From Methanothrix harundinacea 6Ac (lineage in GTDB: Archaea; Halobacteriota; Methanosarcinia; Methanotrichales; Methanotrichaceae), in contig NC_017527.1 in NCBI RefSeq assembly GCF_000235565.1, forward strand, positions 868,001-932,000: a stretch of DNA of 64,000 nucleotides, in the 5' to 3' direction. The notes below the pieces were generated by a model. The model had not been told where the DNA came from, ran no database searches, and saw only the letters and a list, made by a program, of their open reading frames with translations. Every line of letters starts with the position of its first letter. Within the stretch, counting starts at the first letter, position 1. Below are positions 1-64,000 of the stretch, one piece after another. The position numbers and the translations under genes were made by a program.

Positions 1-1
1 A

Positions 2-1147
2 TGCGTCGCGCTCATTTTAGGAGCAGGATGTGCGGACGGGTATAGAACCATAGTCGACAGCAGAGGGGTCGCCGTCCAGGTGCCGCTGGAGATCGAGCGC
101 GTGGTCACCATCAGCGATGGTCTGGTGGAAGGGGTAATGACCAGCTTGGGCGTAGAGGAGAAATTGGTGGGTTTGGGAACCGATTGTCTTCCCAAGCTGT
201 GGGAGTGGGAATATCCCACAGTGTATGGGAAAAATTACACATTGGAGGGGATGAACACCGTAAATTATCTGAATCCGTGGATTCGCGATCTTCCATTGGT
301 CGCCTCATACGGCATGCCGCCTAACTACGAAATGCTGGTCAGCCTGGATCCGGACTTGGTCATCATCAGGGGTGGAGACTGTACCTTTTGGACGGACGAA
401 GATGGCATGCAACAGGCCATCAATACGATAGATTCCCTTGGTATCCCTCTCATCGTAACGTATGGACCAAACACCTACGATGAACCGAACATGTCAATTA
501 TCTCCGAAGAGATTCGAATCATTGGTCAGATATTCGGCATAGAGGAGGAGGCTATCGAGCTTGCAGATTACCTGGAGAGAGAAGTAGAATTCGTGAGAGA
601 GCGGACGGAGGACATACCAGATGACGAAAAACCGCGCGTTTTATTATTCGGCCTATCGCCGCGATCCAGAGATGGTGGGGGAGCTGGAGATATTGAAGGC
701 ATCGACACCATTGAATCGTTCTTCTTAGAGGAGATAGTCAACGCCAAAAACGCCTTTCAGGAGCCGGCCCATTTCAGGTTGGTTAGTGCCGAGCACGTCT
801 TGGCACTGGATCCTGATGTGATCGTTCTGCCAACAGATTGGGGATATCACCCCCCACGAGAGCTTTACGAAGCGCCTTACTATCAGAACCTGCAGGAGCT
901 GACAGCAGTCAAGAATAGACGAGTAATTGCTCTTCCATGGTTGCCCTGCAACTGTGACAAGCGTCTTGAGTATCCGATAGAGGTGATGGTGATGGCCAAG
1001 GCTGCCTATCCTGAGCGCTTCGAGGATGTCAATCTTGCAGAATGGCTGCTGGAATTCTACATGAACGTTTACGATGTCGATCGGGAGACTGCAGAAGGGT
1101 TGCGCACAGCCCAGCTGATGGACTGGACTCTCGGAGACGGCAGCTGA
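2..1147 (+). CDS. ABC transporter substrate-binding protein (metal-chelate/corrinoid type), 5' end outside window
   Basis: The reading frame is open from base 2, so the true start lies before the window. The GTG at position 80 that could be taken as a start is internal. The first visible residues form a hydrophobic run ending LGAGC, like the end of a lipoprotein signal with its Cys anchor. The mature part has the two-lobed TroA/BtuF-like layout: an IERVV strand after the signal, then YEMLVSLDPDLVI, and a C-terminal KNRRVIALPW block. It is closely related to the protein at 2156-3343, with matching segments such as YYQNLQELTAVKN. Proteins of this class deliver iron-siderophore, cobalamin or other metal chelates to an ABC importer. 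The ligand cannot be read from sequence, and no permease or ATPase gene is in view; they may lie to the left. Confidence 0.88.
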   Translation, partial: CVALILGAGCADGYRTIVDSRGVAVQVPLEIERVVTISDGLVEGVMTSLGVEEKLVGLGTDCLPKLWEWEYPTVYGKNYTLEGMNTVNYLNPWIRDLPLVASYGMPPNYEMLVSLDPDLVIIRGGDCTFWTDEDGMQQAINTIDSLGIPLIVTYGPNTYDEPNMSIISEEIRIIGQIFGIEEEAIELADYLEREVEFVRERTEDIPDDEKPRVLLFGLSPRSRDGGGAGDIEGIDTIESFFLEEIVNAKNAFQEPAHFRLVSAEHVLALDPDVIVLPTDWGYHPPRELYEAPYYQNLQELTAVKNRRVIALPWLPCNCDKRLEYPIEVMVMAKAAYPERFEDVNLAEWLLEFYMNVYDVDRETAEGLRTAQLMDWTLGDGS

Positions 1148-1287
1148 TTCAACCCATCTATTTTTTTCAACGATGGAGATGAGAATTTGGAGTCTTTGAG
1201 ATCGAGAGGCTGGGTAGTCGTGATATCACGCCAGTATTTAGCCTTCAACGCGGGATACACCGCGTCAGTTGGGGTGGAGGGAATCCG

Positions 1288-2151
1288 ATGGCGACATATC
1301 CGATAGAATGGTCAGAGGTCTGGATTGACCAGATGAAACGGCACAACGAGATGAACGGCGGCATGGACTGTGCAGCTTACTGGGACAGCGAGGAGGAGGC
1401 CAGAAATTACTGGAGGATGATAGAGCGTGACGGCGGAGAGTATGTAAAGGTCCTGCTAGACAAAATCACAATCAAATCCACATATAGAGTTCTGGATATA
1501 GGTGCAGGGCCCGGAACCCTGGCGATCCCCTTCTCCAAGGTGACCGCCCATGTAACCGCCGTCGAGCCCAGCGCCTCCATGGCCAGGGTGCTCCAGGAGA
1601 ACCTCGAAGAGCGCAGGATCGGAAACGTCGACTGCATTCAGAAGAGATGGGAAGAGGTGGATGTCGAGAGGGATCTAAAACCTCCTTACGACCTAGTCGT
1701 CGCTTCTTTCTCCCTGGGGATGACCGATATCAAAGCGGCTGTCCAGAAGATGACCAAGGTTTCGTCAGGGTTTGTGTACCTGGCCTGGTTTGCAGGTGAT
1801 ACCTCCTGGGACGTTCAAGCCCGGGAAGTGTCTGCCCTTCTATTCGGTGATGTTGAATACCATCCGATGCCGAAGTCGGACGTGCTATTCAACGTCCTCT
1901 ACCAGATGGGCGTCTACCCCAACATTCGGGTCTTTCCTCTCAAGATGTGTCATCGTTTTCCCTCCCTGGACGACGCTTTGAATTATTTTGGCGGCCAGTA
2001 CCGGGTCGAAACCGACGATCAGATGGCAAAGCTGAGCGGCTACCTGTCGCAGGTCGTCGAAGAGGATGGCGAATCCTGGGTGCTGAAGTATGATTTCTTA
2101 AACATGATGGTTTGGTGGAATAATAACCACCGGGAAACGCAAGGAGGATAA
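1288..2151 (+). CDS. class I SAM-dependent methyltransferase
   Basis: A 287-residue protein with a Rossmann-type SAM site: VLDIGAGPGTLAIP (motif I) and the acidic end of strand 2 in TAVEPSASM, near residues 70-100. The ATG at 1288 follows a GGAGG-type ribosome site. Its stop is only 4 bases from the start of the next substrate-binding gene, so the two are probably co-transcribed. Its place between two related substrate-binding proteins suggests that it methylates something linked to the imported ligand, for example a metallophore or corrinoid precursor. That role is inference from context. The substrate is unknown, and generic type-11-like methyltransferases cannot be assigned more closely by eye. 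Confidence 0.85.
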   Translation: MATYPIEWSEVWIDQMKRHNEMNGGMDCAAYWDSEEEARNYWRMIERDGGEYVKVLLDKITIKSTYRVLDIGAGPGTLAIPFSKVTAHVTAVEPSASMARVLQENLEERRIGNVDCIQKRWEEVDVERDLKPPYDLVVASFSLGMTDIKAAVQKMTKVSSGFVYLAWFAGDTSWDVQAREVSALLFGDVEYHPMPKSDVLFNVLYQMGVYPNIRVFPLKMCHRFPSLDDALNYFGGQYRVETDDQMAKLSGYLSQVVEEDGESWVLKYDFLNMMVWWNNNHRETQGG

Positions 2152-2155
2152 GAAC

Positions 2156-3343
2156 ATGGATTTTGTGAGATGCTGTATACTTGCGGCCGCATTCCTCTGC
2201 CTCGTATCGGGAGCGGCGTGCTCTGATGAGCATATAACAGTAACGGACATGCTCGGACGGACGGTGGAAGTTCCGGCTAACATCGAACGGGTCGTTGCCA
2301 TCGACGATGGTTTTGTCGAGGGGATCATGTACCGGTTCGGAATGCAGGAGAAGATTGTAGCTCTGGGAGCTCCCTGCTGCAGTAAAGAATACAACTACAG
2401 CTTTGAGACAGTAGATGGCGAGACCTACGAGTTCGAGGATGGGATGAATACCGTTAGGTACCTCATGCCTCACCTCGCCGAGATGACTGTGCTCGTTGAA
2501 GGCGCAACTGCCGTCAACTACGAGATGCTGGTATACCTCGATCCGGACGTCGTTTTTCTCCGAGAAGGGTCGTGGGCTTTTTCAGCCGGATCCGACGAGA
2601 AGATCCAAAAGACCATCGAATCCATCGAATCACTCGGAATTCCGCTGGTGATCCTGGTGGGCCCTCCATATCAGGAACAACCGAGCGTGGATTACATCGG
2701 GGATGAGATCCGGCTGGTGGGCGAGGTCTTTTCTCGCGAGGAAGATGCCGAAGCACTTGCCTCTTACCTTGAATCTCAGATAGAGGAGATTCGATCTCGC
2801 ACCAAGGACGTTCCCGAGGACGAAAAGCCCAGCATGATGCAGCTCGGGCTTTCGCCGCGAGCCAGGGATGGTGGAGGTGCCGGCATGGCCTGGGGCCTTG
2901 ATACGATCGAATCATACTTCATCGAGGATATCGCAAATGCAAAGAATGTGTATGATGGCATGGGTGCCTTTGTAGTAGTCTCCACCGAGCATATCTTAAA
3001 GATGGACCCCGATGTCATCGTTCTCCCGACTGCGCAGGGTTACCACCCTGCAAGGGAGCTATACACTGCACCGTACTATCAGAATCTTCAGGAGCTTACT
3101 GCCGTCAAGAATGAGCGTGTATACGCCCTTCCCTGGACTCCCTACAACTGGGCAAAGCGCCTGGAGTATCCGATCGAGGCGATGATTATCGCCAAGGCCG
3201 CCTATCCTGAGATGTTTACTGACGTGAAGGTCCACGAATGGGTGCTGGATTTCTACCAGAGCGTCTACGGAGTGGATGAGGAGACGGCCATCGGCCTGAG
3301 GTCGGCGCAGTGGCTCGACTGGATGGAGGAGGAGGATTTCTAG
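2156..3343 (+). CDS. ABC transporter substrate-binding protein, paralog of 2-1147
   Basis: A 395-residue exported protein. The ATG follows a strong AAGGAGG site 4 bases after the methyltransferase stop. It has an N-terminal signal (hydrophobic from about residue 7 to 20, with Cys22 in SGAAC as a possible lipid-anchor or cleavage point). The TroA/BtuF-like fold follows, with ITVTDMLGRTVEVP, IERVVAIDDG, NYEMLVYLDPDVV and a C-terminal ERVYALPWTPYNW block. DMLGRTVEVP is the usual opening strand of iron/cobalamin-type periplasmic binding proteins. Paralogy with the first gene is obvious throughout, so the locus arose by duplication around the methyltransferase. The ligand is not identifiable. Confidence 0.9.
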   Translation: MDFVRCCILAAAFLCLVSGAACSDEHITVTDMLGRTVEVPANIERVVAIDDGFVEGIMYRFGMQEKIVALGAPCCSKEYNYSFETVDGETYEFEDGMNTVRYLMPHLAEMTVLVEGATAVNYEMLVYLDPDVVFLREGSWAFSAGSDEKIQKTIESIESLGIPLVILVGPPYQEQPSVDYIGDEIRLVGEVFSREEDAEALASYLESQIEEIRSRTKDVPEDEKPSMMQLGLSPRARDGGGAGMAWGLDTIESYFIEDIANAKNVYDGMGAFVVVSTEHILKMDPDVIVLPTAQGYHPARELYTAPYYQNLQELTAVKNERVYALPWTPYNWAKRLEYPIEAMIIAKAAYPEMFTDVKVHEWVLDFYQSVYGVDEETAIGLRSAQWLDWMEEEDF

Positions 3344-3375
3344 ATAGGCTGATGAGACAATGAAATATTTTATGC

Positions 3376-3401
3376 TGCGACGGTGGGGTTTCTCCGTCGC
3401 A
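3376..3401 (+). terminator. hairpin downstream of the substrate-binding gene
   Basis: A perfect 8-bp inverted repeat, TGCGACGG at 3376-3383 and CCGTCGCA at 3394-3401, with a 10-base loop. It is followed by a T-rich stretch (CCTCTTTGTTTTG) and lies 33 bases after the stop of the 2156-3343 gene. The position and the T-rich tail suit a 3'-end or termination element for the plus-strand operon. Confidence 0.6.
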
Positions 3402-3496
3402 CCTCTTTGTTTTGCCCTAAAAGGGATTAAAACCCTTCAGAGGATCTTAAAACGCGACGCGATCTCTTCATAAAATCGCTATCAAGAAAGGTAAGT

Positions 3497-3584
3497 TGGT
3501 GCGGGGGATGGGATTCGAACCCACGAACTCCTGCGAGACAAGGCCCTCAACCTTGCGCCTTTGACCTGGCTTGGCAACCCCCGC
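3497..3584 (-). tRNA. tRNA-Leu (anticodon GAG)
   Basis: Read on the minus strand. The acceptor GCGGGGG (3584-3578) pairs with CCCCCGC. The anticodon arm is CAAGG-TTGAGGG-CCTTG, giving anticodon GAG. There is a long class-II variable arm, and the T arm contains GGGTTCGAATCCC. The discriminator is A (3500), followed by an encoded CCA (3499-3497). The variable arm and anticodon agree on leucine. It begins 23 bases after the rpo3 stop on the same strand, so it may be processed from the ribosomal-protein/polymerase transcript. In several euryarchaea a tRNA-Leu sits at this point, between rpoD and rpl18e. Confidence 0.96.
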
Positions 3585-3607
3585 CCGTGGTCTTAACTTC
3601 GCCCTCA

Positions 3608-4408
3608 CTAAGCCAAATCGCTCAACTGCTGGCTGAGCGACGTCGCGCGCCTCCTGATTTCGCCTGCAGCCCCTGTCACCAGGTCCTTTGCAGGCATCGA
3701 CCCGTCGGTATCTATCTTCATGACGAAGACGTCCTCGACGGCGGAGACGTTGATCGCCCCGACATCGCACTCTCCGATGCAGAGCTTGCAGAGGGAACAG
3801 CTGATGGGGTCGTGGACCCTCACCTTCCCCTCGCCCTCTCCGATGACGAGGACCTTCCGGGGACAGACCTCGACGCACTTTCCGCAGCCTTCACACCGAT
3901 CGCTGATCGTTATCTCCGGCAGGTTCTTGTAGCCGCACTGGGTTCCGGCCTGCCACTTGGCGTGGACCGTCCCCCGGTTGAGGGTGACGATCCCCTCCAG
4001 CATCAGCTTCTCGCCCTCGCCCAAGATCGCGATCGGGATCTTCTCGAAGACGACCTTCACCCCGGGATCCGAGAACCTCAGATCGCCGGAGTGGACGGTG
4101 CAGGGCCCCTCCGCCGAGAGGGTCATCCCCACCTGGCATGCGGGGCACCCCGCCCCGCCGCACTCGCACTCTTCGGGGACCCGGAAGAGGCTGAGGTCGT
4201 CGGCCTTGATCGGCACGAGGCCCAGCCTCAGGGAGAGCTGCTCGTCGAAGAGGACCGACGTATTGTCATAAATACTTATCTCATCGATGGCGAGGGACGG
4301 CACCTCCGCAAGGCAGGCCCTCCTTATGGCGTTGGCGAAGGCTGGAGTCACGCCCCTGAGGAGGAACCGGGCCCGGCCCTCTACCAGCTCGATCAGTTCA
4401 ACCTGCAA
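3608..4408 (-). CDS. rpo3: DNA-directed RNA polymerase subunit D (Rpo3) with ferredoxin-like domain
   Basis: The archaeal counterpart of the alpha/Rpb3 assembly subunit, which pairs with Rpo11 to nucleate the enzyme. The 266 residues begin with the dimerisation domain (FLLRGVTPAFANAIRRACLA). An insert carries C81, C83, C88 and C91. Two complete ferredoxin-type cysteine sets follow, C172/C175/C178/C182 and C204/C207/C210/C214, so two [4Fe-4S] clusters are expected, as described for Methanosarcina. The start is TTG at 4408, 3 bases after the rps11 stop. An upstream GGTG could serve as a weak ribosome site. It is the last gene of the rps13-rps4-rps11-rpo3 operon. Confidence 0.97.
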   Translation of the reverse strand: MQVELIELVEGRARFLLRGVTPAFANAIRRACLAEVPSLAIDEISIYDNTSVLFDEQLSLRLGLVPIKADDLSLFRVPEECECGGAGCPACQVGMTLSAEGPCTVHSGDLRFSDPGVKVVFEKIPIAILGEGEKLMLEGIVTLNRGTVHAKWQAGTQCGYKNLPEITISDRCEGCGKCVEVCPRKVLVIGEGEGKVRVHDPISCSLCKLCIGECDVGAINVSAVEDVFVMKIDTDGSMPAKDLVTGAAGEIRRRATSLSQQLSDLA

Positions 4409-4411
4409 AGC

Positions 4412-4801
4412 TCACACCCGTCTGCCCCGCCGTCCGCCGGAGGGCTTGGTGCCGTCGTGGGGGATGGGGGTCACGTCCTCGATCCTGCCAATCTTGAGCC
4501 CGGCCCTCGCCAGGGCCCTGATCGCCGCCTGGGCTCCGGGTCCCGGGGAACGCTGACGGTTTCCGCCGGGGGCCCTGACCCTGACGTGGACGCCGATGAT
4601 GCCGTTGGTCATCGCCTGCTCCGCGATCTGGCCTGCCATCTGCATGGCGGTATACGGGGAGCTCTCGTCTCTTGCGGCCTTGACGACCATCCCGCCCGAG
4701 ACCTTGGCGATCGTCTCGGCGCCGGTGAGGTCGGTTATGGTGATGATCGTGTTGTTGAAGGAGGCGTATATGTGGGCGACGCCCCATTTTCCTTCTGCCA
4801 T
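4412..4801 (-). CDS. rps11: 30S ribosomal protein S11 (uS11)
   Basis: At 129 residues this is the normal archaeal S11 length. It contributes to the small-subunit platform around the 3' part of 16S rRNA. Recognisable segments are [21 protein letters not shown] near the N-terminus, [18 protein letters not shown], and the basic tail [10 protein letters not shown]. The ATG is 2 bases after the rps4 stop, and the stop is 3 bases before the rpo3 start, so the genes are almost certainly translated from one message. Confidence 0.98.
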
Positions 4802-4803
4802 GT

Positions 4804-5346
4804 TTATCCTTCCACCTTGAGTATTCTGGTGGCCCTCTCAGGATGAGCCTCCTGAGCCATGGGAGAGCCAGGGTAGTAGTCGATGGTCATCTCTTCGCCC
4901 CGCTTGACGTAGTATCCAGGAACGGTCACCTTCCGGCCCGTGATCTGGATGTGGCCGTGGGTTATGAACTGCCGGGCCTGCCTGAGGGTCTTGGCGAGGC
5001 CCTGACGGTAGACCTGGGTCTGAAGCCTCCGTTCCAGAAGGTCCTCCACCTTTATGGACAGGACGGCGTCGAGATCCCCATCTTCCTTCAGCATCCCGTA
5101 TTTCTTGAGGTGCTCCAGCACATCCTCCGCCTGAGATCCGACGGAGGCCTCTCCCCGGGTGGTGGCTGCCAGAAGCTGACGGCTTACCCGGCGGTACTTT
5201 CTTATCAGGCTCTGAGCCTTCCAGACCTCTCTCTTGTTCCGGAGGCCGAAATTCTTGACGAGCTCCAGCTCCTGAGCCATCCTGTCGGCTTCCCAGGGGT
5301 GGCGCGGAGTATCGTAACTCTTCCTACACTTGCCAGGATATCCCAT
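4804..5346 (-). CDS. rps4: 30S ribosomal protein S4 (uS4)
   Basis: A 180-residue primary rRNA-binding protein of the small subunit. It starts [19 protein letters not shown], the usual archaeal S4 opening. The S4 RNA-binding domain follows in the C-terminal half ([20 protein letters not shown], then [20 protein letters not shown]). It lies 15 bases after the rps13 stop and 2 bases before the rps11 start. In bacteria S4 is an autoregulator of its operon. A comparable role here is possible but not shown. Confidence 0.98.
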
Positions 5347-5361
5347 AATAGCCCGCCTCGC

Positions 5362-5817
5362 TCACTTCTTCTTCCTGCTGACGCCCACGGTGGCTCCCCT
5401 TCTGCCTGTGGACCTGGTCTTCTGGCCCCGGACCCGGAGGCCGCGCTCGTGCCTGATCCCTCTATAGCTGCGGGTCTTCCTGATGATATCCATCTCTTCC
5501 CTCAGGGCCATGACGAGATCGGTACCCATGACGTGGCGGTCCTCTCCGGTGAGGAGGTCCTTCCTCCTGTTCTTCATCCAGACCGGGAGGTGCTCCTGGG
5601 CCGACTCGACGATCTCCCTCAGCCTGGATATCGCCTCGTCCGAGAGCTTTCCCAGGGTCTCGGTGGGTTCGATCTCCGCCTTCTGGGCTAGGAGCCGGGC
5701 GTTCCTTCTTCCCATGCCGGTGATGCCTGTGAGCGCCATCTGAACGGGCTGGTGACCGTTGAGGTCGGTGTTCATTATGCGCACTATATGTTTCAGCTCT
5801 TCATTCTCTTCTGCCAA
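5362..5817 (-). CDS. rps13: 30S ribosomal protein S13 (uS13), TTG start
   Basis: A head protein of the small subunit. The conserved archaeal N-terminus AEENEELKHIVRIMNTDL begins right after a TTG at 5817-5815, which has GGAGG ahead of it with an AT spacer. This gives 151 residues, the family length. A longer reading from 5889 adds 24 residues with no family counterpart, so TTG is preferred. The helix-turn-helix region ALTGITGMGRRNARLL and the basic C-terminus GATVGVSRKKK are present. It is the first gene of the S13-S4-S11-Rpo3 operon. Confidence 0.96.
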   Translation of the reverse strand: MAEENEELKHIVRIMNTDLNGHQPVQMALTGITGMGRRNARLLAQKAEIEPTETLGKLSDEAISRLREIVESAQEHLPVWMKNRRKDLLTGEDRHVMGTDLVMALREEMDIIRKTRSYRGIRHERGLRVRGQKTRSTGRRGATVGVSRKKK

Positions 5818-5906
5818 ATTATTCCTCCAGAAATCTGAGGCCTCTGGATTCGGAATCCGGAGGCCCTCTGGAGCAGCCCCGGACCCCAAGTCCGACGCCG
5901 CCCGCG

Positions 5907-5924
5907 CATCGGCCGGGGCCGATG
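5907..5924 (-). promoter_or_regulatory. GC-rich palindrome in the rps13 leader
   Basis: CATCGGCC-GG-GGCCGATG is a perfect inverted repeat 90 bases upstream of the S13 TTG. A second short inverted repeat (GGAC..GTCC, 5881-5893) lies closer to the gene. No T-run follows, so it is unlikely to be only the aroA 3' end. It could be a leader structure of the ribosomal-protein operon. No known ligand-binding motif is recognised. Confidence 0.35.
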
Positions 5925-6003
5925 GGGCGAACCGAATCGCAAACGCTGATCCAAGGCTGAGATTCGCTACAGGTACATAAGACTTATGGAGGCGATCTCC
6001 GGC

Positions 6004-7275
6004 TCATTCTCCGCCGACCTCGACGGTGGCGCCGATCCTCGCCATCTCCTCGAAGAAGCCGGGGTAGGAGACGGAGACGGCCTCGGCGGTCTCCACCATC
6101 GTATCTCCCGCGACGAGCCCCGCCACCGTCATGGCCATCACTATCCTGTGGTCGTGATGGCCGTTCACCCTGGCTCCCCGAAGCCCTCCACCCTCGATCA
6201 CCAGGCCGTCGGGCCTTTCTGATATCTTAGCCCCCATCTTGGAGAGCTCCACCGCCATCGCCCTGAGCCTGTCGGTCTCCTTGTGGCGGACGTGCTCTGC
6301 GTTTCTGACGACGGTCCGTCCTTCAGCCACCGCCCCCAGGACCGCTATGGTGGGGACGAGGTCGGGGGTGAGGCTCGCGTCCACCTCGACCCCCGATAGG
6401 TCGCGCCCCTCGATCTCGAGAACCCCCTCTGACCGGTCCCAGGAGATCTTAGCCCCCATCTCCTGGAGGATGGATACTATCGCCGAGTCCCCCTGATTAG
6501 AGGGGCGGAGGCCCCGGACCGTGAGGCGCGATCCGGTGACCGCCGCCGCCGCCAGGAGGTAGGAGGCGGAGGAGAAGTCGCCGGGGACGGTGTAGCCGCC
6601 CAGGTCGTAGCTCTGGCCGCCCCGGAGGGAGAACCTCTGAAAATCGGTCTCTATCACGGCACCTGCCTCCTCCAGCATCTCGAGGGTGATCTCGGCGTAG
6701 GGGCGGCTCTTGAGCTCGCCCTTAATCTCGATCTCGGAGTCCTCCTCGGCGAGGGGGCAGGATATGAGGAGGGCCGATAGGAACTGGGAGCTGACGCTCC
6801 CGTCGAGGACGGTCCTACCGCCCTTGATCCTCCCCCGGACCACCAGGGGGGCGCAGTCGTTCTTCCTTATCGAGAAGGCCTCCGCCCCCAGGTCCCCTAG
6901 AGATCTGAGGAGGGGGCCGTTGGGCCTCCGCCGGATGGAGGCGTCCCCGGTGAGGACCGCCCCGTCGGTGAGGGCCGCCACCGCCGCCATGATCCGGAGG
7001 GTGGTTCCGGAGTTCTCGACGTCGATGACGTTCTCCGGGGTCTTCGGCCCACCTCCAACGCCGGCCACCGCCAGCGTTTCGCCCTCTATCGCGATCTCCG
7101 CCCCGAAGGCCTCGGCGGCCCGGATGGTGGCCCTGGTGTCGGCGGATAATAGCGGTCTCTTGACGGAGCCGCCGGGTCCCAGGGCGCTGATGGTGATCGC
7201 CCGGTGGGTGTAGCTCTTGGAGGGCGGGACCGAGACCTCCCCCGAAACCTGCGAGCGCTCGACAGATGCTATCAT
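6004..7275 (-). CDS. aroA: 3-phosphoshikimate 1-carboxyvinyltransferase (EPSP synthase)
   Basis: Transfers enolpyruvyl from PEP to shikimate-3-phosphate in aromatic amino-acid synthesis. The 423 residues match the family. The motifs are SVPPSKSYTHRA near residue 16 (phosphate-binding Lys), NSGTTLRIMAA near 87, RHKETDRLRAMA near 328 and GHHDHRIVMAM near 370. The ATG has no good ribosome site. A TATA-like TTTATA lies 23 bases upstream, so the message may be leaderless. The next gene on the strand is rps13, about 190 bases downstream. Confidence 0.97.
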   Translation of the reverse strand: MIASVERSQVSGEVSVPPSKSYTHRAITISALGPGGSVKRPLLSADTRATIRAAEAFGAEIAIEGETLAVAGVGGGPKTPENVIDVENSGTTLRIMAAVAALTDGAVLTGDASIRRRPNGPLLRSLGDLGAEAFSIRKNDCAPLVVRGRIKGGRTVLDGSVSSQFLSALLISCPLAEEDSEIEIKGELKSRPYAEITLEMLEEAGAVIETDFQRFSLRGGQSYDLGGYTVPGDFSSASYLLAAAAVTGSRLTVRGLRPSNQGDSAIVSILQEMGAKISWDRSEGVLEIEGRDLSGVEVDASLTPDLVPTIAVLGAVAEGRTVVRNAEHVRHKETDRLRAMAVELSKMGAKISERPDGLVIEGGGLRGARVNGHHDHRIVMAMTVAGLVAGDTMVETAEAVSVSYPGFFEEMARIGATVEVGGE

Positions 7276-7298
7276 CGGTGGTAGAGTGGGCCGTTGAG

Positions 7299-7307
7299 TA
7301 TAAAAAA
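7299..7307 (-). promoter_or_regulatory. TATA box for aroA
   Basis: On the minus strand the box reads TTTTTTATA and ends 23 bases before the aroA ATG. This is the distance expected when transcription starts at or next to the start codon. No Shine-Dalgarno sequence lies in between. Confidence 0.5.
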
Positions 7308-7335
7308 TCGAGGCTTCCGCCCCATCTGGACCCCC

Positions 7336-8070
7336 TCACCGGCCCGATATGGCCTCCGCCATATCGACGACCTCCTCCAGGGAGAGCTCCTCCGGCCTCC
7401 TCTCCAGAACGGCGGGGTCGATGCGCGACAGGGCATCGGGGGGGACCTTCATGGCGGCGAGGGCTCTTTTGATCTTCTTCCTCCTCATGGAGAAGAGGCC
7501 CCGGGTGAGGGCTTCGAAGCCTGCCCAGTCGACGGGGGCCGGCGTCTTCCGGGGCCGAAGGCGGACGATAGCAGACTCGACCTGGGGCCTGGGGGAGAAG
7601 GCCCCCCGGGGAACGGTCTCCAGGACCTCGGCCTCGGCCCAGAAGGCGACGTTGAGGGAGAGCCTCCCGCGTTCCCTCGTCCCCGGCGGCGCCACCATCC
7701 TCTCGGCGAACTCCCGCTGGTACATCAGGACGGCAAGGTCGAAGGGCCTCGCCAGGAGCCTGAAGGTGATCTTGGAGGAGATCTGGTAGGGGAGGTTCGA
7801 GACGATTTTATTGTACTCTGGCAGGGGGACCCGGAGGGCGTCGCCTCGGATGATCGAGACGTTCTCAAAGCGCCCCTCCAGGGACGACGCCAGGGCCGGG
7901 TCGACCTCTATGGCATAGACGCTCCCCGCCCGCTCCGAGAGGACGCGGGTGAGGTTTCCGGTCCCCGGCCCGACCTCCAGGACGGCGTCACTGCGGCCGA
8001 GGGAGGCGTAATCTCCGATCCTGGAAAGGACCCGCCGGTCGATGAGAAAATGCTGGCCTAGCTTCTTCAA
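7336..8070 (-). CDS. ksgA: 16S rRNA (adenine-N6,N6)-dimethyltransferase KsgA/Dim1, TTG start
   Basis: Dimethylates the two adjacent adenines in the terminal helix of 16S rRNA during small-subunit maturation. The family opening KKLGQHFLIDRRVLSRI follows a TTG at 8070 that is preceded by GGGGGGA, giving 244 residues. A longer reading from 8259 would add 63 unrelated residues and run back into the upstream DUF655 gene, so it is rejected. SAM-binding VLEVGPGTGNLTRVL and the catalytic NLPYQISS are present. It is the last gene of the rpl21e-rpo4-DUF655-ksgA run, a gene order common in euryarchaea. Confidence 0.95.
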   Translation of the reverse strand: MKKLGQHFLIDRRVLSRIGDYASLGRSDAVLEVGPGTGNLTRVLSERAGSVYAIEVDPALASSLEGRFENVSIIRGDALRVPLPEYNKIVSNLPYQISSKITFRLLARPFDLAVLMYQREFAERMVAPPGTRERGRLSLNVAFWAEAEVLETVPRGAFSPRPQVESAIVRLRPRKTPAPVDWAGFEALTRGLFSMRRKKIKRALAAMKVPPDALSRIDPAVLERRPEELSLEEVVDMAEAISGR

Positions 8071-8128
8071 GGCAGGGTCCCCCCTTAAAAGCAGGATCGG
8101 AGGATCTTGGGGCACCGCCCCGTATCCC

Positions 8129-8713
8129 TCATCGCCGGCGCGGATCCGCGGTGAAGATCCGGTACTTGATCCGATCGTCCGCGATCTCGTCCTCGATCCG
8201 CTTTGCCAGAAGCTTCTCGGGGTTGTATATCCCCTTGACCCGCTCCGATAGGTCTTCAAAGCTCTTGAAGGGGCCCTTCTTCCGCTCGTTCAAGATCGCC
8301 CACATCAGCTTCTTCCCGATGCCGGGGAGGAGCTCCAGGGCGTGCATCCTCGTCGTAAGCGGCCCCGCCTCGTTGAAGAAGCGGAGGTAGTACGCCTCCT
8401 TATCCAGGACGATCTTCTGGATGGCGTAGGGTAGCTCCACCCTCGCCCCCTGGGAGAGCTCCTCGTAGCCGATCCTCCGGTTGACCCGGTCGACGATAGG
8501 CCGGTCTTTTCCCACCAGGACGGCCCTGACGCCGATCTCGGGGACCGCCCCCTCCTTGGGGGCCATCTCCATCAGGACGAAGTCCCTCTCCCCCACCCCC
8601 TGGATGAGGGGCCTCTTCTGAAACCTGCCCATGGAGTCCGATACGTGCCCGTAGGGGAGGTAATCCAAGACCCAAGCTATCTCTTCGCGCCGTGGGGGTC
8701 TCTCCGAGGTCAT
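8129..8713 (-). CDS. DUF655 family protein (OB-fold/HhH putative nucleic-acid binder)
   Basis: 194 residues. The archaeal DUF655 hallmark AWVLDYLPYGHVSD is near the start. An OB-like middle follows, then a helix-hairpin-helix ALELLPGIGKKLMWAILNER around residues 125-145. Its conserved place between rpo4 and ksgA suggests a role in RNA or ribosome maturation, but no biochemical function is established that I can name. The gene lies 23 bases after the rpo4 stop. Confidence 0.9.
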   Translation of the reverse strand: MTSERPPRREEIAWVLDYLPYGHVSDSMGRFQKRPLIQGVGERDFVLMEMAPKEGAVPEIGVRAVLVGKDRPIVDRVNRRIGYEELSQGARVELPYAIQKIVLDKEAYYLRFFNEAGPLTTRMHALELLPGIGKKLMWAILNERKKGPFKSFEDLSERVKGIYNPEKLLAKRIEDEIADDRIKYRIFTADPRRR

Positions 8714-8736
8714 TGTTCGTCCTCACAATCGGATGG

Positions 8737-9084
8737 TCATCCTCTCAGAACCACGTCGAGGATCGCGTCCAGGTCCTCGTCCAGGAGGGTGAACCTCTCC
8801 TTGGCGTAGAGGGCCCTGATCTCGTCCTTGGTCTTTGGCCGGATGTCGGCGATCTTGATCGCGATCTCATTGGTCATCTTCTCCAGCCCCATGAGCTCCT
8901 CGACCATCTTTCTGCTCTCGGCCGCCTCGCCCTTGGAGAAGATCTCGGCGTGCTTGATCGCCCTTCTCAGCTCGTAGCCGAGCTCCTCCGGCTCCTCGGC
9001 CCTCCGGAGCCTTATCTCCTCCAGGGCCTCCTTCACCTCGGCGAGGGTCATCAGATCCTCGCTCAGAATGCTCTTGACGATCAT
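8737..9084 (-). CDS. rpo4: DNA-directed RNA polymerase subunit F (Rpo4)
   Basis: The archaeal Rpb4 counterpart; it forms the stalk of RNA polymerase with Rpo7. The 115 residues are mostly helical, with LTLAEVKEALEEI-like openings and the conserved EIADIRPKTKDEIRALYAKE-type segment near residues 80-100 (here IAIKIADIRPKTKDEIRAL). It starts 1 base after the rpl21e stop, so translation is probably coupled. Confidence 0.95.
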   Translation of the reverse strand: MIVKSILSEDLMTLAEVKEALEEIRLRRAEEPEELGYELRRAIKHAEIFSKGEAAESRKMVEELMGLEKMTNEIAIKIADIRPKTKDEIRALYAKERFTLLDEDLDAILDVVLRG

Positions 9085-9085
9085 C

Positions 9086-9376
9086 TCAATTCTGGGGTTT
9101 CAGATGTTCCGGAAGGGATACCACCGTCTTCTTGGCGTTTCCGTCCCTCACTTCCAGGACGTAAGCCCTCCCCCTTCGGCCCAATACCTTGCCGGTCTTA
9201 CCGTGGAACTTGGGGTTCGGCATCCCCCTGTGGATGCTCGGGTCGAGGACGATGTGGACCATCTGGCCATCGTCGAAGTCCTGGATCGCCCTGCTGACGG
9301 GGGAGATCCCCCGCTCTCTGACCGATTTGCTCAGCCTATCTCTAGTCCGTTTCCGTATTCCGTGTGACTTGGGCAT
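9086..9376 (-). CDS. rpl21e: 50S ribosomal protein L21e (eL21)
   Basis: A 96-residue large-subunit protein found in archaea and eukaryotes. The start [19 protein letters not shown] at 9376 is the family N-terminus; a GTG four codons earlier is less likely. The conserved [20 protein letters not shown] and [18 protein letters not shown] segments follow. The first 35 bases overlap the end of pus10 in another frame. It leads the L21e-Rpo4-DUF655-KsgA block. Confidence 0.97.
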
Positions 9377-10697
9377 CTGCCTCTCCACCTACGTTTATAA
9401 CGTCCAGCTCCGCCACCCTCGCCTCGACCTCGAGGAGTCCCGAGAGGCTCGGCTTCGTCCTTCCGCCGTCTCCGCTGACCAGCTCCTTTACGTAAAGGCC
9501 GCTCGTTCCCCGGAGGGTCATCTTCGCGGTCTTCCCCGAGAGCTGGTCAAGCCTCATCTCGAGGACCTCCCTCCTCCGGACCCTGTCGGCCCGGCGGTGA
9601 GATACCCGGGTGGGGGTGCGCTGTTCAACCAAGCCGACCAGTTTGTCCAGAACTGATTTAAGCTTTTCTTCTGGTACCTCCTCTCCGAGCTCCACCACCA
9701 TCGAGTAGCTCTTCTCGAAGAGGGCCTTCTTCAGCCCTTCGACGGTCTCCTTCCCGGTGAACTCGAGGTCGCTCACCTCCACCTTCCCGGAGGCCCGCCG
9801 GTTGATCTCCTCTTTGAGGCGGGCGAGATCTAGGGTCCTCACCCGGGGGGAGACCGCCTCCACCACAAAGGGCCGTCCCGTCCCCAGCATCCGGGCGTCG
9901 ATGTCCTCCCTCCCCGAGCCGTGGAAGACGGTGTCCTCGCACCTGGCCGCCTCGATGATGGGGTCTCTTATCAGCTCGTCCACCGACTCCTGATACCTCC
10001 GGCCGGTGAAGCCGCAAGCCTCGCAGCCACTCCCGCCGCAATCGCGGCATGGCCACCTCGTCTGGGGAAAGCCCCGGACGAGCTTTCTGTACCTCCCCTG
10101 GATGTAGAGGGAGGAGACCTGGACCTCCACCGCTCCCTCCTCCAGGTCCAGGACCGCGAGGACGTCGGGAGAGGTGAAGCTCGTCGCCTTCCCCGTCCTC
10201 TCGGCGATCCTCTTTCCCACCTCGCGGTTCAGCTCCGACTTCATCGGCTCGGCGTGGCGGGAGCCGCCGTCCGCGAGGATCAGCTCCTCGTTCTCGGCGA
10301 GGAGGCCGCTCATCCTGGTGCCAACGAGGAAGGTCTCGTGCTCGAGGTGGCGAAGCTCCCTCTCGGCGGCCTCGGCCCACCGGTCGAGCCTCGCCGGCTC
10401 CATCTCCCCGAGACAGACCCAGCACCTCTCGCCCTCCCCCGGAAGGCCAAGCTTCAGCCTTGCGCTCTTCGAGCTTGGGCCGAGCTCCTCCAGGATCTCC
10501 CGGCCTCCTTCGTCCATGGAGCCGGCCATGGAGAGGAAGGTCTTTATCGCCTCCCCCCTCCCGGCGTTAGTCAAGCCCGTCGATAGCATCGCGAACTGCC
10601 GGCCAAGGCAGCTGTCGCAGATGGGGCCGAGGCGGAGGATCCTCCTCGCCCCCTCCGCGAGGTCGGCGACCTCTTTATTCTTATCAATCGTGCTCAT
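9342..10697 (-). CDS. pus10: tRNA pseudouridine synthase Pus10
   Basis: Makes pseudouridine at position 54 (and in some archaea 55) of the tRNA T-loop. The 451 residues start with a zinc-binding and THUMP-like accessory domain (C27/C30 and C92/C95). The catalytic half contains [19 protein letters not shown] around residue 262, with the nucleophilic Asp at 265 or 267. An extra four-Cys knuckle (C217, C220, C225, C228) lies just before it. Its 3' end overlaps rpl21e by 35 bases. The gene starts 30 bases after trmY, whose enzyme methylates this same pseudouridine. Confidence 0.96.
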
Positions 10698-10727
10698 GCT
10701 GACGCGTCTCTTCTTCGTCCCTTCTCT

Positions 10728-11357
10728 TTATTCGTCCCCCTTCGTCGCCCTCTCTCGTCCTCCGGCCGGGTGGGACGGCCCCTCCCTCCGGTCCAGCTCG
10801 TTATTTAATAGGACGATGCAGTGGTCGGCGTGGAGGCTCTTCGGCCCCACGGAGACGATCTCAGCCCCCAGGCCGGCGAGGAAGGCCTCGTCCTCCTCCG
10901 ATAGGCCGATGTGGTCTCCGAGGACGAAGGTCCCGTCTCCAGCCAGGGGGAGGCCTCGATGGTCAGATCCGTCCTCCCTTAAATAGTAGGTCCTCCCCTC
11001 GGCCCGGATCGGGAGGTCCGCCAGGTCTCCGGCCCGGACGGAGATCCCCGGCGTCGACTTCGTCCAGGCAAAGTCCGCCTCCAGGGCGAGGGCCTTCTTC
11101 AGGAGCGCCGCCGTCGTCCTCTCGTCGGGGTTGAGGTGGCGGAGGTCCCGCCCCTGGAGCCGAACGGTTTTTGGGGCACCGCCTCCTCGGAGGATCAGGT
11201 AGATCTGGACGTCCCTTCGGATCCCGTGGGAGAGGACGAAGGCTGAGTTGATGCAACGGCAGAGGATGTCGATCCGTCCTGAGGTGCCGGGGAGATCCTC
11301 GAGGGAGAAGTCCGGCGTCGTCGTCGCGAGGTTTCCCACCACTACGAAGCTTCGCAT
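10728..11357 (-). CDS. trmY: tRNA (pseudouridine54-N1)-methyltransferase TrmY
   Basis: A SPOUT-class methyltransferase that converts pseudouridine 54 of archaeal tRNA to N1-methylpseudouridine. The 209 residues open with [22 protein letters not shown]. The knotted SAM site appears as [17 protein letters not shown] and the C-terminal [20 protein letters not shown]. The gene is first in a run with pus10, which makes its substrate. A divergent 240-base region separates it from the exported protease. Confidence 0.95.
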
Positions 11358-11550
11358 GGGTGGGGGATGGGGGCCCTGGTAGATCCTTTTTTCGTCCTCT
11401 CCTCCGGGTTGGAGGAGGATGGCCGAGGTTCGGGATCTTCGGCGGGCAGACCCCCTTTCCAGGCCCCCCGAACTTCATAGAAATTGAGAAGGTCAGCTCG
11501 GATCCCATAACAAAGGTATACGCGGCAAAAGGAGATCTATGAGGATATTC

Positions 11551-11557
11551 TTATATA
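11551..11557 (+). promoter_or_regulatory. TATA box for the subtilase/FG-GAP operon
   Basis: TTATATA lies about 52 bases before the chosen ATG at 11609. The rest of the 240-base trmY-to-protease gap shows no other clear signal. Confidence 0.45.
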
Positions 11558-11608
11558 AGATACCTCCCTTATCATTGAATTGAAATTAAGACGGACGTGA
11601 CGGCACCC

Positions 11609-13078
11609 ATGAGACTTATATCGTTTATACTCATCAGTCTTTCAGCTCTGGCGATCCTCGCCTCTCCATCAACATCCGGGATTTGCGATGGAGATGGTCG
11701 GGCCCTTTACGGAGGCCTCCTCGCCTCCGGAACTGGCCCTGCCCCGGCGGAGGGAGAAGCTCTGTCCTCTCCTCAGATCGGCGCAAGGGACGACGGCAAG
11801 ACCCCCCTAGGATGTGTTTTGTCGGACGAAGGCGGATCGATGGGTATAGACGGATCTATGGACGAGGAGGGATCTGAGCCGGTTCTGGACTCCCATTCCC
11901 TCCGGCGGATGATGGATATTACGGGGATATCCGCCCTCCACGCCCGGAATATCACGGGTCGGGGGTTGACAATCGCCCTCCTGGACAGCCAGTTCTACTG
12001 CGACCCCGAGACCGCCGGAAAGCTCAACGCCGATATCGTCACCCTCTACGATGATGAGAGCTACGGCAAGGATGAGGTCCACGGGATCGCCTGCGCCGAG
12101 CTGATCTCCTCGATAGCCCCGGGGGTCAAGATCTACCTGGTGGACGTGGGGATCACCGAGGAGGGGGTAGCCCGGGCGGTGGAGAGGCTCCTGGAGCTGG
12201 AGGAGAGGATCGACATCGTATCCTGCTCCTCGGACTTCCCCTTCGGGGGGTTCGACGGCGAGGACGCCGTCTGCCAGGATGTCGAGAAGATGACCTCCAA
12301 CGGGACCCTCTGGATCAATGCCGCCGGAAACGAGGCGCTCTGCCACTGGTCCGGCGAGTTCAAAGATCCCGACGGCAACGGTTATCTCAACTTCTCGCCG
12401 GAGGACGAGAGCATCAACCTCACTCTGGAGAGGGGGAAAGAAGTCTCCATCTGGCTCAGCTGGAAGGACGATTGGGAGGCTGCGGCCCTCGATTACGACC
12501 TCCGCCTCGATCATCCTGGCCGGGGGCGGTCCGTCTCCGACAACCCCCAGAGGGGATACATGGGCCAAAAGCCGGTGGAGACGATCCGCCTCGTCGCCCC
12601 CAGGGGCGGAACCTATCAGATAAAGATCCGGAGCTACGACGGCGCCGATCATCCCGGTCGGCTCCACCTCTTCACCACCTGCGACCTCGATGAGCACCAG
12701 GTCCAAAATACCAGCATCGGTATCCTGGGATGCTGCCGAAACGTCGTCACCGTCGGGGCGATCAACATATCCACCCTGGAGATCCAGCCTTACAGCTCCC
12801 GGGGCCCCACTGAGGACGGCCGTCAGAAACCCGATCTGATGGCCCCGGACAACGTGACGACCTCCTCCTACGCGACCGAGGGGTTCGTGGGGACTTCGGC
12901 CGCTGCCCCCTTTGTGGCGGGATGCGCCGCCCTGGTCCTGGAGCTCTTCAAGGACGATCCCGACCTGGATGTCAGGAGGGTCCTTTTGGAGAGCGCCACG
13001 GACCTGGGGCCGCCCGGCCCCGACGAGATCTGCGGGTGGGGCCTGGTTAACCTGAGCAACCTGGAAGTGAATATATGA
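11609..13078 (+). CDS. exported subtilisin-like serine protease (S8)
   Basis: A 489-residue secreted protease. The ATG at 11609 begins a classical signal peptide (MRLISFILISLSALAILAS). A GTG 12 bases earlier is an alternative. A pro-region of about 100 residues is followed by the S8 catalytic domain: Asp126 in IALLDSQF, His158 in DEVHGIACAEL, oxyanion Asn241 in NAAGNE and Ser430 in GTSAAAPFVAG. The triad is complete, so activity is expected. Its stop overlaps the ATG of the FG-GAP gene in ATGA, so the two are translationally coupled. Substrate unknown; it may process or remodel surface proteins. Confidence 0.92.
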   Translation: MRLISFILISLSALAILASPSTSGICDGDGRALYGGLLASGTGPAPAEGEALSSPQIGARDDGKTPLGCVLSDEGGSMGIDGSMDEEGSEPVLDSHSLRRMMDITGISALHARNITGRGLTIALLDSQFYCDPETAGKLNADIVTLYDDESYGKDEVHGIACAELISSIAPGVKIYLVDVGITEEGVARAVERLLELEERIDIVSCSSDFPFGGFDGEDAVCQDVEKMTSNGTLWINAAGNEALCHWSGEFKDPDGNGYLNFSPEDESINLTLERGKEVSIWLSWKDDWEAAALDYDLRLDHPGRGRSVSDNPQRGYMGQKPVETIRLVAPRGGTYQIKIRSYDGADHPGRLHLFTTCDLDEHQVQNTSIGILGCCRNVVTVGAINISTLEIQPYSSRGPTEDGRQKPDLMAPDNVTTSSYATEGFVGTSAAAPFVAGCAALVLELFKDDPDLDVRRVLLESATDLGPPGPDEICGWGLVNLSNLEVNI

Positions 13079-14871
13079 TCAATCGTGGATATGCGTTCTT
13101 GATCCTGGCCCTCTCCGCGGCCCTGATCGACCCGGCGAGCTCCCAGACTGAGGAGTTCGAAAGCCTGGAGTTCGGCTTCTCGGCAGAGTACCCGAGGGAG
13201 CTGGATATCAACCTCCTCCCTCAGGACGTTACCTCAGGGGTTGAGGACCCCGTCGTCGAGTTCTCCGCCTCCGGCGTGATGACGATCCTGGTGGGGGCCT
13301 CAGAGAAGAGGGGCCTCTCTCTGGAGAGGTTCTCCTCCCGGGCGGAATCGGGCTACCAAGAGTCGAGCGAAAACTTTGAGGTGATGAAGTCCGCCGCCGG
13401 AGATCTAAACGGCGTCAGGTCCCTGGAGAAGGAGTACCTCCTGGAGGACGAATCTACCTCCATCATCATGAGAGACGTGTTTCTGAACGGCGAAGACCTG
13501 ATCTACCACATCTCCTGCAGGGCGGAGCAGTCGGCTTTCAGGAGGGCCAACCTCCTCTACTTCGACAGCTTCATAGGCTCCTTCAGGCTCCTCACCATCG
13601 ACGAGGGCGTGACCGGAGAATGGATTCAGACCTCCAGCCCCGTCTGGTCTTCCCCAGCCCTCGCGGATATCGATGGCGACGGGGAGCTGGAGATCGTGGT
13701 GGGGACGAATGAGGGGCGGCTCTACGTCTTCAACCGGGATGGCTCGAAGGTTACAGGCTTCCCTAAGAGGGCCGAAGACTACATCCGCTCCTCCCCCGCC
13801 GTCGAAGACCTGGACGGCGACGGTCTCCTGGATATCGTCGTCGGCTCCGACGACGGCAGGCTCTACGCCTGGAACGGCCGGGGCGAGGAGCTCTCCGGCT
13901 TTCCCCGGCTCACCTCTAACTCCGTCTGGTCCTCTCCCGCCATCGGAGACCTGGACGGCGACAGCGGCCTCGAGGTGGTGGTGGGGTCGACCGACCGGGG
14001 GATATACGCCTTCAACGGAGACGGATCCCCCGTCTGCGGCTATCCGCTGATCACCTCCAACTCCGTCTGGTCCTCTCCCGCCATCGGAGACCTGGACGGC
14101 GACGGTCTCTTGGATAGCGTCATCGGCTCCTCGAAGATGGGGACTGACATCTTGGCGATCTTCCTGGGGCTTTACACCGGCCAGGTCTACGCCGTCGACG
14201 GCCTGGGATCCCTTCTGCCGGGATACCCCGTCGACCTGAGCAGCCCCTCCCTCACCGACCTCTCCGGCAGCGCCATAGGATACTCGTCTCCGATCCTCGC
14301 GGACCTGGACGGTGACGGCAGCCTCGAGATCGTCATCGGCGCCAGCGACGGTCTCTACGCCCTGACCCGGGTGGGGGAGGATTACAGGGGGTTTCCGCGG
14401 AAGACGACAGGGTCTCTCCAGGACAGCTTCATCGCCGCAGGGGACGTGGACGGTGACGGGGAGGTCGAGATCGTGGGTGGAGCCACCGACGGCAGGCTCT
14501 ACCTCTGGAGGAGCGACGGCTCCGATCATCCCGGCTTCCCCATCCAGACCGGCGGTTATGTCAAGAACATCGCCCTGGCGGATATCGATGGCGACGGCCA
14601 GCAGGAGATCATAGGAGGCTCCCTGGACAACCGGGTCCACGCCTGGAGGCTGGACGGAACAGAGGTGGATGGCTTTCCCAAGGTCACCCTGGGGAACGTC
14701 GACACGACCCCGGCGATCGCCGATCTGGAGGGTGACGGCGTCCTCGATATGGTGGCGGGGTCTGACGACGGCAGGATATACATCTGGGAGATCTCCGGCG
14801 CCTTCGGAGACCACGAGTGGCCCATGGTGAGGCAGAACCTCCGCCACACCGGCACCTTGCTGCTCCAATAG
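13075..14871 (+). CDS. exported FG-GAP/VCBS-type beta-propeller protein
   Basis: 598 residues. A signal peptide (about 1-24) is followed by a roughly 150-residue domain resembling the PsbP/DUF1795 type (EFGFSAEYPRELDI, then a long beta-rich part). About eight propeller repeats follow, each with SSPAxxDLDGDGxLExVVG. The DxDGD loops are the calcium-binding loops of integrin-alpha-like FG-GAP repeats. It overlaps the preceding protease by 4 bases. Such propellers often mediate surface binding; the ligand is unknown. Two repeats share a long identical DNA stretch (13918-13962 and 14059-14103). Confidence 0.9.
   Translation: MINRGYAFLILALSAALIDPASSQTEEFESLEFGFSAEYPRELDINLLPQDVTSGVEDPVVEFSASGVMTILVGASEKRGLSLERFSSRAESGYQESSENFEVMKSAAGDLNGVRSLEKEYLLEDESTSIIMRDVFLNGEDLIYHISCRAEQSAFRRANLLYFDSFIGSFRLLTIDEGVTGEWIQTSSPVWSSPALADIDGDGELEIVVGTNEGRLYVFNRDGSKVTGFPKRAEDYIRSSPAVEDLDGDGLLDIVVGSDDGRLYAWNGRGEELSGFPRLTSNSVWSSPAIGDLDGDSGLEVVVGSTDRGIYAFNGDGSPVCGYPLITSNSVWSSPAIGDLDGDGLLDSVIGSSKMGTDILAIFLGLYTGQVYAVDGLGSLLPGYPVDLSSPSLTDLSGSAIGYSSPILADLDGDGSLEIVIGASDGLYALTRVGEDYRGFPRKTTGSLQDSFIAAGDVDGDGEVEIVGGATDGRLYLWRSDGSDHPGFPIQTGGYVKNIALADIDGDGQQEIIGGSLDNRVHAWRLDGTEVDGFPKVTLGNVDTTPAIADLEGDGVLDMVAGSDDGRIYIWEISGAFGDHEWPMVRQNLRHTGTLLLQ
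13918..13962 (+). repeat. 45-base exact direct repeat, copy 1, in propeller gene
   Basis: This stretch, coding for NSVWSSPAIGDLDGD, is identical base for base to 14059-14103, exactly 141 bases (47 codons) later. Other repeats of the propeller differ in sequence, so this pair reflects a recent duplication or gene conversion of one blade. Confidence 0.8.
14059..14103 (+). repeat. 45-base exact direct repeat, copy 2, in propeller gene
   Basis: Second copy of the identical segment that begins at 13918. Identity ends sharply after GGCGAC. Confidence 0.8.
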
Positions 14872-15053
14872 TGATCGGTGGGAGAAAGGATGGGGAGGGG
14901 TTAGGGTAGGTCTGGCCGTCAGCCCCGTTCTTGGGGTTGAGCCCGGGCCGGCCCCCCCTTCGCCGCCGAAGCTCGAGATATGCCGAAATCTGAGGAGTCC
15001 GACCTTGCGGCATCATCTATATATCCGGCGATCTAATTGAGGATGGTGATCCT

Positions 15054-15647
15054 TTGAAGAAGACTAGTTCACTTCTCGCGGCCTTATGTTGCTTTGCGGT
15101 CCTATCTCTGGTTGGACCTTCTATCGCCCAAGAGGTCTCGCAGGATCTTCTGATCCAGGACAGCGGAAATGAAACCATGGTGAACGTAGCCACCTATCGC
15201 AGCCCGGGATATCTGAAGGTTGCAGAAGCGGTCAAGTTCACGCCGCCGAGGCCGAGCTGGACCCTGGACGGTGTCCAGATCTGGAGCTTGGTACCGTATG
15301 GTGAGAATGGTACGCTTCCCGAAGATCGGATAATAAGCATGGAGATCAGGGATGAGAACCTGAACCTCCTCTACAGGTTCACCGACTCCCATCTACCATA
15401 CTTCGCCAATCAGGGACAGCCGGGGATCAGCGTCATCGAAGTTCCTTTCATACCCATTAACGGCGACTTCTACGTCTGCTTCTATGATCGAGGAGCCGTC
15501 GCGGTGGGAGTGGACCTTCACGAGGTTGAGGGAGATTCTTACTTCTACGACTTGCAGACGGGGGAGATCTTCCTGGCGGAGGTCGCCATCGACGAATCGG
15601 AGGAGATGGTGCCCGTGAACTGGATCATCAGAGCTGTAGGGCACTGA
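15054..15647 (+). CDS. exported protein of unknown function
   Basis: 197 residues from a TTG start; GAGG and GGTGAT lie just upstream. The N-terminus KKTSSLLAALCCFAVLSLVGPSIA is a clear signal peptide, probably cut after SIA. The mature part is acidic and beta-rich (YLKVAEAVKFTPPRPSWTLDGVQIWSL, then FYVCFYDRGAVAVGVD). It reads like a single carbohydrate-binding or jelly-roll-type domain, but I do not recognise a family. It stands alone after the propeller gene with a 180-base gap and lies 22 bases before the PAC2-family gene. Confidence 0.75.
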   Translation: MKKTSSLLAALCCFAVLSLVGPSIAQEVSQDLLIQDSGNETMVNVATYRSPGYLKVAEAVKFTPPRPSWTLDGVQIWSLVPYGENGTLPEDRIISMEIRDENLNLLYRFTDSHLPYFANQGQPGISVIEVPFIPINGDFYVCFYDRGAVAVGVDLHEVEGDSYFYDLQTGEIFLAEVAIDESEEMVPVNWIIRAVGH

Positions 15648-15669
15648 TAGAGCCCGGGCGACCTCCACC

Positions 15670-16371
15670 ATGTCCCAGAAGATCTTCGGACCCTGCGTCT
15701 GCATCGGCGGCATGCCCGGCATCGGCAGCGTCGGTAAGGTGGCGGCAGATTACATAGCAGCCGCCCTGGAGTCGATCACCTTCCAGCTGATGGTCTCCAC
15801 CGGATTCCCCCCCGAGGTCCCGGTGGAGGATGGGTTGGCGAGGGCCCTCCAGGTGGAGCTGAAGGCTCCGGAGGGGAGGGACGACCTCATAATCCTATGC
15901 GGGGACGCCCAGCCCCTGAAGCCGCCCCACATGTACAACCTGGCGGGAGAGATCCTGAAGGTCCTCGCCTCCTACGAAGTGACGGATCTCGTGACCCTCG
16001 CCGCCTACGTCGGAACCTCTGAGGATACGGTCTACGGCGTCGCCACCGATCCCGACCTCGCCCTCGCCCTGGAAGGGGGCGGCGTCACCCTCCTCCGAAG
16101 CGGGATCGTCGGAGGCCTCAACGGGATCCTCGTCGGCCTAGCCCCCCTCTACGGGATCCGGGGCGTCTGCCTCATGGGGAAGACCGATGGGGAGAAGGCC
16201 GTCGACCTGGCGGCGGCCGAGAACCTGATCGGGGCCACAAGCGACCTCTTGGGGCTCGAGATCTCGACGGAGGTCCTGGGCTGGAGCCGTCAGGAGGAGC
16301 CGAAGGATGGGGAGGACGGGGAATCGAAGCGTCGTCGTCGGGATGAGGAGGATCCGGCGGGGTATGCATGA
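15670..16371 (+). CDS. PAC2 family protein (proteasome-assembly-chaperone-like)
   Basis: 233 residues. The PAC2 (formerly DUF75) features are GPCVCIGGMPGIGSVGKVAADYI at the N-terminus and DLVTLAAYVGTSEDTVYG and SGIVGGLNGILVGLAPLYGIRGVCLMG in the middle. Eukaryotic PAC2 helps assemble the 20S proteasome. The role of the archaeal homologues is not settled. The C-terminal tail (from about residue 205) is highly charged (ESKRRRRDEED). No strong ribosome site precedes the ATG. It is convergent with the DUF89 gene 19 bases away. Confidence 0.88.
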   Translation: MSQKIFGPCVCIGGMPGIGSVGKVAADYIAAALESITFQLMVSTGFPPEVPVEDGLARALQVELKAPEGRDDLIILCGDAQPLKPPHMYNLAGEILKVLASYEVTDLVTLAAYVGTSEDTVYGVATDPDLALALEGGGVTLLRSGIVGGLNGILVGLAPLYGIRGVCLMGKTDGEKAVDLAAAENLIGATSDLLGLEISTEVLGWSRQEEPKDGEDGESKRRRRDEEDPAGYA

Positions 16372-16390
16372 CCCGATGGCGTCTCCGGGC

Positions 16391-17248
16391 CTAGACCGAC
16401 CTCACCACCAGGCTCCCCCGGGGGACTCCCAGGGCATCGGCGACGGGATCGCACTTGGCCCTCATGACGTAGATCAGCCTCCCCGCCAGCATATCGTCGA
16501 ACTCGGTCATCGTCTCGAAGTTTCCCATCCCCTTGGCGATGACGAGGACCCCCTCGTCCATGAGGAGGTCGAGGAGCTCGGGCCTCGCCTCCTCCAGGGA
16601 GAGGCCGATGACGGGGCCCGTAGGCTCCAGGGGGAGGGTGGTCATCGATCTAAGCTCATCAGAGGTGACGTCGTTTAATATGGGCTCGGTCTTGGGTCCG
16701 ATGACGACGGCCTTTCCCATCTCTTCCAGCTTACCGATGACGAAGAGGTCGAAGACCACCTCCCCGGCGTTGTCGGTGAGGTAGAGGACCCTACTGAAAC
16801 GGTCTATCCGTCGGCGGGCCTCCTCCAGGTCGCCGTCGAGGTTCTCTTTGAGGGTGTCAAAGAAGACCTCCTCGAAGGAGTCGACGTCGAAGTCGTGCCC
16901 CTTCACCCCCCACTCCATGGAGTTGGCGGCGGCGGCGATCCTGATCAGGGCCTCCAGCTTCTCCTCGGACAGGTCGTAAAACCTCTCCGTCAGGGGGAGG
17001 AGGGCGGTCGCCACCCGGTTGCTCTCGGCCTTCATCTCCCGATAGGGGTCGGGGTTTTTGCTCCTCCTCTTCATGATCCTCTCCCTCTCGGTCCCCACCA
17101 CCGAGGGGACCTCTCTTTTATGACAGACGATGAAGTCGAGGAGCTCCTCCATGGCCTCCATCTTCTCGGCATCGTCGGAGAAGAGGAGGTCGGCCTCGAA
17201 CTTGGCCCGGTCGAGGATGCAGCTGTAGCAGCCTGAGCCTATCCTCAT
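16391..17248 (-). CDS. DUF89 (ARMT1-like) metal-dependent phosphatase family protein
   Basis: The ATG at 17248 opens MRIGSGCYSCILDRAKFEADL, the archaeal DUF89 start with paired Cys. A longer reading would add 35 low-complexity residues lying over the upstream gene. 285 residues. The active-site block VLYLTDNAGEVVFDLFVIGKL (metal-binding Asp and Asn) and KGMGNFETM are present. Family members dephosphorylate damaged or side-product sugar phosphates in metabolite repair; the substrate here is unknown. It begins 4 bases after the HDAC-like gene, which indicates one operon. Confidence 0.88.
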   Translation of the reverse strand: MRIGSGCYSCILDRAKFEADLLFSDDAEKMEAMEELLDFIVCHKREVPSVVGTERERIMKRRSKNPDPYREMKAESNRVATALLPLTERFYDLSEEKLEALIRIAAAANSMEWGVKGHDFDVDSFEEVFFDTLKENLDGDLEEARRRIDRFSRVLYLTDNAGEVVFDLFVIGKLEEMGKAVVIGPKTEPILNDVTSDELRSMTTLPLEPTGPVIGLSLEEARPELLDLLMDEGVLVIAKGMGNFETMTEFDDMLAGRLIYVMRAKCDPVADALGVPRGSLVVRSV

Positions 17249-17252
17249 CAGA

Positions 17253-18101
17253 TCACCTCTCCGCCAGGACGGCGATAACCTCGGGGATGGCCCTGGCGGC
17301 CACCTCGGGGACGGAGCCCCCGCTGAGGACGAAGACGATGGACCTCTCCCCAACAGCCTCCTTTATGATTCGGGCCATCTTGGGGTAGGCGGCAACTGTC
17401 AGCTCGAAGCCGCCGTAGTCGTCGGCGTGGGAGTCGTGGCCGAATACTACGAAGCAGATCTCAAAGTCGAAGTCCTTCGCCATCTCCATGCTGCCGGCAA
17501 GCTCCCTCAAAAACTGCTCGTCCTCGGCATCGAAGCCGATGCCGATGTCGTAGTTGTTCAGCTCGCCGTCGAAGTTGGAGCTCTGCTGGTGGTTGAAGTT
17601 TATGTGATAGACGTTCGGGTCGCCGCCGAAGAAGTTCCTCGTCCCGTCCCCGAAGTGGGGGTCGACGTCGACGATCAGAAACCTCGCGAGACCCATCTCT
17701 CGGAGCCTCAGGATCGATATGGCTACATCGTTGAAGTAGCAGAACCCCCAGCAGCTCCCGGGGCTTGCGTGGTGGCCTGCGGTCCCGGTGAAGGCGAAGG
17801 AGTGGCGGGCCTCGCCCCTCGCCACCATCTCCGCGGCCTTTAGGACGGACCCCGCTGAGAGGAGGGCGACGTCGTAGTACATCCTCTCGGAGGGCTCGGT
17901 CCTCATCCTCTCCATGTGCTCTGGCGTGTGGGCCCCCTCGACGAGGGAGAGGGGGGCGGGCTCCGCCTCGAAGACCTGGACGTCGGAGCCCTCCAGAAGC
18001 CCCGACCTCTTCAGGGCCTCAAAGGAGGGGCGGATCCGGTACTTCAGGACGCTGTGGCCCTTCGACCCGAAATCCTCGTGATAGATGACGGAAACCAACA
18101 T
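17253..18101 (-). CDS. histone-deacetylase-fold protein lacking the catalytic tyrosine
   Basis: 282 residues, shorter than usual AcuC/HDAC proteins. The zinc site and general base are present: TAGHHASPGSCWGFCYFNDVA (His110/His111), VDVDPHFGDGT (Asp147, His149) and GHDSHADDYGG (Asp227/228). The usual GGGGY loop that places the transition-state Tyr reads LSGGSVPEVAAR here, with no Tyr. It may be a weak deacylase, act on another amide, or bind without catalysis. A TATA box 24 bases before the ATG suggests a leaderless promoter inside the region after AMP phosphorylase. It is coupled to DUF89. Confidence 0.9.
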   Translation of the reverse strand: MLVSVIYHEDFGSKGHSVLKYRIRPSFEALKRSGLLEGSDVQVFEAEPAPLSLVEGAHTPEHMERMRTEPSERMYYDVALLSAGSVLKAAEMVARGEARHSFAFTGTAGHHASPGSCWGFCYFNDVAISILRLREMGLARFLIVDVDPHFGDGTRNFFGGDPNVYHINFNHQQSSNFDGELNNYDIGIGFDAEDEQFLRELAGSMEMAKDFDFEICFVVFGHDSHADDYGGFELTVAAYPKMARIIKEAVGERSIVFVLSGGSVPEVAARAIPEVIAVLAER

Positions 18102-18125
18102 GGCTTTCCGGTCTTCCCGCGGCCC

Positions 18126-18133
18126 TTATAAAA
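18126..18133 (-). promoter_or_regulatory. TATA box for the HDAC-like/DUF89 operon
   Basis: On the minus strand this reads TTTTATAA and is followed by 24 bases and the ATG at 18101, with no ribosome site. The spacing fits a leaderless archaeal message and gives the pair its own promoter, separate from AMP phosphorylase. Confidence 0.55.
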
Positions 18134-18149
18134 CGTTCCTCCTCGAGGC

Positions 18150-19685
18150 CTAGATCTGGGAGTACCTCGGATACCTCTCGAGGAGCATCCCCTCGACGAC
18201 GATGGGCATATCCCGGAGGGCGTCGTTGGAGGCCCGCTCTACCTCCCAGTCCTTGCTCGAGTGGATGGTGAAGAGCGGCTCCCCCTTCTTCACCACCTCC
18301 CCCATCTTCTTGTGGATCCGGACCCCGGCCTGCTTATCGGCGGGAGCCCCCGCGTTCCTCGCGATCTCGACGATCCTCTTGTTGTTGAAGGAGATGACGT
18401 AGCCGGTCGTCGGGGCGAGGATATCCCGGCTGTGCTCTCCGATCTCGATGTCGCTGCTCTTGATGGTGGGGTCTCCCCCTTGGGCCTCGATGATCTCCAT
18501 CATCTTCTGGTGGGCCTTGCCGCTGGTGAGGATCCTCTCGGCCATCGCCTTCCCCTCTCCCCGGGCGGCGACACAGCCCATCCCGGCGGAGCATCCGATC
18601 TCCAGGAGGATCCCGGCGAGAGATAGGCTCTTCTCCCGGAGGCTGTTGGGGCCCTGGCCGCTCTCGAGCATCGTGAGCGCCTCCTTCACCTCCAGGGCCG
18701 GGCCGACCGTCCTCCCCACCGGCGAGCCGCCGAAGGTCATGGCGCACTCGACCCTGATCCCCAGTCGGTCACCAAGGTCGATGAGGTCTTTGGCCATGGA
18801 CCGGCCCGCGTCCACCGTCGGAAGCTTCGTTCCTGGTCCCACTGGCATGTCCATCACCACCGAGTCGGCGCCGACCGCCCCCTTCTTCGACATGATCGAC
18901 GCCAGCATCTGGCTGTAGGGGTCGATGGTGAGGGCGTACTCGGCCTTGATCAGCTTGTCGTCGGCGGGGGCTATATTAGTCGCGCCGCCCCAGGCGAGGA
19001 TGCCGCCGACGTTCTCGGCGATCTCCTTGATCTCATCGGCGGAGAACTCCACGGGGGCTAGGATCTCCATCAGGTCCGAGGTCCCCCCCGCCCCGGTGAT
19101 CGCCCTCGAGCTGGTCTTGGGGATGAGAAGCCCCGCCGCCGCCACGATCGGGACCACCAGGAGGGAGACCTTGTTTCCGGGGACCCCCCCTATGCTGTGC
19201 TTGTCGACGACGGGATGGGTGTCGAAGTGGATCCGCTCGCCGGTATCGATCATCGCCCTAGTCAGCCACTCCGTCTCCTGGGAGTCGAAGTTTCTTATGT
19301 AGAGGGTGGTGAGGTAGGCGGAGATCTCGACGTCGCTGAGGTTGTTGTCGACGATGTCCTGGACGATCGTCCTGATCTGATCCTCGGTGAGCCTCTCGTG
19401 GTCCATGATCCTCTTGATGTAGCTGATGGAGGCGGGCTTCGGCGCCGGGGCGACGTCCACCTCCCTCGCCTCCCCGATCCTCCGGTGGGCCTCGGTGAAG
19501 ATCCCGACCTTCCCCGGCTCCACCATCTGGGTGGTGACGTCCAGGATCGCGGTGATCGACGCCCCTTTCGCCTTCACCCGGACCCGATCGCCGGCGTTCA
19601 TCCCCATATCTCTGGCGTCGGCCAGGTTGAGCATCACCTTGTACTGTCCTATCTCTATGTCGAAGGGGTTGACCTCGAATAACAT
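18150..19685 (-). CDS. deoA: AMP phosphorylase
   Basis: Splits AMP and other NMPs with phosphate to the base and ribose-1,5-bisphosphate, feeding the archaeal isomerase/type III RuBisCO route. The 511 residues carry the extra N-terminal domain of the archaeal enzymes (about 1-85). The thymidine-phosphorylase fold follows, with KHSIGGVPGNKVSLLVVPI (phosphate site), SSRAITGAGGTSDLMEILAPVE and a C-terminal HSRDILAPTTGYV block. GAGAGAGG precedes the ATG. A small hairpin lies in the leader at 19707-19727. No isomerase or RuBisCO gene is in this window. Confidence 0.95.
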   Translation of the reverse strand: MLFEVNPFDIEIGQYKVMLNLADARDMGMNAGDRVRVKAKGASITAILDVTTQMVEPGKVGIFTEAHRRIGEAREVDVAPAPKPASISYIKRIMDHERLTEDQIRTIVQDIVDNNLSDVEISAYLTTLYIRNFDSQETEWLTRAMIDTGERIHFDTHPVVDKHSIGGVPGNKVSLLVVPIVAAAGLLIPKTSSRAITGAGGTSDLMEILAPVEFSADEIKEIAENVGGILAWGGATNIAPADDKLIKAEYALTIDPYSQMLASIMSKKGAVGADSVVMDMPVGPGTKLPTVDAGRSMAKDLIDLGDRLGIRVECAMTFGGSPVGRTVGPALEVKEALTMLESGQGPNSLREKSLSLAGILLEIGCSAGMGCVAARGEGKAMAERILTSGKAHQKMMEIIEAQGGDPTIKSSDIEIGEHSRDILAPTTGYVISFNNKRIVEIARNAGAPADKQAGVRIHKKMGEVVKKGEPLFTIHSSKDWEVERASNDALRDMPIVVEGMLLERYPRYSQI

Positions 19686-19706
19686 GTTGAACCTCTCTCG
19701 TGCTTC

Positions 19707-19727
19707 TGGGAGCGTCAGATGCTCCCA
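19707..19727 (-). promoter_or_regulatory. hairpin in the leader of AMP phosphorylase
   Basis: TGGGAGC (19707-19713) and GCTCCCA (19721-19727) form a perfect 7-bp stem with a 7-base loop. It sits 22 bases upstream of the AMP phosphorylase ATG and 21 bases after the preceding stop. No T-run follows on the minus strand. Confidence 0.4.
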
Positions 19728-19748
19728 TATCTGTAACTCAACCCTTAA

Positions 19749-20498
19749 CTAACCCTCCGTCCGGTCTCGGGGGGGCCAGCTCTGGGAGAGCGCCTTCAGG
19801 CAATCGATCATCTCGGAGACCTTCCCCCTCGCCTCGTCGTGGTCGGTGGTGCAGACGATCCGAAACTCCTCTTTAGATTCGAGGATCATCACGTCCGCCC
19901 CGAAGATCGGCCAGGAGAGGTCCACGGCGGCGGCGGAGATCTCCCGCCAGGCGGAGGGCCTCTCCCGGACGAACTCCCCCGCCGTCGTCAGGGCGGCCTC
20001 GACCCCTGCCCTCAGCCGGTCGGAGAGGTCGATCCTCTCCCAGAAGTCGTACTCGGGCCGGAGCTCCGGGTAGAGCTCTCTAATCGCCGTCTCCAGGTAG
20101 AGGTTGTAGGCGACGGTCCTGGTGGGGTCGAAGGAGAGGACGCCGCACCTCGCGATCCGATCGAGGTTCTCCCGGGCCGTCGGAAAGTAGGAGGGGAAGA
20201 TCTCCGGGTCGGTCCTCTGGACTAGCCTCTCGATCCCCAGATCGACGAGGAGGTTCGTCATCTCCAGGACGATCTTCGAGCAGAAGGCGCAAGATGAGCC
20301 TATGTGACGCTTCATCACCCTCTCCTCGAAGAGGACGTGGTAGAACTCGTGGAGGAGGGGGTAGGGCTCCGCCTCCGAGAGGTATATCCGGTACCCGTCC
20401 TTCTCGTGGACCGTCCTTCCCAGGACGAAGGGCTCCTCGGTGATCTCGACCGCCACCTCCACCTCGAGCCTCCAGGACCTCTTCAGCCCTTCCACCAT
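19749..20498 (-). CDS. uncharacterised HExxH (zincin-like) protein
   Basis: 249 residues from the ATG at 20498. The long upstream extension is a shadow of the neighbouring gene. A zinc-metalloprotease-like motif, LLHEFYHVLFEE, gives His50, Glu51 and His54. A CAFC pair follows about 20 residues later. The remainder is helical (ERLVQRTDPEIFPSYF, YNLYLETAIRELYPEL). I do not recognise a named family, and no third zinc ligand can be assigned. It overlaps the nucleotidyltransferase gene by 16 bases and is last in a four-gene operon with aMBF1 and Sua5. There is no signal peptide, so it acts in the cytoplasm. Confidence 0.85.
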   Translation of the reverse strand: MVEGLKRSWRLEVEVAVEITEEPFVLGRTVHEKDGYRIYLSEAEPYPLLHEFYHVLFEERVMKRHIGSSCAFCSKIVLEMTNLLVDLGIERLVQRTDPEIFPSYFPTARENLDRIARCGVLSFDPTRTVAYNLYLETAIRELYPELRPEYDFWERIDLSDRLRAGVEAALTTAGEFVRERPSAWREISAAAVDLSWPIFGADVMILESKEEFRIVCTTDHDEARGKVSEMIDCLKALSQSWPPRDRTEG

Positions 20499-21436
20499 CT
20501 TTTTGAGGCCCTCTCCAGCAGGGTCAGAGACCGGATCCACTCTCCTCTCGCCTCCCTGGTCGTCCCCACCACCAGCCTCCTCCCGGCATCCGTCTCTTCG
20601 ACGACGCCGCAGGCCTCGATCCTCTCCCCCGGGAGGGCCTGGCCCGCGTAGGTGTGGGTGTAGCAGAGGATCTCGGGGATCTCCGGGTGGTCGATCTCGA
20701 AGACGGCGGGGTTGTCGAAGGCGAACTCCGCACCGAGGACGGTCCCCTCGATCCTCCGCCGGCCCACCTTCTTCCCCGGCGGGAAGGGGGGGGCGATCTG
20801 GTCCCAGTCCCGGGTGAAGAGGAGGTCGAAGTAGGTCCCGTCGACGAGACCCCGGTTCCCCTTCCTCCTCTCGTGGAGGACGAACTCGGCGAGGCCCGTC
20901 TCGGGGACCCGCTTCTGGTATATCCTCTCCCAGGTCGCCTCGTCCAGCTCCTTTATCCTGCCGCCGAGCCGCTTCGCCTCCGATATCGCCGCCCTCGCCC
21001 TCCACCAGTCTCTGCCGTAGACGAGGAAGTCTATGTCGGAGCCGGGCCCCTCCAGCCCCACCAGGATCGATCCCGTGATCCCCATCTTCTCCCGGGGGAC
21101 GCCGCCCTTATCGAGGACCGCGACGATCTCGGCTATCCTGTCGTCCCTCTCCGCCGCCCGGGCAAGCTCCTCCTCCGGCCTGAAGGTCCGGAGGACGTCC
21201 TCCTCGGGGACGACGTGGACGTCCCGGACGTAATCAGGCCTCGCCCGCCGGAGAAACTCGAAGGCAGCCTCGAAGTCGAGCTTACGATATCGAACTCCCC
21301 CGCTGGCCCTCTCTCCCTTCGGGTCCGGGACGTACCGGAGGATCGACCTGATGCCCTCAGGGTGGTGGTAGTCGACGACGGCGAAGATCCAGCCGTCGAC
21401 GGTAACAAAGAAGTCTCTGATCCTCGCCCTTTTCAT
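20483..21436 (-). CDS. predicted nucleotidyltransferase (COG2413-like)
   Basis: 317 residues. An N-terminal domain of about 100 residues (MKRARIRDFFVTVDGWIFAVV) precedes a pol-beta-type nucleotidyltransferase signature, GITGSILVGLEGPGSDIDFLVYG, near residues 117-140. The GS and DxD residues for metal and NTP are intact. The C-terminal half contains FAFDNPAVFEIDHPEIPEIL and ends at a lone basic tail. Substrate unknown: minimal nucleotidyltransferases modify RNAs, proteins or antibiotics. The ATG overlaps the Sua5 stop (ATGA), and the stop lies inside the HExxH gene, so translation is coupled both ways. Confidence 0.88.
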   Translation of the reverse strand: MKRARIRDFFVTVDGWIFAVVDYHHPEGIRSILRYVPDPKGERASGGVRYRKLDFEAAFEFLRRARPDYVRDVHVVPEEDVLRTFRPEEELARAAERDDRIAEIVAVLDKGGVPREKMGITGSILVGLEGPGSDIDFLVYGRDWWRARAAISEAKRLGGRIKELDEATWERIYQKRVPETGLAEFVLHERRKGNRGLVDGTYFDLLFTRDWDQIAPPFPPGKKVGRRRIEGTVLGAEFAFDNPAVFEIDHPEIPEILCYTHTYAGQALPGERIEACGVVEETDAGRRLVVGTTREARGEWIRSLTLLERASKRWWKG

Positions 21437-22014
21437 AAGAGCCCCTCCAGCCTCTCCATCCCCGCCCCCTTCCGGATCACCTTTCTCTCGGCGAGGTCGA
21501 CGAGGGTCGAGGGGAGGCCGTACCTCGACCTCCCACCGTCCAGGACGAGGTCGACATTCTTCCGGATCTCGCCGTCCAGCTCCGCGAGGCTGGCGGGGGG
21601 CGGTAGGCCCGAGAGGTTAGCGCTGGTGGAGGTTATCGGCCCCGAGAGGGCGATCAGCTCCAGGGCTGCGGGGTGGTCCGGAAACCTGATCCCCACCAGC
21701 TCCGATCCGGCGGTGACGAGGTCGGGGAGCTTCGGCCCCCTCTCGACGAGGAAGGTGACGGGGCCGGGGAGGACCCTCCGGAGGAGGGGGAGGTCACCAT
21801 CGTCGATCCGGGCTATCTCCCCCATCATCTCGAAGCTGGCGACGGCGACGGAGAGGGGCATCCCCCGGGGGCGCCCCTTGATCTCGAAGACCCGCTCCAC
21901 GGCTCGGGGGATGAAGACCGAGGCCCCTATCCCGTAGACCGTCTCCGTCGGGTAGACGACGGTCCCGCCCCTAGCCAGCACCTCCGCCGCCCTGGATATC
22001 TCCCTCGTCGTCAT
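21433..22014 (-). CDS. tsaC: threonylcarbamoyl-AMP synthase (Sua5/YrdC family)
   Basis: Makes threonylcarbamoyl-AMP from threonine, bicarbonate and ATP, the first step to the t6A modification at tRNA position 37. The 193 residues form only the YrdC domain: GGTVVYPTETVYGIGASVF near residue 16, KGRPRGMPLSV near 45 (Lys-Arg substrate site) and ITSTSANLSGLPPP near 130. The C-terminal Sua5 domain of longer homologues is absent. The ATG at 22014 overlaps the aMBF1 stop in ATGA. Confidence 0.95.
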   Translation of the reverse strand: MTTREISRAAEVLARGGTVVYPTETVYGIGASVFIPRAVERVFEIKGRPRGMPLSVAVASFEMMGEIARIDDGDLPLLRRVLPGPVTFLVERGPKLPDLVTAGSELVGIRFPDHPAALELIALSGPITSTSANLSGLPPPASLAELDGEIRKNVDLVLDGGRSRYGLPSTLVDLAERKVIRKGAGMERLEGLL

Positions 22015-22496
22015 CTCTTCTTGATGGAGGCGATGTCGCCGAGGGTGAGGCCGCGGCCCCCCTTCCCCGACTTCCATCCCTCGTCGCTCGATTTGTCCGT
22101 CAGCTTCACGCCGAGCTCCCGCTCGAGCTTGACCCTCACCGAGTCTTCGGGGACTATCTCGTGCCTCTCGATCTTCCTGATGAGGGAGGCCTTCTCCTTG
22201 ATCTTCAGCCCCAGCTCCTCGGGGGTGAGGCCCATCCCCTCCCGGGCCTCCTTCACGATCTGGCCGTATTCGGGGACGATCTCCGGCATCTCCTTGAACT
22301 CGTCGCGACGGGGCCTGGGCTTGGGGGGGGCTCTGAAGGCCCGCTCCTGGGGGATCACCTTCCTCGGGACGGGGGAGAACTTGTCTGCGACCTCACCAAA
22401 CCGGGCGCAGCTGTTGCAGACCTGCAGTTCAGATCCGTCGATGACCACCTTCTTTGGCTTTTCGGAGACCTCTGCACCGCATATCTCACACTGCAT
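22011..22496 (-). CDS. mbf1: archaeal multiprotein bridging factor 1 (aMBF1)
   Basis: 161 residues with an N-terminal zinc ribbon (C3, C6, C27, C30), a basic linker and a C-terminal helix-turn-helix of the Cro/XRE type (YGQIVKEAREGMGLTPEELG, then KASLIRKIERHEIVPEDS). Archaeal MBF1 is reported to associate with the translation machinery, and in eukaryotes it is a transcription coactivator. It is first in the aMBF1-Sua5-nucleotidyltransferase-HExxH operon and divergent from PAN, with 59 bases between starts. Confidence 0.94.
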   Translation of the reverse strand: MQCEICGAEVSEKPKKVVIDGSELQVCNSCARFGEVADKFSPVPRKVIPQERAFRAPPKPRPRRDEFKEMPEIVPEYGQIVKEAREGMGLTPEELGLKIKEKASLIRKIERHEIVPEDSVRVKLERELGVKLTDKSSDEGWKSGKGGRGLTLGDIASIKKR

Positions 22497-22555
22497 ATTC
22501 TCTCAACTCGGAAAAGTTTAATAGCAGTCAACGTTAAATACGCTTTGGAGATCCC
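22497..22555. promoter_or_regulatory. shared divergent promoter region of aMBF1 operon and PAN
   Basis: Only 59 bases separate the two start codons. AT-rich elements TTTAATA (about 22514-22520) and TTAAATA (about 22532-22538) can act as TATA boxes for either strand. A ribosome site (GGAGAT) precedes the PAN ATG. Confidence 0.45.
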
Positions 22556-23776
22556 ATGGACGAATCGCGAGTCGGAGCTGATTTTTCGCGCTACCTGATG
22601 GACAGGATGCGACAGCTCGAAGAGCGGAACCTCGCTCTTCGAGAGCAGAAGGATCGGGTGGAGGGCGAAAAGCGGATCATGGAGAACCAGAAGCTCAAGT
22701 TCGAGCGCGAGGTGAGAAAGCTCCGCAGCGAGCTGGAGCGGCTCCGGACCGGCCCCCTCATCGTCGGCACCATCCAGGATGTCCTCGACGACAACCGGGT
22801 GGTGGTCAAGAGCAGCACAGGGCCGCGATTCGTCGTCAACGTATCCCAGTTCATCGAGGGGGAGCTCCGGCCGGGGACGAGGGTGGCTCTGAACCAGCAG
22901 TCCTTCTCCGTCATGTTCGTCCTGCCGTCCTCCCGGGACCCCGCCGTCTTCGGAATGGAGATCGAAGATGCTCCGGCCGTCGACTTTTCTCAGATCGGGG
23001 GGCTTGGTGACCAGATCTCGGAGATCAGGGAGATCGTGGAGCTTCCGATGAAGAGGCCCGACCTTTTCGTCAAGGTGGGGATAGAGCCTCCGAAGGGGGT
23101 CCTCCTCTACGGCCCCCCCGGGACGGGAAAGACCCTCCTCGCGAAGGCCGTCGCCTCCAGCACCGAGGCGACGTTCCTCCGGGTGGTGGGCAGCGAGCTC
23201 GTCCAGAAGTACATCGGCGAGGGGGCGAGGATGGTGAGGGAGCTCTTCGAGCTCGCTCAGAACAAGGCTCCGGCGATAATATTCGTCGACGAGCTGGACG
23301 CCATCGGCTCCCGGAGGATGGACGGGGCGACGAGCGGCGACCGGGAGGTCCAGAGGACTCTGATGCAGCTCCTCGCCGAGATGGACGGCTTCGACCCCCG
23401 GGGCGAGGTGAAGCTGATCGCCGCCACAAACCGCCTCGACATGCTCGACCCCGCCCTCCTGCGGCCCGGGAGGTTCGACCGGCTGATCTACGTGCCGCTG
23501 CCCAGTAGGGAGAGCAGGTACTCGATTTTGTCGATCCATACCGCCAGCATGAACCTCCATCCGGACGTGGACCTGAGGAGGATCGCCGACGGGGCCGAGG
23601 GGGCGAGCGGCGCAGACCTGAAGGCCCTGGCGACGGAGGCGGGGATGTTCGCGATCCGCGAAGAGAGGGACATCGTCTGCCACCAGGACTTCGAGCGGGC
23701 TCGGGCGAAGATCGCCGGCTCTCATTCCGAGACGACGAAGGAGATCTCAGAGGTGGCCTTCGGGCAGTACGCCTGA
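22556..23776 (+). CDS. pan: proteasome-activating nucleotidase PAN (AAA+ ATPase)
   Basis: A hexameric unfoldase that feeds substrates into the 20S proteasome. The 406 residues comprise a coiled coil at about 12-65, an OB ring at about 68-135 and the AAA+ module: Walker A GPPGTGK 186-192, pore loop around YIG 219-221, Walker B IIFVDELD 241-248, and the second region of homology GRFDRL. The C-terminal end is GQYA. PANs normally end in a hydrophobic-Tyr-X triad that opens the 20S gate; here Gln replaces the hydrophobic residue. GGAGAT precedes the ATG. Confidence 0.96.
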
Positions 23777-23784
23777 GGGACAAC

Positions 23785-23810
23785 GGGCGTGACCCGCCCA
23801 ACCCTTTTTT
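23785..23810 (+). terminator. hairpin plus T-run after PAN
   Basis: GGGCG (23785-23789) pairs with CGCCC (23795-23799) over a TGACC loop and is followed by T6 at 23805-23810, starting 8 bases after the PAN stop. The oligo-T alone would serve as an archaeal terminator. Confidence 0.65.
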
Positions 23811-23884
23811 CGGACGGATTCTTCTGGGGCCTCGTCGGAGGCGTCTGATCGACGATCCCGGCGTCCCCCCGGCGGCGAGAACCG

Positions 23885-23934
23885 TTATATAAATCCCTAG
23901 ACGATCCTCTCCTCGTTTCAAGCACTAGGAGGGG
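23885..23934 (+). promoter_or_regulatory. TATA box and leader hairpin of ribK
   Basis: TTATATAAA at 23885-23893 is a strong TATA box. About 20 bases further, CCTCTCCT (23906-23913) can pair with AGGAGGGG (23927-23934, one G-T pair), and TTTT follows. The hairpin lies at or just after the expected transcription start. No known FMN-binding pattern is seen. Confidence 0.45.
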
Positions 23935-23964
23935 TTTTCTTCGGTCAATGACGAGGGCCAGGGG

Positions 23965-24369
23965 ATGAGGCTCCGGGGGAAGGTCGCCTCCGGCCTGGGG
24001 GTGGGTCGGTACTACATCTCTCGGGAGGGTTACCGGAGGCAGTTCTCCGAGAGGCTCGGCCTCGACCCGATCCCCGGGACCCTGAACCTGAAGCTCGATC
24101 GCCCCTTCGTCCTCGACGACTCCGACCCCGATTCGATCAGGATCGAGGGCTTCATTGAAGAGGGAAGGTCCTTCGGCGCCTGCATCTGCCGCCCCGTCAG
24201 GATCGGCGGGATAAGGGGCGCCATCGTCCGGCCCGAGCGGACGAGCTACTCTGCGACCCTTCTGGAGCTCGTCGCGCCCGTCAACCTCCGGGAGGCCCTC
24301 GGCCTGTCGGACGGGGACGAGGTGGAGGTGGTTCTGGAGGGGCCGGGGGATAAAGAGAGGCGAAGATAG
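23965..24369 (+). CDS. ribK: CTP-dependent riboflavin kinase (archaeal RibK)
   Basis: Phosphorylates riboflavin to FMN using CTP rather than ATP. The 134 residues form the compact RibK (DUF120) barrel: MRLRGKVASGLGVGRYYISREGY, GLDPIPGTLNLKLDRP and the C-terminal APVNLREALGLSDGDEVEVVL. The N-terminal winged-helix domain found in some relatives (RbkR-type regulators) is absent. An ATG 17 bases upstream runs straight into a stop, so the ATG at 23965 is used. Confidence 0.95.
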   Translation: MRLRGKVASGLGVGRYYISREGYRRQFSERLGLDPIPGTLNLKLDRPFVLDDSDPDSIRIEGFIEEGRSFGACICRPVRIGGIRGAIVRPERTSYSATLLELVAPVNLREALGLSDGDEVEVVLEGPGDKERRR

Positions 24370-24744
24370 AATCCGGGGCCGAGGGGGGGGGGGGCGCGGG
24401 CCTTCAAGCTCCGGTTAGGGCGTGCGGGTACCATATGAAAAGACACAATGATAAATATATTCAGTTGTTATAGATTCTAATCATTATCTATAATATTAAA
24501 TATACATTTGTAGCTTGATTTATAAGATATATATTTATTCTCATTTTTATTTCCCATCCGAGAGATCCGCCGGAGGGAGAAGATCCTAAATGGTAGCAGT
24601 CCATAAATATCCCCAAGCCCTTTGCCATCTCCTCTCCAGCGCCATCGACGGATGGACTTATCTTTCTTCGATCCTCCGTCCTCACCAGGAACATTTATTA
24701 ATGATAAAATCCAAGGAACTTCAGTCTATATGGGAGAATGATTG
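24370..24744. other. AT-rich intergenic region before the giant-gene cassette
   Basis: 375 bases without a supported gene. From about 24430 to 24560 the sequence is almost entirely A and T, in sharp contrast to its surroundings. A TATA-like TTTATTAATG near 24693-24702 is a candidate promoter for the gene at 24745. No direct repeat or att site was spotted by eye. The segment marks the left edge of the unusual cassette. Confidence 0.6.
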
Positions 24745-25917
24745 ATGAGGCAAAGTCTTATTATATTATTAATATATATCATGCTCTACCCTAGCGCCCT
24801 GGCGATAGATATGTATTTTTCAGCCAGCAGCGGTCCCGGGAGCTCCGTCGCCATCATCGACTCCTACCAGGTCAGCGACGGCGTCGAGGTGAGGGGAGGT
24901 ACAAGAGCGAGCTTCGACCGCCTCGAGATCATCGACTCCCGTTGGATGGAGGGGGCGGGGTCGGCGGATGCCTTCCAGAGGTACGCCGGAAGCGGCGGAT
25001 ACTCCGGGATGAGCCGATTCTCGGCCGAGGACGCCCTGATCCGGATGGCCGGCGGTGCGAGCCTGAAGGCCGAGGGCTTCGGGGCATCTCAGTCGGCGGC
25101 CTTCGAGGGGAGCTACGGCCTTGCGGCGGTGGGGGCGACCGACCGGGAAGGGTGCTGGGCTGAGACCTCGGTGGAGGGGCGTGATGGCAGGACCAAAACC
25201 ATCATGACCACCGGTACTGGAAATAGCGCCTTTGCGACCATGGATGCGGCTTCCTCGGGGGATGAAACCCGCCTGGATATCACCTCCCACAGTCCCGCGG
25301 GCAGGTCATCGGCCTCCATCCAAAGCTGGATCTTCGAAGGCGATATCCTCTTCTCCGGGATGGGGCGCGCCGATCCAGAGGAGGCGATGGCATATCAGAG
25401 GTCGGAAGGTCAGGGCAGCGACGTGGGGATCACCACGAGCGGATTTCGCCACTATCCCGGGGTCGACTGGCTACCCGGGAACGACTACACCGAGATCTAC
25501 AGCCACGTCTCCGACGGATCCATGAGATCCGAATCCGCCGTCAGAACCGATGTCGATGGTTCCGCCTCCTGGCAGGATCTGATCGCCGCGGCGGGCGTGA
25601 TCAATCTTCAAAGCGAGTCGAAGGAGTTTCATGTCGGCGTCCCAGGATTCATCCGCGACGAAGAGCACAGCAGAGCGTCGGTCGATATCCAACCATCGGG
25701 CGGCACCGACGCGGAGTTTTCGGGGAGGATGACCGCCTCGATGGGAGCCTCCACCGGAGTGAAGCTTCAGGGGGTCCTGCGAGGGTCAATTCATGGAGAA
25801 GCTGAGGCAAACGATCGTACTGCGACCGTTGACACAGACGGCAACTGGCGTTTGCGGATGGAGTCGCAGACCGACGACGATTATGTCTGGATGGAGATTG
25901 ATACGGAGGAGATCTGA
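24745..25917 (+). CDS. exported beta-rich protein of unknown function
   Basis: 390 residues from the ATG at 24745; a TTG directly before it is an alternative. The signal peptide RQSLIILLIYIMLYPSALA is clear. The mature part is long, polar and Gly/Ser-rich, with alternating strands (GSGGYSGMSRFSAEDALIRM, VDIQPSGGTDAEFSGRMTAS) and no cysteine cluster or catalytic motif. It looks like an elongated extracellular beta-helix or filament-type protein. I do not recognise a family. Its stop is one base from the start of the small ORF at 25919, so it probably leads the operon of the giant genes. Confidence 0.8.
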   Translation: MRQSLIILLIYIMLYPSALAIDMYFSASSGPGSSVAIIDSYQVSDGVEVRGGTRASFDRLEIIDSRWMEGAGSADAFQRYAGSGGYSGMSRFSAEDALIRMAGGASLKAEGFGASQSAAFEGSYGLAAVGATDREGCWAETSVEGRDGRTKTIMTTGTGNSAFATMDAASSGDETRLDITSHSPAGRSSASIQSWIFEGDILFSGMGRADPEEAMAYQRSEGQGSDVGITTSGFRHYPGVDWLPGNDYTEIYSHVSDGSMRSESAVRTDVDGSASWQDLIAAAGVINLQSESKEFHVGVPGFIRDEEHSRASVDIQPSGGTDAEFSGRMTASMGASTGVKLQGVLRGSIHGEAEANDRTATVDTDGNWRLRMESQTDDDYVWMEIDTEEI

Positions 25918-25918
25918 G

Positions 25919-26137
25919 ATGGACGATCCTTTTCAGCCTCTCCCGGAGGATCTCGCGATCTCGTGCCAACATCGGAGGGCCTTTGGGCCGGGACCGGGGT
26001 CCTCTCCAGCTCTTGGTGTAGAATCTGGCAGGGCCGTTTTGGGGCCGGTCCCCGAACCCTGGAAGGGGCTGGTCGCTGCGATCGGGGCCGTGGCCGTGGA
26101 GCCATCGGGCCTTAAGGGGATGGTGTATCTCTTATGA
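25919..26137 (+). CDS. possible small protein, 72 residues
   Basis: An ATG at 25919 sits one base after the previous stop and has GGAGGAG 7 bases upstream, inside the end of that gene. Its TGA overlaps the ATG of the 1145-residue gene in ATGA. Coupling on both sides and a strong ribosome site argue for translation. The product is Pro/Gly-rich at first and ends in a mildly hydrophobic stretch (GLVAAIGAVAVEPSGLKGMV). No family is recognised. Its codon composition is not decisive, and it could be a chance ORF. Confidence 0.5.
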   Translation: MDDPFQPLPEDLAISCQHRRAFGPGPGSSPALGVESGRAVLGPVPEPWKGLVAAIGAVAVEPSGLKGMVYLL

Positions 26138-29100
26138 GCGACCAAGATTTCTTCAAAAAATTGTTCAGTATCGATGGATCCCATCTCTATGGTCACGGCG
26201 CGGAAGGGGGTGTATGGATCGGATATCTTCTATCCCAGGAGGGTGGCCCGATTGTCGGCCTCGGGGCATCATGGACGAATTTCTGGGGTGATAAGAAGAA
26301 GAGGATGAATGGAGGATCTTACTTATTCTGCGGCCGGGAGCCGGAGAAAACTGGGGATTTCCTCGCCAAATTGAAGGATTTTTTAAAGAATCTCAACGGG
26401 GTTTATCCAGACTATCATCGGTATGTATTCTGGTTTTCTGATCCAAACTCTGCAGGTCTGATGGGGCAGTATATACCGATTAAAAAGCTATCCAGCGATA
26501 AGGGACAGGTAGTCGGAATTAAGAGACAAGACTGGATCAAACTAAGAAATATACAATTTAGATTAGATCAAGGAGCAGTAATAACCCTCGATCAGAAGAA
26601 AGCAGAATTCCAGTTGACGAAGCCTGCCGGCGTAAATGTCAAGCTCTTCAATGAGATAGGTTCCAACAATTTCGGAGATGTGGGGGAGAAGGTCCGGATA
26701 TCCCTTACGGGAGCCGCTCCGGGCGCCATCAGTTTCGACGCCACTCTGAGGGCCGACGCAGAAAAGAACGAATTCAGGGCCGCCCGGGTCTGCCTCAAGT
26801 ACTTCTGCAAAGATGATTCGGGAGATATCCGTTCCCAGCCGTACGAGGTCTTCGCCCCCCTCGCCAAAGGAACGATGGTCCCCTTCAACGTCAGCCTCGA
26901 TCCGATCCACCCCCTCGACCGCCAGAGGTCGAAGTTCACCTTCGCCGGAACGCCCCCCACCTTTCCCAGCGGGTTTCGCCTCTCCCTCGGCCACGGAGTC
27001 ACCCTGACGCCGAGGGCGGAGAGATCGGGGCTCGTCTTCTCCGCCGATAAAACCAGACCAAAAATACCAGGAAAACCCCAGGAGGACTCCTTCTATCTCG
27101 CGCCCTCCGGGGATTTTGCCGTCGGCCTGGAGGATCCGGAGAAGTTCGCCCCCGCGGAAGGCCGCCCTCTCCCCCGCCTCCTCTGCGGCTTATCGGGGCT
27201 TGAGACGATCGGCTTTCACGCCGACGACATCTTGACCTTCGTTCCGGATGGTCCCGCCTTCGCCCCCGCCTTTCCCATAAAAGATGCATCCCTCGACGAT
27301 CCGGACCCCGCCGGGGAGGAGCCCCTCCTGGACGGGACTTTCACCACCTCCTGGATGCGGGTCAACCGCCCCGCCGGGGGAGAGGAGAACTTCTACTTCT
27401 CCCAGCCGGAGGGGGCGCCCCTATATGCCGGAGGTCAGGCTGCCGATCCCTCGGGGATCCTCGACCACCTCCAGAGGCCGTCGGCCCGCCTCGGGAGGGA
27501 GTTGTCCTACCCGATGGTGCCGTACGGGTTAGTGGCCGCCGATGGGGACGGCTTCAAAGAGGACGAGATCCCCAACTTCGAGCTCCAGATCATGAGCCCC
27601 TTCCGGAGGGGCGGGATCCTCTCCGGGGTCAAAGGCGGCGCTAGATCTCTATCGGTGGGCGAGACCACCCCTGCAGCCACCCCCCAGGGATTCATATCCC
27701 AGGTCTCGGCGGATGGGAGGTGGGATTCTCTCCTCATCGCCAGGAATGGGGAGGAGGCTCTGGAGTTCGAAGGGATCGACCCCGCCCTGCAGGCCGCCTT
27801 CTCGACCAACCAGCTCTTCCTGGTGGTCACCGACCCCGTCGCCGGGTGGGAGCTTGAATCGAAGGATCCCGCCGGATCGGCTTCAGGCAATACGGCCTTC
27901 AAGAACAGGATCTCCATCGGGGGCTGGCCCTTCGAGATCAACGTCGGGAAGGGCAACAGCTTCAACGATTACCGGAACGTCCTGATCTTCAAGTTCTGTG
28001 ATGGGACCCTGGCGGAGAGGGTGAGGAACCCAAAGCTATGGACCGATGCCGACGAGTTCAGCGACCCAAGATCTGGCGGCCCGGAGGCCGTCTCCCAGTG
28101 GCTCCAGGAGTACATCGCCGATGCGGCAGACGAGAAGGGGGATTACTTTAAGCATTTCAATGAAATAGTAAATGATGGGAGCTGGAACGGGGTCCTCGCC
28201 CTGAAGGTTGACATCGACCGCGACAAGTTTCCGCCTCAGCTGGAGGCGCTCATCGGCGCCATCGACGATCCGGAAGGCTTCAACGTCCATCACCTCGGGA
28301 TCGACGGGAGCAAGGTCGACGGGAGCAAGGTCGACATAACGACCAGCTCCCTCTTCGGGCTGATCTACTACTCCGACCCAGGCTACGACGGGTCGGGGCC
28401 CGTGCCGCCGGCGCCGGGGGCGGACTACGACTTCCGGGTCCTGACGATGAAGGTCCTCTTCGAGTCCTCGGCGATCAAGGACTTCGAGAGCCTCGCCCAG
28501 CTGACGATCAACAGGATCTTCGGCCATCCCGTCACCTCCACGGGGGACCCGGATAAGCTCTACAACGCCATCCTCTTCAACGGATCCTGTCAGCAGCACG
28601 GCGGCGAGACGGTCTACGTCCTCGACTCCGTCGGTGACAACTCCTTCTACCTCGATAGCAGCGTCCTGCGGAAGGTGGAGATCACAAAGGCCGATTTCAG
28701 CACCCTCGGAAATAACAATGGCATCGTCTCCTCGCGGTTTGGGCTGACGGGCTTCCTCGACTTCCACGTTCTGAAGGTGGGAAAGGGGGAGGAGACGGAT
28801 GAGGCTGGTGAAGAGGGCTGGCGCGAGGGGCCCGTCAGCTTCGATGTATTCTCCTTCGGTAGCGGTAGCGAGGAGGGAGAGGGCGAGTCCCGGCGAGGGC
28901 TCAGCTTCTCGGGGCTGGGGCTGGATATGACTTATCCTGCCTCCGAGAGCCAGAAGAAGGAGTTTCGCTTCGACCCCACCAAGATCGCCTTCAGCCTGGA
29001 GAAGAGCACCCCCCGGGACAAGTCGCTATTCCTGGAGTTCGGCCTCGCCTTCGAGGGCTTTGTGATCGGGGGTCCTGATAGCAAGCCCTCCGACGGTGGC

Positions 29101-29571
29101 TTCCTCCAGGTGAAGACCTCCCTCCGGCAGGCCGGCCTCTCCGGCCCCTGGCAGGGGCTCGCCTTCCGGCTGAACATGGGGACCCCCGGAGAGCTGGCGG
29201 GGAAGGTGAGCCTCACCTCCAGCCTCCTCCTCGCCTGGAGCGGCGGCGGCTCCGAGGGCTACAACGTCTTCATCGGGATCAAGCTCCCCGGCACCGGCGG
29301 CGGGGCGAAGCTCTTCGACCTCCAGGGGGTCCTCAAGCTCTCCATCGGGGACGTCAGGCTCTACTACGTCCGGGACCCGGAGGGGAAGAGGGAGTCCTTC
29401 CTCCTCACCCTCACCGAGATCGCCCTCAAGCTCCTGGGGATAGCGAAGCTTCCGCCGGGCGGCGCCACCAGCTTCTACCTCTTCGGAAACTCCGACCCCG
29501 GGGCCCGGGGGTGCGGCCTCGGGTGGTATGCGATGTACAACAGAACTAAAAAGAATATGGCGAAGGTATAA
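26134..29571 (+). CDS. giant protein 1 (1145 residues), unknown function
   Basis: There is no signal peptide. An N-terminal domain (about 1-135: SHLYGHGAEGGVWIGYLLSQ, YHRYVFWFSDPNSAGLM) precedes FRLDQGAV at about 142-149. A nearly identical motif occurs near residue 42 of giant protein 2. The rest is beta-rich with many Phe/Leu-Gly strands (LFLEFGLAFEGFVIGG, GLAFRLNMGTPGELAGKVSL), ending GLGWYAMYNRTKKNMAKV. A 15-base tandem repeat gives DGSKVDGSKVD near residue 725. The first 500 bases are AT-rich, the remainder GC-rich. It overlaps the small ORF and is followed, 19 bases later, by the EEP-like gene. No catalytic motif was found. It is probably structural. Confidence 0.85.
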   Translation: MSDQDFFKKLFSIDGSHLYGHGAEGGVWIGYLLSQEGGPIVGLGASWTNFWGDKKKRMNGGSYLFCGREPEKTGDFLAKLKDFLKNLNGVYPDYHRYVFWFSDPNSAGLMGQYIPIKKLSSDKGQVVGIKRQDWIKLRNIQFRLDQGAVITLDQKKAEFQLTKPAGVNVKLFNEIGSNNFGDVGEKVRISLTGAAPGAISFDATLRADAEKNEFRAARVCLKYFCKDDSGDIRSQPYEVFAPLAKGTMVPFNVSLDPIHPLDRQRSKFTFAGTPPTFPSGFRLSLGHGVTLTPRAERSGLVFSADKTRPKIPGKPQEDSFYLAPSGDFAVGLEDPEKFAPAEGRPLPRLLCGLSGLETIGFHADDILTFVPDGPAFAPAFPIKDASLDDPDPAGEEPLLDGTFTTSWMRVNRPAGGEENFYFSQPEGAPLYAGGQAADPSGILDHLQRPSARLGRELSYPMVPYGLVAADGDGFKEDEIPNFELQIMSPFRRGGILSGVKGGARSLSVGETTPAATPQGFISQVSADGRWDSLLIARNGEEALEFEGIDPALQAAFSTNQLFLVVTDPVAGWELESKDPAGSASGNTAFKNRISIGGWPFEINVGKGNSFNDYRNVLIFKFCDGTLAERVRNPKLWTDADEFSDPRSGGPEAVSQWLQEYIADAADEKGDYFKHFNEIVNDGSWNGVLALKVDIDRDKFPPQLEALIGAIDDPEGFNVHHLGIDGSKVDGSKVDITTSSLFGLIYYSDPGYDGSGPVPPAPGADYDFRVLTMKVLFESSAIKDFESLAQLTINRIFGHPVTSTGDPDKLYNAILFNGSCQQHGGETVYVLDSVGDNSFYLDSSVLRKVEITKADFSTLGNNNGIVSSRFGLTGFLDFHVLKVGKGEETDEAGEEGWREGPVSFDVFSFGSGSEEGEGESRRGLSFSGLGLDMTYPASESQKKEFRFDPTKIAFSLEKSTPRDKSLFLEFGLAFEGFVIGGPDSKPSDGGFLQVKTSLRQAGLSGPWQGLAFRLNMGTPGELAGKVSLTSSLLLAWSGGGSEGYNVFIGIKLPGTGGGAKLFDLQGVLKLSIGDVRLYYVRDPEGKRESFLLTLTEIALKLLGIAKLPPGGATSFYLFGNSDPGARGCGLGWYAMYNRTKKNMAKV

Positions 29572-29590
29572 ACGAGGGAGGGAACCGAGA

Positions 29591-30424
29591 ATGGTCTGCA
29601 TATTTCATCAGAATATGAGGGTTTTCGGAGGGGGTAGCCCTGTCCGGAATGGTGCATATAGCGGCGCATTCGCCGCAATAACCGCAGCACTTCCTCCAGG
29701 GACGGGGCCGATCTCCGTGGCAGGATTTACAGAAATTACGAATGGAGCTACGTCTAATGCAGCGTTAGGTCCTTTATGCGTTAACTTAGGAACCAATTTT
29801 TACGCCACTGTGGCATGCGGAGAGACGGCCTTAGCTCATGGGCCGGAGTTCATAGGGATCGGTATTAATGCAGCCTATACGATCGTATCTATAGGCAGAA
29901 TATTAATAAATTCAAATAATGGAATCAAATTAATTCATGATATCTCATCCGCTTTGCCGCCAACGCCTCTTTGGCGAAATGAGGTTCCTGGGGGATCCAC
30001 CCGTGACTATCGTGGGTTGGTATATGTAGTAATCCAAAATGCTGCGCTTAACAGAATAGCCGTCGGATTTCTACATAATTTGTACACATTTGAAGATCAA
30101 AAGATTCTTGTGATGGGGAATGTCCCATTGATGGCATTCTTAATGGCCAGCAACCCCATGATGCCCGTAGGAGGGCATATATACATAGGTGGCGATTTTA
30201 ATACTCTGCCTGATGTTAGTCGCGGAACAAGGCGAACTGGAATCGTTTATAATTACAGTGCGGGTGGAGCAACTACAATAAGTGGAAATATATACGATTA
30301 TTGGTATTCTGAGATACCCCATGGCGGCCCTCTTCCTGTGCCTTCTGTCCATTATAATACTATGAGTCCTGTATATCCGCCTGTAAACTTGTCGGATCAC
30401 GCCGCCATAACTTTAACAATATAA
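29591..30424 (+). CDS. endonuclease/exonuclease/phosphatase (EEP)-fold protein
   Basis: 277 residues after a GGGAGGGA ribosome site. The residues of the DNase-I/EEP superfamily appear in order: Asn8 in FHQNMR, Glu48 in AGFTEI, a GFLHN strand at 159-163, GGDFN at 200-204 and SDHAAI at 268-273 (catalytic His270). Members cut nucleic acids or dephosphorylate sugars and lipids; the substrate here is unknown. There is no signal peptide. The gene is markedly AT-rich compared with the GC-rich bodies of the two giant genes it separates, so it may have arrived separately. The low similarity to known members leaves room for an inactive or altered enzyme. Confidence 0.72.
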   Translation: MVCIFHQNMRVFGGGSPVRNGAYSGAFAAITAALPPGTGPISVAGFTEITNGATSNAALGPLCVNLGTNFYATVACGETALAHGPEFIGIGINAAYTIVSIGRILINSNNGIKLIHDISSALPPTPLWRNEVPGGSTRDYRGLVYVVIQNAALNRIAVGFLHNLYTFEDQKILVMGNVPLMAFLMASNPMMPVGGHIYIGGDFNTLPDVSRGTRRTGIVYNYSAGGATTISGNIYDYWYSEIPHGGPLPVPSVHYNTMSPVYPPVNLSDHAAITLTI

Positions 30425-30469
30425 TTATATTAAAATTAATTGATTATAAATTGCCTGGAGACATGAACT

Positions 30470-33400
30470 ATGACCCTCAACGATCTGGCTAGCCTGCTGA
30501 GAGGTAAGACTGAAGTCGACCTCAATGAGGATCTGTTGAAGAAGGCGAATCTTAAACCGCCCGATGGCTTTGATCAGCTGCTCCGCAGATCCTTTAAGCT
30601 GGATCAAGGTGCCTATCTGAAGGTCGTCCTGCCCGACGAGATCCCAAGCCCTGTCAACGATACGTTCGTCCTGACGGCAAAGGCATCAGTATTACATATA
30701 ATAAATATTAGATTAACAACAACGTTCTGTTCTTACAAAGATCTGGTAGATGTCGCCTTCTTCGCCGAAGGAGAAGATCTTCGCTTCGAGACTAACTTCC
30801 CATATTTGAAGGAATACATCGACTTTGTTAGGAAGTCTTTGAGTTACAGTTTCAGCTTCTCGACTTATGAGGACTTTTATAAATTTGGAATATCGCCAGA
30901 TCCAAAAAGGCCCATCTCTCCGAAGGATCTTCTTTCCCTCATCCCCCTCAGGGACTGGAGCGAAATGCTTCCAGGAGAGCTGCAGAGCTATTTCAACGAG
31001 CTATCCTTCAAGGAGTTCTTGGTGGCGATCCAGTCAGGCGACGATCCGGTGGTCAACTATACAGATTTCACCATTGGGACCAGGGAAGGCGGAGCGGTCT
31101 GGAAGCCCTTTGACTGGTTTGAGATGGACAGTTTCGATATCAGATGTATCATCCCCACCCCAAAAGCGAAGAGCCGTACTATGATCTTCCTGGGGGCGGA
31201 ATTTGTACTATTTCCAGAGATATTTGAAGGTAAATTCATAGCTCAGATCACCAGCGACCTGGCGATCATGGCCAACTTTAAAAGCGATGGACCATCGGAA
31301 GGGGTCAGCTTCAACAAGATCGTAAAGTATATCACCAATGATGCGATCATAATACCAGAGGATGTTGCTTCTTTTGTCTTTACGGATTTTTATATCTCGA
31401 TAGACGTGAAGAACCGCAGCTATTCCCTCGGAGCGTCGGCCAACGCCAGCCTGAAGCTGATCGAAACAAGAATCTCCCTAAACGAAGTGAAATTCCAGAT
31501 AGATGCCAGCCTCCCAAAAGACCTCCCTCCCAGATATACGGGATCGATCGTCGGAACCTTCTCCATCGAGGAATTCCGCATCTTCGTATCGGCGGAGTAT
31601 GGAGGAGCCGAAGAGGGCTGGACCTTCATCGGCCGGACCTTCCCCGGAGTGGTTATCCCCCTCGCCACGATCTTCAAAAATTTGATGAAAGAAATCCCCG
31701 GGTTGGAGGATTTCGAAAAGTTCTTCCCTGCGCCGGAGAGCCTCGATGTCAACAAGTTGTCTCTCACCGCCCGCCCAGCCCACGCCCAGAATAAGGGCTC
31801 TTATATATTCGACTGCGGAGTGGGATTGAAGGGGGTGAGGATTGATCCGATCGGAACCATAAAGGCCGATTCAAACCTGAATATAAAATATGATGATCGC
31901 CTTCATGCCTCCTTCGGAGTCGAGCTTACCCTGGAAGACCTGAATATAGTCGCCATCGTAGGCTACGATTTTGATAAGAAAGCCTTGACTCTAACATGGG
32001 ACGGCGTCACCGCTGCCATAACTGAAAAAAATGGGCAGAAGATAGCCTCCCTGACCCTTACGAAGTATTCCCTGGGCGAGATGATCGAGACCTTCGTCTC
32101 CTGGTTTTCAGGACAGAAGTTCGGCCTCGCCTCTCCTTGGAATATCCTCAACCAGATCAGCCTCGCCTCATTCAATCTCGATTTCAACTTTACCACTAAA
32201 CAGGTCTCTTTCCACTACAAGATCGGCCCCTTGAATCTGGGCCTTGCGAAGATTCAGAGGATCTCCGTCACCTACGAGCCCACCGGCGAGAACAAGGGCG
32301 TCAATGTAGAGCTGGAGGGTTCCTTCCTCTGGGGCGTCGATCCTAAGCATGGAGACGACAAGAAGCTGAAGTGGGATGCCACAAAGCCCGATGATGCCCC
32401 GATGCCCCCCGGCGCCGGGAACAAGTACTTCGACCTCCGCCTCCTCGCCCTCGGCCAGCACGTCGAGGTCGAGGGGATCACGGACTGCAAGTCGGTGGGA
32501 GATGCGATCAAGAAGATCGAAACTCTCCCGGTCCCCTCTCCCTCTCAGCTTCCCGCCGTCGGCTTCAGCCCCGAAAGCTCCTGGATGGTGGCCGCCGACT
32601 TCGGCATCCTGAAGGTCGACGAGACCCCCAAATACCCCCACTCCCCCCAGGCGGCCCCCAAATACTTCCTCTCCCTCCAGACGGTCTTCAACGACCCCAA
32701 CATCTACGGCCTCCGGGTCGCTCTCGCGGGACCGGCGGCGAAGGTCCTGGCCGGCCTCGACTTCGAGATAATGTACCGCCGGATCAGCGAGACGGTGGGG
32801 GTCTACCAGGCCCAGATCCAGCTCCCCGACAAGATGCGCAATTTCCAGATGGGGGCCTTCAACATCACCCTCCCGGTCTTCGCCATCGAGCTCTACACCA
32901 ACGGCGACTTCAAGGTCGACGTCGGCTTCCCCTGGAACCTCAACTTCTCCCGGTCCTTCACCATCCAGGCCCAGATCTCCTTCGTCCCCGTCATTGGCTC
33001 CGGCGGGATCTACTTCGGAAAGCTCAGCGGTGCCACCACCAACCGGGTCCCCGCCGTCACCAACGGGAACTTCAACCCCGTCATCGTCTTCGGCCTGGGG
33101 CTGCAGCTGGGGGTCGGAAAGTACCTCGAGAAGGGGATCCTCCGGGCCGGGATCAGCCTGACCCTGGTGGGGATCCTCGAGGGGGTCATCGCCCGGTGGA
33201 ACCCCTACGATGCCGGAAAGGACGTCGACTACTACTACTGGCTCCAGGGGACCATCGGGATCATGGGCAGGCTCTTCGGGAGCGTCGACTTCGGGATCGT
33301 CAAGGCCGAGGTGAACGTCACCCTCTCCCTCGTAGCCCAGATAACTTACGAATGCTATAAGGACATACCCATCTCCGTCATCGCCTCCGTCGACGTCTCC

Positions 33401-36400
33401 CTATCGATCAAGATCAACTGCGGCCTCTTCAAGATCACGATACACTTCAGCTTCTCCGCCCGGATCAAGGAGACCTTCACCATCAAAAACTCTGGCACCC
33501 TGCCCTGGACCCTCGCCGACGGCTCCGAGGCGGCCCTCCGGTCGAGGCAAGACCTCAGGCTGAGGGCCCCAACGGCCATCGCCTCCTCCGGGGTGGGGGA
33601 TGGCGGGCTGGTGATGAAGTGGGATAACTACCTGCCGGCCGAAGAGAAACAGATCCTCATCTGCCACTTCGCCCCGGTCATCTCCGCCTCGACCGACGAG
33701 ATCCATGGCGCTACAGGTCCCCACGCCTGCTACGTCCCGATGCTCCTCCTGGAGACGAGGTCGGCATCCGACGGTCCGGGGCTGGAAGAGGGGACGACGG
33801 GGATCACATCCTTCGAGCGGCTCTGCAACCACGTCCTCCGGTGGACGGTCGCCGCGGCCCTGGACCGGGGCATGACCAAAGACCAGATCGACGGCTACGC
33901 CGTATCCGATGACGAGCTCCTCATGATCATGAATAGCCTCTCCGATCGGGTGGTCACGATGCCTATCGAGGATGCCGATGCAGCCGACTTCATGCGGGAC
34001 CATTTCACTCTGCAGGTGGCATACAGGACAACGGCCAACGATGGGGGAGCCGGAGGGGCGGACGCTGCGGTATTCCCGATGCCGCCAGCCCTGAGGCTGA
34101 GGGTCCCCTCCTACCACGGTTCTAAGGATCTGGAGTGGAAGTTCTCCGAGTTCAACGCCGTGGACGAAAAATATCTTGACGCCCTGAGGACGCGGTTCGA
34201 CGAGCTCGCGGTCCAGGTGGAAGAGGAGATGGGAGGGGGCTCGGACCGGCGCCTTCTTTTGGGGGACGAACCAGAACCCGCCGGCCGATCGGTCGCCTCC
34301 TTCGTCTTTGCAGATTACTTCCTCCTCCTGGCCCGCCAGATGGTCCAGAACGCCAGAGACGGCCTCCGGAACTTCCAGTACCTCCTCGGAACGTCTAAGG
34401 AAGGAAAAGCATCCGATGAGATGGTCGACGATATCGTCGGCTGGATAAACGGGCATATGGCTCCAAAGGGGGACGATCCGATCGGCGATCTCCCGCCGCC
34501 CTTCACCGCCGCGGATTTATTCGAGGCGAACGGCCAGCATCTCCTGAACCCCCAAAAGGACCTCGAGATCCAGGGCGGGACCCACCGGATCGGGCCTTCC
34601 GATACCCTATCCTCCATCGCCGAAAAGGGACCGGTTGAAGTCATAAAGCTTGCCGAAGCTAACTTTGGCGAGAAGATCCTGACGGCAGGGATCGCCCTCG
34701 CTTGCGAAGGAGAGCCGGACTATGTTATCCGGGATGAGGACACCTTAGAGTCGATCTCCAAAGATCTCTTCGCCGGTTCGATGAAGGACCTTCTCGATAG
34801 ATCGGACCTGGCAACCAAGCCCGGGGTCCTGGCTGCCTCTGCCCTTCTGGCCCTCCCACCGCGATTCCACACCACCAAAGAGGGGGAGAGCCTGGAGAGG
34901 GTGGCTGCCGAGTATGGGATCCCGGTCCGGCGGCTGGCGGAGGCCGAGGCCAACCTGAAGGTTCCTGGCCTCTTCTCGACCTCCGATGGGATTGAGGCCC
35001 GGTGCCTGAACGTCCCCCACCTCCAGCGGTTCCGGGTCTCCGAGCTGATCGCTGAGATCCTGAGGACGATGGGGCTATCCCACCTCTCGGGGATCGCCTC
35101 CCGGTACCTCCTCCACGGGATGAGGCTCCCGACGGAGGGGATCGAGTTCTGCGACGAGGCCTCCGATTGGCCGGAGGAGGCCGGCCTCTACGCCCTCACC
35201 GGCCAGCAGTTCCCGATCCCCGCCCTCAACGAGGACGACTTCTCCTTCTCCCTGGCGAGAGACGAGGGCCTCGAATGGATAGACTTCCTGGGCGGTGCGA
35301 GCAAGACGGAGCTATCGGTCGTCATTGCGGGGGGCGATCGGGATCGGGTGGTGGAAGTCCAGAAGGCCGTCCGAGACGGGATCGTCCCCGGGATGAGAGC
35401 CCTGGGGCCGGAGCCGGTCTCCCGATCCCAGCCGATGACCTACCCCTTCCCCTCGGCTACGGTCTGGACCCATCCCGGGAGGGTCTCCCTCCCCCACGAC
35501 GACGGCTCTGGCGAGGGGCAGTCCCTCCGGATCTGGTCGTTGCCGACGAGCCTGGTGGAGCTGGCCGAATCGGGGGACGGAGAGTTGAAGCCTTTGATCT
35601 CCGTCCAGGTCGGGACCTACAACGAGGCGACCTCGAATATGGATCAGGTCCCCGTCAGTTCGTACGGCTGGGGGACCCTTATCGAGGTGGGGATCAAGAG
35701 GATCGAGCCGGTGGGAGAGAGCCCCTCGACCCGGACGACCTACGAGCTGGCGGGGGCGAACGAGCGGGGGATCCTCCTCCTGGAGCGGCTCCTCCGGGAG
35801 ATTCAGGGCTCAGATGAGCCGATCGGAGATATCCGGATCCTCTATCGTCCGAGCCCCCCAGGCAGCGTAGATCCCTATCTTCAGTCGGATGGGGACAAAG
35901 ACCTCACCATCTTCATCAGCCAGGTGAACCTTACGACCGAGACCCGACCACCAGATCTCCTCCAATGGGGCCGGGGAGCTCTGGCAGAGGAGGTCCCGAA
36001 GCGGCACAGGACGGCGGGTTGCCTGGACACCGCCTACGACTTCGTCAGGATGCTCTGGGAGAACAGCATCACACGCTCCGGAGGATACTACCTCTACTAC
36101 AGCTCCGGCGAAGACTCGGGCCTCCCGGAGAGCATATTCAACGAGAAGGGCGATGCGACCATATCTCTCCTCTTCATCTATGGAAAGCCCGGGGTCTCCG
36201 GGGTGGAGGGGGTCGGAAGCTACGTGAACTGTGCCGTCACCGGAGACCCGATCGATCCGTCGAGGTCCGTGGTCTATGGGAGGGCGGAACCCTTCGACCT
36301 CGACCACATCCCGAAGGCGACCGAGTCCCTGGACGAGATGGCCCGGAGGTATTATACAACCCCCATCGAGCTGGTGGAGGATCACCCGTCTCATCCCCTG

Positions 36401-39400
36401 GCTGATGGGAGGTCGGTGGTCGTCTCCGCTGGAACTTACATGGTCAGCCCCATCAGGACCAGCCCAGGCGGCAGGCTGGCGGATATCGCATCCTACTTCA
36501 ATACCACGGAGGAGGCGATCAAAGAAGCGAACCCCCGAAGGGCCTTTGAATGCAAACCCGGCCCCGAGGATTCCCTGGCCACCATCGCCGATCGTTACCA
36601 GATCACTCCGTCTCAGCTGGCCGAGGCAAACGCCGACCACCCCCTGGCGGAGGGCAAGCCGGTCAAAATCTCCGAGAGGACCTACGAGGTGAGGCCTGCG
36701 GGGGTTCCCCCCGGAGGCAGACTTGAGGATATCGCGTCCTACTTCAATACTCCAGGGGAGGAGATCATAAAGGCGAACCCCGAGATCGATCCCTGGCCCG
36801 AACTCCTCGAGCCGGGTTTGGTGATCCGGATCCCGGAGATCGAAGTATTGATCGGCCCGGGGACTGAGACCTTCGCCGACCTCACATCCTTTTACGGCAC
36901 CACCATCGCCGACTTCGCAGAAATTAACCGATCGACGAAGGGGCTTTTGAGCCCGGCAGCCCCACTTCATCTCCTGGTCCCGTATGATGCCATCCACCTC
37001 CCGAAGATCACGGCACCAATCAGAACCGACGGTTGCGGGAAGACCTTCGCCGACCTCGCCGCCTTCTACGGCTGCTCCGCCGCCGACCTGGCCGAAGATA
37101 ACAGGTCTGTCGCGGGCCTTTTGAGCGCAGCTCCGATGAAGATCGGAGGCGGCCCCAAGGTCCGGACCGCCACCGTCCCCGCCGGGGCCGTGGCCATCGG
37201 GGCGAGACGGGTCGTCGCCGCCGAGGTCCCCGATCTCCCGGGGGATGGGGGCGATTACGGCCAGCTCTACCTCCAGCAGACCTTCTCGATGCTGGGATAC
37301 CGGGTCCTTCAGAACCTCGACTTCCACGGGAGCAAGAGGGGGCTTCCGATGGGGCCGGTGGAGACGGCGGACCGACGGGAGTCGAAGATCCGGGCGGCTG
37401 CGCCTCCCAGGGCCCCAGGCGAGCTCTGGGAGTACCACCAGGCCCTCCCCTACCCCCGCTTCGCGAAACACGGCGGCTCCGAAAGGGGCGCCGGCATCCC
37501 CGACCCCAGCGAGAGCCCCTACGCCGGGATCGGGGGCCTCCTCCAGGTGAACTTCGGCTGGCAGGACATCTTCGGGAACGTCGCCAGAACGCCGCTATCC
37601 GATCCGTCCCTGGACAAGACTGCGCCGGCAAACAACCCGCCGATTCTGCTGGGGTACACCGACGAGCTGATCGGCCTCGGCAGGTGGCCGAGCGTCTCCA
37701 GCTCTTACCAGGTCCTCAAGGATGGAGCGGGGACGAGGCTGACCATCACCCTCGCCTTCGACCCGGAATATTACCTTTCTTCAGACGAGAGTGGGATCGT
37801 CGGGGAAGATCCGAAGAAAGATAAGGCGTCCCAAGACCTGCGAGTCTACAGGCAGCTTTACTATCAGCTCTTGAATACCACCGGATCCGATGAGGAGACG
37901 ATTAAGATCTCCATAGAGGCGAGCCTCCTGGAGGAGGCATCCCTCGAGCTGGCGAAGGATCAAATCCAGGGCCTCCGGGGCTGGATCGAAGATATCTACC
38001 AGTTCCTCTCCGACCTCGCCCAGGGCAGAGCGGCCTCCGCCAAGCCTCCTATGGATCACCTGATCCAGCTCGCCATAGCCCTGGGGGCGGCTGAGGAGGG
38101 ATACGCTTTGAACTCTGCCCAGATCTTCGAGCTGACGGTGGCGATGAGGATGGAGCGGCCCGTCTCGGCGATCCAGGCCGAGCTGAAAGAGGTGGCAGGG
38201 GTCCGATCTTCCTCGACCAACATCCCGCCGGCGATCGATAATGGCGGTTCCGGCGATCCCTATTCCCTGAAGAGCTTCGCCACCCGGTTCGAGGAGGCCC
38301 TCAGCCTCCCCGAATCGTTCCAGCTGAAGGTCGCCAACGGGACCGATAGGAGGCGGATCGGAACCTCCTCGACCTCGAAGTCTATCTGGGCGGTCCGCCT
38401 CGGCGCTGGCGGGGGCGAAGGGATCTCTTATGCCGTGAAACATCCCCGCGCTCCGAAGATATTCGCACCAAGGCCGATCTCCAACAGGCCAGAGTCGCGA
38501 TCGAAAGTGCCCATCAAAAAGTATGCTTCCGATGACGAGATCCATCTCGACTTCGTTGGAGTCGACATGGACGTGTGGGTCCGGGAGTTCCTGGCGGCGG
38601 TCGACAGGTTCCTGACGCCGGAGTATCTCTCCCCGGCCCGTCTGCTGATGAAGGATGATGAAGAGGAGATCATCGAGAAGCTTTTGGGTTATAAAAAATC
38701 GCTGGCCAGCTCCATAAGCGATCTCGCGTCTCCGGTCTATTTTGGCGACTCCGATGACGGCCTGGCAGAGGCGAAAGAGGCGTATAGACAGCAGCTTCTG
38801 GTCCAGCTCTCCAACGCCTACGCCACCGACGCCGTGATCCAGTTCGATGTGGAGGTCTACGCCGATATCCCCCATCCGGGCTCCTCCAGCCCGCCGCGTC
38901 TCTTCGGCGTTCCGGCTCCAGAAGATGGCGGAGAGTCTCAGAACGGGGACGTATCCCTGACGGCGGCGAAGGTCCTCCTCGAAAAGGGATCGAAGAAGCT
39001 GACGTTCCTCCTCCAGACTAAGGCGACGAAGGAAGAGGACGATCCATCGACCCCGATGAGGAGCTACATCCCCCTCGACCTATCTTTCCAGGGGTCGATG
39101 ATCGAGCACGAGATCGTCAGGCTTCTGGAGATAGCGGGCTATGAGGGGGGCTACGAGGCGTCGTCGTGGCTCTCCTTCGTGACGCCGCCGGCAGGAGACT
39201 TCTCCCTGACGAAGCCCCTCGGCTCCTTCGACGTCCCCCTCGTCCTCCGGGCCATCCCGACGGCTCCATCGATGATCGGCCAGGCGGGGCTTTCGCAGCT
39301 CGAAGAGATCACCCCCTCCAAGATCGACGAGGCGGTGATCTGGGACTACTCCTTCGACTACAGCCAGAGCCGCCACGAGCCCCAGGACGAGATCTCCTTC

Positions 39401-40585
39401 CGGGTGGAGTTCAACCTCCAGCCCGGGTTGAGGGCTCTATCCTCACCCATCGACGACCTCTTCTCCGCCCTGGCAGAGTTTGTGACCGTCTACCCCGATG
39501 TGGCGAAGGACCTCGACGGCGTCCTGCGGAAGATCGACGGAAAGGCGGAGAAGGGAGAGCGGGAGAGGGCGTGTAAGGCCCTCGAGTTCTTTTCCGACCT
39601 CGTCGGCGGCGTCGCCGACGCCTGGAAGTCGTCGAAGGGAGCCGAATTTGCCGGAGGCTATGGAGGGGGCAAAGTTGCCGACGGCTGCAAGTTCAGCATA
39701 AGAGAAAAGTCGAAGAGGATTGACTACCCCGACGGAACCCCGGTGGAGGCCCTGATGATCAGAGTAAAGGGGGATTGGCTCTCCTCTGAAATCTCCCCAC
39801 CGATGGTCTTCATCAAGGAGTACTATACCGTCCTTGATACCGACTTGGAGGACGGCTCCGAGGTCCGATACCTGTTCAAATCGAAGGATGGGGAGTACCT
39901 CCCCGCCTCCAGGGGGCGGGACATTCCGGGCCGCACCGTCATTCTCCCGGATCTCAACGTCTTGGAGAGGCAGAGCGCCCGGGCCGTCGCCAGCCTCAGC
40001 CGTAACGAGGAGCTCGTCCGCGAAAAGAAGACCGCCGATCCCTTCGTATATAGAACCTCGGAGATCCAGTTCGCAAACCCGCACCGACCGAAGCTGGGAT
40101 GGGACGATCCGATAGATATCTCCCTCGTTGGATCTCCGGAAGGAGAGGCTGTTCGTCGTCCCCTGGCAGAGCATCTCTCTTCGTTCTTCGAGAACCTCTT
40201 CAAGAACCGGACGGCCGGTTCGAAGGATCTCTTCACCCTCCAGCTGGAGTGCATCTATGAGTACCACGTGAACCCCGGGCTACCGAGGGTGACGATGCCG
40301 GTCCTCTTCGTCCCCTCCTCTCCCTTCGACGGCGACGGACCAGCAGTCTCCCTGGGGGGATCCTCCGGCGGCCAAGATCTGTCCCGCTCCTTCGTCGGCA
40401 TCCTCTCTCAGGGTATCTGGCGGTGGTTCGAAGAGAACTCTCCCCATGAGGCGGAGAAAGGGACCCTTAAGTTCGGCCTGACCCTTCTATCGGATCTTAC
40501 GGAGGAGTCGATGCCGCTCCTCCGGCTCACCGATCTGAGCCTGCCCCTCGATCGGGTGACAGACCTGCCGAAGGCGGATCGCTGA
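30470..40585 (+). CDS. giant protein 2 (3371 residues) with LysM-like repeats
   Basis: One uninterrupted ORF starting at an ATG with TGGAGA upstream and no signal peptide. FKLDQGAY near residue 43 matches giant protein 1. Residues about 100-1030 are beta-rich with Gly-alternating strands (FGLGLQLGVGKYLEKGILRA). About nine LysM-like units follow, near 1371, 1417, 1466, 1950, 1990, 2027, 2072, 2126 and 2189, for example EDSLATIADRYQITPSQLAE. The last 1100 residues are mixed. The middle recalls giant bacterial and fungal proteins annotated DUF6603, but this is from memory. The first roughly 1.8 kb is AT-richer than the rest. LysM is uncommon in archaea, which lack bacterial peptidoglycan. Function unknown. 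Confidence 0.85.
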   Translation: MTLNDLASLLRGKTEVDLNEDLLKKANLKPPDGFDQLLRRSFKLDQGAYLKVVLPDEIPSPVNDTFVLTAKASVLHIINIRLTTTFCSYKDLVDVAFFAEGEDLRFETNFPYLKEYIDFVRKSLSYSFSFSTYEDFYKFGISPDPKRPISPKDLLSLIPLRDWSEMLPGELQSYFNELSFKEFLVAIQSGDDPVVNYTDFTIGTREGGAVWKPFDWFEMDSFDIRCIIPTPKAKSRTMIFLGAEFVLFPEIFEGKFIAQITSDLAIMANFKSDGPSEGVSFNKIVKYITNDAIIIPEDVASFVFTDFYISIDVKNRSYSLGASANASLKLIETRISLNEVKFQIDASLPKDLPPRYTGSIVGTFSIEEFRIFVSAEYGGAEEGWTFIGRTFPGVVIPLATIFKNLMKEIPGLEDFEKFFPAPESLDVNKLSLTARPAHAQNKGSYIFDCGVGLKGVRIDPIGTIKADSNLNIKYDDRLHASFGVELTLEDLNIVAIVGYDFDKKALTLTWDGVTAAITEKNGQKIASLTLTKYSLGEMIETFVSWFSGQKFGLASPWNILNQISLASFNLDFNFTTKQVSFHYKIGPLNLGLAKIQRISVTYEPTGENKGVNVELEGSFLWGVDPKHGDDKKLKWDATKPDDAPMPPGAGNKYFDLRLLALGQHVEVEGITDCKSVGDAIKKIETLPVPSPSQLPAVGFSPESSWMVAADFGILKVDETPKYPHSPQAAPKYFLSLQTVFNDPNIYGLRVALAGPAAKVLAGLDFEIMYRRISETVGVYQAQIQLPDKMRNFQMGAFNITLPVFAIELYTNGDFKVDVGFPWNLNFSRSFTIQAQISFVPVIGSGGIYFGKLSGATTNRVPAVTNGNFNPVIVFGLGLQLGVGKYLEKGILRAGISLTLVGILEGVIARWNPYDAGKDVDYYYWLQGTIGIMGRLFGSVDFGIVKAEVNVTLSLVAQITYECYKDIPISVIASVDVSLSIKINCGLFKITIHFSFSARIKETFTIKNSGTLPWTLADGSEAALRSRQDLRLRAPTAIASSGVGDGGLVMKWDNYLPAEEKQILICHFAPVISASTDEIHGATGPHACYVPMLLLETRSASDGPGLEEGTTGITSFERLCNHVLRWTVAAALDRGMTKDQIDGYAVSDDELLMIMNSLSDRVVTMPIEDADAADFMRDHFTLQVAYRTTANDGGAGGADAAVFPMPPALRLRVPSYHGSKDLEWKFSEFNAVDEKYLDALRTRFDELAVQVEEEMGGGSDRRLLLGDEPEPAGRSVASFVFADYFLLLARQMVQNARDGLRNFQYLLGTSKEGKASDEMVDDIVGWINGHMAPKGDDPIGDLPPPFTAADLFEANGQHLLNPQKDLEIQGGTHRIGPSDTLSSIAEKGPVEVIKLAEANFGEKILTAGIALACEGEPDYVIRDEDTLESISKDLFAGSMKDLLDRSDLATKPGVLAASALLALPPRFHTTKEGESLERVAAEYGIPVRRLAEAEANLKVPGLFSTSDGIEARCLNVPHLQRFRVSELIAEILRTMGLSHLSGIASRYLLHGMRLPTEGIEFCDEASDWPEEAGLYALTGQQFPIPALNEDDFSFSLARDEGLEWIDFLGGASKTELSVVIAGGDRDRVVEVQKAVRDGIVPGMRALGPEPVSRSQPMTYPFPSATVWTHPGRVSLPHDDGSGEGQSLRIWSLPTSLVELAESGDGELKPLISVQVGTYNEATSNMDQVPVSSYGWGTLIEVGIKRIEPVGESPSTRTTYELAGANERGILLLERLLREIQGSDEPIGDIRILYRPSPPGSVDPYLQSDGDKDLTIFISQVNLTTETRPPDLLQWGRGALAEEVPKRHRTAGCLDTAYDFVRMLWENSITRSGGYYLYYSSGEDSGLPESIFNEKGDATISLLFIYGKPGVSGVEGVGSYVNCAVTGDPIDPSRSVVYGRAEPFDLDHIPKATESLDEMARRYYTTPIELVEDHPSHPLADGRSVVVSAGTYMVSPIRTSPGGRLADIASYFNTTEEAIKEANPRRAFECKPGPEDSLATIADRYQITPSQLAEANADHPLAEGKPVKISERTYEVRPAGVPPGGRLEDIASYFNTPGEEIIKANPEIDPWPELLEPGLVIRIPEIEVLIGPGTETFADLTSFYGTTIADFAEINRSTKGLLSPAAPLHLLVPYDAIHLPKITAPIRTDGCGKTFADLAAFYGCSAADLAEDNRSVAGLLSAAPMKIGGGPKVRTATVPAGAVAIGARRVVAAEVPDLPGDGGDYGQLYLQQTFSMLGYRVLQNLDFHGSKRGLPMGPVETADRRESKIRAAAPPRAPGELWEYHQALPYPRFAKHGGSERGAGIPDPSESPYAGIGGLLQVNFGWQDIFGNVARTPLSDPSLDKTAPANNPPILLGYTDELIGLGRWPSVSSSYQVLKDGAGTRLTITLAFDPEYYLSSDESGIVGEDPKKDKASQDLRVYRQLYYQLLNTTGSDEETIKISIEASLLEEASLELAKDQIQGLRGWIEDIYQFLSDLAQGRAASAKPPMDHLIQLAIALGAAEEGYALNSAQIFELTVAMRMERPVSAIQAELKEVAGVRSSSTNIPPAIDNGGSGDPYSLKSFATRFEEALSLPESFQLKVANGTDRRRIGTSSTSKSIWAVRLGAGGGEGISYAVKHPRAPKIFAPRPISNRPESRSKVPIKKYASDDEIHLDFVGVDMDVWVREFLAAVDRFLTPEYLSPARLLMKDDEEEIIEKLLGYKKSLASSISDLASPVYFGDSDDGLAEAKEAYRQQLLVQLSNAYATDAVIQFDVEVYADIPHPGSSSPPRLFGVPAPEDGGESQNGDVSLTAAKVLLEKGSKKLTFLLQTKATKEEDDPSTPMRSYIPLDLSFQGSMIEHEIVRLLEIAGYEGGYEASSWLSFVTPPAGDFSLTKPLGSFDVPLVLRAIPTAPSMIGQAGLSQLEEITPSKIDEAVIWDYSFDYSQSRHEPQDEISFRVEFNLQPGLRALSSPIDDLFSALAEFVTVYPDVAKDLDGVLRKIDGKAEKGERERACKALEFFSDLVGGVADAWKSSKGAEFAGGYGGGKVADGCKFSIREKSKRIDYPDGTPVEALMIRVKGDWLSSEISPPMVFIKEYYTVLDTDLEDGSEVRYLFKSKDGEYLPASRGRDIPGRTVILPDLNVLERQSARAVASLSRNEELVREKKTADPFVYRTSEIQFANPHRPKLGWDDPIDISLVGSPEGEAVRRPLAEHLSSFFENLFKNRTAGSKDLFTLQLECIYEYHVNPGLPRVTMPVLFVPSSPFDGDGPAVSLGGSSGGQDLSRSFVGILSQGIWRWFEENSPHEAEKGTLKFGLTLLSDLTEESMPLLRLTDLSLPLDRVTDLPKADR

Positions 40586-40741
40586 GAACGGGGGGAAATC
40601 CGGGTTCGGTCCTTCCTCCTTCTTGCTCCTTAAGAGGCCCCGGCAAAATCGAACCTCCGCCGACCTCGGCCAATCCCGTCTCGACTCCGTCGAAAAGGTA
40701 AAATGCCTGTACATCTCTGGACACCGATGGAGGAGATTGTC

Positions 40742-42313
40742 ATGAAGGTCCTTGTCAGCGACCCTCTCTCGGAAGAGGGCGTGCGAAAGCTGGAGACGGA
40801 GATGGAGGTGGACGTCATCACCAACCTCTCCCCCGAAGAGCTGGTAGAGAGAATCAAAGATTACGACGCCCTCGCCATCAGGAGCGGGACGAAGGTGACG
40901 GCGGAGGTGATCGCCGCCGCCGATAAATTGAAGGTCATCGGCCGGGCCGGGGTCGGCGTCGACAACGTCGACATCGACGCCGCCACCAAGAAGGGGATCA
41001 TCGTCGTCAACACCCCCGGCGGAAACACAATCTCGGCGGCGGAGCACACCATCGCCATGATGTTATCCCTCGCGAGGAACATCCCCCTGGCGAACGCCTC
41101 CCTCAAGGCCGGAGAGTGGAACCGGAAGAAGTATACCGGGGTCGAGGTCTACAACAAGACCCTGGGGATCGTCGGCCTCGGGAGGATCGGAGCCGAGATC
41201 GCCTCGAGGATGAAGGCCTTCGGGATGCGGATCCTCGCCTACGACCCCTTCGTGACGGCGGAGAGGGCGGCTGACCTCGGAATCAGGCTTGCGACCCTCG
41301 ACGAGATCTTCAGAGAGAGCGACTTCATCACCGTCCACACCCCCCTCACCAAGGAGACCCGAAACCTCATCGATGAGGACCAGTTCAAGATCATGAAGCC
41401 CGGGGTCCGGCTGATCAACTGCGCCCGGGGCGGGATCATCAACGAGGAGGCCCTGGCGAAGGCGGTCGCCGAGGGGAGGGTGGCGGGGGCCGCCATCGAC
41501 GTCTTCACCAAGGAGCCTCCAGCAGGTAACCCCCTCCTCGATCAGGCCGGGGTCATCGTCACCCCCCACCTCGGAGCCTCCACCGCCGAGGCCCAGGTGA
41601 ACGTGGCGGTGGCGGTCGCCGAGCAGATCCTGGCGGTGGCGCGAGGCGAGCTCCCCCCCAACGCCCTGAACATGCCCGCCATCTCCTCGGAGACCCTGGC
41701 TGCCATGCGCCCCTTCATGGACCTGGTGGAGAAGATGGGGCGGCTCGCCGCCCAGCTCGGGGAGGACGGCTACGACCGGCTGGAGATCGTCTACGGCGGG
41801 ACCGTCGCCGAGAAGGATACAAAGCCCGTCACCATATCGGCGGTGAAGGGATTTCTGGACTCCCTGGGCCACAGCGCGAACTTCGTAAACTCCCTCGTCA
41901 AGCTGAGGGAATGCGGGATCGCCCTCACCGAGAGCAAGACCGATTCGACGAACGGGTACAGCAACATCGTCACCCTCACCCTCTCGGGGCCCAAGGGCTC
42001 GGTATCCGTATACGGAACCGTCTACGGCAAGAACGAGGGGAGGATCGTCCAGATCAACGAGTACCGGGTCTACGTCCCCACCGAGGGTTACATGATCATG
42101 GCGATCCACGAGGACCGGCCGAACATCATAGGTCCCTGCTGCGTCGTTTTGGGCGAAGACTCGATCAACATCGGCGGTATGCACGTCGGGAGGAAGGCCT
42201 CGGGCGGGGAGCAGATCATGGTCCTGAACGTCGACCACCCCGTCTCCGAAGAGACCCTGGGGAGGCTCACCTCCGTCTCGGGGGTCATCAAGGCTAAGAT
42301 GATAAAGCTATAA
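40742..42313 (+). CDS. serA: D-3-phosphoglycerate dehydrogenase
   Basis: Oxidises 3-phosphoglycerate in serine synthesis. The ATG at 40742 (MKVLVSDPLSEEGV) follows GGAGGAG; an earlier ATG would add 13 residues. 523 residues in the long SerA form: NAD site LGIVGLGRIGAEIA, catalytic NCARGGIINEEAL (Arg), DVFTKEPP (Glu) and TPHLGASTAEAQ (His). An intervening ASB domain and a C-terminal ACT domain (MIMAIHEDRPNIIGPCCVVL) suggest serine feedback. It lies 156 bases after the giant gene on the same strand and probably has its own promoter. Confidence 0.97.
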   Translation: MKVLVSDPLSEEGVRKLETEMEVDVITNLSPEELVERIKDYDALAIRSGTKVTAEVIAAADKLKVIGRAGVGVDNVDIDAATKKGIIVVNTPGGNTISAAEHTIAMMLSLARNIPLANASLKAGEWNRKKYTGVEVYNKTLGIVGLGRIGAEIASRMKAFGMRILAYDPFVTAERAADLGIRLATLDEIFRESDFITVHTPLTKETRNLIDEDQFKIMKPGVRLINCARGGIINEEALAKAVAEGRVAGAAIDVFTKEPPAGNPLLDQAGVIVTPHLGASTAEAQVNVAVAVAEQILAVARGELPPNALNMPAISSETLAAMRPFMDLVEKMGRLAAQLGEDGYDRLEIVYGGTVAEKDTKPVTISAVKGFLDSLGHSANFVNSLVKLRECGIALTESKTDSTNGYSNIVTLTLSGPKGSVSVYGTVYGKNEGRIVQINEYRVYVPTEGYMIMAIHEDRPNIIGPCCVVLGEDSINIGGMHVGRKASGGEQIMVLNVDHPVSEETLGRLTSVSGVIKAKMIKL

Positions 42314-42321
42314 AAAGAGCT

Positions 42322-43023
42322 TCAGGAGAGGTCGGCCTTCATCCGTCTGACCAGCTCCTCCTTTATCTCGCCGGCCCGGTCCCCGCCGCAGACCGCTCCT
42401 CTGACCCCGATGATCTCGGGGCCGACCCTCTTCAGAAGCGCGAGGTCCCCAAACTTAATCGTCCCGGCGATGGCCACCTCCATCCCCAGGTCGTGGCCGA
42501 GGGCGATGAAGTCGGAGATCTCCGATTCGGTCATGAACTCGAAGGTCGTCCTCCCGTCCTTGATCGCGGTGTCGACCATCACCACGTCGGCCCCGCACTC
42601 GGCGGCCACCTCCGGCAGGTCCATGGGAGAGATCGACCCGACCCGGGAGGCGTCGGAGTAGGCCGCGGCCACCAGCCTCTTATTGGCGTCGAACTCCTTG
42701 ACCGACCTCACCAGGGGTCGGAGCATCTCCGCCGCTTCATCCCGGTCCCGGATCTTTAGGAGCCCCACCTTGATGTAGTCGGCTCCGGAGAAGGCGGCTC
42801 CTAGGGCGGCGAGGCTGGCGGTCCCGGGCTTGAAGTCGAAGTCGCCGATGGTGGCGCTGACGGGGACCCTTCCGGCGGCGACCTCTGCGACGGACCTGAT
42901 CACCCAGGGGAAGTTCGCCCCCAGGGACCCCTCCCGGGGGTTCTTGACGTCCAGGATGTCTGCGCCTCCTGCCATCGCCGCCTCCGCCTCGACGGCGTTA
43001 ATCGGACTGACCAACAACCTCAT
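42322..43023 (-). CDS. mfnB: (5-formylfuran-3-yl)methyl phosphate synthase MfnB
   Basis: Condenses two glyceraldehyde-3-phosphates to the furan precursor of methanofuran, the C1 carrier of methanogenesis. The 233 residues form a TIM barrel of the former DUF556 family: MRLLVSPINAVEAEAAMAGG, Lys27 in DILDVKNPREGSLGA (Schiff base) and Lys155 in VMVDTAIKDGRTTFEF, both at the positions expected for the Methanocaldococcus enzyme. It is convergent with serA (8 bases) and divergent from the HisA-like gene with only 27 bases between starts. Confidence 0.96.
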   Translation of the reverse strand: MRLLVSPINAVEAEAAMAGGADILDVKNPREGSLGANFPWVIRSVAEVAAGRVPVSATIGDFDFKPGTASLAALGAAFSGADYIKVGLLKIRDRDEAAEMLRPLVRSVKEFDANKRLVAAAYSDASRVGSISPMDLPEVAAECGADVVMVDTAIKDGRTTFEFMTESEISDFIALGHDLGMEVAIAGTIKFGDLALLKRVGPEIIGVRGAVCGGDRAGEIKEELVRRMKADLS

Positions 43024-43050
43024 ATCGTCCCATCCTCGTTCTGTAAAATC

Positions 43051-43743
43051 ATGACGCGCTGCGTCTTTGTCCTCGACCTATTTAACGGTTCGGCGGTCCA
43101 CGCCGTCCGGGGGGAGCGGAAGAAGTACCGACCGATCCAGGAGATGAGCAAGATCGTCGGAACCTCCAGCCCCCTGTCGATCCTGGATCTTCTCCGGCCG
43201 AAGGAGGTCTACGTCGCCGACCTCGATCGGATCATGGGGGCCGGCGAGAACCTGGACCTGATCGGCGAGATCGCCAGAAGGGCGGAGACTATGGCGGACA
43301 TCGGGATCTCGTCGAAAGATGAGCTGGACCTTCTCCCTCCATCGGTCAAGCCGGTCCTGGGGACGGAGACGGGGTTCATATCCCTCCTCGAGGAGGCGTC
43401 GTCGAGAAGGGACGTAGTCGTCAGCATCGATCTATTCGGGGGGGAGGTCCTATCCCGGGACCCCGCCCTCAAGATCCCGCCCCTCGACCTGATCAGGAAG
43501 CTGAACCCGCTCCCCATCAGGGAGGTCATACTCTTGTCCCTGGACCGGGTGGGGACCTCAAAGGGGCTCGATGAGCGTTTTCTCCGTGCGGCCGCAGATC
43601 TCAGCGATCATCCCCTCCTCCTCGGCGGCGGGGTAAGAGATGTTCGGGACTTGGAGCGGCTGGAGGATTTGGGGCTCGCCGGCGCCCTCGTCGCCACGGC
43701 GGTCCACCGGGGGAAGGTCCCCCTCGACGCCCTCAGAGGATGA
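43051..43743 (+). CDS. HisA/HisF-related TIM-barrel protein
   Basis: 230 residues resembling HisA (COG1411-type) with an FVLDLFNGSAVHAVRGERKKY opening and the phosphate-binding LLLGGGVRDVRDLERLEDLG near residue 190. The catalytic Asp at the first strand (VLDLFNG) is present. True HisA starts IPAIDLKDGKCV, so this is a paralogous group, often found in methanogens near cofactor genes. The reaction is unknown. It is divergent from mfnB, so a role near methanofuran or pterin synthesis is possible but is inference only. Confidence 0.85.
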   Translation: MTRCVFVLDLFNGSAVHAVRGERKKYRPIQEMSKIVGTSSPLSILDLLRPKEVYVADLDRIMGAGENLDLIGEIARRAETMADIGISSKDELDLLPPSVKPVLGTETGFISLLEEASSRRDVVVSIDLFGGEVLSRDPALKIPPLDLIRKLNPLPIREVILLSLDRVGTSKGLDERFLRAAADLSDHPLLLGGGVRDVRDLERLEDLGLAGALVATAVHRGKVPLDALRG

Positions 43744-43791
43744 GTTCCTTCACCTCCGTGGCCCTCTCCCAATTTCCCCCCCTCCGCCGGA

Positions 43792-45507
43792 TCAGATCGA
43801 GAGGAGGGCGTTGAGGATCGTCCCGACGATCGTCGCCGCCAAAACCATGATCAGAGCCGACCTCGCGGTGTTCTTCAGCCCCAGCTCCTTCATGAAGACG
43901 GCGAAGGTGGCAACGCACGGGAAGTACATCGCGAGGACGACGGAGGCGACTACCAGCTGGCCCGCCGTCATCCCCAACGGCGCCAGCATCCCCACAGCCA
44001 CGTCCTTTCTCAGAAACCCGACGATCATGGTGGCAGCGGCGTCCTTCGGGAGGCCGAAGAGGCCGGTGATGATCGGCTCCGCCAGGCCTCCGACGAGATC
44101 GACGACCCCGGCGATGAAGAGGACGTTCATCAGGAAGACCCCCAGGAGGACGTAGGGGACCGCCTCCTTCAGGAAGTGCTTCGACCTCATCCAGGTCTTC
44201 TTGAAGAGGGCTCTTCCGTCGGGGACCCGGTAGGGAGGGATCTCAAGGAAGATCTCCGGCGACTCCCCGCCTACGATCCTCGAGAGGATGAAGCCGGCGG
44301 AGATGAAGACGAGGAAGAGGGTCCCGTAGACGACGGCGATGTACCGGAGGCCGAAGGGGCCGAGGAGCCCCCAGATCATGGCGTTCTGAGCGGCGCAGGG
44401 GACGGAGACGGCCATCAGGGTGGCGGCGAGGTACCTCTGCTTTTCCGACTCCAGGACCCTCGTGGCCATCACCCCCGGGACGTTGCAGCCTAGGCCGAGG
44501 ATGCACGGGACCACCGCAGCGCCGTGGAGGCCGACCCGGTGCATCAGGGCGTCGACGAGGACGCTGATCCGGGGGAGGTAGCCGACGTCCTCCAGGACCC
44601 CGAGGACGATGTAGAAGGGGATGACGAAGGGGAGGACCATCCCCAGGGGGACGTAGAGGCCGGTGGTGAGGAGGCCGAAGGAGGTGTCGATCTCCGGGGA
44701 TGTCCCGATGAGGATGTCGCGCAAGATGCCGGAGGTGTTCTGGCCGACGACCTCGGTGATCCAGGCCCCGTAGAAGGCGAAGGCGGGGTCGAGGATGGTG
44801 TCGATGAGAGCCTCCCCGACCTTGATCACCCCGGTGAAGGATATGTATAGAACGAGGAGGCCGAAGGGGACGCCGAAGAGGGGCTTGATCGTCGCCTCCT
44901 CCAGCTTCTCGAGGAGGGAGGGGTGCTTGTGGACGACCCTCTGGGACCGCTCTACGATCTCGCCGACCCGCGCCCACCTCTGGTCCGCCGACTCGAACCT
45001 CACCGGGGTAGGAACCCGAGCCCTCGGTATCGCCTCCGCAAGCTCCCTAATCCCCTGGCCGCTGACCGCCACCGCCGGAACCACGGGGACCCCCAGCTCC
45101 TCCTCCAGGGCGGCGAGGTCGATCTCAATCCCCGTCCTCGTCGCCACGTCCCAGAGGTTGAGGACGACGACCGTCGGGAGCCCCCGCTCCAGGATCTGGA
45201 GGGTGAGGTTCAGGTTCCGCTCGAGGTTGGTGGCGTCTACGACGTCGACGACGACGTCCGCCCCCTCCTCGAAGATCTCCCTCGTCACCTCCTCCGCCCG
45301 GCAGGAGGGCTCCAGGGAGTAGACGCCGGGGGGGTCTATCACCTCGGCGCTCTCCCCAGCGATGGAGGTCCTGCCGAGGGTGTACTCGACGGTGGTTCCC
45401 GGGTAGTTGGAGGAGATCACCTCGATCCCCGTGAGCCTGGAGAATACGACGCTCTTTCCGACGTTGGGGTTTCCCATCAGTATTATCTTCAAAACCGGAA
45501 GCTCCAT
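43792..45507 (-). CDS. feoB: ferrous iron transport protein B
   Basis: A membrane Fe(II) transporter with an N-terminal G domain: GNPNVGKSVVFSRLTG (G1), YPGTTVEYTLG (G2), DPPGVYSLEP (G3, Pro where many have Leu) and NLWD (G4). Two gate domains follow with the Cys-Pro-type segments VVPCILGLGCNVPG and SVPCAAQNAMIW. 571 residues is on the short side for the family. No feoA is visible next to it. It is convergent with the HisA-like gene and divergent from the RlmJ-like gene. Confidence 0.94.
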   Translation of the reverse strand: MELPVLKIILMGNPNVGKSVVFSRLTGIEVISSNYPGTTVEYTLGRTSIAGESAEVIDPPGVYSLEPSCRAEEVTREIFEEGADVVVDVVDATNLERNLNLTLQILERGLPTVVVLNLWDVATRTGIEIDLAALEEELGVPVVPAVAVSGQGIRELAEAIPRARVPTPVRFESADQRWARVGEIVERSQRVVHKHPSLLEKLEEATIKPLFGVPFGLLVLYISFTGVIKVGEALIDTILDPAFAFYGAWITEVVGQNTSGILRDILIGTSPEIDTSFGLLTTGLYVPLGMVLPFVIPFYIVLGVLEDVGYLPRISVLVDALMHRVGLHGAAVVPCILGLGCNVPGVMATRVLESEKQRYLAATLMAVSVPCAAQNAMIWGLLGPFGLRYIAVVYGTLFLVFISAGFILSRIVGGESPEIFLEIPPYRVPDGRALFKKTWMRSKHFLKEAVPYVLLGVFLMNVLFIAGVVDLVGGLAEPIITGLFGLPKDAAATMIVGFLRKDVAVGMLAPLGMTAGQLVVASVVLAMYFPCVATFAVFMKELGLKNTARSALIMVLAATIVGTILNALLSI

Positions 45508-45714
45508 TCAATTATCGGGCCGGACCTGATCCGATATGATCCCCAGGCTCCGGCCCCCATGCCTCCTTCGGCCTCTCGCCGCTATCTCTTATATCGCTTT
45601 TGCCCACCCCCGCGCCTCCCGGCTCACAGCCCCATTTTTCTCCGTCGCCCCCATCCCGTCCTTCCGCCCGATCGTCGGGGCAGCTTTATCACCGGAGGAG
45701 GCCGAAGGAAGGGC

Positions 45715-46503
45715 ATGGCCTACGACCACCGCCGCCACGCCGGGAACGCCGGAGACCTCTGGAAGCATATCGTCCTCGCCGAGGTGGCAGACCGGCTCTT
45801 CGAGGCGGGAGTCCGGGTCTACGTCGAGAGCCATGCCGGCCGGCCAGGCTACCGGCTCCGCCCGGGCGGGGAGTGGGAGGGGGGGATCGGGCGGCTCTGG
45901 CCGATTCCGGTGGGGATGGCGGCCCGTCCCTACTTTCAAATCCTCGCCGCCTTGAACCCTCAGGGCCTTGAGCTGTATCCGGGGTCCGCCTCCATCGTCC
46001 TCCACCTCGCGAGGAAGCGCGGCTTCTCCCTGAGGGCAGAGCTCTGGGATACGAGCCCCGAGGTCGAGGCGGCCTGGTTCTCCTCTCGCCAGGAGGGGGT
46101 CCGGTTCCACCTGGGGGACGGCTTCTCCGGGGCGGGGCGGCTCGCCCGGGAGCTGAAGGAGCCCGCCCTCCTCCTCGTTGACTCCCCCTGGACCGACCCC
46201 CGGGACGCCGACCTCGCCCGAGGGCTGATCTCTGAGGCCGTCGGGGCCGGGTGGGTCGTCCTCTCCTGGGAGGCGATCGACGGGTCGACCCGCAGGGAGG
46301 CGGCCTTCCGCCGTCGAGGGTTCGATCTCCTCTTCGAGGAGGCGGGGCTCGCCGGCTCCGGGAAGGGGGCGAGGATGACCCTCGCCTGGGGGGATCGGCA
46401 TCCATACCTGATCGACGATCTGATCGGGGGGCTTTTGGGGATCGAGGAGGAGCTCCCCAGGGCGGCTAGGCGGATGACGGTCCGGATGTCAGAATCTTTT
46501 TAA
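45715..46503 (+). CDS. RlmJ-like N6-adenine methyltransferase family protein
   Basis: 262 residues from the ATG at 45715; the much longer open frame upstream is a shadow of feoB. The N-terminus YDHRRHAGNAGDLWKHIVLAE matches the RlmJ (DUF519) start, and LYPGSASIVLHLAR matches its YPGSP segment. RlmJ methylates A2030 of 23S rRNA. The catalytic (D/N)PP(Y/F) motif is replaced by DSPW (156-159), so activity or target may differ. A TATA-like CTTATATC lies at about 45584-45591. T5 runs into the stop codon and may end transcription. Confidence 0.8.
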   Translation: MAYDHRRHAGNAGDLWKHIVLAEVADRLFEAGVRVYVESHAGRPGYRLRPGGEWEGGIGRLWPIPVGMAARPYFQILAALNPQGLELYPGSASIVLHLARKRGFSLRAELWDTSPEVEAAWFSSRQEGVRFHLGDGFSGAGRLARELKEPALLLVDSPWTDPRDADLARGLISEAVGAGWVVLSWEAIDGSTRREAAFRRRGFDLLFEEAGLAGSGKGARMTLAWGDRHPYLIDDLIGGLLGIEEELPRAARRMTVRMSESF

Positions 46504-46641
46504 CGTATCTCCGCCAAGCTGAGGCCGGAAGATCGAGGCCCCATCTTTTGCCTCCAGGCCGAGGGCCGAGGATGGGGGGGTCGAGGCCGGGGGAGGCGTG
46601 CGGGATTTTGGGGATAGGGTGTATAGGTGGATGAGGAGATT

Positions 46642-48588
46642 ATGGCGCAGGGGGACATTCCGATGAAGAAGGAGAAGAGGGATCTGGATCAGGATCTGGA
46701 TCAGGATTACAGGCGGGAGAGGGAGATCTGGCCGGAGAAGTTCGCCTCCGTCGGCGCGATATTCAGAAAGATCCACCCCGGCGACCGGATATTCATAGGG
46801 ACCGGCTGCGGCGAGCCCCAGCACCTCCTCAAGGCCCTCGTCGAGTACGTAAAAAGTAACCCCAAGGCCTTCTTCGAGGCGGAGGTGATCCACGTCTGGT
46901 CCCTCGGGGTCGCCCCCTACGCCGATGAGAAGCTCGCCGAGAACTTCCGGCTCGACTCCTTCTTCATCGGCGACAGCACCCGGGACGCCGTCAATCGGGG
47001 GGCGGCCGACTACACCCCCATCTTCCTCTCCCAGGTCCCCGATCTGTTCCGAAGAGAGATCACCCCCATCGACGTCGCCCTGGTCCAGACCTCTCCCCCC
47101 GACGAGCACGGGTACATGAGTCTGGGGGTGTCGGTCGACATCGTCAAGGCCGCCCTGGAGATGGCGCCCCTGGTCATCGCCCAGGTGAACCGGTTCATGC
47201 CCCGGATCCACGGCGACGGCTTTCTGAGCGTCGAGGATGTGGACTATCTCGTCCCTTACGACGAGCCGCTCCTGGAGTACCGGCCCGCGGACGTCTCCGA
47301 CACCGCCGCGAGGATCGCCTCCTACGTCGCCCGGATCATCGAGGACGGCTCGACGGTCCAGGTGGGGTACGGCTACGCCCCCAACGCCCTCCTCAGCCAC
47401 CTGCACAAGAAAAAGCACCTGGGGATTCACACCGAGCTTCTCACCGACGGGATCGTGGAATTGATGAAGTCAGGGGTCGTCGACAACTCCAGAAAATCCA
47501 TCGACCGGGGAAAGACCGTCGCGGCATTCTGCATGGGGCGGGCCGAGACCTACGAGTACCTGGACGACAACCCGTCGGTCGAGTTCAAGACCATCGACTA
47601 CACCAATAACCCCCTGATCATATCGAAGATCAAGAGGATGACCGCCATCAACAGCGCCATGGAGATCGACCTCACCGGCCAGGCCACCGCCGAGTCCCTC
47701 GGGTCCACATTCTACAGCGGGATCGGGGGGCAGGCGGACTTCATGCGGGGCGCCCTCCTCGCGCCGGGGGGAAAGTCGATCCTCGCCCTCCCCTCCACCG
47801 CCCTCGGCGGCAAGGTCTCGCGAATCGTCCCCGCCCTCCTCCCCGGCTCCGGCGTCACCCTGACGCGGGGGGACGTCCAGTACGTGGTCACCGAGCGGGG
47901 GATCGCCTACCTCCAGGGCAAGAACATCCGGGAGCGGGCGATGGACCTCATCTCAATCGCCCACCCGGACTTTCAGCCCTGGCTGATCGAGGAGGCAAAG
48001 AGGCTTAATTTGATCTACCAGGATCAGCCCTTCATCCCCGGCAAGGGCGGCGAGTACCCCGAGCACCTCGCCATTCACAGGACGACCCGGTCCGGCCAGG
48101 GCCTCGATATCCTCCTGCGCCCCGTCAGGATCAGCGACGAGCCCCTCATCAAGGAGTTCTTCTATTCCCTATCCGACGAGAGCCTCTACAGCCGGTTCAT
48201 ATCGGCGAGGAGGAACGTCCCCCGGGAGGTGAGGCAGGAGTTCGTCGCCGTCGACTACTCCCGGGACATGGTGATCCTGGCGGTCGTCGAGGAGGAGCGC
48301 GAGCAGGAGACGGCCGTGGGCGTCGGCCAGTACAGCCTCAACCCTGATATGCACACCGCAGAGGTGGCTTTGGTCGTGAGAGACGACTTCCAGGGCAAGG
48401 GCGTGGGAAGCGAGCTCCTCCACTATCTCACCTACCTCGCGAAGAGGCAGGGGCTTCTAGGATTCAGCGCCGAGGTCCTCGTCACCAACCGGCCTATGAT
48501 GGCCCTCTTCGAGGGGATGGGCTTTGAGATCGAGAAGAGGAGGGAGGAGGGGGTCTTCGAGATGAGGATGAGGTTTCGGGAGGTGTGA
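46642..48588 (+). CDS. acetyl-CoA hydrolase/CoA-transferase fused to GNAT acetyltransferase (copy 1)
   Basis: 648 residues from the ATG at 46642; another ATG at 46663 and a GTG at 46627 are alternatives. Residues about 25-470 form the acetate/4-hydroxybutyrate CoA-transferase fold with FIGTGCGEPQ, HLGIHTELLTDG (catalytic-type Glu265), GGQADFMRGALL and YVVTERGIAYLQGK. Residues about 485-645 form a GNAT domain with the acetyl-CoA loop DDFQGKGVGSELL. The usual GxGxxPDAV motif reads GYGYAPNALL. A 12-base tandem repeat (DLDQDLDQD) is near the start. The fusion resembles Pat-type protein acetyltransferases, in which a CoA-binding enzyme module is tied to GNAT. Its paralog is at 57936. Confidence 0.9.
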   Translation: MAQGDIPMKKEKRDLDQDLDQDYRREREIWPEKFASVGAIFRKIHPGDRIFIGTGCGEPQHLLKALVEYVKSNPKAFFEAEVIHVWSLGVAPYADEKLAENFRLDSFFIGDSTRDAVNRGAADYTPIFLSQVPDLFRREITPIDVALVQTSPPDEHGYMSLGVSVDIVKAALEMAPLVIAQVNRFMPRIHGDGFLSVEDVDYLVPYDEPLLEYRPADVSDTAARIASYVARIIEDGSTVQVGYGYAPNALLSHLHKKKHLGIHTELLTDGIVELMKSGVVDNSRKSIDRGKTVAAFCMGRAETYEYLDDNPSVEFKTIDYTNNPLIISKIKRMTAINSAMEIDLTGQATAESLGSTFYSGIGGQADFMRGALLAPGGKSILALPSTALGGKVSRIVPALLPGSGVTLTRGDVQYVVTERGIAYLQGKNIRERAMDLISIAHPDFQPWLIEEAKRLNLIYQDQPFIPGKGGEYPEHLAIHRTTRSGQGLDILLRPVRISDEPLIKEFFYSLSDESLYSRFISARRNVPREVRQEFVAVDYSRDMVILAVVEEEREQETAVGVGQYSLNPDMHTAEVALVVRDDFQGKGVGSELLHYLTYLAKRQGLLGFSAEVLVTNRPMMALFEGMGFEIEKRREEGVFEMRMRFREV

Positions 48589-48872
48589 GGATGATCTCGG
48601 GGAGAGAGGGTTTCGCCTTCTGGAATTTCGTCCAATTTTTCCAAGCATGAAAACTCTATCTTTCAAAAACCTACCCAAAAGCTTTTTGTATGTTAATTCC
48701 ATTTCAAATCACAAAGAGGGAAAAGGAATAGAAATACCAGGAGGAATACCAGGGTAACTTCCTACGATCCTGGCAGTTCTGGGCTATCTGCACCGATCTA
48801 CGGATGTGAACTGTCCGGATATGTCGTTCAAATTGACCTGGAGTTGTTGAACTGAAGCTGAGGTGAAATGAG
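48589..48872. other. AT-rich intergenic region, left edge of an AT-rich island
   Basis: 284 bases. Composition shifts to AT-rich from about 48640, and this continues through the next three genes. A possible promoter lies near CTTTTTGTATGTTAA (about 48681-48695). No gene is seen. Confidence 0.5.
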
Positions 48873-49877
48873 ATGGGATGGAAGGGAACAGTTCGGAGTA
48901 TAGGCGCTGCATCTCGTAGGATGGAACGCGAATCGAGGAGGAGAAGTCGTGAACTTGAAAGGCAGCAACATCAAATTGAGAAAATGCAGGAGCTAGAACG
49001 AGCTACTTATGAAGTTGAAGTATATGAGAATTATATAGAACGACTTCAATCAATGCACAAAGAATGCAGCGAAACTTGTGACTGGGGAGAAATAAAATTG
49101 ATGAAGCCGCCAGAACGCCCTAACAAGTTGAGAATGCACGAATCAGAAGCACAATCTGCACTGGACAATTATAAGCCTGGACTCCGTGATAAGCTATTAA
49201 AGAAATCTGAAGACTTACGTCAGAAATTGGTAAACGAAGTCGAATATGCAAAAGAGACTGATAGAAGAGAATATCAAGAAGCGTTGGAACAGCACGCTTT
49301 AAATTATTCGGACTGGGAGGTATCGATTAAAGTCGCAGAAAAAATGATTCGAGGCGATCTCAAAGCATATTTCGACGCAATAGAACAGGCAAATCCATTC
49401 GAGGAACTTAAGGGGGTCGGTTCAGGCATAGAATTCAAGATGGGTAAGGAATCCATCATGAATGCCATATTGCATGTAAATGGCGATCATGTCATTCCTT
49501 CTGAGGCGAAGACCCTATTAAAAAATGGGAAACTCTCTGTAAAACCTATTCCAAAAGGGAAGTTCTATGAAATTTATCAAGATTATGTATGCAGTAGCGT
49601 TTTGAGGGTAGCAAGAGAGTTCTATGCGCTCTTGCCTGCGGATATGTTGATAATTACTGCCATGACCGATTTGCTGAATACTAAAACGGGTCACATCGAG
49701 GAACAACCGATACTGTCAGCTGTAATCCCAAGGAAAACGCTAGAACGTCTTAATTTTGAGACATTAGACCCGTCCGATTCCATGGGGAATTTTGTTCACC
49801 AGATGAATTTCAAAAAGACAAAAGGGTTTTCTGCTATTGAGCCCATCACACCAGAATCCTTAGATTTGGAAACATGA
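48873..49877 (+). CDS. coiled-coil protein of unknown function
   Basis: 334 residues; the ATG follows GAGGTGA. Residues about 15-65 form a highly charged coiled coil (RRMERESRRRSRELERQQHQ), and a second helical stretch is at about 105-165. A globular C-terminal part contains FYEIYQDYVCSSVLRVAREF and LLPADMLIITAMTDLLNTKT. No signal peptide or catalytic motif is visible, and I do not recognise a family. Base composition is much more AT-rich than the neighbouring host genes, a sign of transfer. It is followed 22 bases later by a lipoprotein gene with a strong ribosome site. Confidence 0.78.
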   Translation: MGWKGTVRSIGAASRRMERESRRRSRELERQQHQIEKMQELERATYEVEVYENYIERLQSMHKECSETCDWGEIKLMKPPERPNKLRMHESEAQSALDNYKPGLRDKLLKKSEDLRQKLVNEVEYAKETDRREYQEALEQHALNYSDWEVSIKVAEKMIRGDLKAYFDAIEQANPFEELKGVGSGIEFKMGKESIMNAILHVNGDHVIPSEAKTLLKNGKLSVKPIPKGKFYEIYQDYVCSSVLRVAREFYALLPADMLIITAMTDLLNTKTGHIEEQPILSAVIPRKTLERLNFETLDPSDSMGNFVHQMNFKKTKGFSAIEPITPESLDLET

Positions 49878-49899
49878 ATGGTATGAGGAGGAGAATTAA

Positions 49900-50466
49900 A
49901 TGGGAACTAAAGAAAAATTCTTGGCAATCTTGTGGGTAGCATGCGTATCCGCTTTGCTTTGTGGATGTCTCGGAGGAGAGTCGAACGAGATGCAAAGTTC
50001 TTCAGGATCAGCTTCTGCATCTGAGGTTTTGACTTATTCGACCGATCTCGGGGACGTGAATATAGAAATTCCGTATAAACTTGAACCAAATAAAGGATCG
50101 AGCGGAACTGTGCTGAACTTGGCAAAACCGGGAATGATCAAGCCATTGGTCGTCATCCTTCTACAGGATACGTGGGGAGAAAATTTAGAGACCTATGCGG
50201 CTAGCATGGTCGGTGAAGATGAGACATACACGGAAATGACCACCGATGACGGGCATAGAATGCTGTTCTATACAACAGATGCCGGTCGAGATCGAGAAGG
50301 CAAGCCTATTTATCGCTACTTTGGATTTATTGACTACCTTGCCGAGAAGAACGTGGTCATAGAGATTTTTGGCTACTCGAAAACCGTGTTAGACGGGGAT
50401 GTTATAGCAGTCTTTGATGAAGATGTGTTCAAGAATATGTGTCAATCATTTGCCTTCGTTAGTTGA
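49900..50466 (+). CDS. putative lipoprotein
   Basis: 188 residues after a strong GAGGAGGAG site. The signal FLAILWVACVSALLCGC ends in a lipobox-like LLCGC, so the mature protein is probably lipid-anchored outside the membrane. A Ser-rich linker precedes a compact domain (LTYSTDLGDVNIEIPYKLEP, then VVIEIFGYSKTVLDGDVIAVF) reminiscent of small PsbP/DUF1795-like folds. The function is unknown. It is AT-rich like its neighbours and ends in a strong hairpin. Confidence 0.82.
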   Translation: MGTKEKFLAILWVACVSALLCGCLGGESNEMQSSSGSASASEVLTYSTDLGDVNIEIPYKLEPNKGSSGTVLNLAKPGMIKPLVVILLQDTWGENLETYAASMVGEDETYTEMTTDDGHRMLFYTTDAGRDREGKPIYRYFGFIDYLAEKNVVIEIFGYSKTVLDGDVIAVFDEDVFKNMCQSFAFVS

Positions 50467-50491
50467 ATAGAGATGATAAATCATCTCTATT
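50466..50491 (+). terminator. strong hairpin terminator
   Basis: AATAGAGATGA (50466-50476) and TCATCTCTATT (50481-50491) form a perfect 11-bp stem with a TAAA loop. The stem starts at the last base of the lipoprotein stop codon and is followed by CTTATTTCGTTTTC. Confidence 0.75.
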
Positions 50492-50628
50492 CTTATTTCG
50501 TTTTCAATTGACCGTTCAATATAATGTCCATTTAGGACTGCTTAGGGTTTTAACCGAAACGTTTTTCTAATATGTTGTACGTTATTTTTTATCATCTAAT
50601 TGTAAGCGTATATTGGAGGGAAGATACG

Positions 50629-50940
50629 TTGGAAGCTCAAGCCAAAAAGTTTTGCTCTGAATGTGGAGAAGCGATCAACCCCAAGGCTGAGATCTGTCCG
50701 AAATGTGGCGTCAGAGTTGCACCAGCACCGGCCAATAATTCTAAGAGTAGAGACACTGCAGGATTGCTTGCTCTTTTCTTGGGTGGCTTGGGAGCCCATA
50801 AGTTTTATCTTGGCAATACAAAAATGGGGATAATCTACATCCTCTTTTGCTGGACCTTTATCCCGGCTATTATAGGCTTTTTCGAAGCAATCCAATTCTT
50901 CCGTATGCCTCATGATGTGTTCCATGCGCGGTACGGTTGA
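50629..50940 (+). CDS. zinc-ribbon plus TM2-domain membrane protein
   Basis: 103 residues from a TTG at 50629 with GGAGGG ahead; the longer ATG reading adds 19 residues with no ribosome site. An N-terminal zinc ribbon (CSECGEAINPKAEICPKCG) is followed by a TM2 domain: two membrane helices joined by a short turn, with GGLGAHKFYLGNTKMGIIYI. TM2 proteins are small membrane proteins of unclear function. The gene is AT-rich like the two before it but separated from them by a terminator. Confidence 0.88.
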   Translation: MEAQAKKFCSECGEAINPKAEICPKCGVRVAPAPANNSKSRDTAGLLALFLGGLGAHKFYLGNTKMGIIYILFCWTFIPAIIGFFEAIQFFRMPHDVFHARYG

Positions 50941-51297
50941 ATGGATTACCCTAATTTTTCTCTCTAGATTCATTATTTTAGCTTTAAAGAAGTTTATAAT
51001 CACAGTGCTGTCAATTATGCCTTAAGAGATAAGTTCTAGCTGAAAATGAAAAACTTGGGCTAGGCATGACTACAGAAGAACTTTAGACCAAACAACTTGC
51101 CGGACGATGAGGGTTTTCTCCTACACCCTTGCCGCCCATAAAATTTAGGAAAATTTAAAATTCTACTTTTATATTTAGGTGGGCTCACCTGACGTTCTCG
51201 ATTTTTTAATTGTCTGGAGCCTCAACCCGAAGATCTTTATCCCTCCGAATCCTTTTACTCGCACCGGATCATGGAGTTGGTCTTCGGGAGAGAGAAG
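50941..51297. other. AT-rich intergenic region, right edge of the island
   Basis: 357 bases with no supported gene. It holds several AT blocks (for example AAATTTAGGAAAATTTAAAA near 51140-51160) and an imperfect dyad AGGTGGGCTCACCT at 51177-51190 that could be an operator for the gene at 51298. Composition returns to GC-rich after about 51200. Confidence 0.45.
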
Positions 51298-51723
51298 ATG
51301 GAACCACGTCTGAATATCGTGACTCTGGGGGTCGAGGATCTGGAGAGGGCCGTCTCCTTTTATAAGGACGGCCTCGGCTGGCCGCTCTCCAGCATCAGCG
51401 GAGGCGACTATGCCATATTCAAGACCAGCACGGGAACGGCGCTGGCCCTATTTCCCCGCCGTCTCCTGGCGGAGGATGCCTGCGTTCAAGACCGCGGGGG
51501 GTTTGGAGGGATCACTCTCGCGCAGAACGTTCCGTCCAGAGAGGAGGTCGACGGGGCGCTCTCGCAGGCCGTTTCTGCCGGCGGAACCCTTCTTAAGAGG
51601 GCATCTGACACCGATTGGGGAGGCTACTCTGGATATTTCGCCGATCCTGACGGCCATCCGTGGGAGGTGGCATATAACCCCCTCTTCGAACTTCGGCAGG
51701 GCAAATTGGTGCTGCCTGATTGA
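51298..51723 (+). CDS. VOC-family (glyoxalase/bleomycin-resistance fold) protein
   Basis: 141 residues from the ATG at 51298, which follows GGGAGAG; an ATG 27 bases earlier lacks a ribosome site. A single VOC unit: RLNIVTLGVEDLERAVSFYKDGLGW, then GYSGYFADPDGHPWEVAYNP at the C-terminus with the usual metal-binding Glu. Substrate unknown; such proteins range from glyoxalases to binding proteins. The Cdd1-like gene follows 14 bases later, so they may be co-transcribed. Confidence 0.9.
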   Translation: MEPRLNIVTLGVEDLERAVSFYKDGLGWPLSSISGGDYAIFKTSTGTALALFPRRLLAEDACVQDRGGFGGITLAQNVPSREEVDGALSQAVSAGGTLLKRASDTDWGGYSGYFADPDGHPWEVAYNPLFELRQGKLVLPD

Positions 51724-51737
51724 GGGGCAGATCGTCT

Positions 51738-52067
51738 ATGAACCGGGAGAAGTTCACCAGATTGGAGGAGATCCCCAACGTCGGCCCCTCTATAGCGGAG
51801 GATCTGCGCCTGGTCGGGGTCTCTCATCCGCAGGATCTGATAGGGCGAGATCCATATCAGATGTACGAGGAGCTGTGTCTGAAAACAGGGGAGCAGCATG
51901 ACCCCTGCGTCATCGACGTCTTCATCTCCGCCGTCAGATTCATGGAAGGCGAGCCCCAACGGCCCTGGTGGGCTTATACCCCGGAGCGGAAGGAGAGGCT
52001 AGCCGGCGGGGATGCGTTCGGCGATGCCAAATGCTCCAGGGGACGGCCACCCGAAGGAAGCCGCTGA
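51738..52067 (+). CDS. Cdd1-like helix-hairpin-helix protein
   Basis: 109 residues starting MNREKFTRLEEIPNVGPSIA. The helix-hairpin-helix LEEIPNVGPSIAEDLRLVG and the C-terminal CLKTGEQHDPCVIDVFISAVRFMEG match the small Pathogenicity-locus (Cdd1) family, which pairs an HhH with a Cys-containing tail. The biochemical role is not known; DNA binding is the usual guess. It lies 14 bases after the VOC gene. Confidence 0.85.
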   Translation: MNREKFTRLEEIPNVGPSIAEDLRLVGVSHPQDLIGRDPYQMYEELCLKTGEQHDPCVIDVFISAVRFMEGEPQRPWWAYTPERKERLAGGDAFGDAKCSRGRPPEGSR

Positions 52068-52307
52068 GCCTGGCCGCTGGGAGTGATACGGAATGCTCTG
52101 GGGGAAGGGCCTCCCCCCCTCCCTCGCCTGGACGGCGGGAACGATCTTCACCGATCAAAAGAACGTCCGCTTCAGGAGAGAATAGGAGGAAGACGGAAGG
52201 CCTGAGCAGACGGAGCCGCCGGAAAGTCCTGCTCGGAGGGCGGCCTATCCTGCGGCCCCCCCTGGAGTTCCGACACCGTCTTATCGGCCGGCGACGAGGG
52301 AGGGGCG

Positions 52308-52958
52308 ATGAACTCCGATAGAATCGAAGAGCTCATAGCCTTCCACCATGCGACGAAGGAGGAGATCGCTGGCCGCCTCGCCGACTTCCGGCGGATCTGG
52401 GCCGCCGGGTCGGACGAGGACCTCTTCGCCGAGCTCGCCTTCTGCCTGCTGACGCCCCAATCCCGGGCCCGGGTCTGCTGGCCCGCCGTCGAGCGGCTCC
52501 GGGGCTGCGGCCTCCTCTTCTGCGGCACCGCCGGAGAGGTGGAGGGGGAGCTGGAACGCGTCCGGTTCGCCGAGACGAAGGCGGGGCGGATCGTCGCCGC
52601 CCGCCGTCAGTTCACCCGAAACGGTCGTCTTGCGATCCGGGCGGTCCTGGAGGGGTTCGCAGACCCCCGAGCCGCCCGGGAGTGGCTCGTCGGAAACGTT
52701 TCGGGGTTGGGCTACAAGGAGGCGGGCCACTTCCTCCGGAACATCGGCCTCGCGGAGGAGCTCGCCATCCTCGACAGGCACATCCTGAAGAATTTGGTCA
52801 TACTCGGCGTCATCGACGAGATCCCGAAGTCCCTCACAAGGAAGAGGTACCTGGAGATCGAGAGGAGGATGATGGAGTTCTCGCAGAAGACGGGGATACC
52901 CATGGGCCACCTCGACCTCCTCCTCTGGTCGAAGGAGACGGGGGAGATCTTCAAATGA
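52308..52958 (+). CDS. ogg: 8-oxoguanine DNA glycosylase/lyase, archaeal Ogg2 type
   Basis: Removes 8-oxoguanine and nicks the site. The 216 residues have the HhH-GPD layout. GLGYKEAGHFLRN contains the catalytic Lys137 and ILDRHILKN the Asp156. The N-terminal LAFCLLTPQSRARVCWPAV is typical of Ogg2. GGAGGGG precedes the ATG. It is convergent, with an 8-base overlap, with the DUF4130 gene of the radical-SAM pair, placing three repair-linked genes together. Confidence 0.94.
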   Translation: MNSDRIEELIAFHHATKEEIAGRLADFRRIWAAGSDEDLFAELAFCLLTPQSRARVCWPAVERLRGCGLLFCGTAGEVEGELERVRFAETKAGRIVAARRQFTRNGRLAIRAVLEGFADPRAAREWLVGNVSGLGYKEAGHFLRNIGLAEELAILDRHILKNLVILGVIDEIPKSLTRKRYLEIERRMMEFSQKTGIPMGHLDLLLWSKETGEIFK

Positions 52959-53640
52959 AATCCTGGAGCTTTGCGCTGCCGCTACCCTTTTCGGCATCGA
53001 GGCCGGCAGACTTGATAGACCTCTTTGAGATCCGACCGCCGTACCTCCTCCCGCCCGCCTTCCGGGGCTCGTCCAGGCTTTGGTAGTAGACGGTCCAGAG
53101 GTCGGCGGCCGCCGTCCCGGGCCGCTCCACAGCCCCTATATGCTGCGGCTCCACCTTCGTTTCGGCTTGATCTTTTCCTCCCTTCTCTTCCGACCTCTGG
53201 CGCCCCTCCTCCTCGCCCTCCTGGGCCAGGAGATCCATGATCCCGGATATCTCCGAGAGGGTGGCGGCGAGGCCGCCGCCCTCCTGGTGGAGTAGGAGGC
53301 CCCCGGCGTACAGGGACGACCAGGACCTCCTCCCGTCCCCGAGGACGATAAGCTTTCCAGGAAACCTCCTCGCGAAGAAGTCAGAGACCTCAAACCCGAC
53401 GTCGTGATGGGGGGAGATCCTACCCCAGAGGACCCGGTCCCCCAGGGGGGCGAGCCTGATAAAACCCCTCATCCTGCAGACCTCGCCCCGGACGGCGAGG
53501 GCCATCCTCCGGATCCTGAGGACCTCCGGGTCCGTCGAGCCCTCCATCTCCTCCGGCGAGAGGGTCTTCGCCCGGCCCATCAGCCGGTCGTTCGAGTCGC
53601 GGTGGGCGGCGAGACGCCAGAGAAGCTCTCCCGTCCTCAT
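52951..53640 (-). CDS. DUF4130 protein, partner of radical-SAM DNA repair/modification protein
   Basis: 229 residues from the ATG at 53640, which overlaps the radical-SAM stop in TGATG. The DUF4130 core is visible as MALAVRGEVCRMRGFIRLAP, RISPHHDVGFEVSDFFARRFPG and VLGDGRRSW. After about residue 150 a charged low-complexity linker is followed by a PGTAAADLWTVYYQSL motif. DUF4130 proteins almost always accompany the radical-SAM gene next door, and a joint role in DNA lesion or base modification has been proposed from context. The reaction is not known. Confidence 0.88.
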   Translation of the reverse strand: MRTGELLWRLAAHRDSNDRLMGRAKTLSPEEMEGSTDPEVLRIRRMALAVRGEVCRMRGFIRLAPLGDRVLWGRISPHHDVGFEVSDFFARRFPGKLIVLGDGRRSWSSLYAGGLLLHQEGGGLAATLSEISGIMDLLAQEGEEEGRQRSEEKGGKDQAETKVEPQHIGAVERPGTAAADLWTVYYQSLDEPRKAGGRRYGGRISKRSIKSAGLDAEKGSGSAKLQDFI

Positions 53641-54851
53641 CACGCCCCCCACCGGTCCAGGGTCGCCCCCGCCTTTCCTCCTACCTTCAGGAACGGCCCC
53701 GCCCGCCGGGCGGCGACGCCCAGCTTGGCCAGATCCCCCATCCTCTCGATCCGGCTATTTTTTCTACAGATGAGGATCCTCCTCGCGGTTTTGGGGCCTA
53801 TCCCCGGGACCCTGATAAGCTCCGCAAAGGAGGCGCCGTTCGGGTCGACCGGCTCCTCGAGGCTCGCCCGGGCGATCTCCACCTTCGGATCGCTGTTGCG
53901 GAGGAATCCGTCGTCGTCGAAGGCGGCGGCTATCTCCCCTTCGTCGAGCTTGTAGACCCGACGGAGCCAGTCTATCTGGTAGAGGCGGTGCTCCCTCCAT
54001 GCCGGCGCCTTCTTTCGGTCCTCGAAGGCCGTCCCCGCGAGAGGGGTGAAGGCGGAGAAGTAGACCCGCTTAAGGTTCAGGATGTCGTACTCGATGAGCA
54101 TCCGGTCGAAGATCTCCCGGTCGGTCTCTCCGGCCGCCCCCACCACCATCTGGGTCGTCTGGCCGGCGGGCAAGGCGAGATCTCGGGAGAGGTCCCGGAT
54201 GTACCTCTGCCTCGCCAGGATGTCATTTTCGTACTCCTTGGAGGGGCAGAGCTCCGCCATCCTCGCCGCTGACGGCCCCTCCAGGTTCACCGAGACCCGG
54301 TCGGCGAGCTCCATCGCCTGTCGGACGTGCTCCTTCGAGGACCCGGGGAGGATCTTGAGGTGGACGTATCCCCGGAAATGGTGGGCCGTCCGCAGGAGCC
54401 GGACCGCCTCGATCATCTCCTCCATCGTTTCGTTTTCGTCCCTCCCGATCCCGGAGCTGAGGAAGAGTCCCTCGATTCTGTTCTCTTGATAGAGGTCGAG
54501 GGTGATCCTCGCCAGCTCCTCCGGGGAATAGGAGAAGATCCTCTTTTTTGCGGAGGTGGAGGCGTTGGGGCAGTACCCGCAGTCGTGGGGGCAGGCGTTG
54601 GTGTAGAGGGTCTTGAAGAGGCTGACGCACCTTCCGCTTCCGGTGAAGGAGTGGCAGAGCCCTCCCCGCAACGCCGAGGCGAGGCCTTCCTCTCTTTCCC
54701 TCCTCGCCGCCGAGGAGGTGCAGAGGTCGTACTTCGTCCCCCTTCCCAGGGCCTCCACCTTGGCGAGATCGAGGGCGTGGCCGGAGGCAGGGCCGACGGA
54801 GTCGAAGCTGCTCCCTGCGGCGAGGCGGGCCATCTTCTCCAGGGTTGTCAC
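53640..54851 (-). CDS. putative DNA modification/repair radical SAM protein
   Basis: 403 residues. The radical-SAM cluster Cys are in CPHDCGYCPN (C87, C91, C94). EGLFLSSGIGRDENETM and YVHLKILPGSS belong to the barrel. A C-terminal helix-hairpin-helix (RVPGIGPKTARRILICR) indicates DNA binding. This matches the family annotated as a putative DNA modification/repair radical SAM protein. The start is a GTG at 54851 without a strong ribosome site; an ATG seven codons in is an alternative. It is coupled to DUF4130 and convergent on Ogg2. Confidence 0.93.
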   Translation of the reverse strand: MTTLEKMARLAAGSSFDSVGPASGHALDLAKVEALGRGTKYDLCTSSAARREREEGLASALRGGLCHSFTGSGRCVSLFKTLYTNACPHDCGYCPNASTSAKKRIFSYSPEELARITLDLYQENRIEGLFLSSGIGRDENETMEEMIEAVRLLRTAHHFRGYVHLKILPGSSKEHVRQAMELADRVSVNLEGPSAARMAELCPSKEYENDILARQRYIRDLSRDLALPAGQTTQMVVGAAGETDREIFDRMLIEYDILNLKRVYFSAFTPLAGTAFEDRKKAPAWREHRLYQIDWLRRVYKLDEGEIAAAFDDDGFLRNSDPKVEIARASLEEPVDPNGASFAELIRVPGIGPKTARRILICRKNSRIERMGDLAKLGVAARRAGPFLKVGGKAGATLDRWGA

Positions 54852-55200
54852 CTTCGGATGATCGCCTTTCCTTCTGATAGGATCATGGGTAGCGGGGGGC
54901 GAAAGTATCCTCTCTCGGGTTTGACCGCCACTTTAAGTAACATAAAAGTTTATGGAAACCTCTCATGGGATGGCGTCATTTTTAATGGATGGACATACCC
55001 GGAGATGGAGCAAAAAATAGATACTATCAATCCCTCTTATCTTTTAAATAGTCCTTCATGGTTTGAAGATCTCAAATACGAATTTTTAATATAAATATAA
55101 CAGTTTGGTTTGATACTGCCGGAGATATATCCAACTAATCGAAGGAGATATATCTCTTGCAGGTACAAAATAGAAAGATGTTATATCTAAGGTGATGGCC
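54852..55200. other. divergent intergenic region with a doubtful 69-residue ORF
   Basis: 349 bases between the radical-SAM and subtilase starts. The part from about 54930 is AT-rich and holds a TATA-like ATATAAATATAA near 55088-55099. An ORF at 54885-55094 (+) reads through it and ends YLLNSPSWFEDLKYEFLI. It has no ribosome site and no recognisable family, so it is not called as a gene; it might be a remnant. Confidence 0.4.
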
Positions 55201-57711
55201 ATGACCAAGGAAGATACGACATACACCTACCGGGCGGGAAAGAAGGTCCCCCTCGAGAAGGAGGAGGACCAGTTCGTCGTCCGGGCGCTCCCGGAGGATC
55301 TTGAAGAGATGGGGATCTCCGATGCCGAGAGGGTCTCCTCTCGATCCTCGAAGGTCACGACGAGGGCCGGGGATCTCGAGCAGCTGATGAGCATGACCAG
55401 ACACATCGCCCCCACCCACCACGCCTACCGGGTCGCGGAGACGGGGGAGGAGTTTCTGATATCAGACCGGATCATCGTCACCTTCCGGGAGCCTCTCCCG
55501 GCTGAAGATGTGGATGCCTTCGCCGGGAAGTACGGCCTGTTAAGGCTCAAGTCCTACTCCGACCGGGACCACCTCTTCCAGCTGACCGACGGGACGGGGA
55601 TGAACCCGGTGAAGCTGGTGGTGAAGCTGATGGAGCAGGAGCCGGCCGTCGAGACCGCGGACCACGACCTCAACCGGCGGATGGCCACCTACGATTTCGA
55701 GGTTCCGAGGGACCCCGCTTACTCCCTCCAGTGGCACCTCCACACCCGTTTCTCCGGGAGGAGCTTCGATCCCCGGTCGTCGTCGATGTGCGAGGACGCC
55801 TGGCGGATCCTCGGGAGCTTCGGGAGCGGAAGCGTCGTCGTCGGGGTCACCGACGACGGATGCAGGCTCGACCATGCCGACTTCGACTCCCCCGAGAAGT
55901 TTGCCGGATGGGGTTACTTCAGGGGGACGACCCTGGTCAAAGAGATCAACATCGGTGCCGACCCCTCCGAGATGTACACCCGGGGCGACGACCACGGAAC
56001 CTCCTGCTGCGGGGTGATCGCCGCCGAGGCGGACTCGGCCCTGACGGTGGGAGCCGCCCCCGGCTGCCGCCTCCTCCCGATAAAGTGGGAGGTGGACGAC
56101 TCGGGGTACCTGCTCATCAGCGACGACAAGGTCATGACGGCCCTGAGCTACCTCGCCGACAAGGTGGACGTCCTCTCCAACTCCTGGGGGTCGAGCCCCA
56201 CCCTCGACTTCGCCCCCGCCGTGGTCCGGCTGATCGGCGACCTCTCCAGGGCCGGGGGGCGCCGGGGGCGGGGTATCGTCTTCGTATGGGCCGCGGGTAA
56301 CGCCAACTGCCCCGTAAATCACACTGGCTCGATGGAGGTCCCCTTCACCGACGGTTGGGTGATCAGGCCCGACGGAAGCCCCCTCTGGGTGGGGGTCGAT
56401 ACCGCCCGCAGGTTCGAGAACCAGCTCGTCGGCATCCCCGGGGTGATGATCGTCGCCGCCTTATCGAGCATGGCCCAGAGGAGCCACTACTCCAACTACG
56501 GCAGCGGTATCTCCATCACTGCCCCCACGAGCAACCTCCACTCCTACTACAGGCTGACCCTCCAGGGGCTCGGGATCACCACCGCCTCCGGCGAGCGTAT
56601 CCCGGTGACGGAAGAGTTCGGCGGCACCTCCAGCGCCGCCCCCCTGGTGGCGGGGATAGCCGCCCTGGTCATCTCGGCAAACCCCGACCTGTCGGCCCTG
56701 GAGGTGGTATCGATCCTGAAGAGGACCGCCTCGAAGGACCTGAACCTCGGCGGGTACTCCCGGACGCCCCCCGCCAGCTTTGACCCCGATACTAGCTGGG
56801 ACGTCTCGCCGATCCCCCCCTTCGACCGCGGCGATTTCGTCGACGTCGGAGACCCGGCCGGGAGCTGGAGCCCGTGGTTCGGCCACGGCCGGGTCGATGC
56901 GGCGAGGGCGGTGGCCGAGGCCCTCCGCCTCCGGGGCGAGGGGAGGGACAAGGTCTTCAAGCAGGCCCGAACCCCGGACCTCCCCATCCCCGACAACGAC
57001 CCCGAGGGGGTTAGGGATTCGATCTCCTTCTCCGAGGCCGCCAACCTATCCAGGGCCCGGGTCACCGTCGACATCTCCCATTCCTTCATCGGAGACCTCC
57101 GGCTGACCCTCATCGCCCCCTCGGGGAAGTTCGTCGTGATCCACGAGAGGAACGGCGGCGGCTCCGACGACATCAGGGCGACCTTCGACCCGATGACGAC
57201 CCCCGCCCTCGCCTCCCTCGCCGGCCAGTTCGTCCAGGGGGACTGGACCCTTCTCGTCCAGGACCTGGCAGCTCGGGATACGGGGAGGCTCAACCGGTGG
57301 GAGCTGGAGATCGAGGGGGAGAAGGCCGGGTCCGTCACCCTGGAGGACGCCCCGGCGGCCACCATCCCCGACAACGACCCCAGCGGGATCGTGGCGGCGA
57401 TCAGCACCACCGACCCCGGGAGGGTGAGGGATTTGGAGGTCTACGTCGACATCACCCACGGCTTCATCGGCGACCTGGAGGTGACCCTCATCTCCCCGGC
57501 GGGAACGGCCGTCCCCCTCCACCTGCGGGAGGGGATGGCCACAGACAACATCATCAAAAGCTACACCTCCGCCACGACCCCCGACCTCCAGAAGCTCCGG
57601 GGACAGCAGGTCCGGGGAGCCTGGAGGCTGAAGGTCGCCGACCTCGCCAGGTCCGACGTCGGTAAGCTGAACCGGTGGGGTCTGAGGATAGCGAAAGAGG
57701 CGGAGGCCTGA
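55201..57711 (+). CDS. subtilisin-like protease (S8) with two C-terminal P-domains, no signal peptide
   Basis: 836 residues from the ATG at 55201, which has GGTGAT just upstream; GTG and ATG codons 9 and 6 bases earlier are alternatives. A pro-like region (1-165) lacks any hydrophobic signal. The catalytic domain has Asp218 in VGVTDDGCRLDHADF, His265 in DDHGTSCCGV, Asn367 in WAAGNANC and Ser477 in GGTSSAAPLVAG. Two proprotein-convertase P-domains follow, at about 594-705 and 720-836, each starting IPDNDP and containing SFIGDL or GFIGDL. P-domains normally stabilise secreted convertases, so a cytoplasmic or non-classically exported form is unusual. Confidence 0.93.
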   Translation: MTKEDTTYTYRAGKKVPLEKEEDQFVVRALPEDLEEMGISDAERVSSRSSKVTTRAGDLEQLMSMTRHIAPTHHAYRVAETGEEFLISDRIIVTFREPLPAEDVDAFAGKYGLLRLKSYSDRDHLFQLTDGTGMNPVKLVVKLMEQEPAVETADHDLNRRMATYDFEVPRDPAYSLQWHLHTRFSGRSFDPRSSSMCEDAWRILGSFGSGSVVVGVTDDGCRLDHADFDSPEKFAGWGYFRGTTLVKEINIGADPSEMYTRGDDHGTSCCGVIAAEADSALTVGAAPGCRLLPIKWEVDDSGYLLISDDKVMTALSYLADKVDVLSNSWGSSPTLDFAPAVVRLIGDLSRAGGRRGRGIVFVWAAGNANCPVNHTGSMEVPFTDGWVIRPDGSPLWVGVDTARRFENQLVGIPGVMIVAALSSMAQRSHYSNYGSGISITAPTSNLHSYYRLTLQGLGITTASGERIPVTEEFGGTSSAAPLVAGIAALVISANPDLSALEVVSILKRTASKDLNLGGYSRTPPASFDPDTSWDVSPIPPFDRGDFVDVGDPAGSWSPWFGHGRVDAARAVAEALRLRGEGRDKVFKQARTPDLPIPDNDPEGVRDSISFSEAANLSRARVTVDISHSFIGDLRLTLIAPSGKFVVIHERNGGGSDDIRATFDPMTTPALASLAGQFVQGDWTLLVQDLAARDTGRLNRWELEIEGEKAGSVTLEDAPAATIPDNDPSGIVAAISTTDPGRVRDLEVYVDITHGFIGDLEVTLISPAGTAVPLHLREGMATDNIIKSYTSATTPDLQKLRGQQVRGAWRLKVADLARSDVGKLNRWGLRIAKEAEA

Positions 57712-57935
57712 TTTGAAACCACCGGCGTAGGGGACCGCCGGATCGACGAGACTCGGCTTCCCGGCAGCCGAAGACCTTCGGCGGGACGGCAGGCAGATCC
57801 GGACCCGGCCCCCTCCGGACCGGACCCTTCCTCGGAGAGGGCTCCGGCGGAGGCGAGGGTCATCCCGCCGGGAAAAGGGCTCGGCTTGGGGTTCCGCTCC
57901 CCTGGCCTGATCCGCCGCTCTTGGGGTATTGAAGG

Positions 57936-59828
57936 ATGGGATCATTGGTCCGCGTCGACGGGGATAGGTGGAAGAGGCGGTTTCCCGAGAAGTTCGTCCC
58001 GATGGAGGAGATATTCGGGGTCCTCCGGTCCGGGGCCAGGATCTTCGTCGGGACGGCCTGCGGAGAGCCCCAGGCCCTGGTCCGGGGGCTTTTGGACCAC
58101 CTCCGGGCCTCCTCGACGGAGCTCTTCGACCTAGAGATTCTATCGATATACGGCCTCGGATCGGCCCCCTATGCCGAGGAGGGGTTGAAAGAGAGCCTCC
58201 GGATCAACTCTTTCGCCATCGGAGAGGCGGCGAGGGATTCCGTCAACGACGGCTCGGCGGACTACACCCCTGTTTTCCTCTCCGCCGTCCCGGACCTGAT
58301 CCGCCAGGAGGTGATCCCCATCGACCTCGCCCTCGTCCAGACCTCCCTCCCCGACAAAGCCGGGAACGTCAGCCTCGGGATCAGCGTCGACGCCGTCCTG
58401 GCCGCCGTGGAGGGGTCGAAGATCGTGGCAGCCCAGGCGAACCCCCGGATGCCCTACGTCCTCGGCGACGGGATCGTAAGCCTCCGGGACCTCGACTACG
58501 TCGTCGTTCACGACGAGCCCCTCCTCGAGCACCATTGGCCCCTCCCGGAGGGGGTGGTGAAGAGGATAGGTGAGAACGTCGCCCGGATCGTCGAGGACGG
58601 GGCCACCCTCCAGGTGGGCTTCGGGGGGCTGCCCGATGCCGTCCTCTCTCATCTATCGGAGAAGAGGCACCTGGGGCTCCACAGCGACCTCTTCACCGAT
58701 GGGGCGGCGGAGCTATTGAGGTCGGGGGCGATCGACAACAGCAGAAAGAGCATCGACCCCGGCGTGGCCGTCGCCTCTTTCGCCGTCGGGAGGAGGGAGA
58801 CCTATGACCTCCTCGATAAAAATCCCGCCGTCCTCTTCAGGCCCATCGACCGGACGGCGAGCCTTGCCGTCATCGCGAGCATGAGGAATTTGACGGCGAT
58901 AAACACCGCTCTCGAGATCGACCTCACCGGCCAGGCCACCGCCGAGTCCCTGGGGGGGAGGTTTTATTCTGGCGTCGGCGCCGAGGCGGAGTTCATGCGG
59001 GGGGCGGCCCTCGCCCCCGGAGGAAGGTCGATCCTCGCCCTCCCCTCCCTCTCCCCCGACGGCAGGGCGAGCCGGATCGTCCCCCGCCTCGCCCCGGGGG
59101 CGAGCGCCACCTTCCACCGGGGAGACGTCCAGTACGTGGTGACCGAGTACGGCATCGCCAACCTCCGGGGAAGGAGCGTGAGGGAGAGGGCGATGAGCCT
59201 GATCGGCATATCCCATCCGATGTTCAGGCCCCGGCTTATGGAAGCGGCCCGGGAGCTCTCCCTCGTCTATCGGGACCAGATATATCGCTCCTCCGACTAC
59301 CCCGAGGATCTGGAGGCGTGGAAGGTGACGAGGTCGGGGCTTTGGATCTTCCTCAGGCCCGTCAAGATCAGCGATGAGCCTCTAGTCAAGGAGTTCTTCT
59401 ACTCCCTATCCGATAAGACCCTTTATCGGAGGTTCGCCTCGGCGAGGAGGGAGATGCACCACTCCCGGATCCAGGATTTCGTGGCGGTGGACTACTCCAG
59501 GGATATGGTGATCCTCGCCCTCCTCCTCCGGGGAGAGAGGGAGGTAGTCATCGGCATAGGCCAGTACAGCAGGGGCGGTAGGGGGGAGCTCGCTGAGCTG
59601 GCGGTGGTGGTCAGAGACGACTACCAGCGCCGGGGGGTGGGGACGCTCCTCCACACCTACTTGACGGATATCGCCAAGAGGAGGGGCCTAGTCGGGTTCA
59701 CCGCTGAGGTGCTGGAGGATAACCTCCCGGCTCTGAAGCTGATAAAGAAGATGGGCTTTGAGAGGGTGGCGGTGGACGGCGGGGCCGAGGAGATGAGGAT
59801 CGTCTTCGATGGGGCGGGAGGTCGATGA
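57936..59828 (+). CDS. acetyl-CoA hydrolase/CoA-transferase-like domain fused to GNAT (copy 2)
   Basis: 630 residues, clearly paralogous to 46642-48588 over its whole length. It keeps FVGTACGEPQ, GFGGLPDAVLSHL and YVVTEYGIANLRGR. The catalytic-type Glu is Asp251 (LGLHSDLFTDG), and GGQxDF reads GAEAEF. The CoA-transferase part is therefore probably not a normal catalyst and may sense acyl-CoA. The C-terminal GNAT domain (about 470-625) keeps the acetyl-CoA loop DDYQRRGVGTLL. Its stop is 14 bases from the stop of the convergent acuC-type gene. A protein-acetyltransferase role is inferred from the fusion and the neighbour. Confidence 0.9.
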   Translation: MGSLVRVDGDRWKRRFPEKFVPMEEIFGVLRSGARIFVGTACGEPQALVRGLLDHLRASSTELFDLEILSIYGLGSAPYAEEGLKESLRINSFAIGEAARDSVNDGSADYTPVFLSAVPDLIRQEVIPIDLALVQTSLPDKAGNVSLGISVDAVLAAVEGSKIVAAQANPRMPYVLGDGIVSLRDLDYVVVHDEPLLEHHWPLPEGVVKRIGENVARIVEDGATLQVGFGGLPDAVLSHLSEKRHLGLHSDLFTDGAAELLRSGAIDNSRKSIDPGVAVASFAVGRRETYDLLDKNPAVLFRPIDRTASLAVIASMRNLTAINTALEIDLTGQATAESLGGRFYSGVGAEAEFMRGAALAPGGRSILALPSLSPDGRASRIVPRLAPGASATFHRGDVQYVVTEYGIANLRGRSVRERAMSLIGISHPMFRPRLMEAARELSLVYRDQIYRSSDYPEDLEAWKVTRSGLWIFLRPVKISDEPLVKEFFYSLSDKTLYRRFASARREMHHSRIQDFVAVDYSRDMVILALLLRGEREVVIGIGQYSRGGRGELAELAVVVRDDYQRRGVGTLLHTYLTDIAKRRGLVGFTAEVLEDNLPALKLIKKMGFERVAVDGGAEEMRIVFDGAGGR

Positions 59829-59842
59829 TGCCGGCCGGCGGG

Positions 59843-60967
59843 TCAGAGGAGGCCGGGGTGGATCTTCGAGTGGACCCTCGTCAGCTCCTCCAGGGTCTCG
59901 GCGAGCTCGGCGGAGACCCTCTTCTGGGTCTCTATGCCGGGGCTCACCTCCAGGTCCGGATAGGAGAGGGGGACGTAGCCGACGACGTTGGAAAAGAGCT
60001 CCACCCAGTAGGGCGGGAGATACTCGGGGACCGGCTCGCCCCTCATAATGGCCAGGGCAGAGGTCCAGGCGGTCGGGACCACCGCCAGGTTGTACCCCCC
60101 GCCGCCGAGGGCCAGAAGTCTCCCTTTCGCGTACCTATTGGTAAGATCGACGATCCGGCGGACGGCGGCGACGTACCCCCGGAGGGTGACGTTGAGGCTC
60201 GTCAGGGGGTCGGAGTAGTGGGTGTCCACCCCCAGCTGGGCCACCACCGCCTCCGGCCGGAACCAGTCGAAGAGCTTGGGTCCCACCTCCTCGAAGGCCA
60301 GAAGGAAGTCCCGGTCGCCGGCGTTCATCGGCATTGGGACGTTGACGGAGTAGCCGAGCCCCGGCCCCGCCCCCGCCTCGTCGACGAAGCCCGTCCCAGG
60401 AAATAGGTATTTGCCGGACTCGTGGATCGAGAAGGTCAGAACCTCCGGGTCCTCGTAGAAGATCTGCTGGACCCCGTCGCCGTGATGGGCGTCGATGTCG
60501 ATGTAGAGGACCCGGGAGAACCTCCTCTTCAGGACCGAGATGGCGAGGGCGGCGTCGTTGAAGACGCAGAAGCCCGCAGCCTGGGTGGGGAAGGCGTGAT
60601 GGAGGCCGCCGGCGAGGTTGAAGGCGGCGCAGTCCTCCTCCAGGATCTTCTTTGCCGCCTCGATGCTCCCGCCTGCCATGGAGCATGACGCCTCGAAGAT
60701 CCCGGGAAATACGGGGGTATCGTCGCTCCCGAGGCCGAAGGCCAGGTCCGGCGCCTCTTCCCTCACCGCCTCGAGGTACTCCAGGGTGTGGACGAGGGAT
60801 AGCTCCTCCTCGGTGGCGGGTTCCGGCCTCAATACCCGAGTCCTCTCGTCGATCAGCCCCGAATCCTCGATCAGCTTATGGGCAAGGCTCACCCTGATGG
60901 GGCTCAGGGGGTGCTCCGGGCCGAAGTCGTATCTTTGGAACTGGTCGGTGTAATAAAGGTATATCAT
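59843..60967 (-). CDS. acuC: AcuC-type protein deacetylase (class I HDAC fold)
   Basis: 374 residues with every catalytic element of the class I HDAC/AcuC family: GGLHHAFPTQAAGFCVFND (His123/His124), IDIDAHHGDGVQQIF (Asp159, His161), DTHYSDPL (Asp253) and LGGGGYNLAVVP (Tyr292). In Bacillus AcuC deacetylates and reactivates acetyl-CoA synthetase, whereas AcuA, a GNAT, inactivates it. Here the convergent neighbour is a CoA-transferase/GNAT fusion. Methanothrix-type methanogens depend on acetyl-CoA synthetase, so that enzyme is the natural substrate guess. A second HDAC-fold protein at 17253 lacks the Tyr. Confidence 0.95.
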   Translation of the reverse strand: MIYLYYTDQFQRYDFGPEHPLSPIRVSLAHKLIEDSGLIDERTRVLRPEPATEEELSLVHTLEYLEAVREEAPDLAFGLGSDDTPVFPGIFEASCSMAGGSIEAAKKILEEDCAAFNLAGGLHHAFPTQAAGFCVFNDAALAISVLKRRFSRVLYIDIDAHHGDGVQQIFYEDPEVLTFSIHESGKYLFPGTGFVDEAGAGPGLGYSVNVPMPMNAGDRDFLLAFEEVGPKLFDWFRPEAVVAQLGVDTHYSDPLTSLNVTLRGYVAAVRRIVDLTNRYAKGRLLALGGGGYNLAVVPTAWTSALAIMRGEPVPEYLPPYWVELFSNVVGYVPLSYPDLEVSPGIETQKRVSAELAETLEELTRVHSKIHPGLL

Positions 60968-61152
60968 GAAGACCCTCTCCCGCGGCGAAGCACCGCCTCG
61001 GCAGCGGCTTATTCAACGCAAAGGATCTGATCGATCATCAATTTTTCCCCTGAGGATCGTTCCCTCCTCATTTATGGGAGTTTGTCGATGTAATCGGAGG
61101 CTCAAAAACCAAGGAGATAGTCTGTTATGATCCGATCTCGACCATTTTGAGA

Positions 61153-61731
61153 TCATCTCCCCTTCGCAAGCCTCCTGATCATATCCCGCCCCGTCCCCCG
61201 CCCCAGGGGCTGGTCGAGGAGATAGTCGAGGAACTCGAAGACGATCGGAGAGATGAAGACGTAAAACTCCCGGGTGAAGGCGAGGGCGTCCTCGACGCTT
61301 CTGAAGTGGCGGACCTCGATCATCTGACCCGAGGCGGTCTTCTCCGGCCGGACGATCTGGTCGGCGACGAAGGCTGAGGCGCCGCAGGAGGCCCGGGCGG
61401 GCTGGAGGGCGTCGATGTTGATGGGAACGCCGCGATAGTGGCGGTATACGTCGAATATGAGCCGCTCGCGGCTGGGGCTCTCCTCCTCGGAGACCTCCAG
61501 GACGACCTCGCCATCGAGGGCCTCCGGCCGGGGGACGATCGCCGCCTCCACGACGAAGGGATACTCCTCCTCGAGGCCGAGAGAGGTGGTGAGGTCCACC
61601 GCCTCAAAGACGATCCCAAGACCCACCCTCGATCCGTCCTCCAGCTCGCACTGCCAGCCGTCATCTTCAGCGTAGAGGGTCCTTTTGTCGAGAGAGAGGA
61701 GATGGACGGAGCCGTCGGCTATCAGCGTCAT
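61153..61731 (-). CDS. conserved-looking protein of unknown function
   Basis: 192 residues, starting at the ATG overlapping the previous stop in TGATG. The first half is beta-rich and acidic (VHLLSLDKRTLYAEDDGWQC, FVVEAAIVPRPEALDGEVVL). The second is helical, with VYRHYRGVPINIDALQPARA and EFYVFISPIVFEFLDYLLDQ. There is no signal peptide, metal site or recognised domain. Coupling to the OB-fold gene suggests a joint role, but none can be named. There is a 185-base gap to the acuC-type gene, with no clear feature seen in it. Confidence 0.75.
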   Translation of the reverse strand: MTLIADGSVHLLSLDKRTLYAEDDGWQCELEDGSRVGLGIVFEAVDLTTSLGLEEEYPFVVEAAIVPRPEALDGEVVLEVSEEESPSRERLIFDVYRHYRGVPINIDALQPARASCGASAFVADQIVRPEKTASGQMIEVRHFRSVEDALAFTREFYVFISPIVFEFLDYLLDQPLGRGTGRDMIRRLAKGR

Positions 61732-62072
61732 CAGAGGACCTCCACGTCCGCGGCCCCCTGGACCGCGATCTCCCGGCGTCCCTCATACCAGGCGATCTCC
61801 CCCTTCGCCCGGATGCGGTCTCCTCTGGCGATCCTTCCTGCCAAGAGATCGGCGCCGGAGTCCTGGCTCACGAATATCGGCATCTGGGAGGAGTAGAGCC
61901 TGATTATGAGGTGGCCGCCTTCGGTCCTCTGGACCGAGGCTGCCGTCCCCTCGGCGACGATGGCCACCTTCTCGGGGGCGGGATCGAAGTCCCCGAGCCC
62001 CCAGGAGGCGGCGGCGAGGGATCCGAGGGCCATCAATAGCAGCACCACCACCACCTTCTCCTCCTTCTGCAT
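61731..62072 (-). CDS. small membrane-anchored or exported OB-fold protein
   Basis: 113 residues. The hydrophobic N-terminus KVVVVLLLMALGSLAAASWGL is a signal peptide or anchor. The remainder looks like one OB-fold unit of the tRNA_anti-like type (VAIVAEGTAASVQRTEGGHLIIRLY, then RIARGDRIRAKGEIAWYEGR, ending IAVQGAADVEVL). Such exported OB folds bind nucleic acid or small ligands; the partner is unknown. Its stop overlaps the next start. Confidence 0.82.
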   Translation of the reverse strand: MQKEEKVVVVLLLMALGSLAAASWGLGDFDPAPEKVAIVAEGTAASVQRTEGGHLIIRLYSSQMPIFVSQDSGADLLAGRIARGDRIRAKGEIAWYEGRREIAVQGAADVEVL

Positions 62073-62123
62073 CAGGTCACCCCGCCTTCGGCCCGAGGCT
62101 AGCGGCCCCAGGATAGACGGCGG

Positions 62124-62130
62124 AAAAAAA
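62124..62130 (-). terminator. oligo-T terminator after the zinc-knuckle gene
   Basis: A run of seven T on the minus strand, 30 bases after the stop of the 62161-62337 gene. Oligo-T runs are the known intrinsic terminator signal of archaea. Confidence 0.6.
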
Positions 62131-62160
62131 GGATAATGCCGTCGTGGAGCCTTCAGGGCC

Positions 62161-62337
62161 TTACTTCTTCGCCTCTTTCTTCTCGCCGAAGTGCTGCTGA
62201 TAGGCCGCCTCGCAGGAGGCGAGGCAGTCCTGACAGAGCCCCTTGTACGCCCCTTCGGGGTTTGCGAGGGTATGCACCTGAACTTTCACCGGCACCAGGG
62301 TTGGCTTAGCAAGTCCACAAAGTTCACAATCTGCCAT
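62161..62337 (-). CDS. small zinc-binding protein (58 residues)
   Basis: Starts MADCELCGLAKPTLV at 62337 after a GGAGAT site; the upstream in-frame extension is not family-like. Two CxxC pairs (CELC at 4-7 and CQDC near 38-41) plus a third Cys (LASC) predict one zinc knuckle, followed by a charged Lys-rich tail (HFGEKKEAKK). Proteins of this size and shape in archaea usually bind RNA or protein partners. No specific function can be given. Confidence 0.8.
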   Translation of the reverse strand: MADCELCGLAKPTLVPVKVQVHTLANPEGAYKGLCQDCLASCEAAYQQHFGEKKEAKK

Positions 62338-62482
62338 GTTACAACATCTCCCGGGGTCCCCCATAAACCTTTCTCCCTGTTGAACTTTTCCATCAGCCTG
62401 GAGGCGTGCAAGCCGCACCGTTGGGGATCTACCTCTCGGGGAAGGGAGAACGCCTTAAACGGGTAGGGGCAAGAGGGGGACC

Positions 62483-64000
<1,518 letters not shown>

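What the first reader, a model, noticed from the sequence alone, without database searches (positions are those of the whole stretch)
24745..40585. Candidate undescribed system: giant-protein cassette of five coupled ORFs
About 16 kb in one direction encodes an exported beta-rich protein, a small ORF, a 1145-residue protein, an EEP-fold protein and a 3371-residue protein. Both giants lack signals, are beta-rich and share (R/K)LDQGA near the N-terminus. The architecture suggests a large intracellular or non-classically exported assembly with an enzymatic partner. Function is inference.
Basis: partly seen in the sequence, partly recalled or inferred. Interest (0 to 1): 0.75.

Follow-up and report, generated by a model that had tools for sequence, protein, structure and literature searches.

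The report
Giant-protein chassis with swappable enzyme slot
A methane-producing archaeon carries a horizontally acquired pair of giant, previously unclassified proteins that is shared with many bacteria and always kept together, with an exchangeable enzyme gene or domain between them, which looks like an undescribed kind of modular effector system.

Summary
The ORFs are real. The conserved unit is not five genes but three positions: giant 1 (G1, 1145 aa), a variable enzyme slot, and giant 2 (G2, 3371 aa). Apart from LysM in G2, neither giant matches Pfam, NCBIfam, PADLOC or a solved fold. Relatives occur in at least 88 loci from 12 named phyla and two domains, with G1 beside G2 wherever flanks allow. 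Separate searches found both in the same 6 of 149 genomes.

Between G1 and the G2 core, loci carry an EEP enzyme, a metallo-beta-lactamase fold, an HNH protein, or an N-terminal "GHQ" module on G2; separate enzyme and GHQ never coincide (0 of 88). In two Methanosarcina with 97% identical flanking DNA this ~3 kb block is replaced. In the window, GC3 drops across the same slot. The cassette sits between ribK and serA; four sister species show the empty site and one keeps a remnant.

Best reading: a horizontally spread modular effector system with a constant giant chassis, working like Tc or polymorphic toxins but a member of neither. The anatomy is well supported; target and delivery are inferred. 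DUF6603 and the shared LDQGA motif are rejected.

The parts
24745..25917 (+). P0001: exported 391-aa beta-rich protein (Sec signal). Inside the inserted segment but lineage-specific; not part of the conserved cassette
   Evidence: signal-like h-region; relatives only in Methanothrix-type genomes; inside the segment absent from sister species
25919..26137 (+). Possible 72-aa ORF overlapping the G1 start (ATGA); doubtful
   Evidence: Sequence; no Pfam match for the longer ORF
26134..29571 (+). Giant 1 (G1), 1145 aa; new family; predicted beta-rich multidomain fold
   Evidence: Relatives; AF2 pLDDT 83.7, pTM 0.70; no PDB match by sequence or fold
29591..30424 (+). EEP-fold enzyme (298 aa if started at 29528), the occupant of the variable slot; all catalytic motifs intact; GC3 0.39
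   Evidence: nearest relative on a Calothrix plasmid, 41-43% identity
30470..32032 (+). N-terminal ~520 residues of giant 2 (G2): upstream beta-meander, compositionally foreign (GC3 about 0.60), part of the exchangeable slot
   Evidence: GC3 change point at codon 521, lnL gain 51; a corresponding region is replaced in Methanosarcina L014/L017
32033..33529 (+). G2 core (about residues 521-1020): most conserved part, 37-60% identical across the family; long amphipathic beta-strands
34580..36946 (+). LysM-bearing middle region of G2 (about residues 1371-2159)
   Evidence: Pfam LysM 1.1e-19; spore_safA-type and lysM hits; LysM also in G2 of L012, L033, L062
36947..40585 (+). C-terminal part of G2, conserved to about residue 3345
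   Evidence: its last 68 codons remain as a remnant in sister species G006
24338..40690 (.). Whole inserted segment between ribK and serA
   Evidence: Absent in G003, G004, G007 and G008, where ribK is followed directly by serA

Best explanation
A horizontally mobile, modular effector system. G1 and G2 together form a constant giant complex (carrier, scaffold or translocation device). The position between G1 and the G2 core carries an exchangeable enzyme: here an EEP phosphoesterase/nuclease, elsewhere an MBL-fold hydrolase, an HNH protein, or the 'GHQ' module fused to the N-terminus of G2. Shown: the pair's linkage, the slot, its exclusivity and its exchange by recombination, horizontal spread, intact catalytic motifs, lack of classical export signals on G1, G2 and EEP, and purifying selection. 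Inferred: that G1 and G2 bind each other and package or deliver the enzyme; that the long amphipathic beta-sheet of G2 contacts lipid or membrane; that LysM (and, in some loci, lectin-, LamG- or collagen-type neighbours) aim it at surfaces; that release is by lysis or a non-classical route; that the enzyme acts on a target outside the producer's own lineage. No immunity gene is exchanged together with the module in the one case resolved at DNA level, which speaks against bacterial kin competition and for a distant (for example eukaryotic or viral) target, or for a harmless modifying activity.
For: Same 8 plasmids hit by G1 and G2. G1 directly upstream of G2 in all loci with enough flank. The same 6 of 149 genomes found by either profile at full strength, always adjacent. 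Slot occupants: EEP 16, MBL 4, HNH 1, GHQ 51 of 88 loci, overlap 0, Fisher P 1e-10, relatedness not corrected. On the G2-core tree the EEP state needs at least 5 changes, and the window lies in the clade of GHQ loci while carrying a different EEP subfamily. Block replacement at 97% flanking DNA identity in Methanosarcina, and 26% versus 87% protein identity in Chitinophaga L048/L053. GC3 island over EEP + G2 1-521. dN/dS 0.05-0.15. Empty sites and remnant. No signal-like segment on 85 G1 or 17 EEP sequences and only two weak ones on 89 G2.
Against: No biochemical data. No delivery apparatus, toxin signature or immunity gene is recognised. Flanking genes are mostly ordinary. Neither giant matches a known pore or carrier fold: TM-scores are about 0.1. 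The GHQ module, the commonest occupant, has no assigned function. Exchangeable enzymes also occur in anti-phage defence and in envelope biosynthesis.
Confidence: 0.42

Rival explanations
1. An intracellular anti-phage or anti-plasmid defence system: G1/G2 are a giant sensor or effector platform and the slot holds interchangeable nuclease-type effectors.
For: Cytosolic proteins, patchy spread, plasmids, nuclease-like folds (EEP, MBL, HNH) and no need for an immunity gene. Azospirillum lipoferum 4B carries it between type III-B CRISPR and SIR2 genes, and Lysinibacillus near E2/MPN/nucleotidyltransferase genes.
Against: No PADLOC match. Sampled flanking genes show no enrichment of defence families. 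No ATPase, TIR or similar signalling domain was found in G1 or G2. Some cassette components carry export signals (15 of 83 upstream beta-sandwich proteins, one MBL). LysM in G2 would be unusual for a cytosolic sensor.
Confidence: 0.22
2. A cell-surface, lipid or polysaccharide assembly machine: G2's amphipathic beta-sheet handles lipid or glycan, and the slot enzyme modifies the product, giving variable surface chemistry.
For: Long, strictly alternating strands; Foldseek leads are large beta-barrels, LptD and apolipoprotein B (low TM); LysM; a GT-B-like motif recalled in the GHQ module; surface variation would also drive module swapping.
Against: No membrane anchor or signal on G1 or G2. Same cassette in archaea, Gram-positive and Gram-negative cells with different envelopes. 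HNH and EEP occupants fit poorly. GHQ versus MurG/UGT is not significant although the positive control is 99.7%.
Confidence: 0.2
3. Part of a phage tail-like or contractile injection particle, or a prophage structural module.
For: LysM proteins and giant proteins occur in such particles; one IMG/VR contig carries the pair.
Against: No match in 50,697 phage records, none in PHROGs except weak lysM, no viral fold match; no sheath, tube, baseplate or terminase family among the most frequent Pfam families of sampled flanking genes.
Confidence: 0.04
4. Several unrelated giant genes that happen to lie together in this genome.
For: P0001 and the small ORF are indeed not conserved with the others.
Against: Strict G1-G2 linkage across 12 named phyla.
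Confidence: 0.01

Closest known systems
Toxin complex (Tc) toxins
   Same: Several giant subunits with an exchangeable enzyme part; patchy and mobile (Tc features from general knowledge)
   Different: No Tc or RHS/YD-repeat family match in G1 or G2; enzyme sits upstream of or at the N-terminus of G2 or as its own gene; no fold match; present in archaea
Polymorphic toxin systems (CDI, RHS, MafB type)
   Same: Constant carrier plus exchangeable enzyme (HNH and other nuclease-like folds) replaced by recombination
   Different: No immunity gene exchanged with the module; no C-terminal toxin tip; no secretion-linked N-terminus; carrier families unrelated
Extracellular contractile injection systems
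   Same: LysM proteins, archaeal and bacterial spread, effector diversity
   Different: No sheath, tube or baseplate genes seen in the sampled neighbourhoods
DUF6603 (PF20248) giant proteins
   Different: No match in any tested window protein or in the genome
EEP superfamily (Exo_endo_phos, PF03372)
   Same: The slot protein has the five catalytic motifs; the slot protein of L055 passes the Pfam cut-off
   Different: Window EEP has no Pfam match on its own and belongs to a small separate subfamily (nearest: Calothrix plasmid)

Membership tests
DUF6603 (PF20248) | Match to the 502-position profile | tested here: not met
   No hit at E<=1 in P0001-P0004 and none at E<=10 in the whole genome
EEP superfamily | Conserved catalytic motifs N, E, H, GD.N, SDH in order | tested here: met
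   All five aligned with slot EEP proteins
EEP superfamily | Pfam profile match | tested here: inconclusive
   Window protein has none; slot proteins of other loci E 1.3e-5 to 2.4e-4
LysM | Pfam LysM above cut-off in G2 | tested here: met
   70.5 bits against cut-off 20.9; also L012, L033, L062
Tc toxins | TcA or TcB/TcC domain families (RHS/YD repeats) in the giant proteins | tested here: not met
   No such Pfam/NCBIfam hit in P0001-P0004, no fold match
Tc toxins | Pore-forming, enzyme-translocating complex | not testable with these tools
   Needs biochemistry or cryo-EM
Polymorphic toxin systems | Constant carrier with exchangeable enzymatic module | tested here: met
Polymorphic toxin systems | Immunity gene linked to the toxin module | tested here: not met
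   Exchanged block in Methanosarcina lies within the 3' end of G1 and the G2 ORF; no other gene-sized ORF there
Extracellular contractile injection systems | Sheath, tube and baseplate genes nearby | tested here: not met
   None among the 25 most frequent Pfam families of 104 sampled neighbours (only those 25 of 120 families are shown); none in the annotated plasmid loci
Known anti-phage defence systems | PADLOC-DB model match | tested here: not met
GT-B glycosyltransferases (for the GHQ module of other loci) | Profile similarity to MurG/UGT | tested here: not met
   hhalign probability <1% with a positive control at 99.7%

The most novel reading that the evidence does not exclude
A new, domain-crossing class of modular effector machine: two unrelated giant proteins form a constant delivery complex of unknown fold whose enzyme is exchanged as a block at one site, without an immunity gene, in bacteria and methanogenic archaea.
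Probability: 0.4. Interest if true: 0.88.

Novelty: categorically new. Interest (0 to 1): 0.76.

Why it matters
At least 88 loci in 12 named phyla share giant protein families that Pfam, NCBIfam, PHROGs, PADLOC and the PDB do not know (LysM apart), kept together across the bacterial-archaeal divide. A site where enzymes are exchanged as blocks is a usual sign of conflict with another organism. The cassette gives a concrete, testable handle on an unrecognised effector, defence or surface system, and it is one of few such modular systems known to include methanogens.

Tried and rejected
- DUF6603: rejected.
- Shared LDQGA as a sign of kinship of the giants: rejected; not conserved, profiles unrelated.
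- Five-gene unit: rejected; P0001 belongs to a Methanothrix surface family and has no counterpart at other cassettes.
- Phage origin: no support; the single IMG/VR contig L092 was not examined further.
- Foldseek leads to LptD, large barrels and apolipoprotein B have TM about 0.1 and are not taken as homology.
- First genome-contig scan with the single protein found nothing; the alignment of five relatives worked; nine sequences were too diverse.
- GHQ module as a GT-B glycosyltransferase: motif lead only, not significant (an earlier run, used wrongly chosen ORFs and failed its own control).
- Literature searches for DUF6603, giant proteins with LysM, and related terms gave no description of the system in the titles and abstracts returned; only open-licence papers are held, so a published description may have been missed.
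- Antibody hits for the upstream beta-sandwich family are weak Ig-like pattern matches.

Full report
What is in the window. Pfam finds only LysM above its cut-off, in the 3371-aa protein. NCBIfam, PHROGs and PADLOC find nothing further of note. DUF6603 is absent.

The conserved unit. tblastn of plasmids with giant 1 (G1) and giant 2 (G2) separately hits the same eight plasmids, in Alpha- and Betaproteobacteria, Cyanobacteriota, Bacillota and Actinomycetota, always as near neighbours on one strand. A conserved part of G2 then retrieved 116 relatives in GTDB species genomes, 80 of them kept. G1 lies just upstream of G2 in every locus with enough flank; the few without it end at a contig edge. 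These loci were selected on G2, so I also searched 149 genomes of one family with each profile separately. Full-strength matches of both fell in the same six genomes, always adjacent (hypergeometric P 7e-11, which ignores relatedness); G2's upstream part alone also matched weakly in three other proteins. In the window's own class only 3 of 238 genomes have G1. After removing one duplicate, the 88 loci fall in 12 named phyla, 11 bacterial and one archaeal; 12 loci are unplaced or on plasmids.

The slot. Between G1 and the G2 core, different loci carry different proteins: EEP enzymes (16 loci plus the window), metallo-beta-lactamase folds (4), an HNH protein (1, just below the Pfam cut-off), a pair of small related proteins (Bacteroidota, L086-L091), or a ~560-aa 'GHQ' module fused to the N-terminus of G2 or, in three loci, encoded separately (51 in all). 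EEP/MBL/HNH and GHQ never coincide (0 of 88, Fisher P 1e-10; relatedness not corrected). An upstream family of two-repeat beta-sandwich proteins (46 loci, often in tandem) goes with GHQ loci and is absent from EEP/MBL loci and from the window. On a tree of the G2 core the EEP state needs at least five changes, taxonomy is scrambled, and the window falls with the GHQ loci although it carries an EEP of a separate subfamily whose nearest known relative is on a Calothrix plasmid. The tree is a quick one, some rows have long branches, and the window's exact place is on an open fork.

Exchange seen directly. In two Methanosarcina genomes the DNA around the cassette is 97% identical. A block of about 3.0 kb, from the end of G1 to roughly codon 990 of G2, cannot be aligned; a 77% stretch lies just before it. 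A 190-base run of N sits in G1 of one of them. Chitinophaga L048/L053 show the same in protein (26% against 87%). In close pairs generally the N-terminal module tends to be the most divergent part. In the exchanged block there is no room for a separate immunity gene.

The window shows the same seam. GC3 is 0.88 at the end of G1, 0.39 in the EEP gene and about 0.60 in G2 codons 1-521, then 0.81 for the rest. The best change point is codon 521, at the start of the conserved core. So the EEP gene and the G2 N-terminus were probably brought in together into an older cassette (inference).

How it got here. In four sister species ribK is followed within about 66-190 bases by serA; the segment 24338-40690 is missing. 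In another, G006, the tail of P0001 is fused to the last 68 codons of G2 followed by serA: a remnant of the same cassette after an internal deletion, barring misassembly. P0001 is thus part of the inserted segment, but its relatives are Methanothrix proteins elsewhere, so I leave it out of the conserved unit.

The proteins. The EEP protein keeps all five catalytic motifs. Close pairs of G1, G2 and EEP have dN/dS of 0.05-0.15; the Methanosarcina G2 value of 0.5 is inflated by the exchanged block. None of 85 G1 or 17 EEP sequences and only two of 89 G2 sequences show a signal-like segment by a simple hydropathy rule, whereas 15 of 83 upstream proteins and one MBL protein do. The AlphaFold model of G1 is good (pLDDT 83.7, pTM 0.70) and matches nothing in the PDB or the viral library. 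The model of G2 1-1080 is moderate (73.9, 0.45): a long beta-meander ending in six strands of 18-23 residues, three of which alternate hydrophobic and polar residues almost perfectly. Foldseek leads to LptD, large barrels and apolipoprotein B have TM near 0.1 and count only as a hint at an amphipathic sheet.

Interpretation. A constant pair of giant proteins, an enzyme exchanged as a block at one site, broad horizontal spread including plasmids, and no classical export signals: together these resemble the logic of Tc and polymorphic toxins, but no defining family of either was found, and a linked immunity gene was tested for and not met. Defence and surface assembly remain serious rivals. The anatomy is solid; function is inference, and I hold the effector reading at about 0.4.

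Neighbours. The 104 sampled flanking genes are mostly unrelated housekeeping genes. A few are ricin-type lectins or M57 peptidases, and collagen or kelch proteins adjoin some cassettes; a LamG protein precedes G1 in one subgroup. No enrichment of defence, phage or secretion families is visible in the 25 most frequent families.

Noticed in passing
G250:C3:357884-359008, G297:C7:53031-54032, G241:C7:190167-191411: Proteins of about 1490-1630 aa match only the part of G2 upstream of its core: a wider family of beta-meander proteins outside the cassette.
   Followed up: no
L069:5797-6930 and L070:5839-6915: A further slot protein of 358-377 aa without Pfam match, in Fibrobacterota and Lachnospiraceae loci that also have a divergent GHQ-like G2 N-terminus.
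   Followed up: partly
L010:984-12479 (Calothrix sp. NIES-4101 plasmid3): The closest relative of the window's EEP protein sits in a run of six large or medium genes without any Pfam match, and without G1 or G2.
   Followed up: partly
L086-L091, slot pairs of 138-154 aa: Bacteroidota loci carry two small mutually related proteins in the slot and a G2 that starts directly at the core.
   Followed up: partly
window 48873-50940: Low-GC patch (about 0.41-0.48) with two ORFs (334 and 188 aa) without Pfam match and a zinc-ribbon/TM2 protein.
   Followed up: partly
L048:1684-3228, L053:2016-3278, L071:17927-19852: Collagen-repeat proteins, one with kelch repeats, next to the cassette in Chitinophaga and Mucilaginibacter.
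   Followed up: no
L092 (IMG/VR contig): One contig classed as viral carries G1 and a shorter, possibly split G2; whether it is truly viral was not checked.
   Followed up: no
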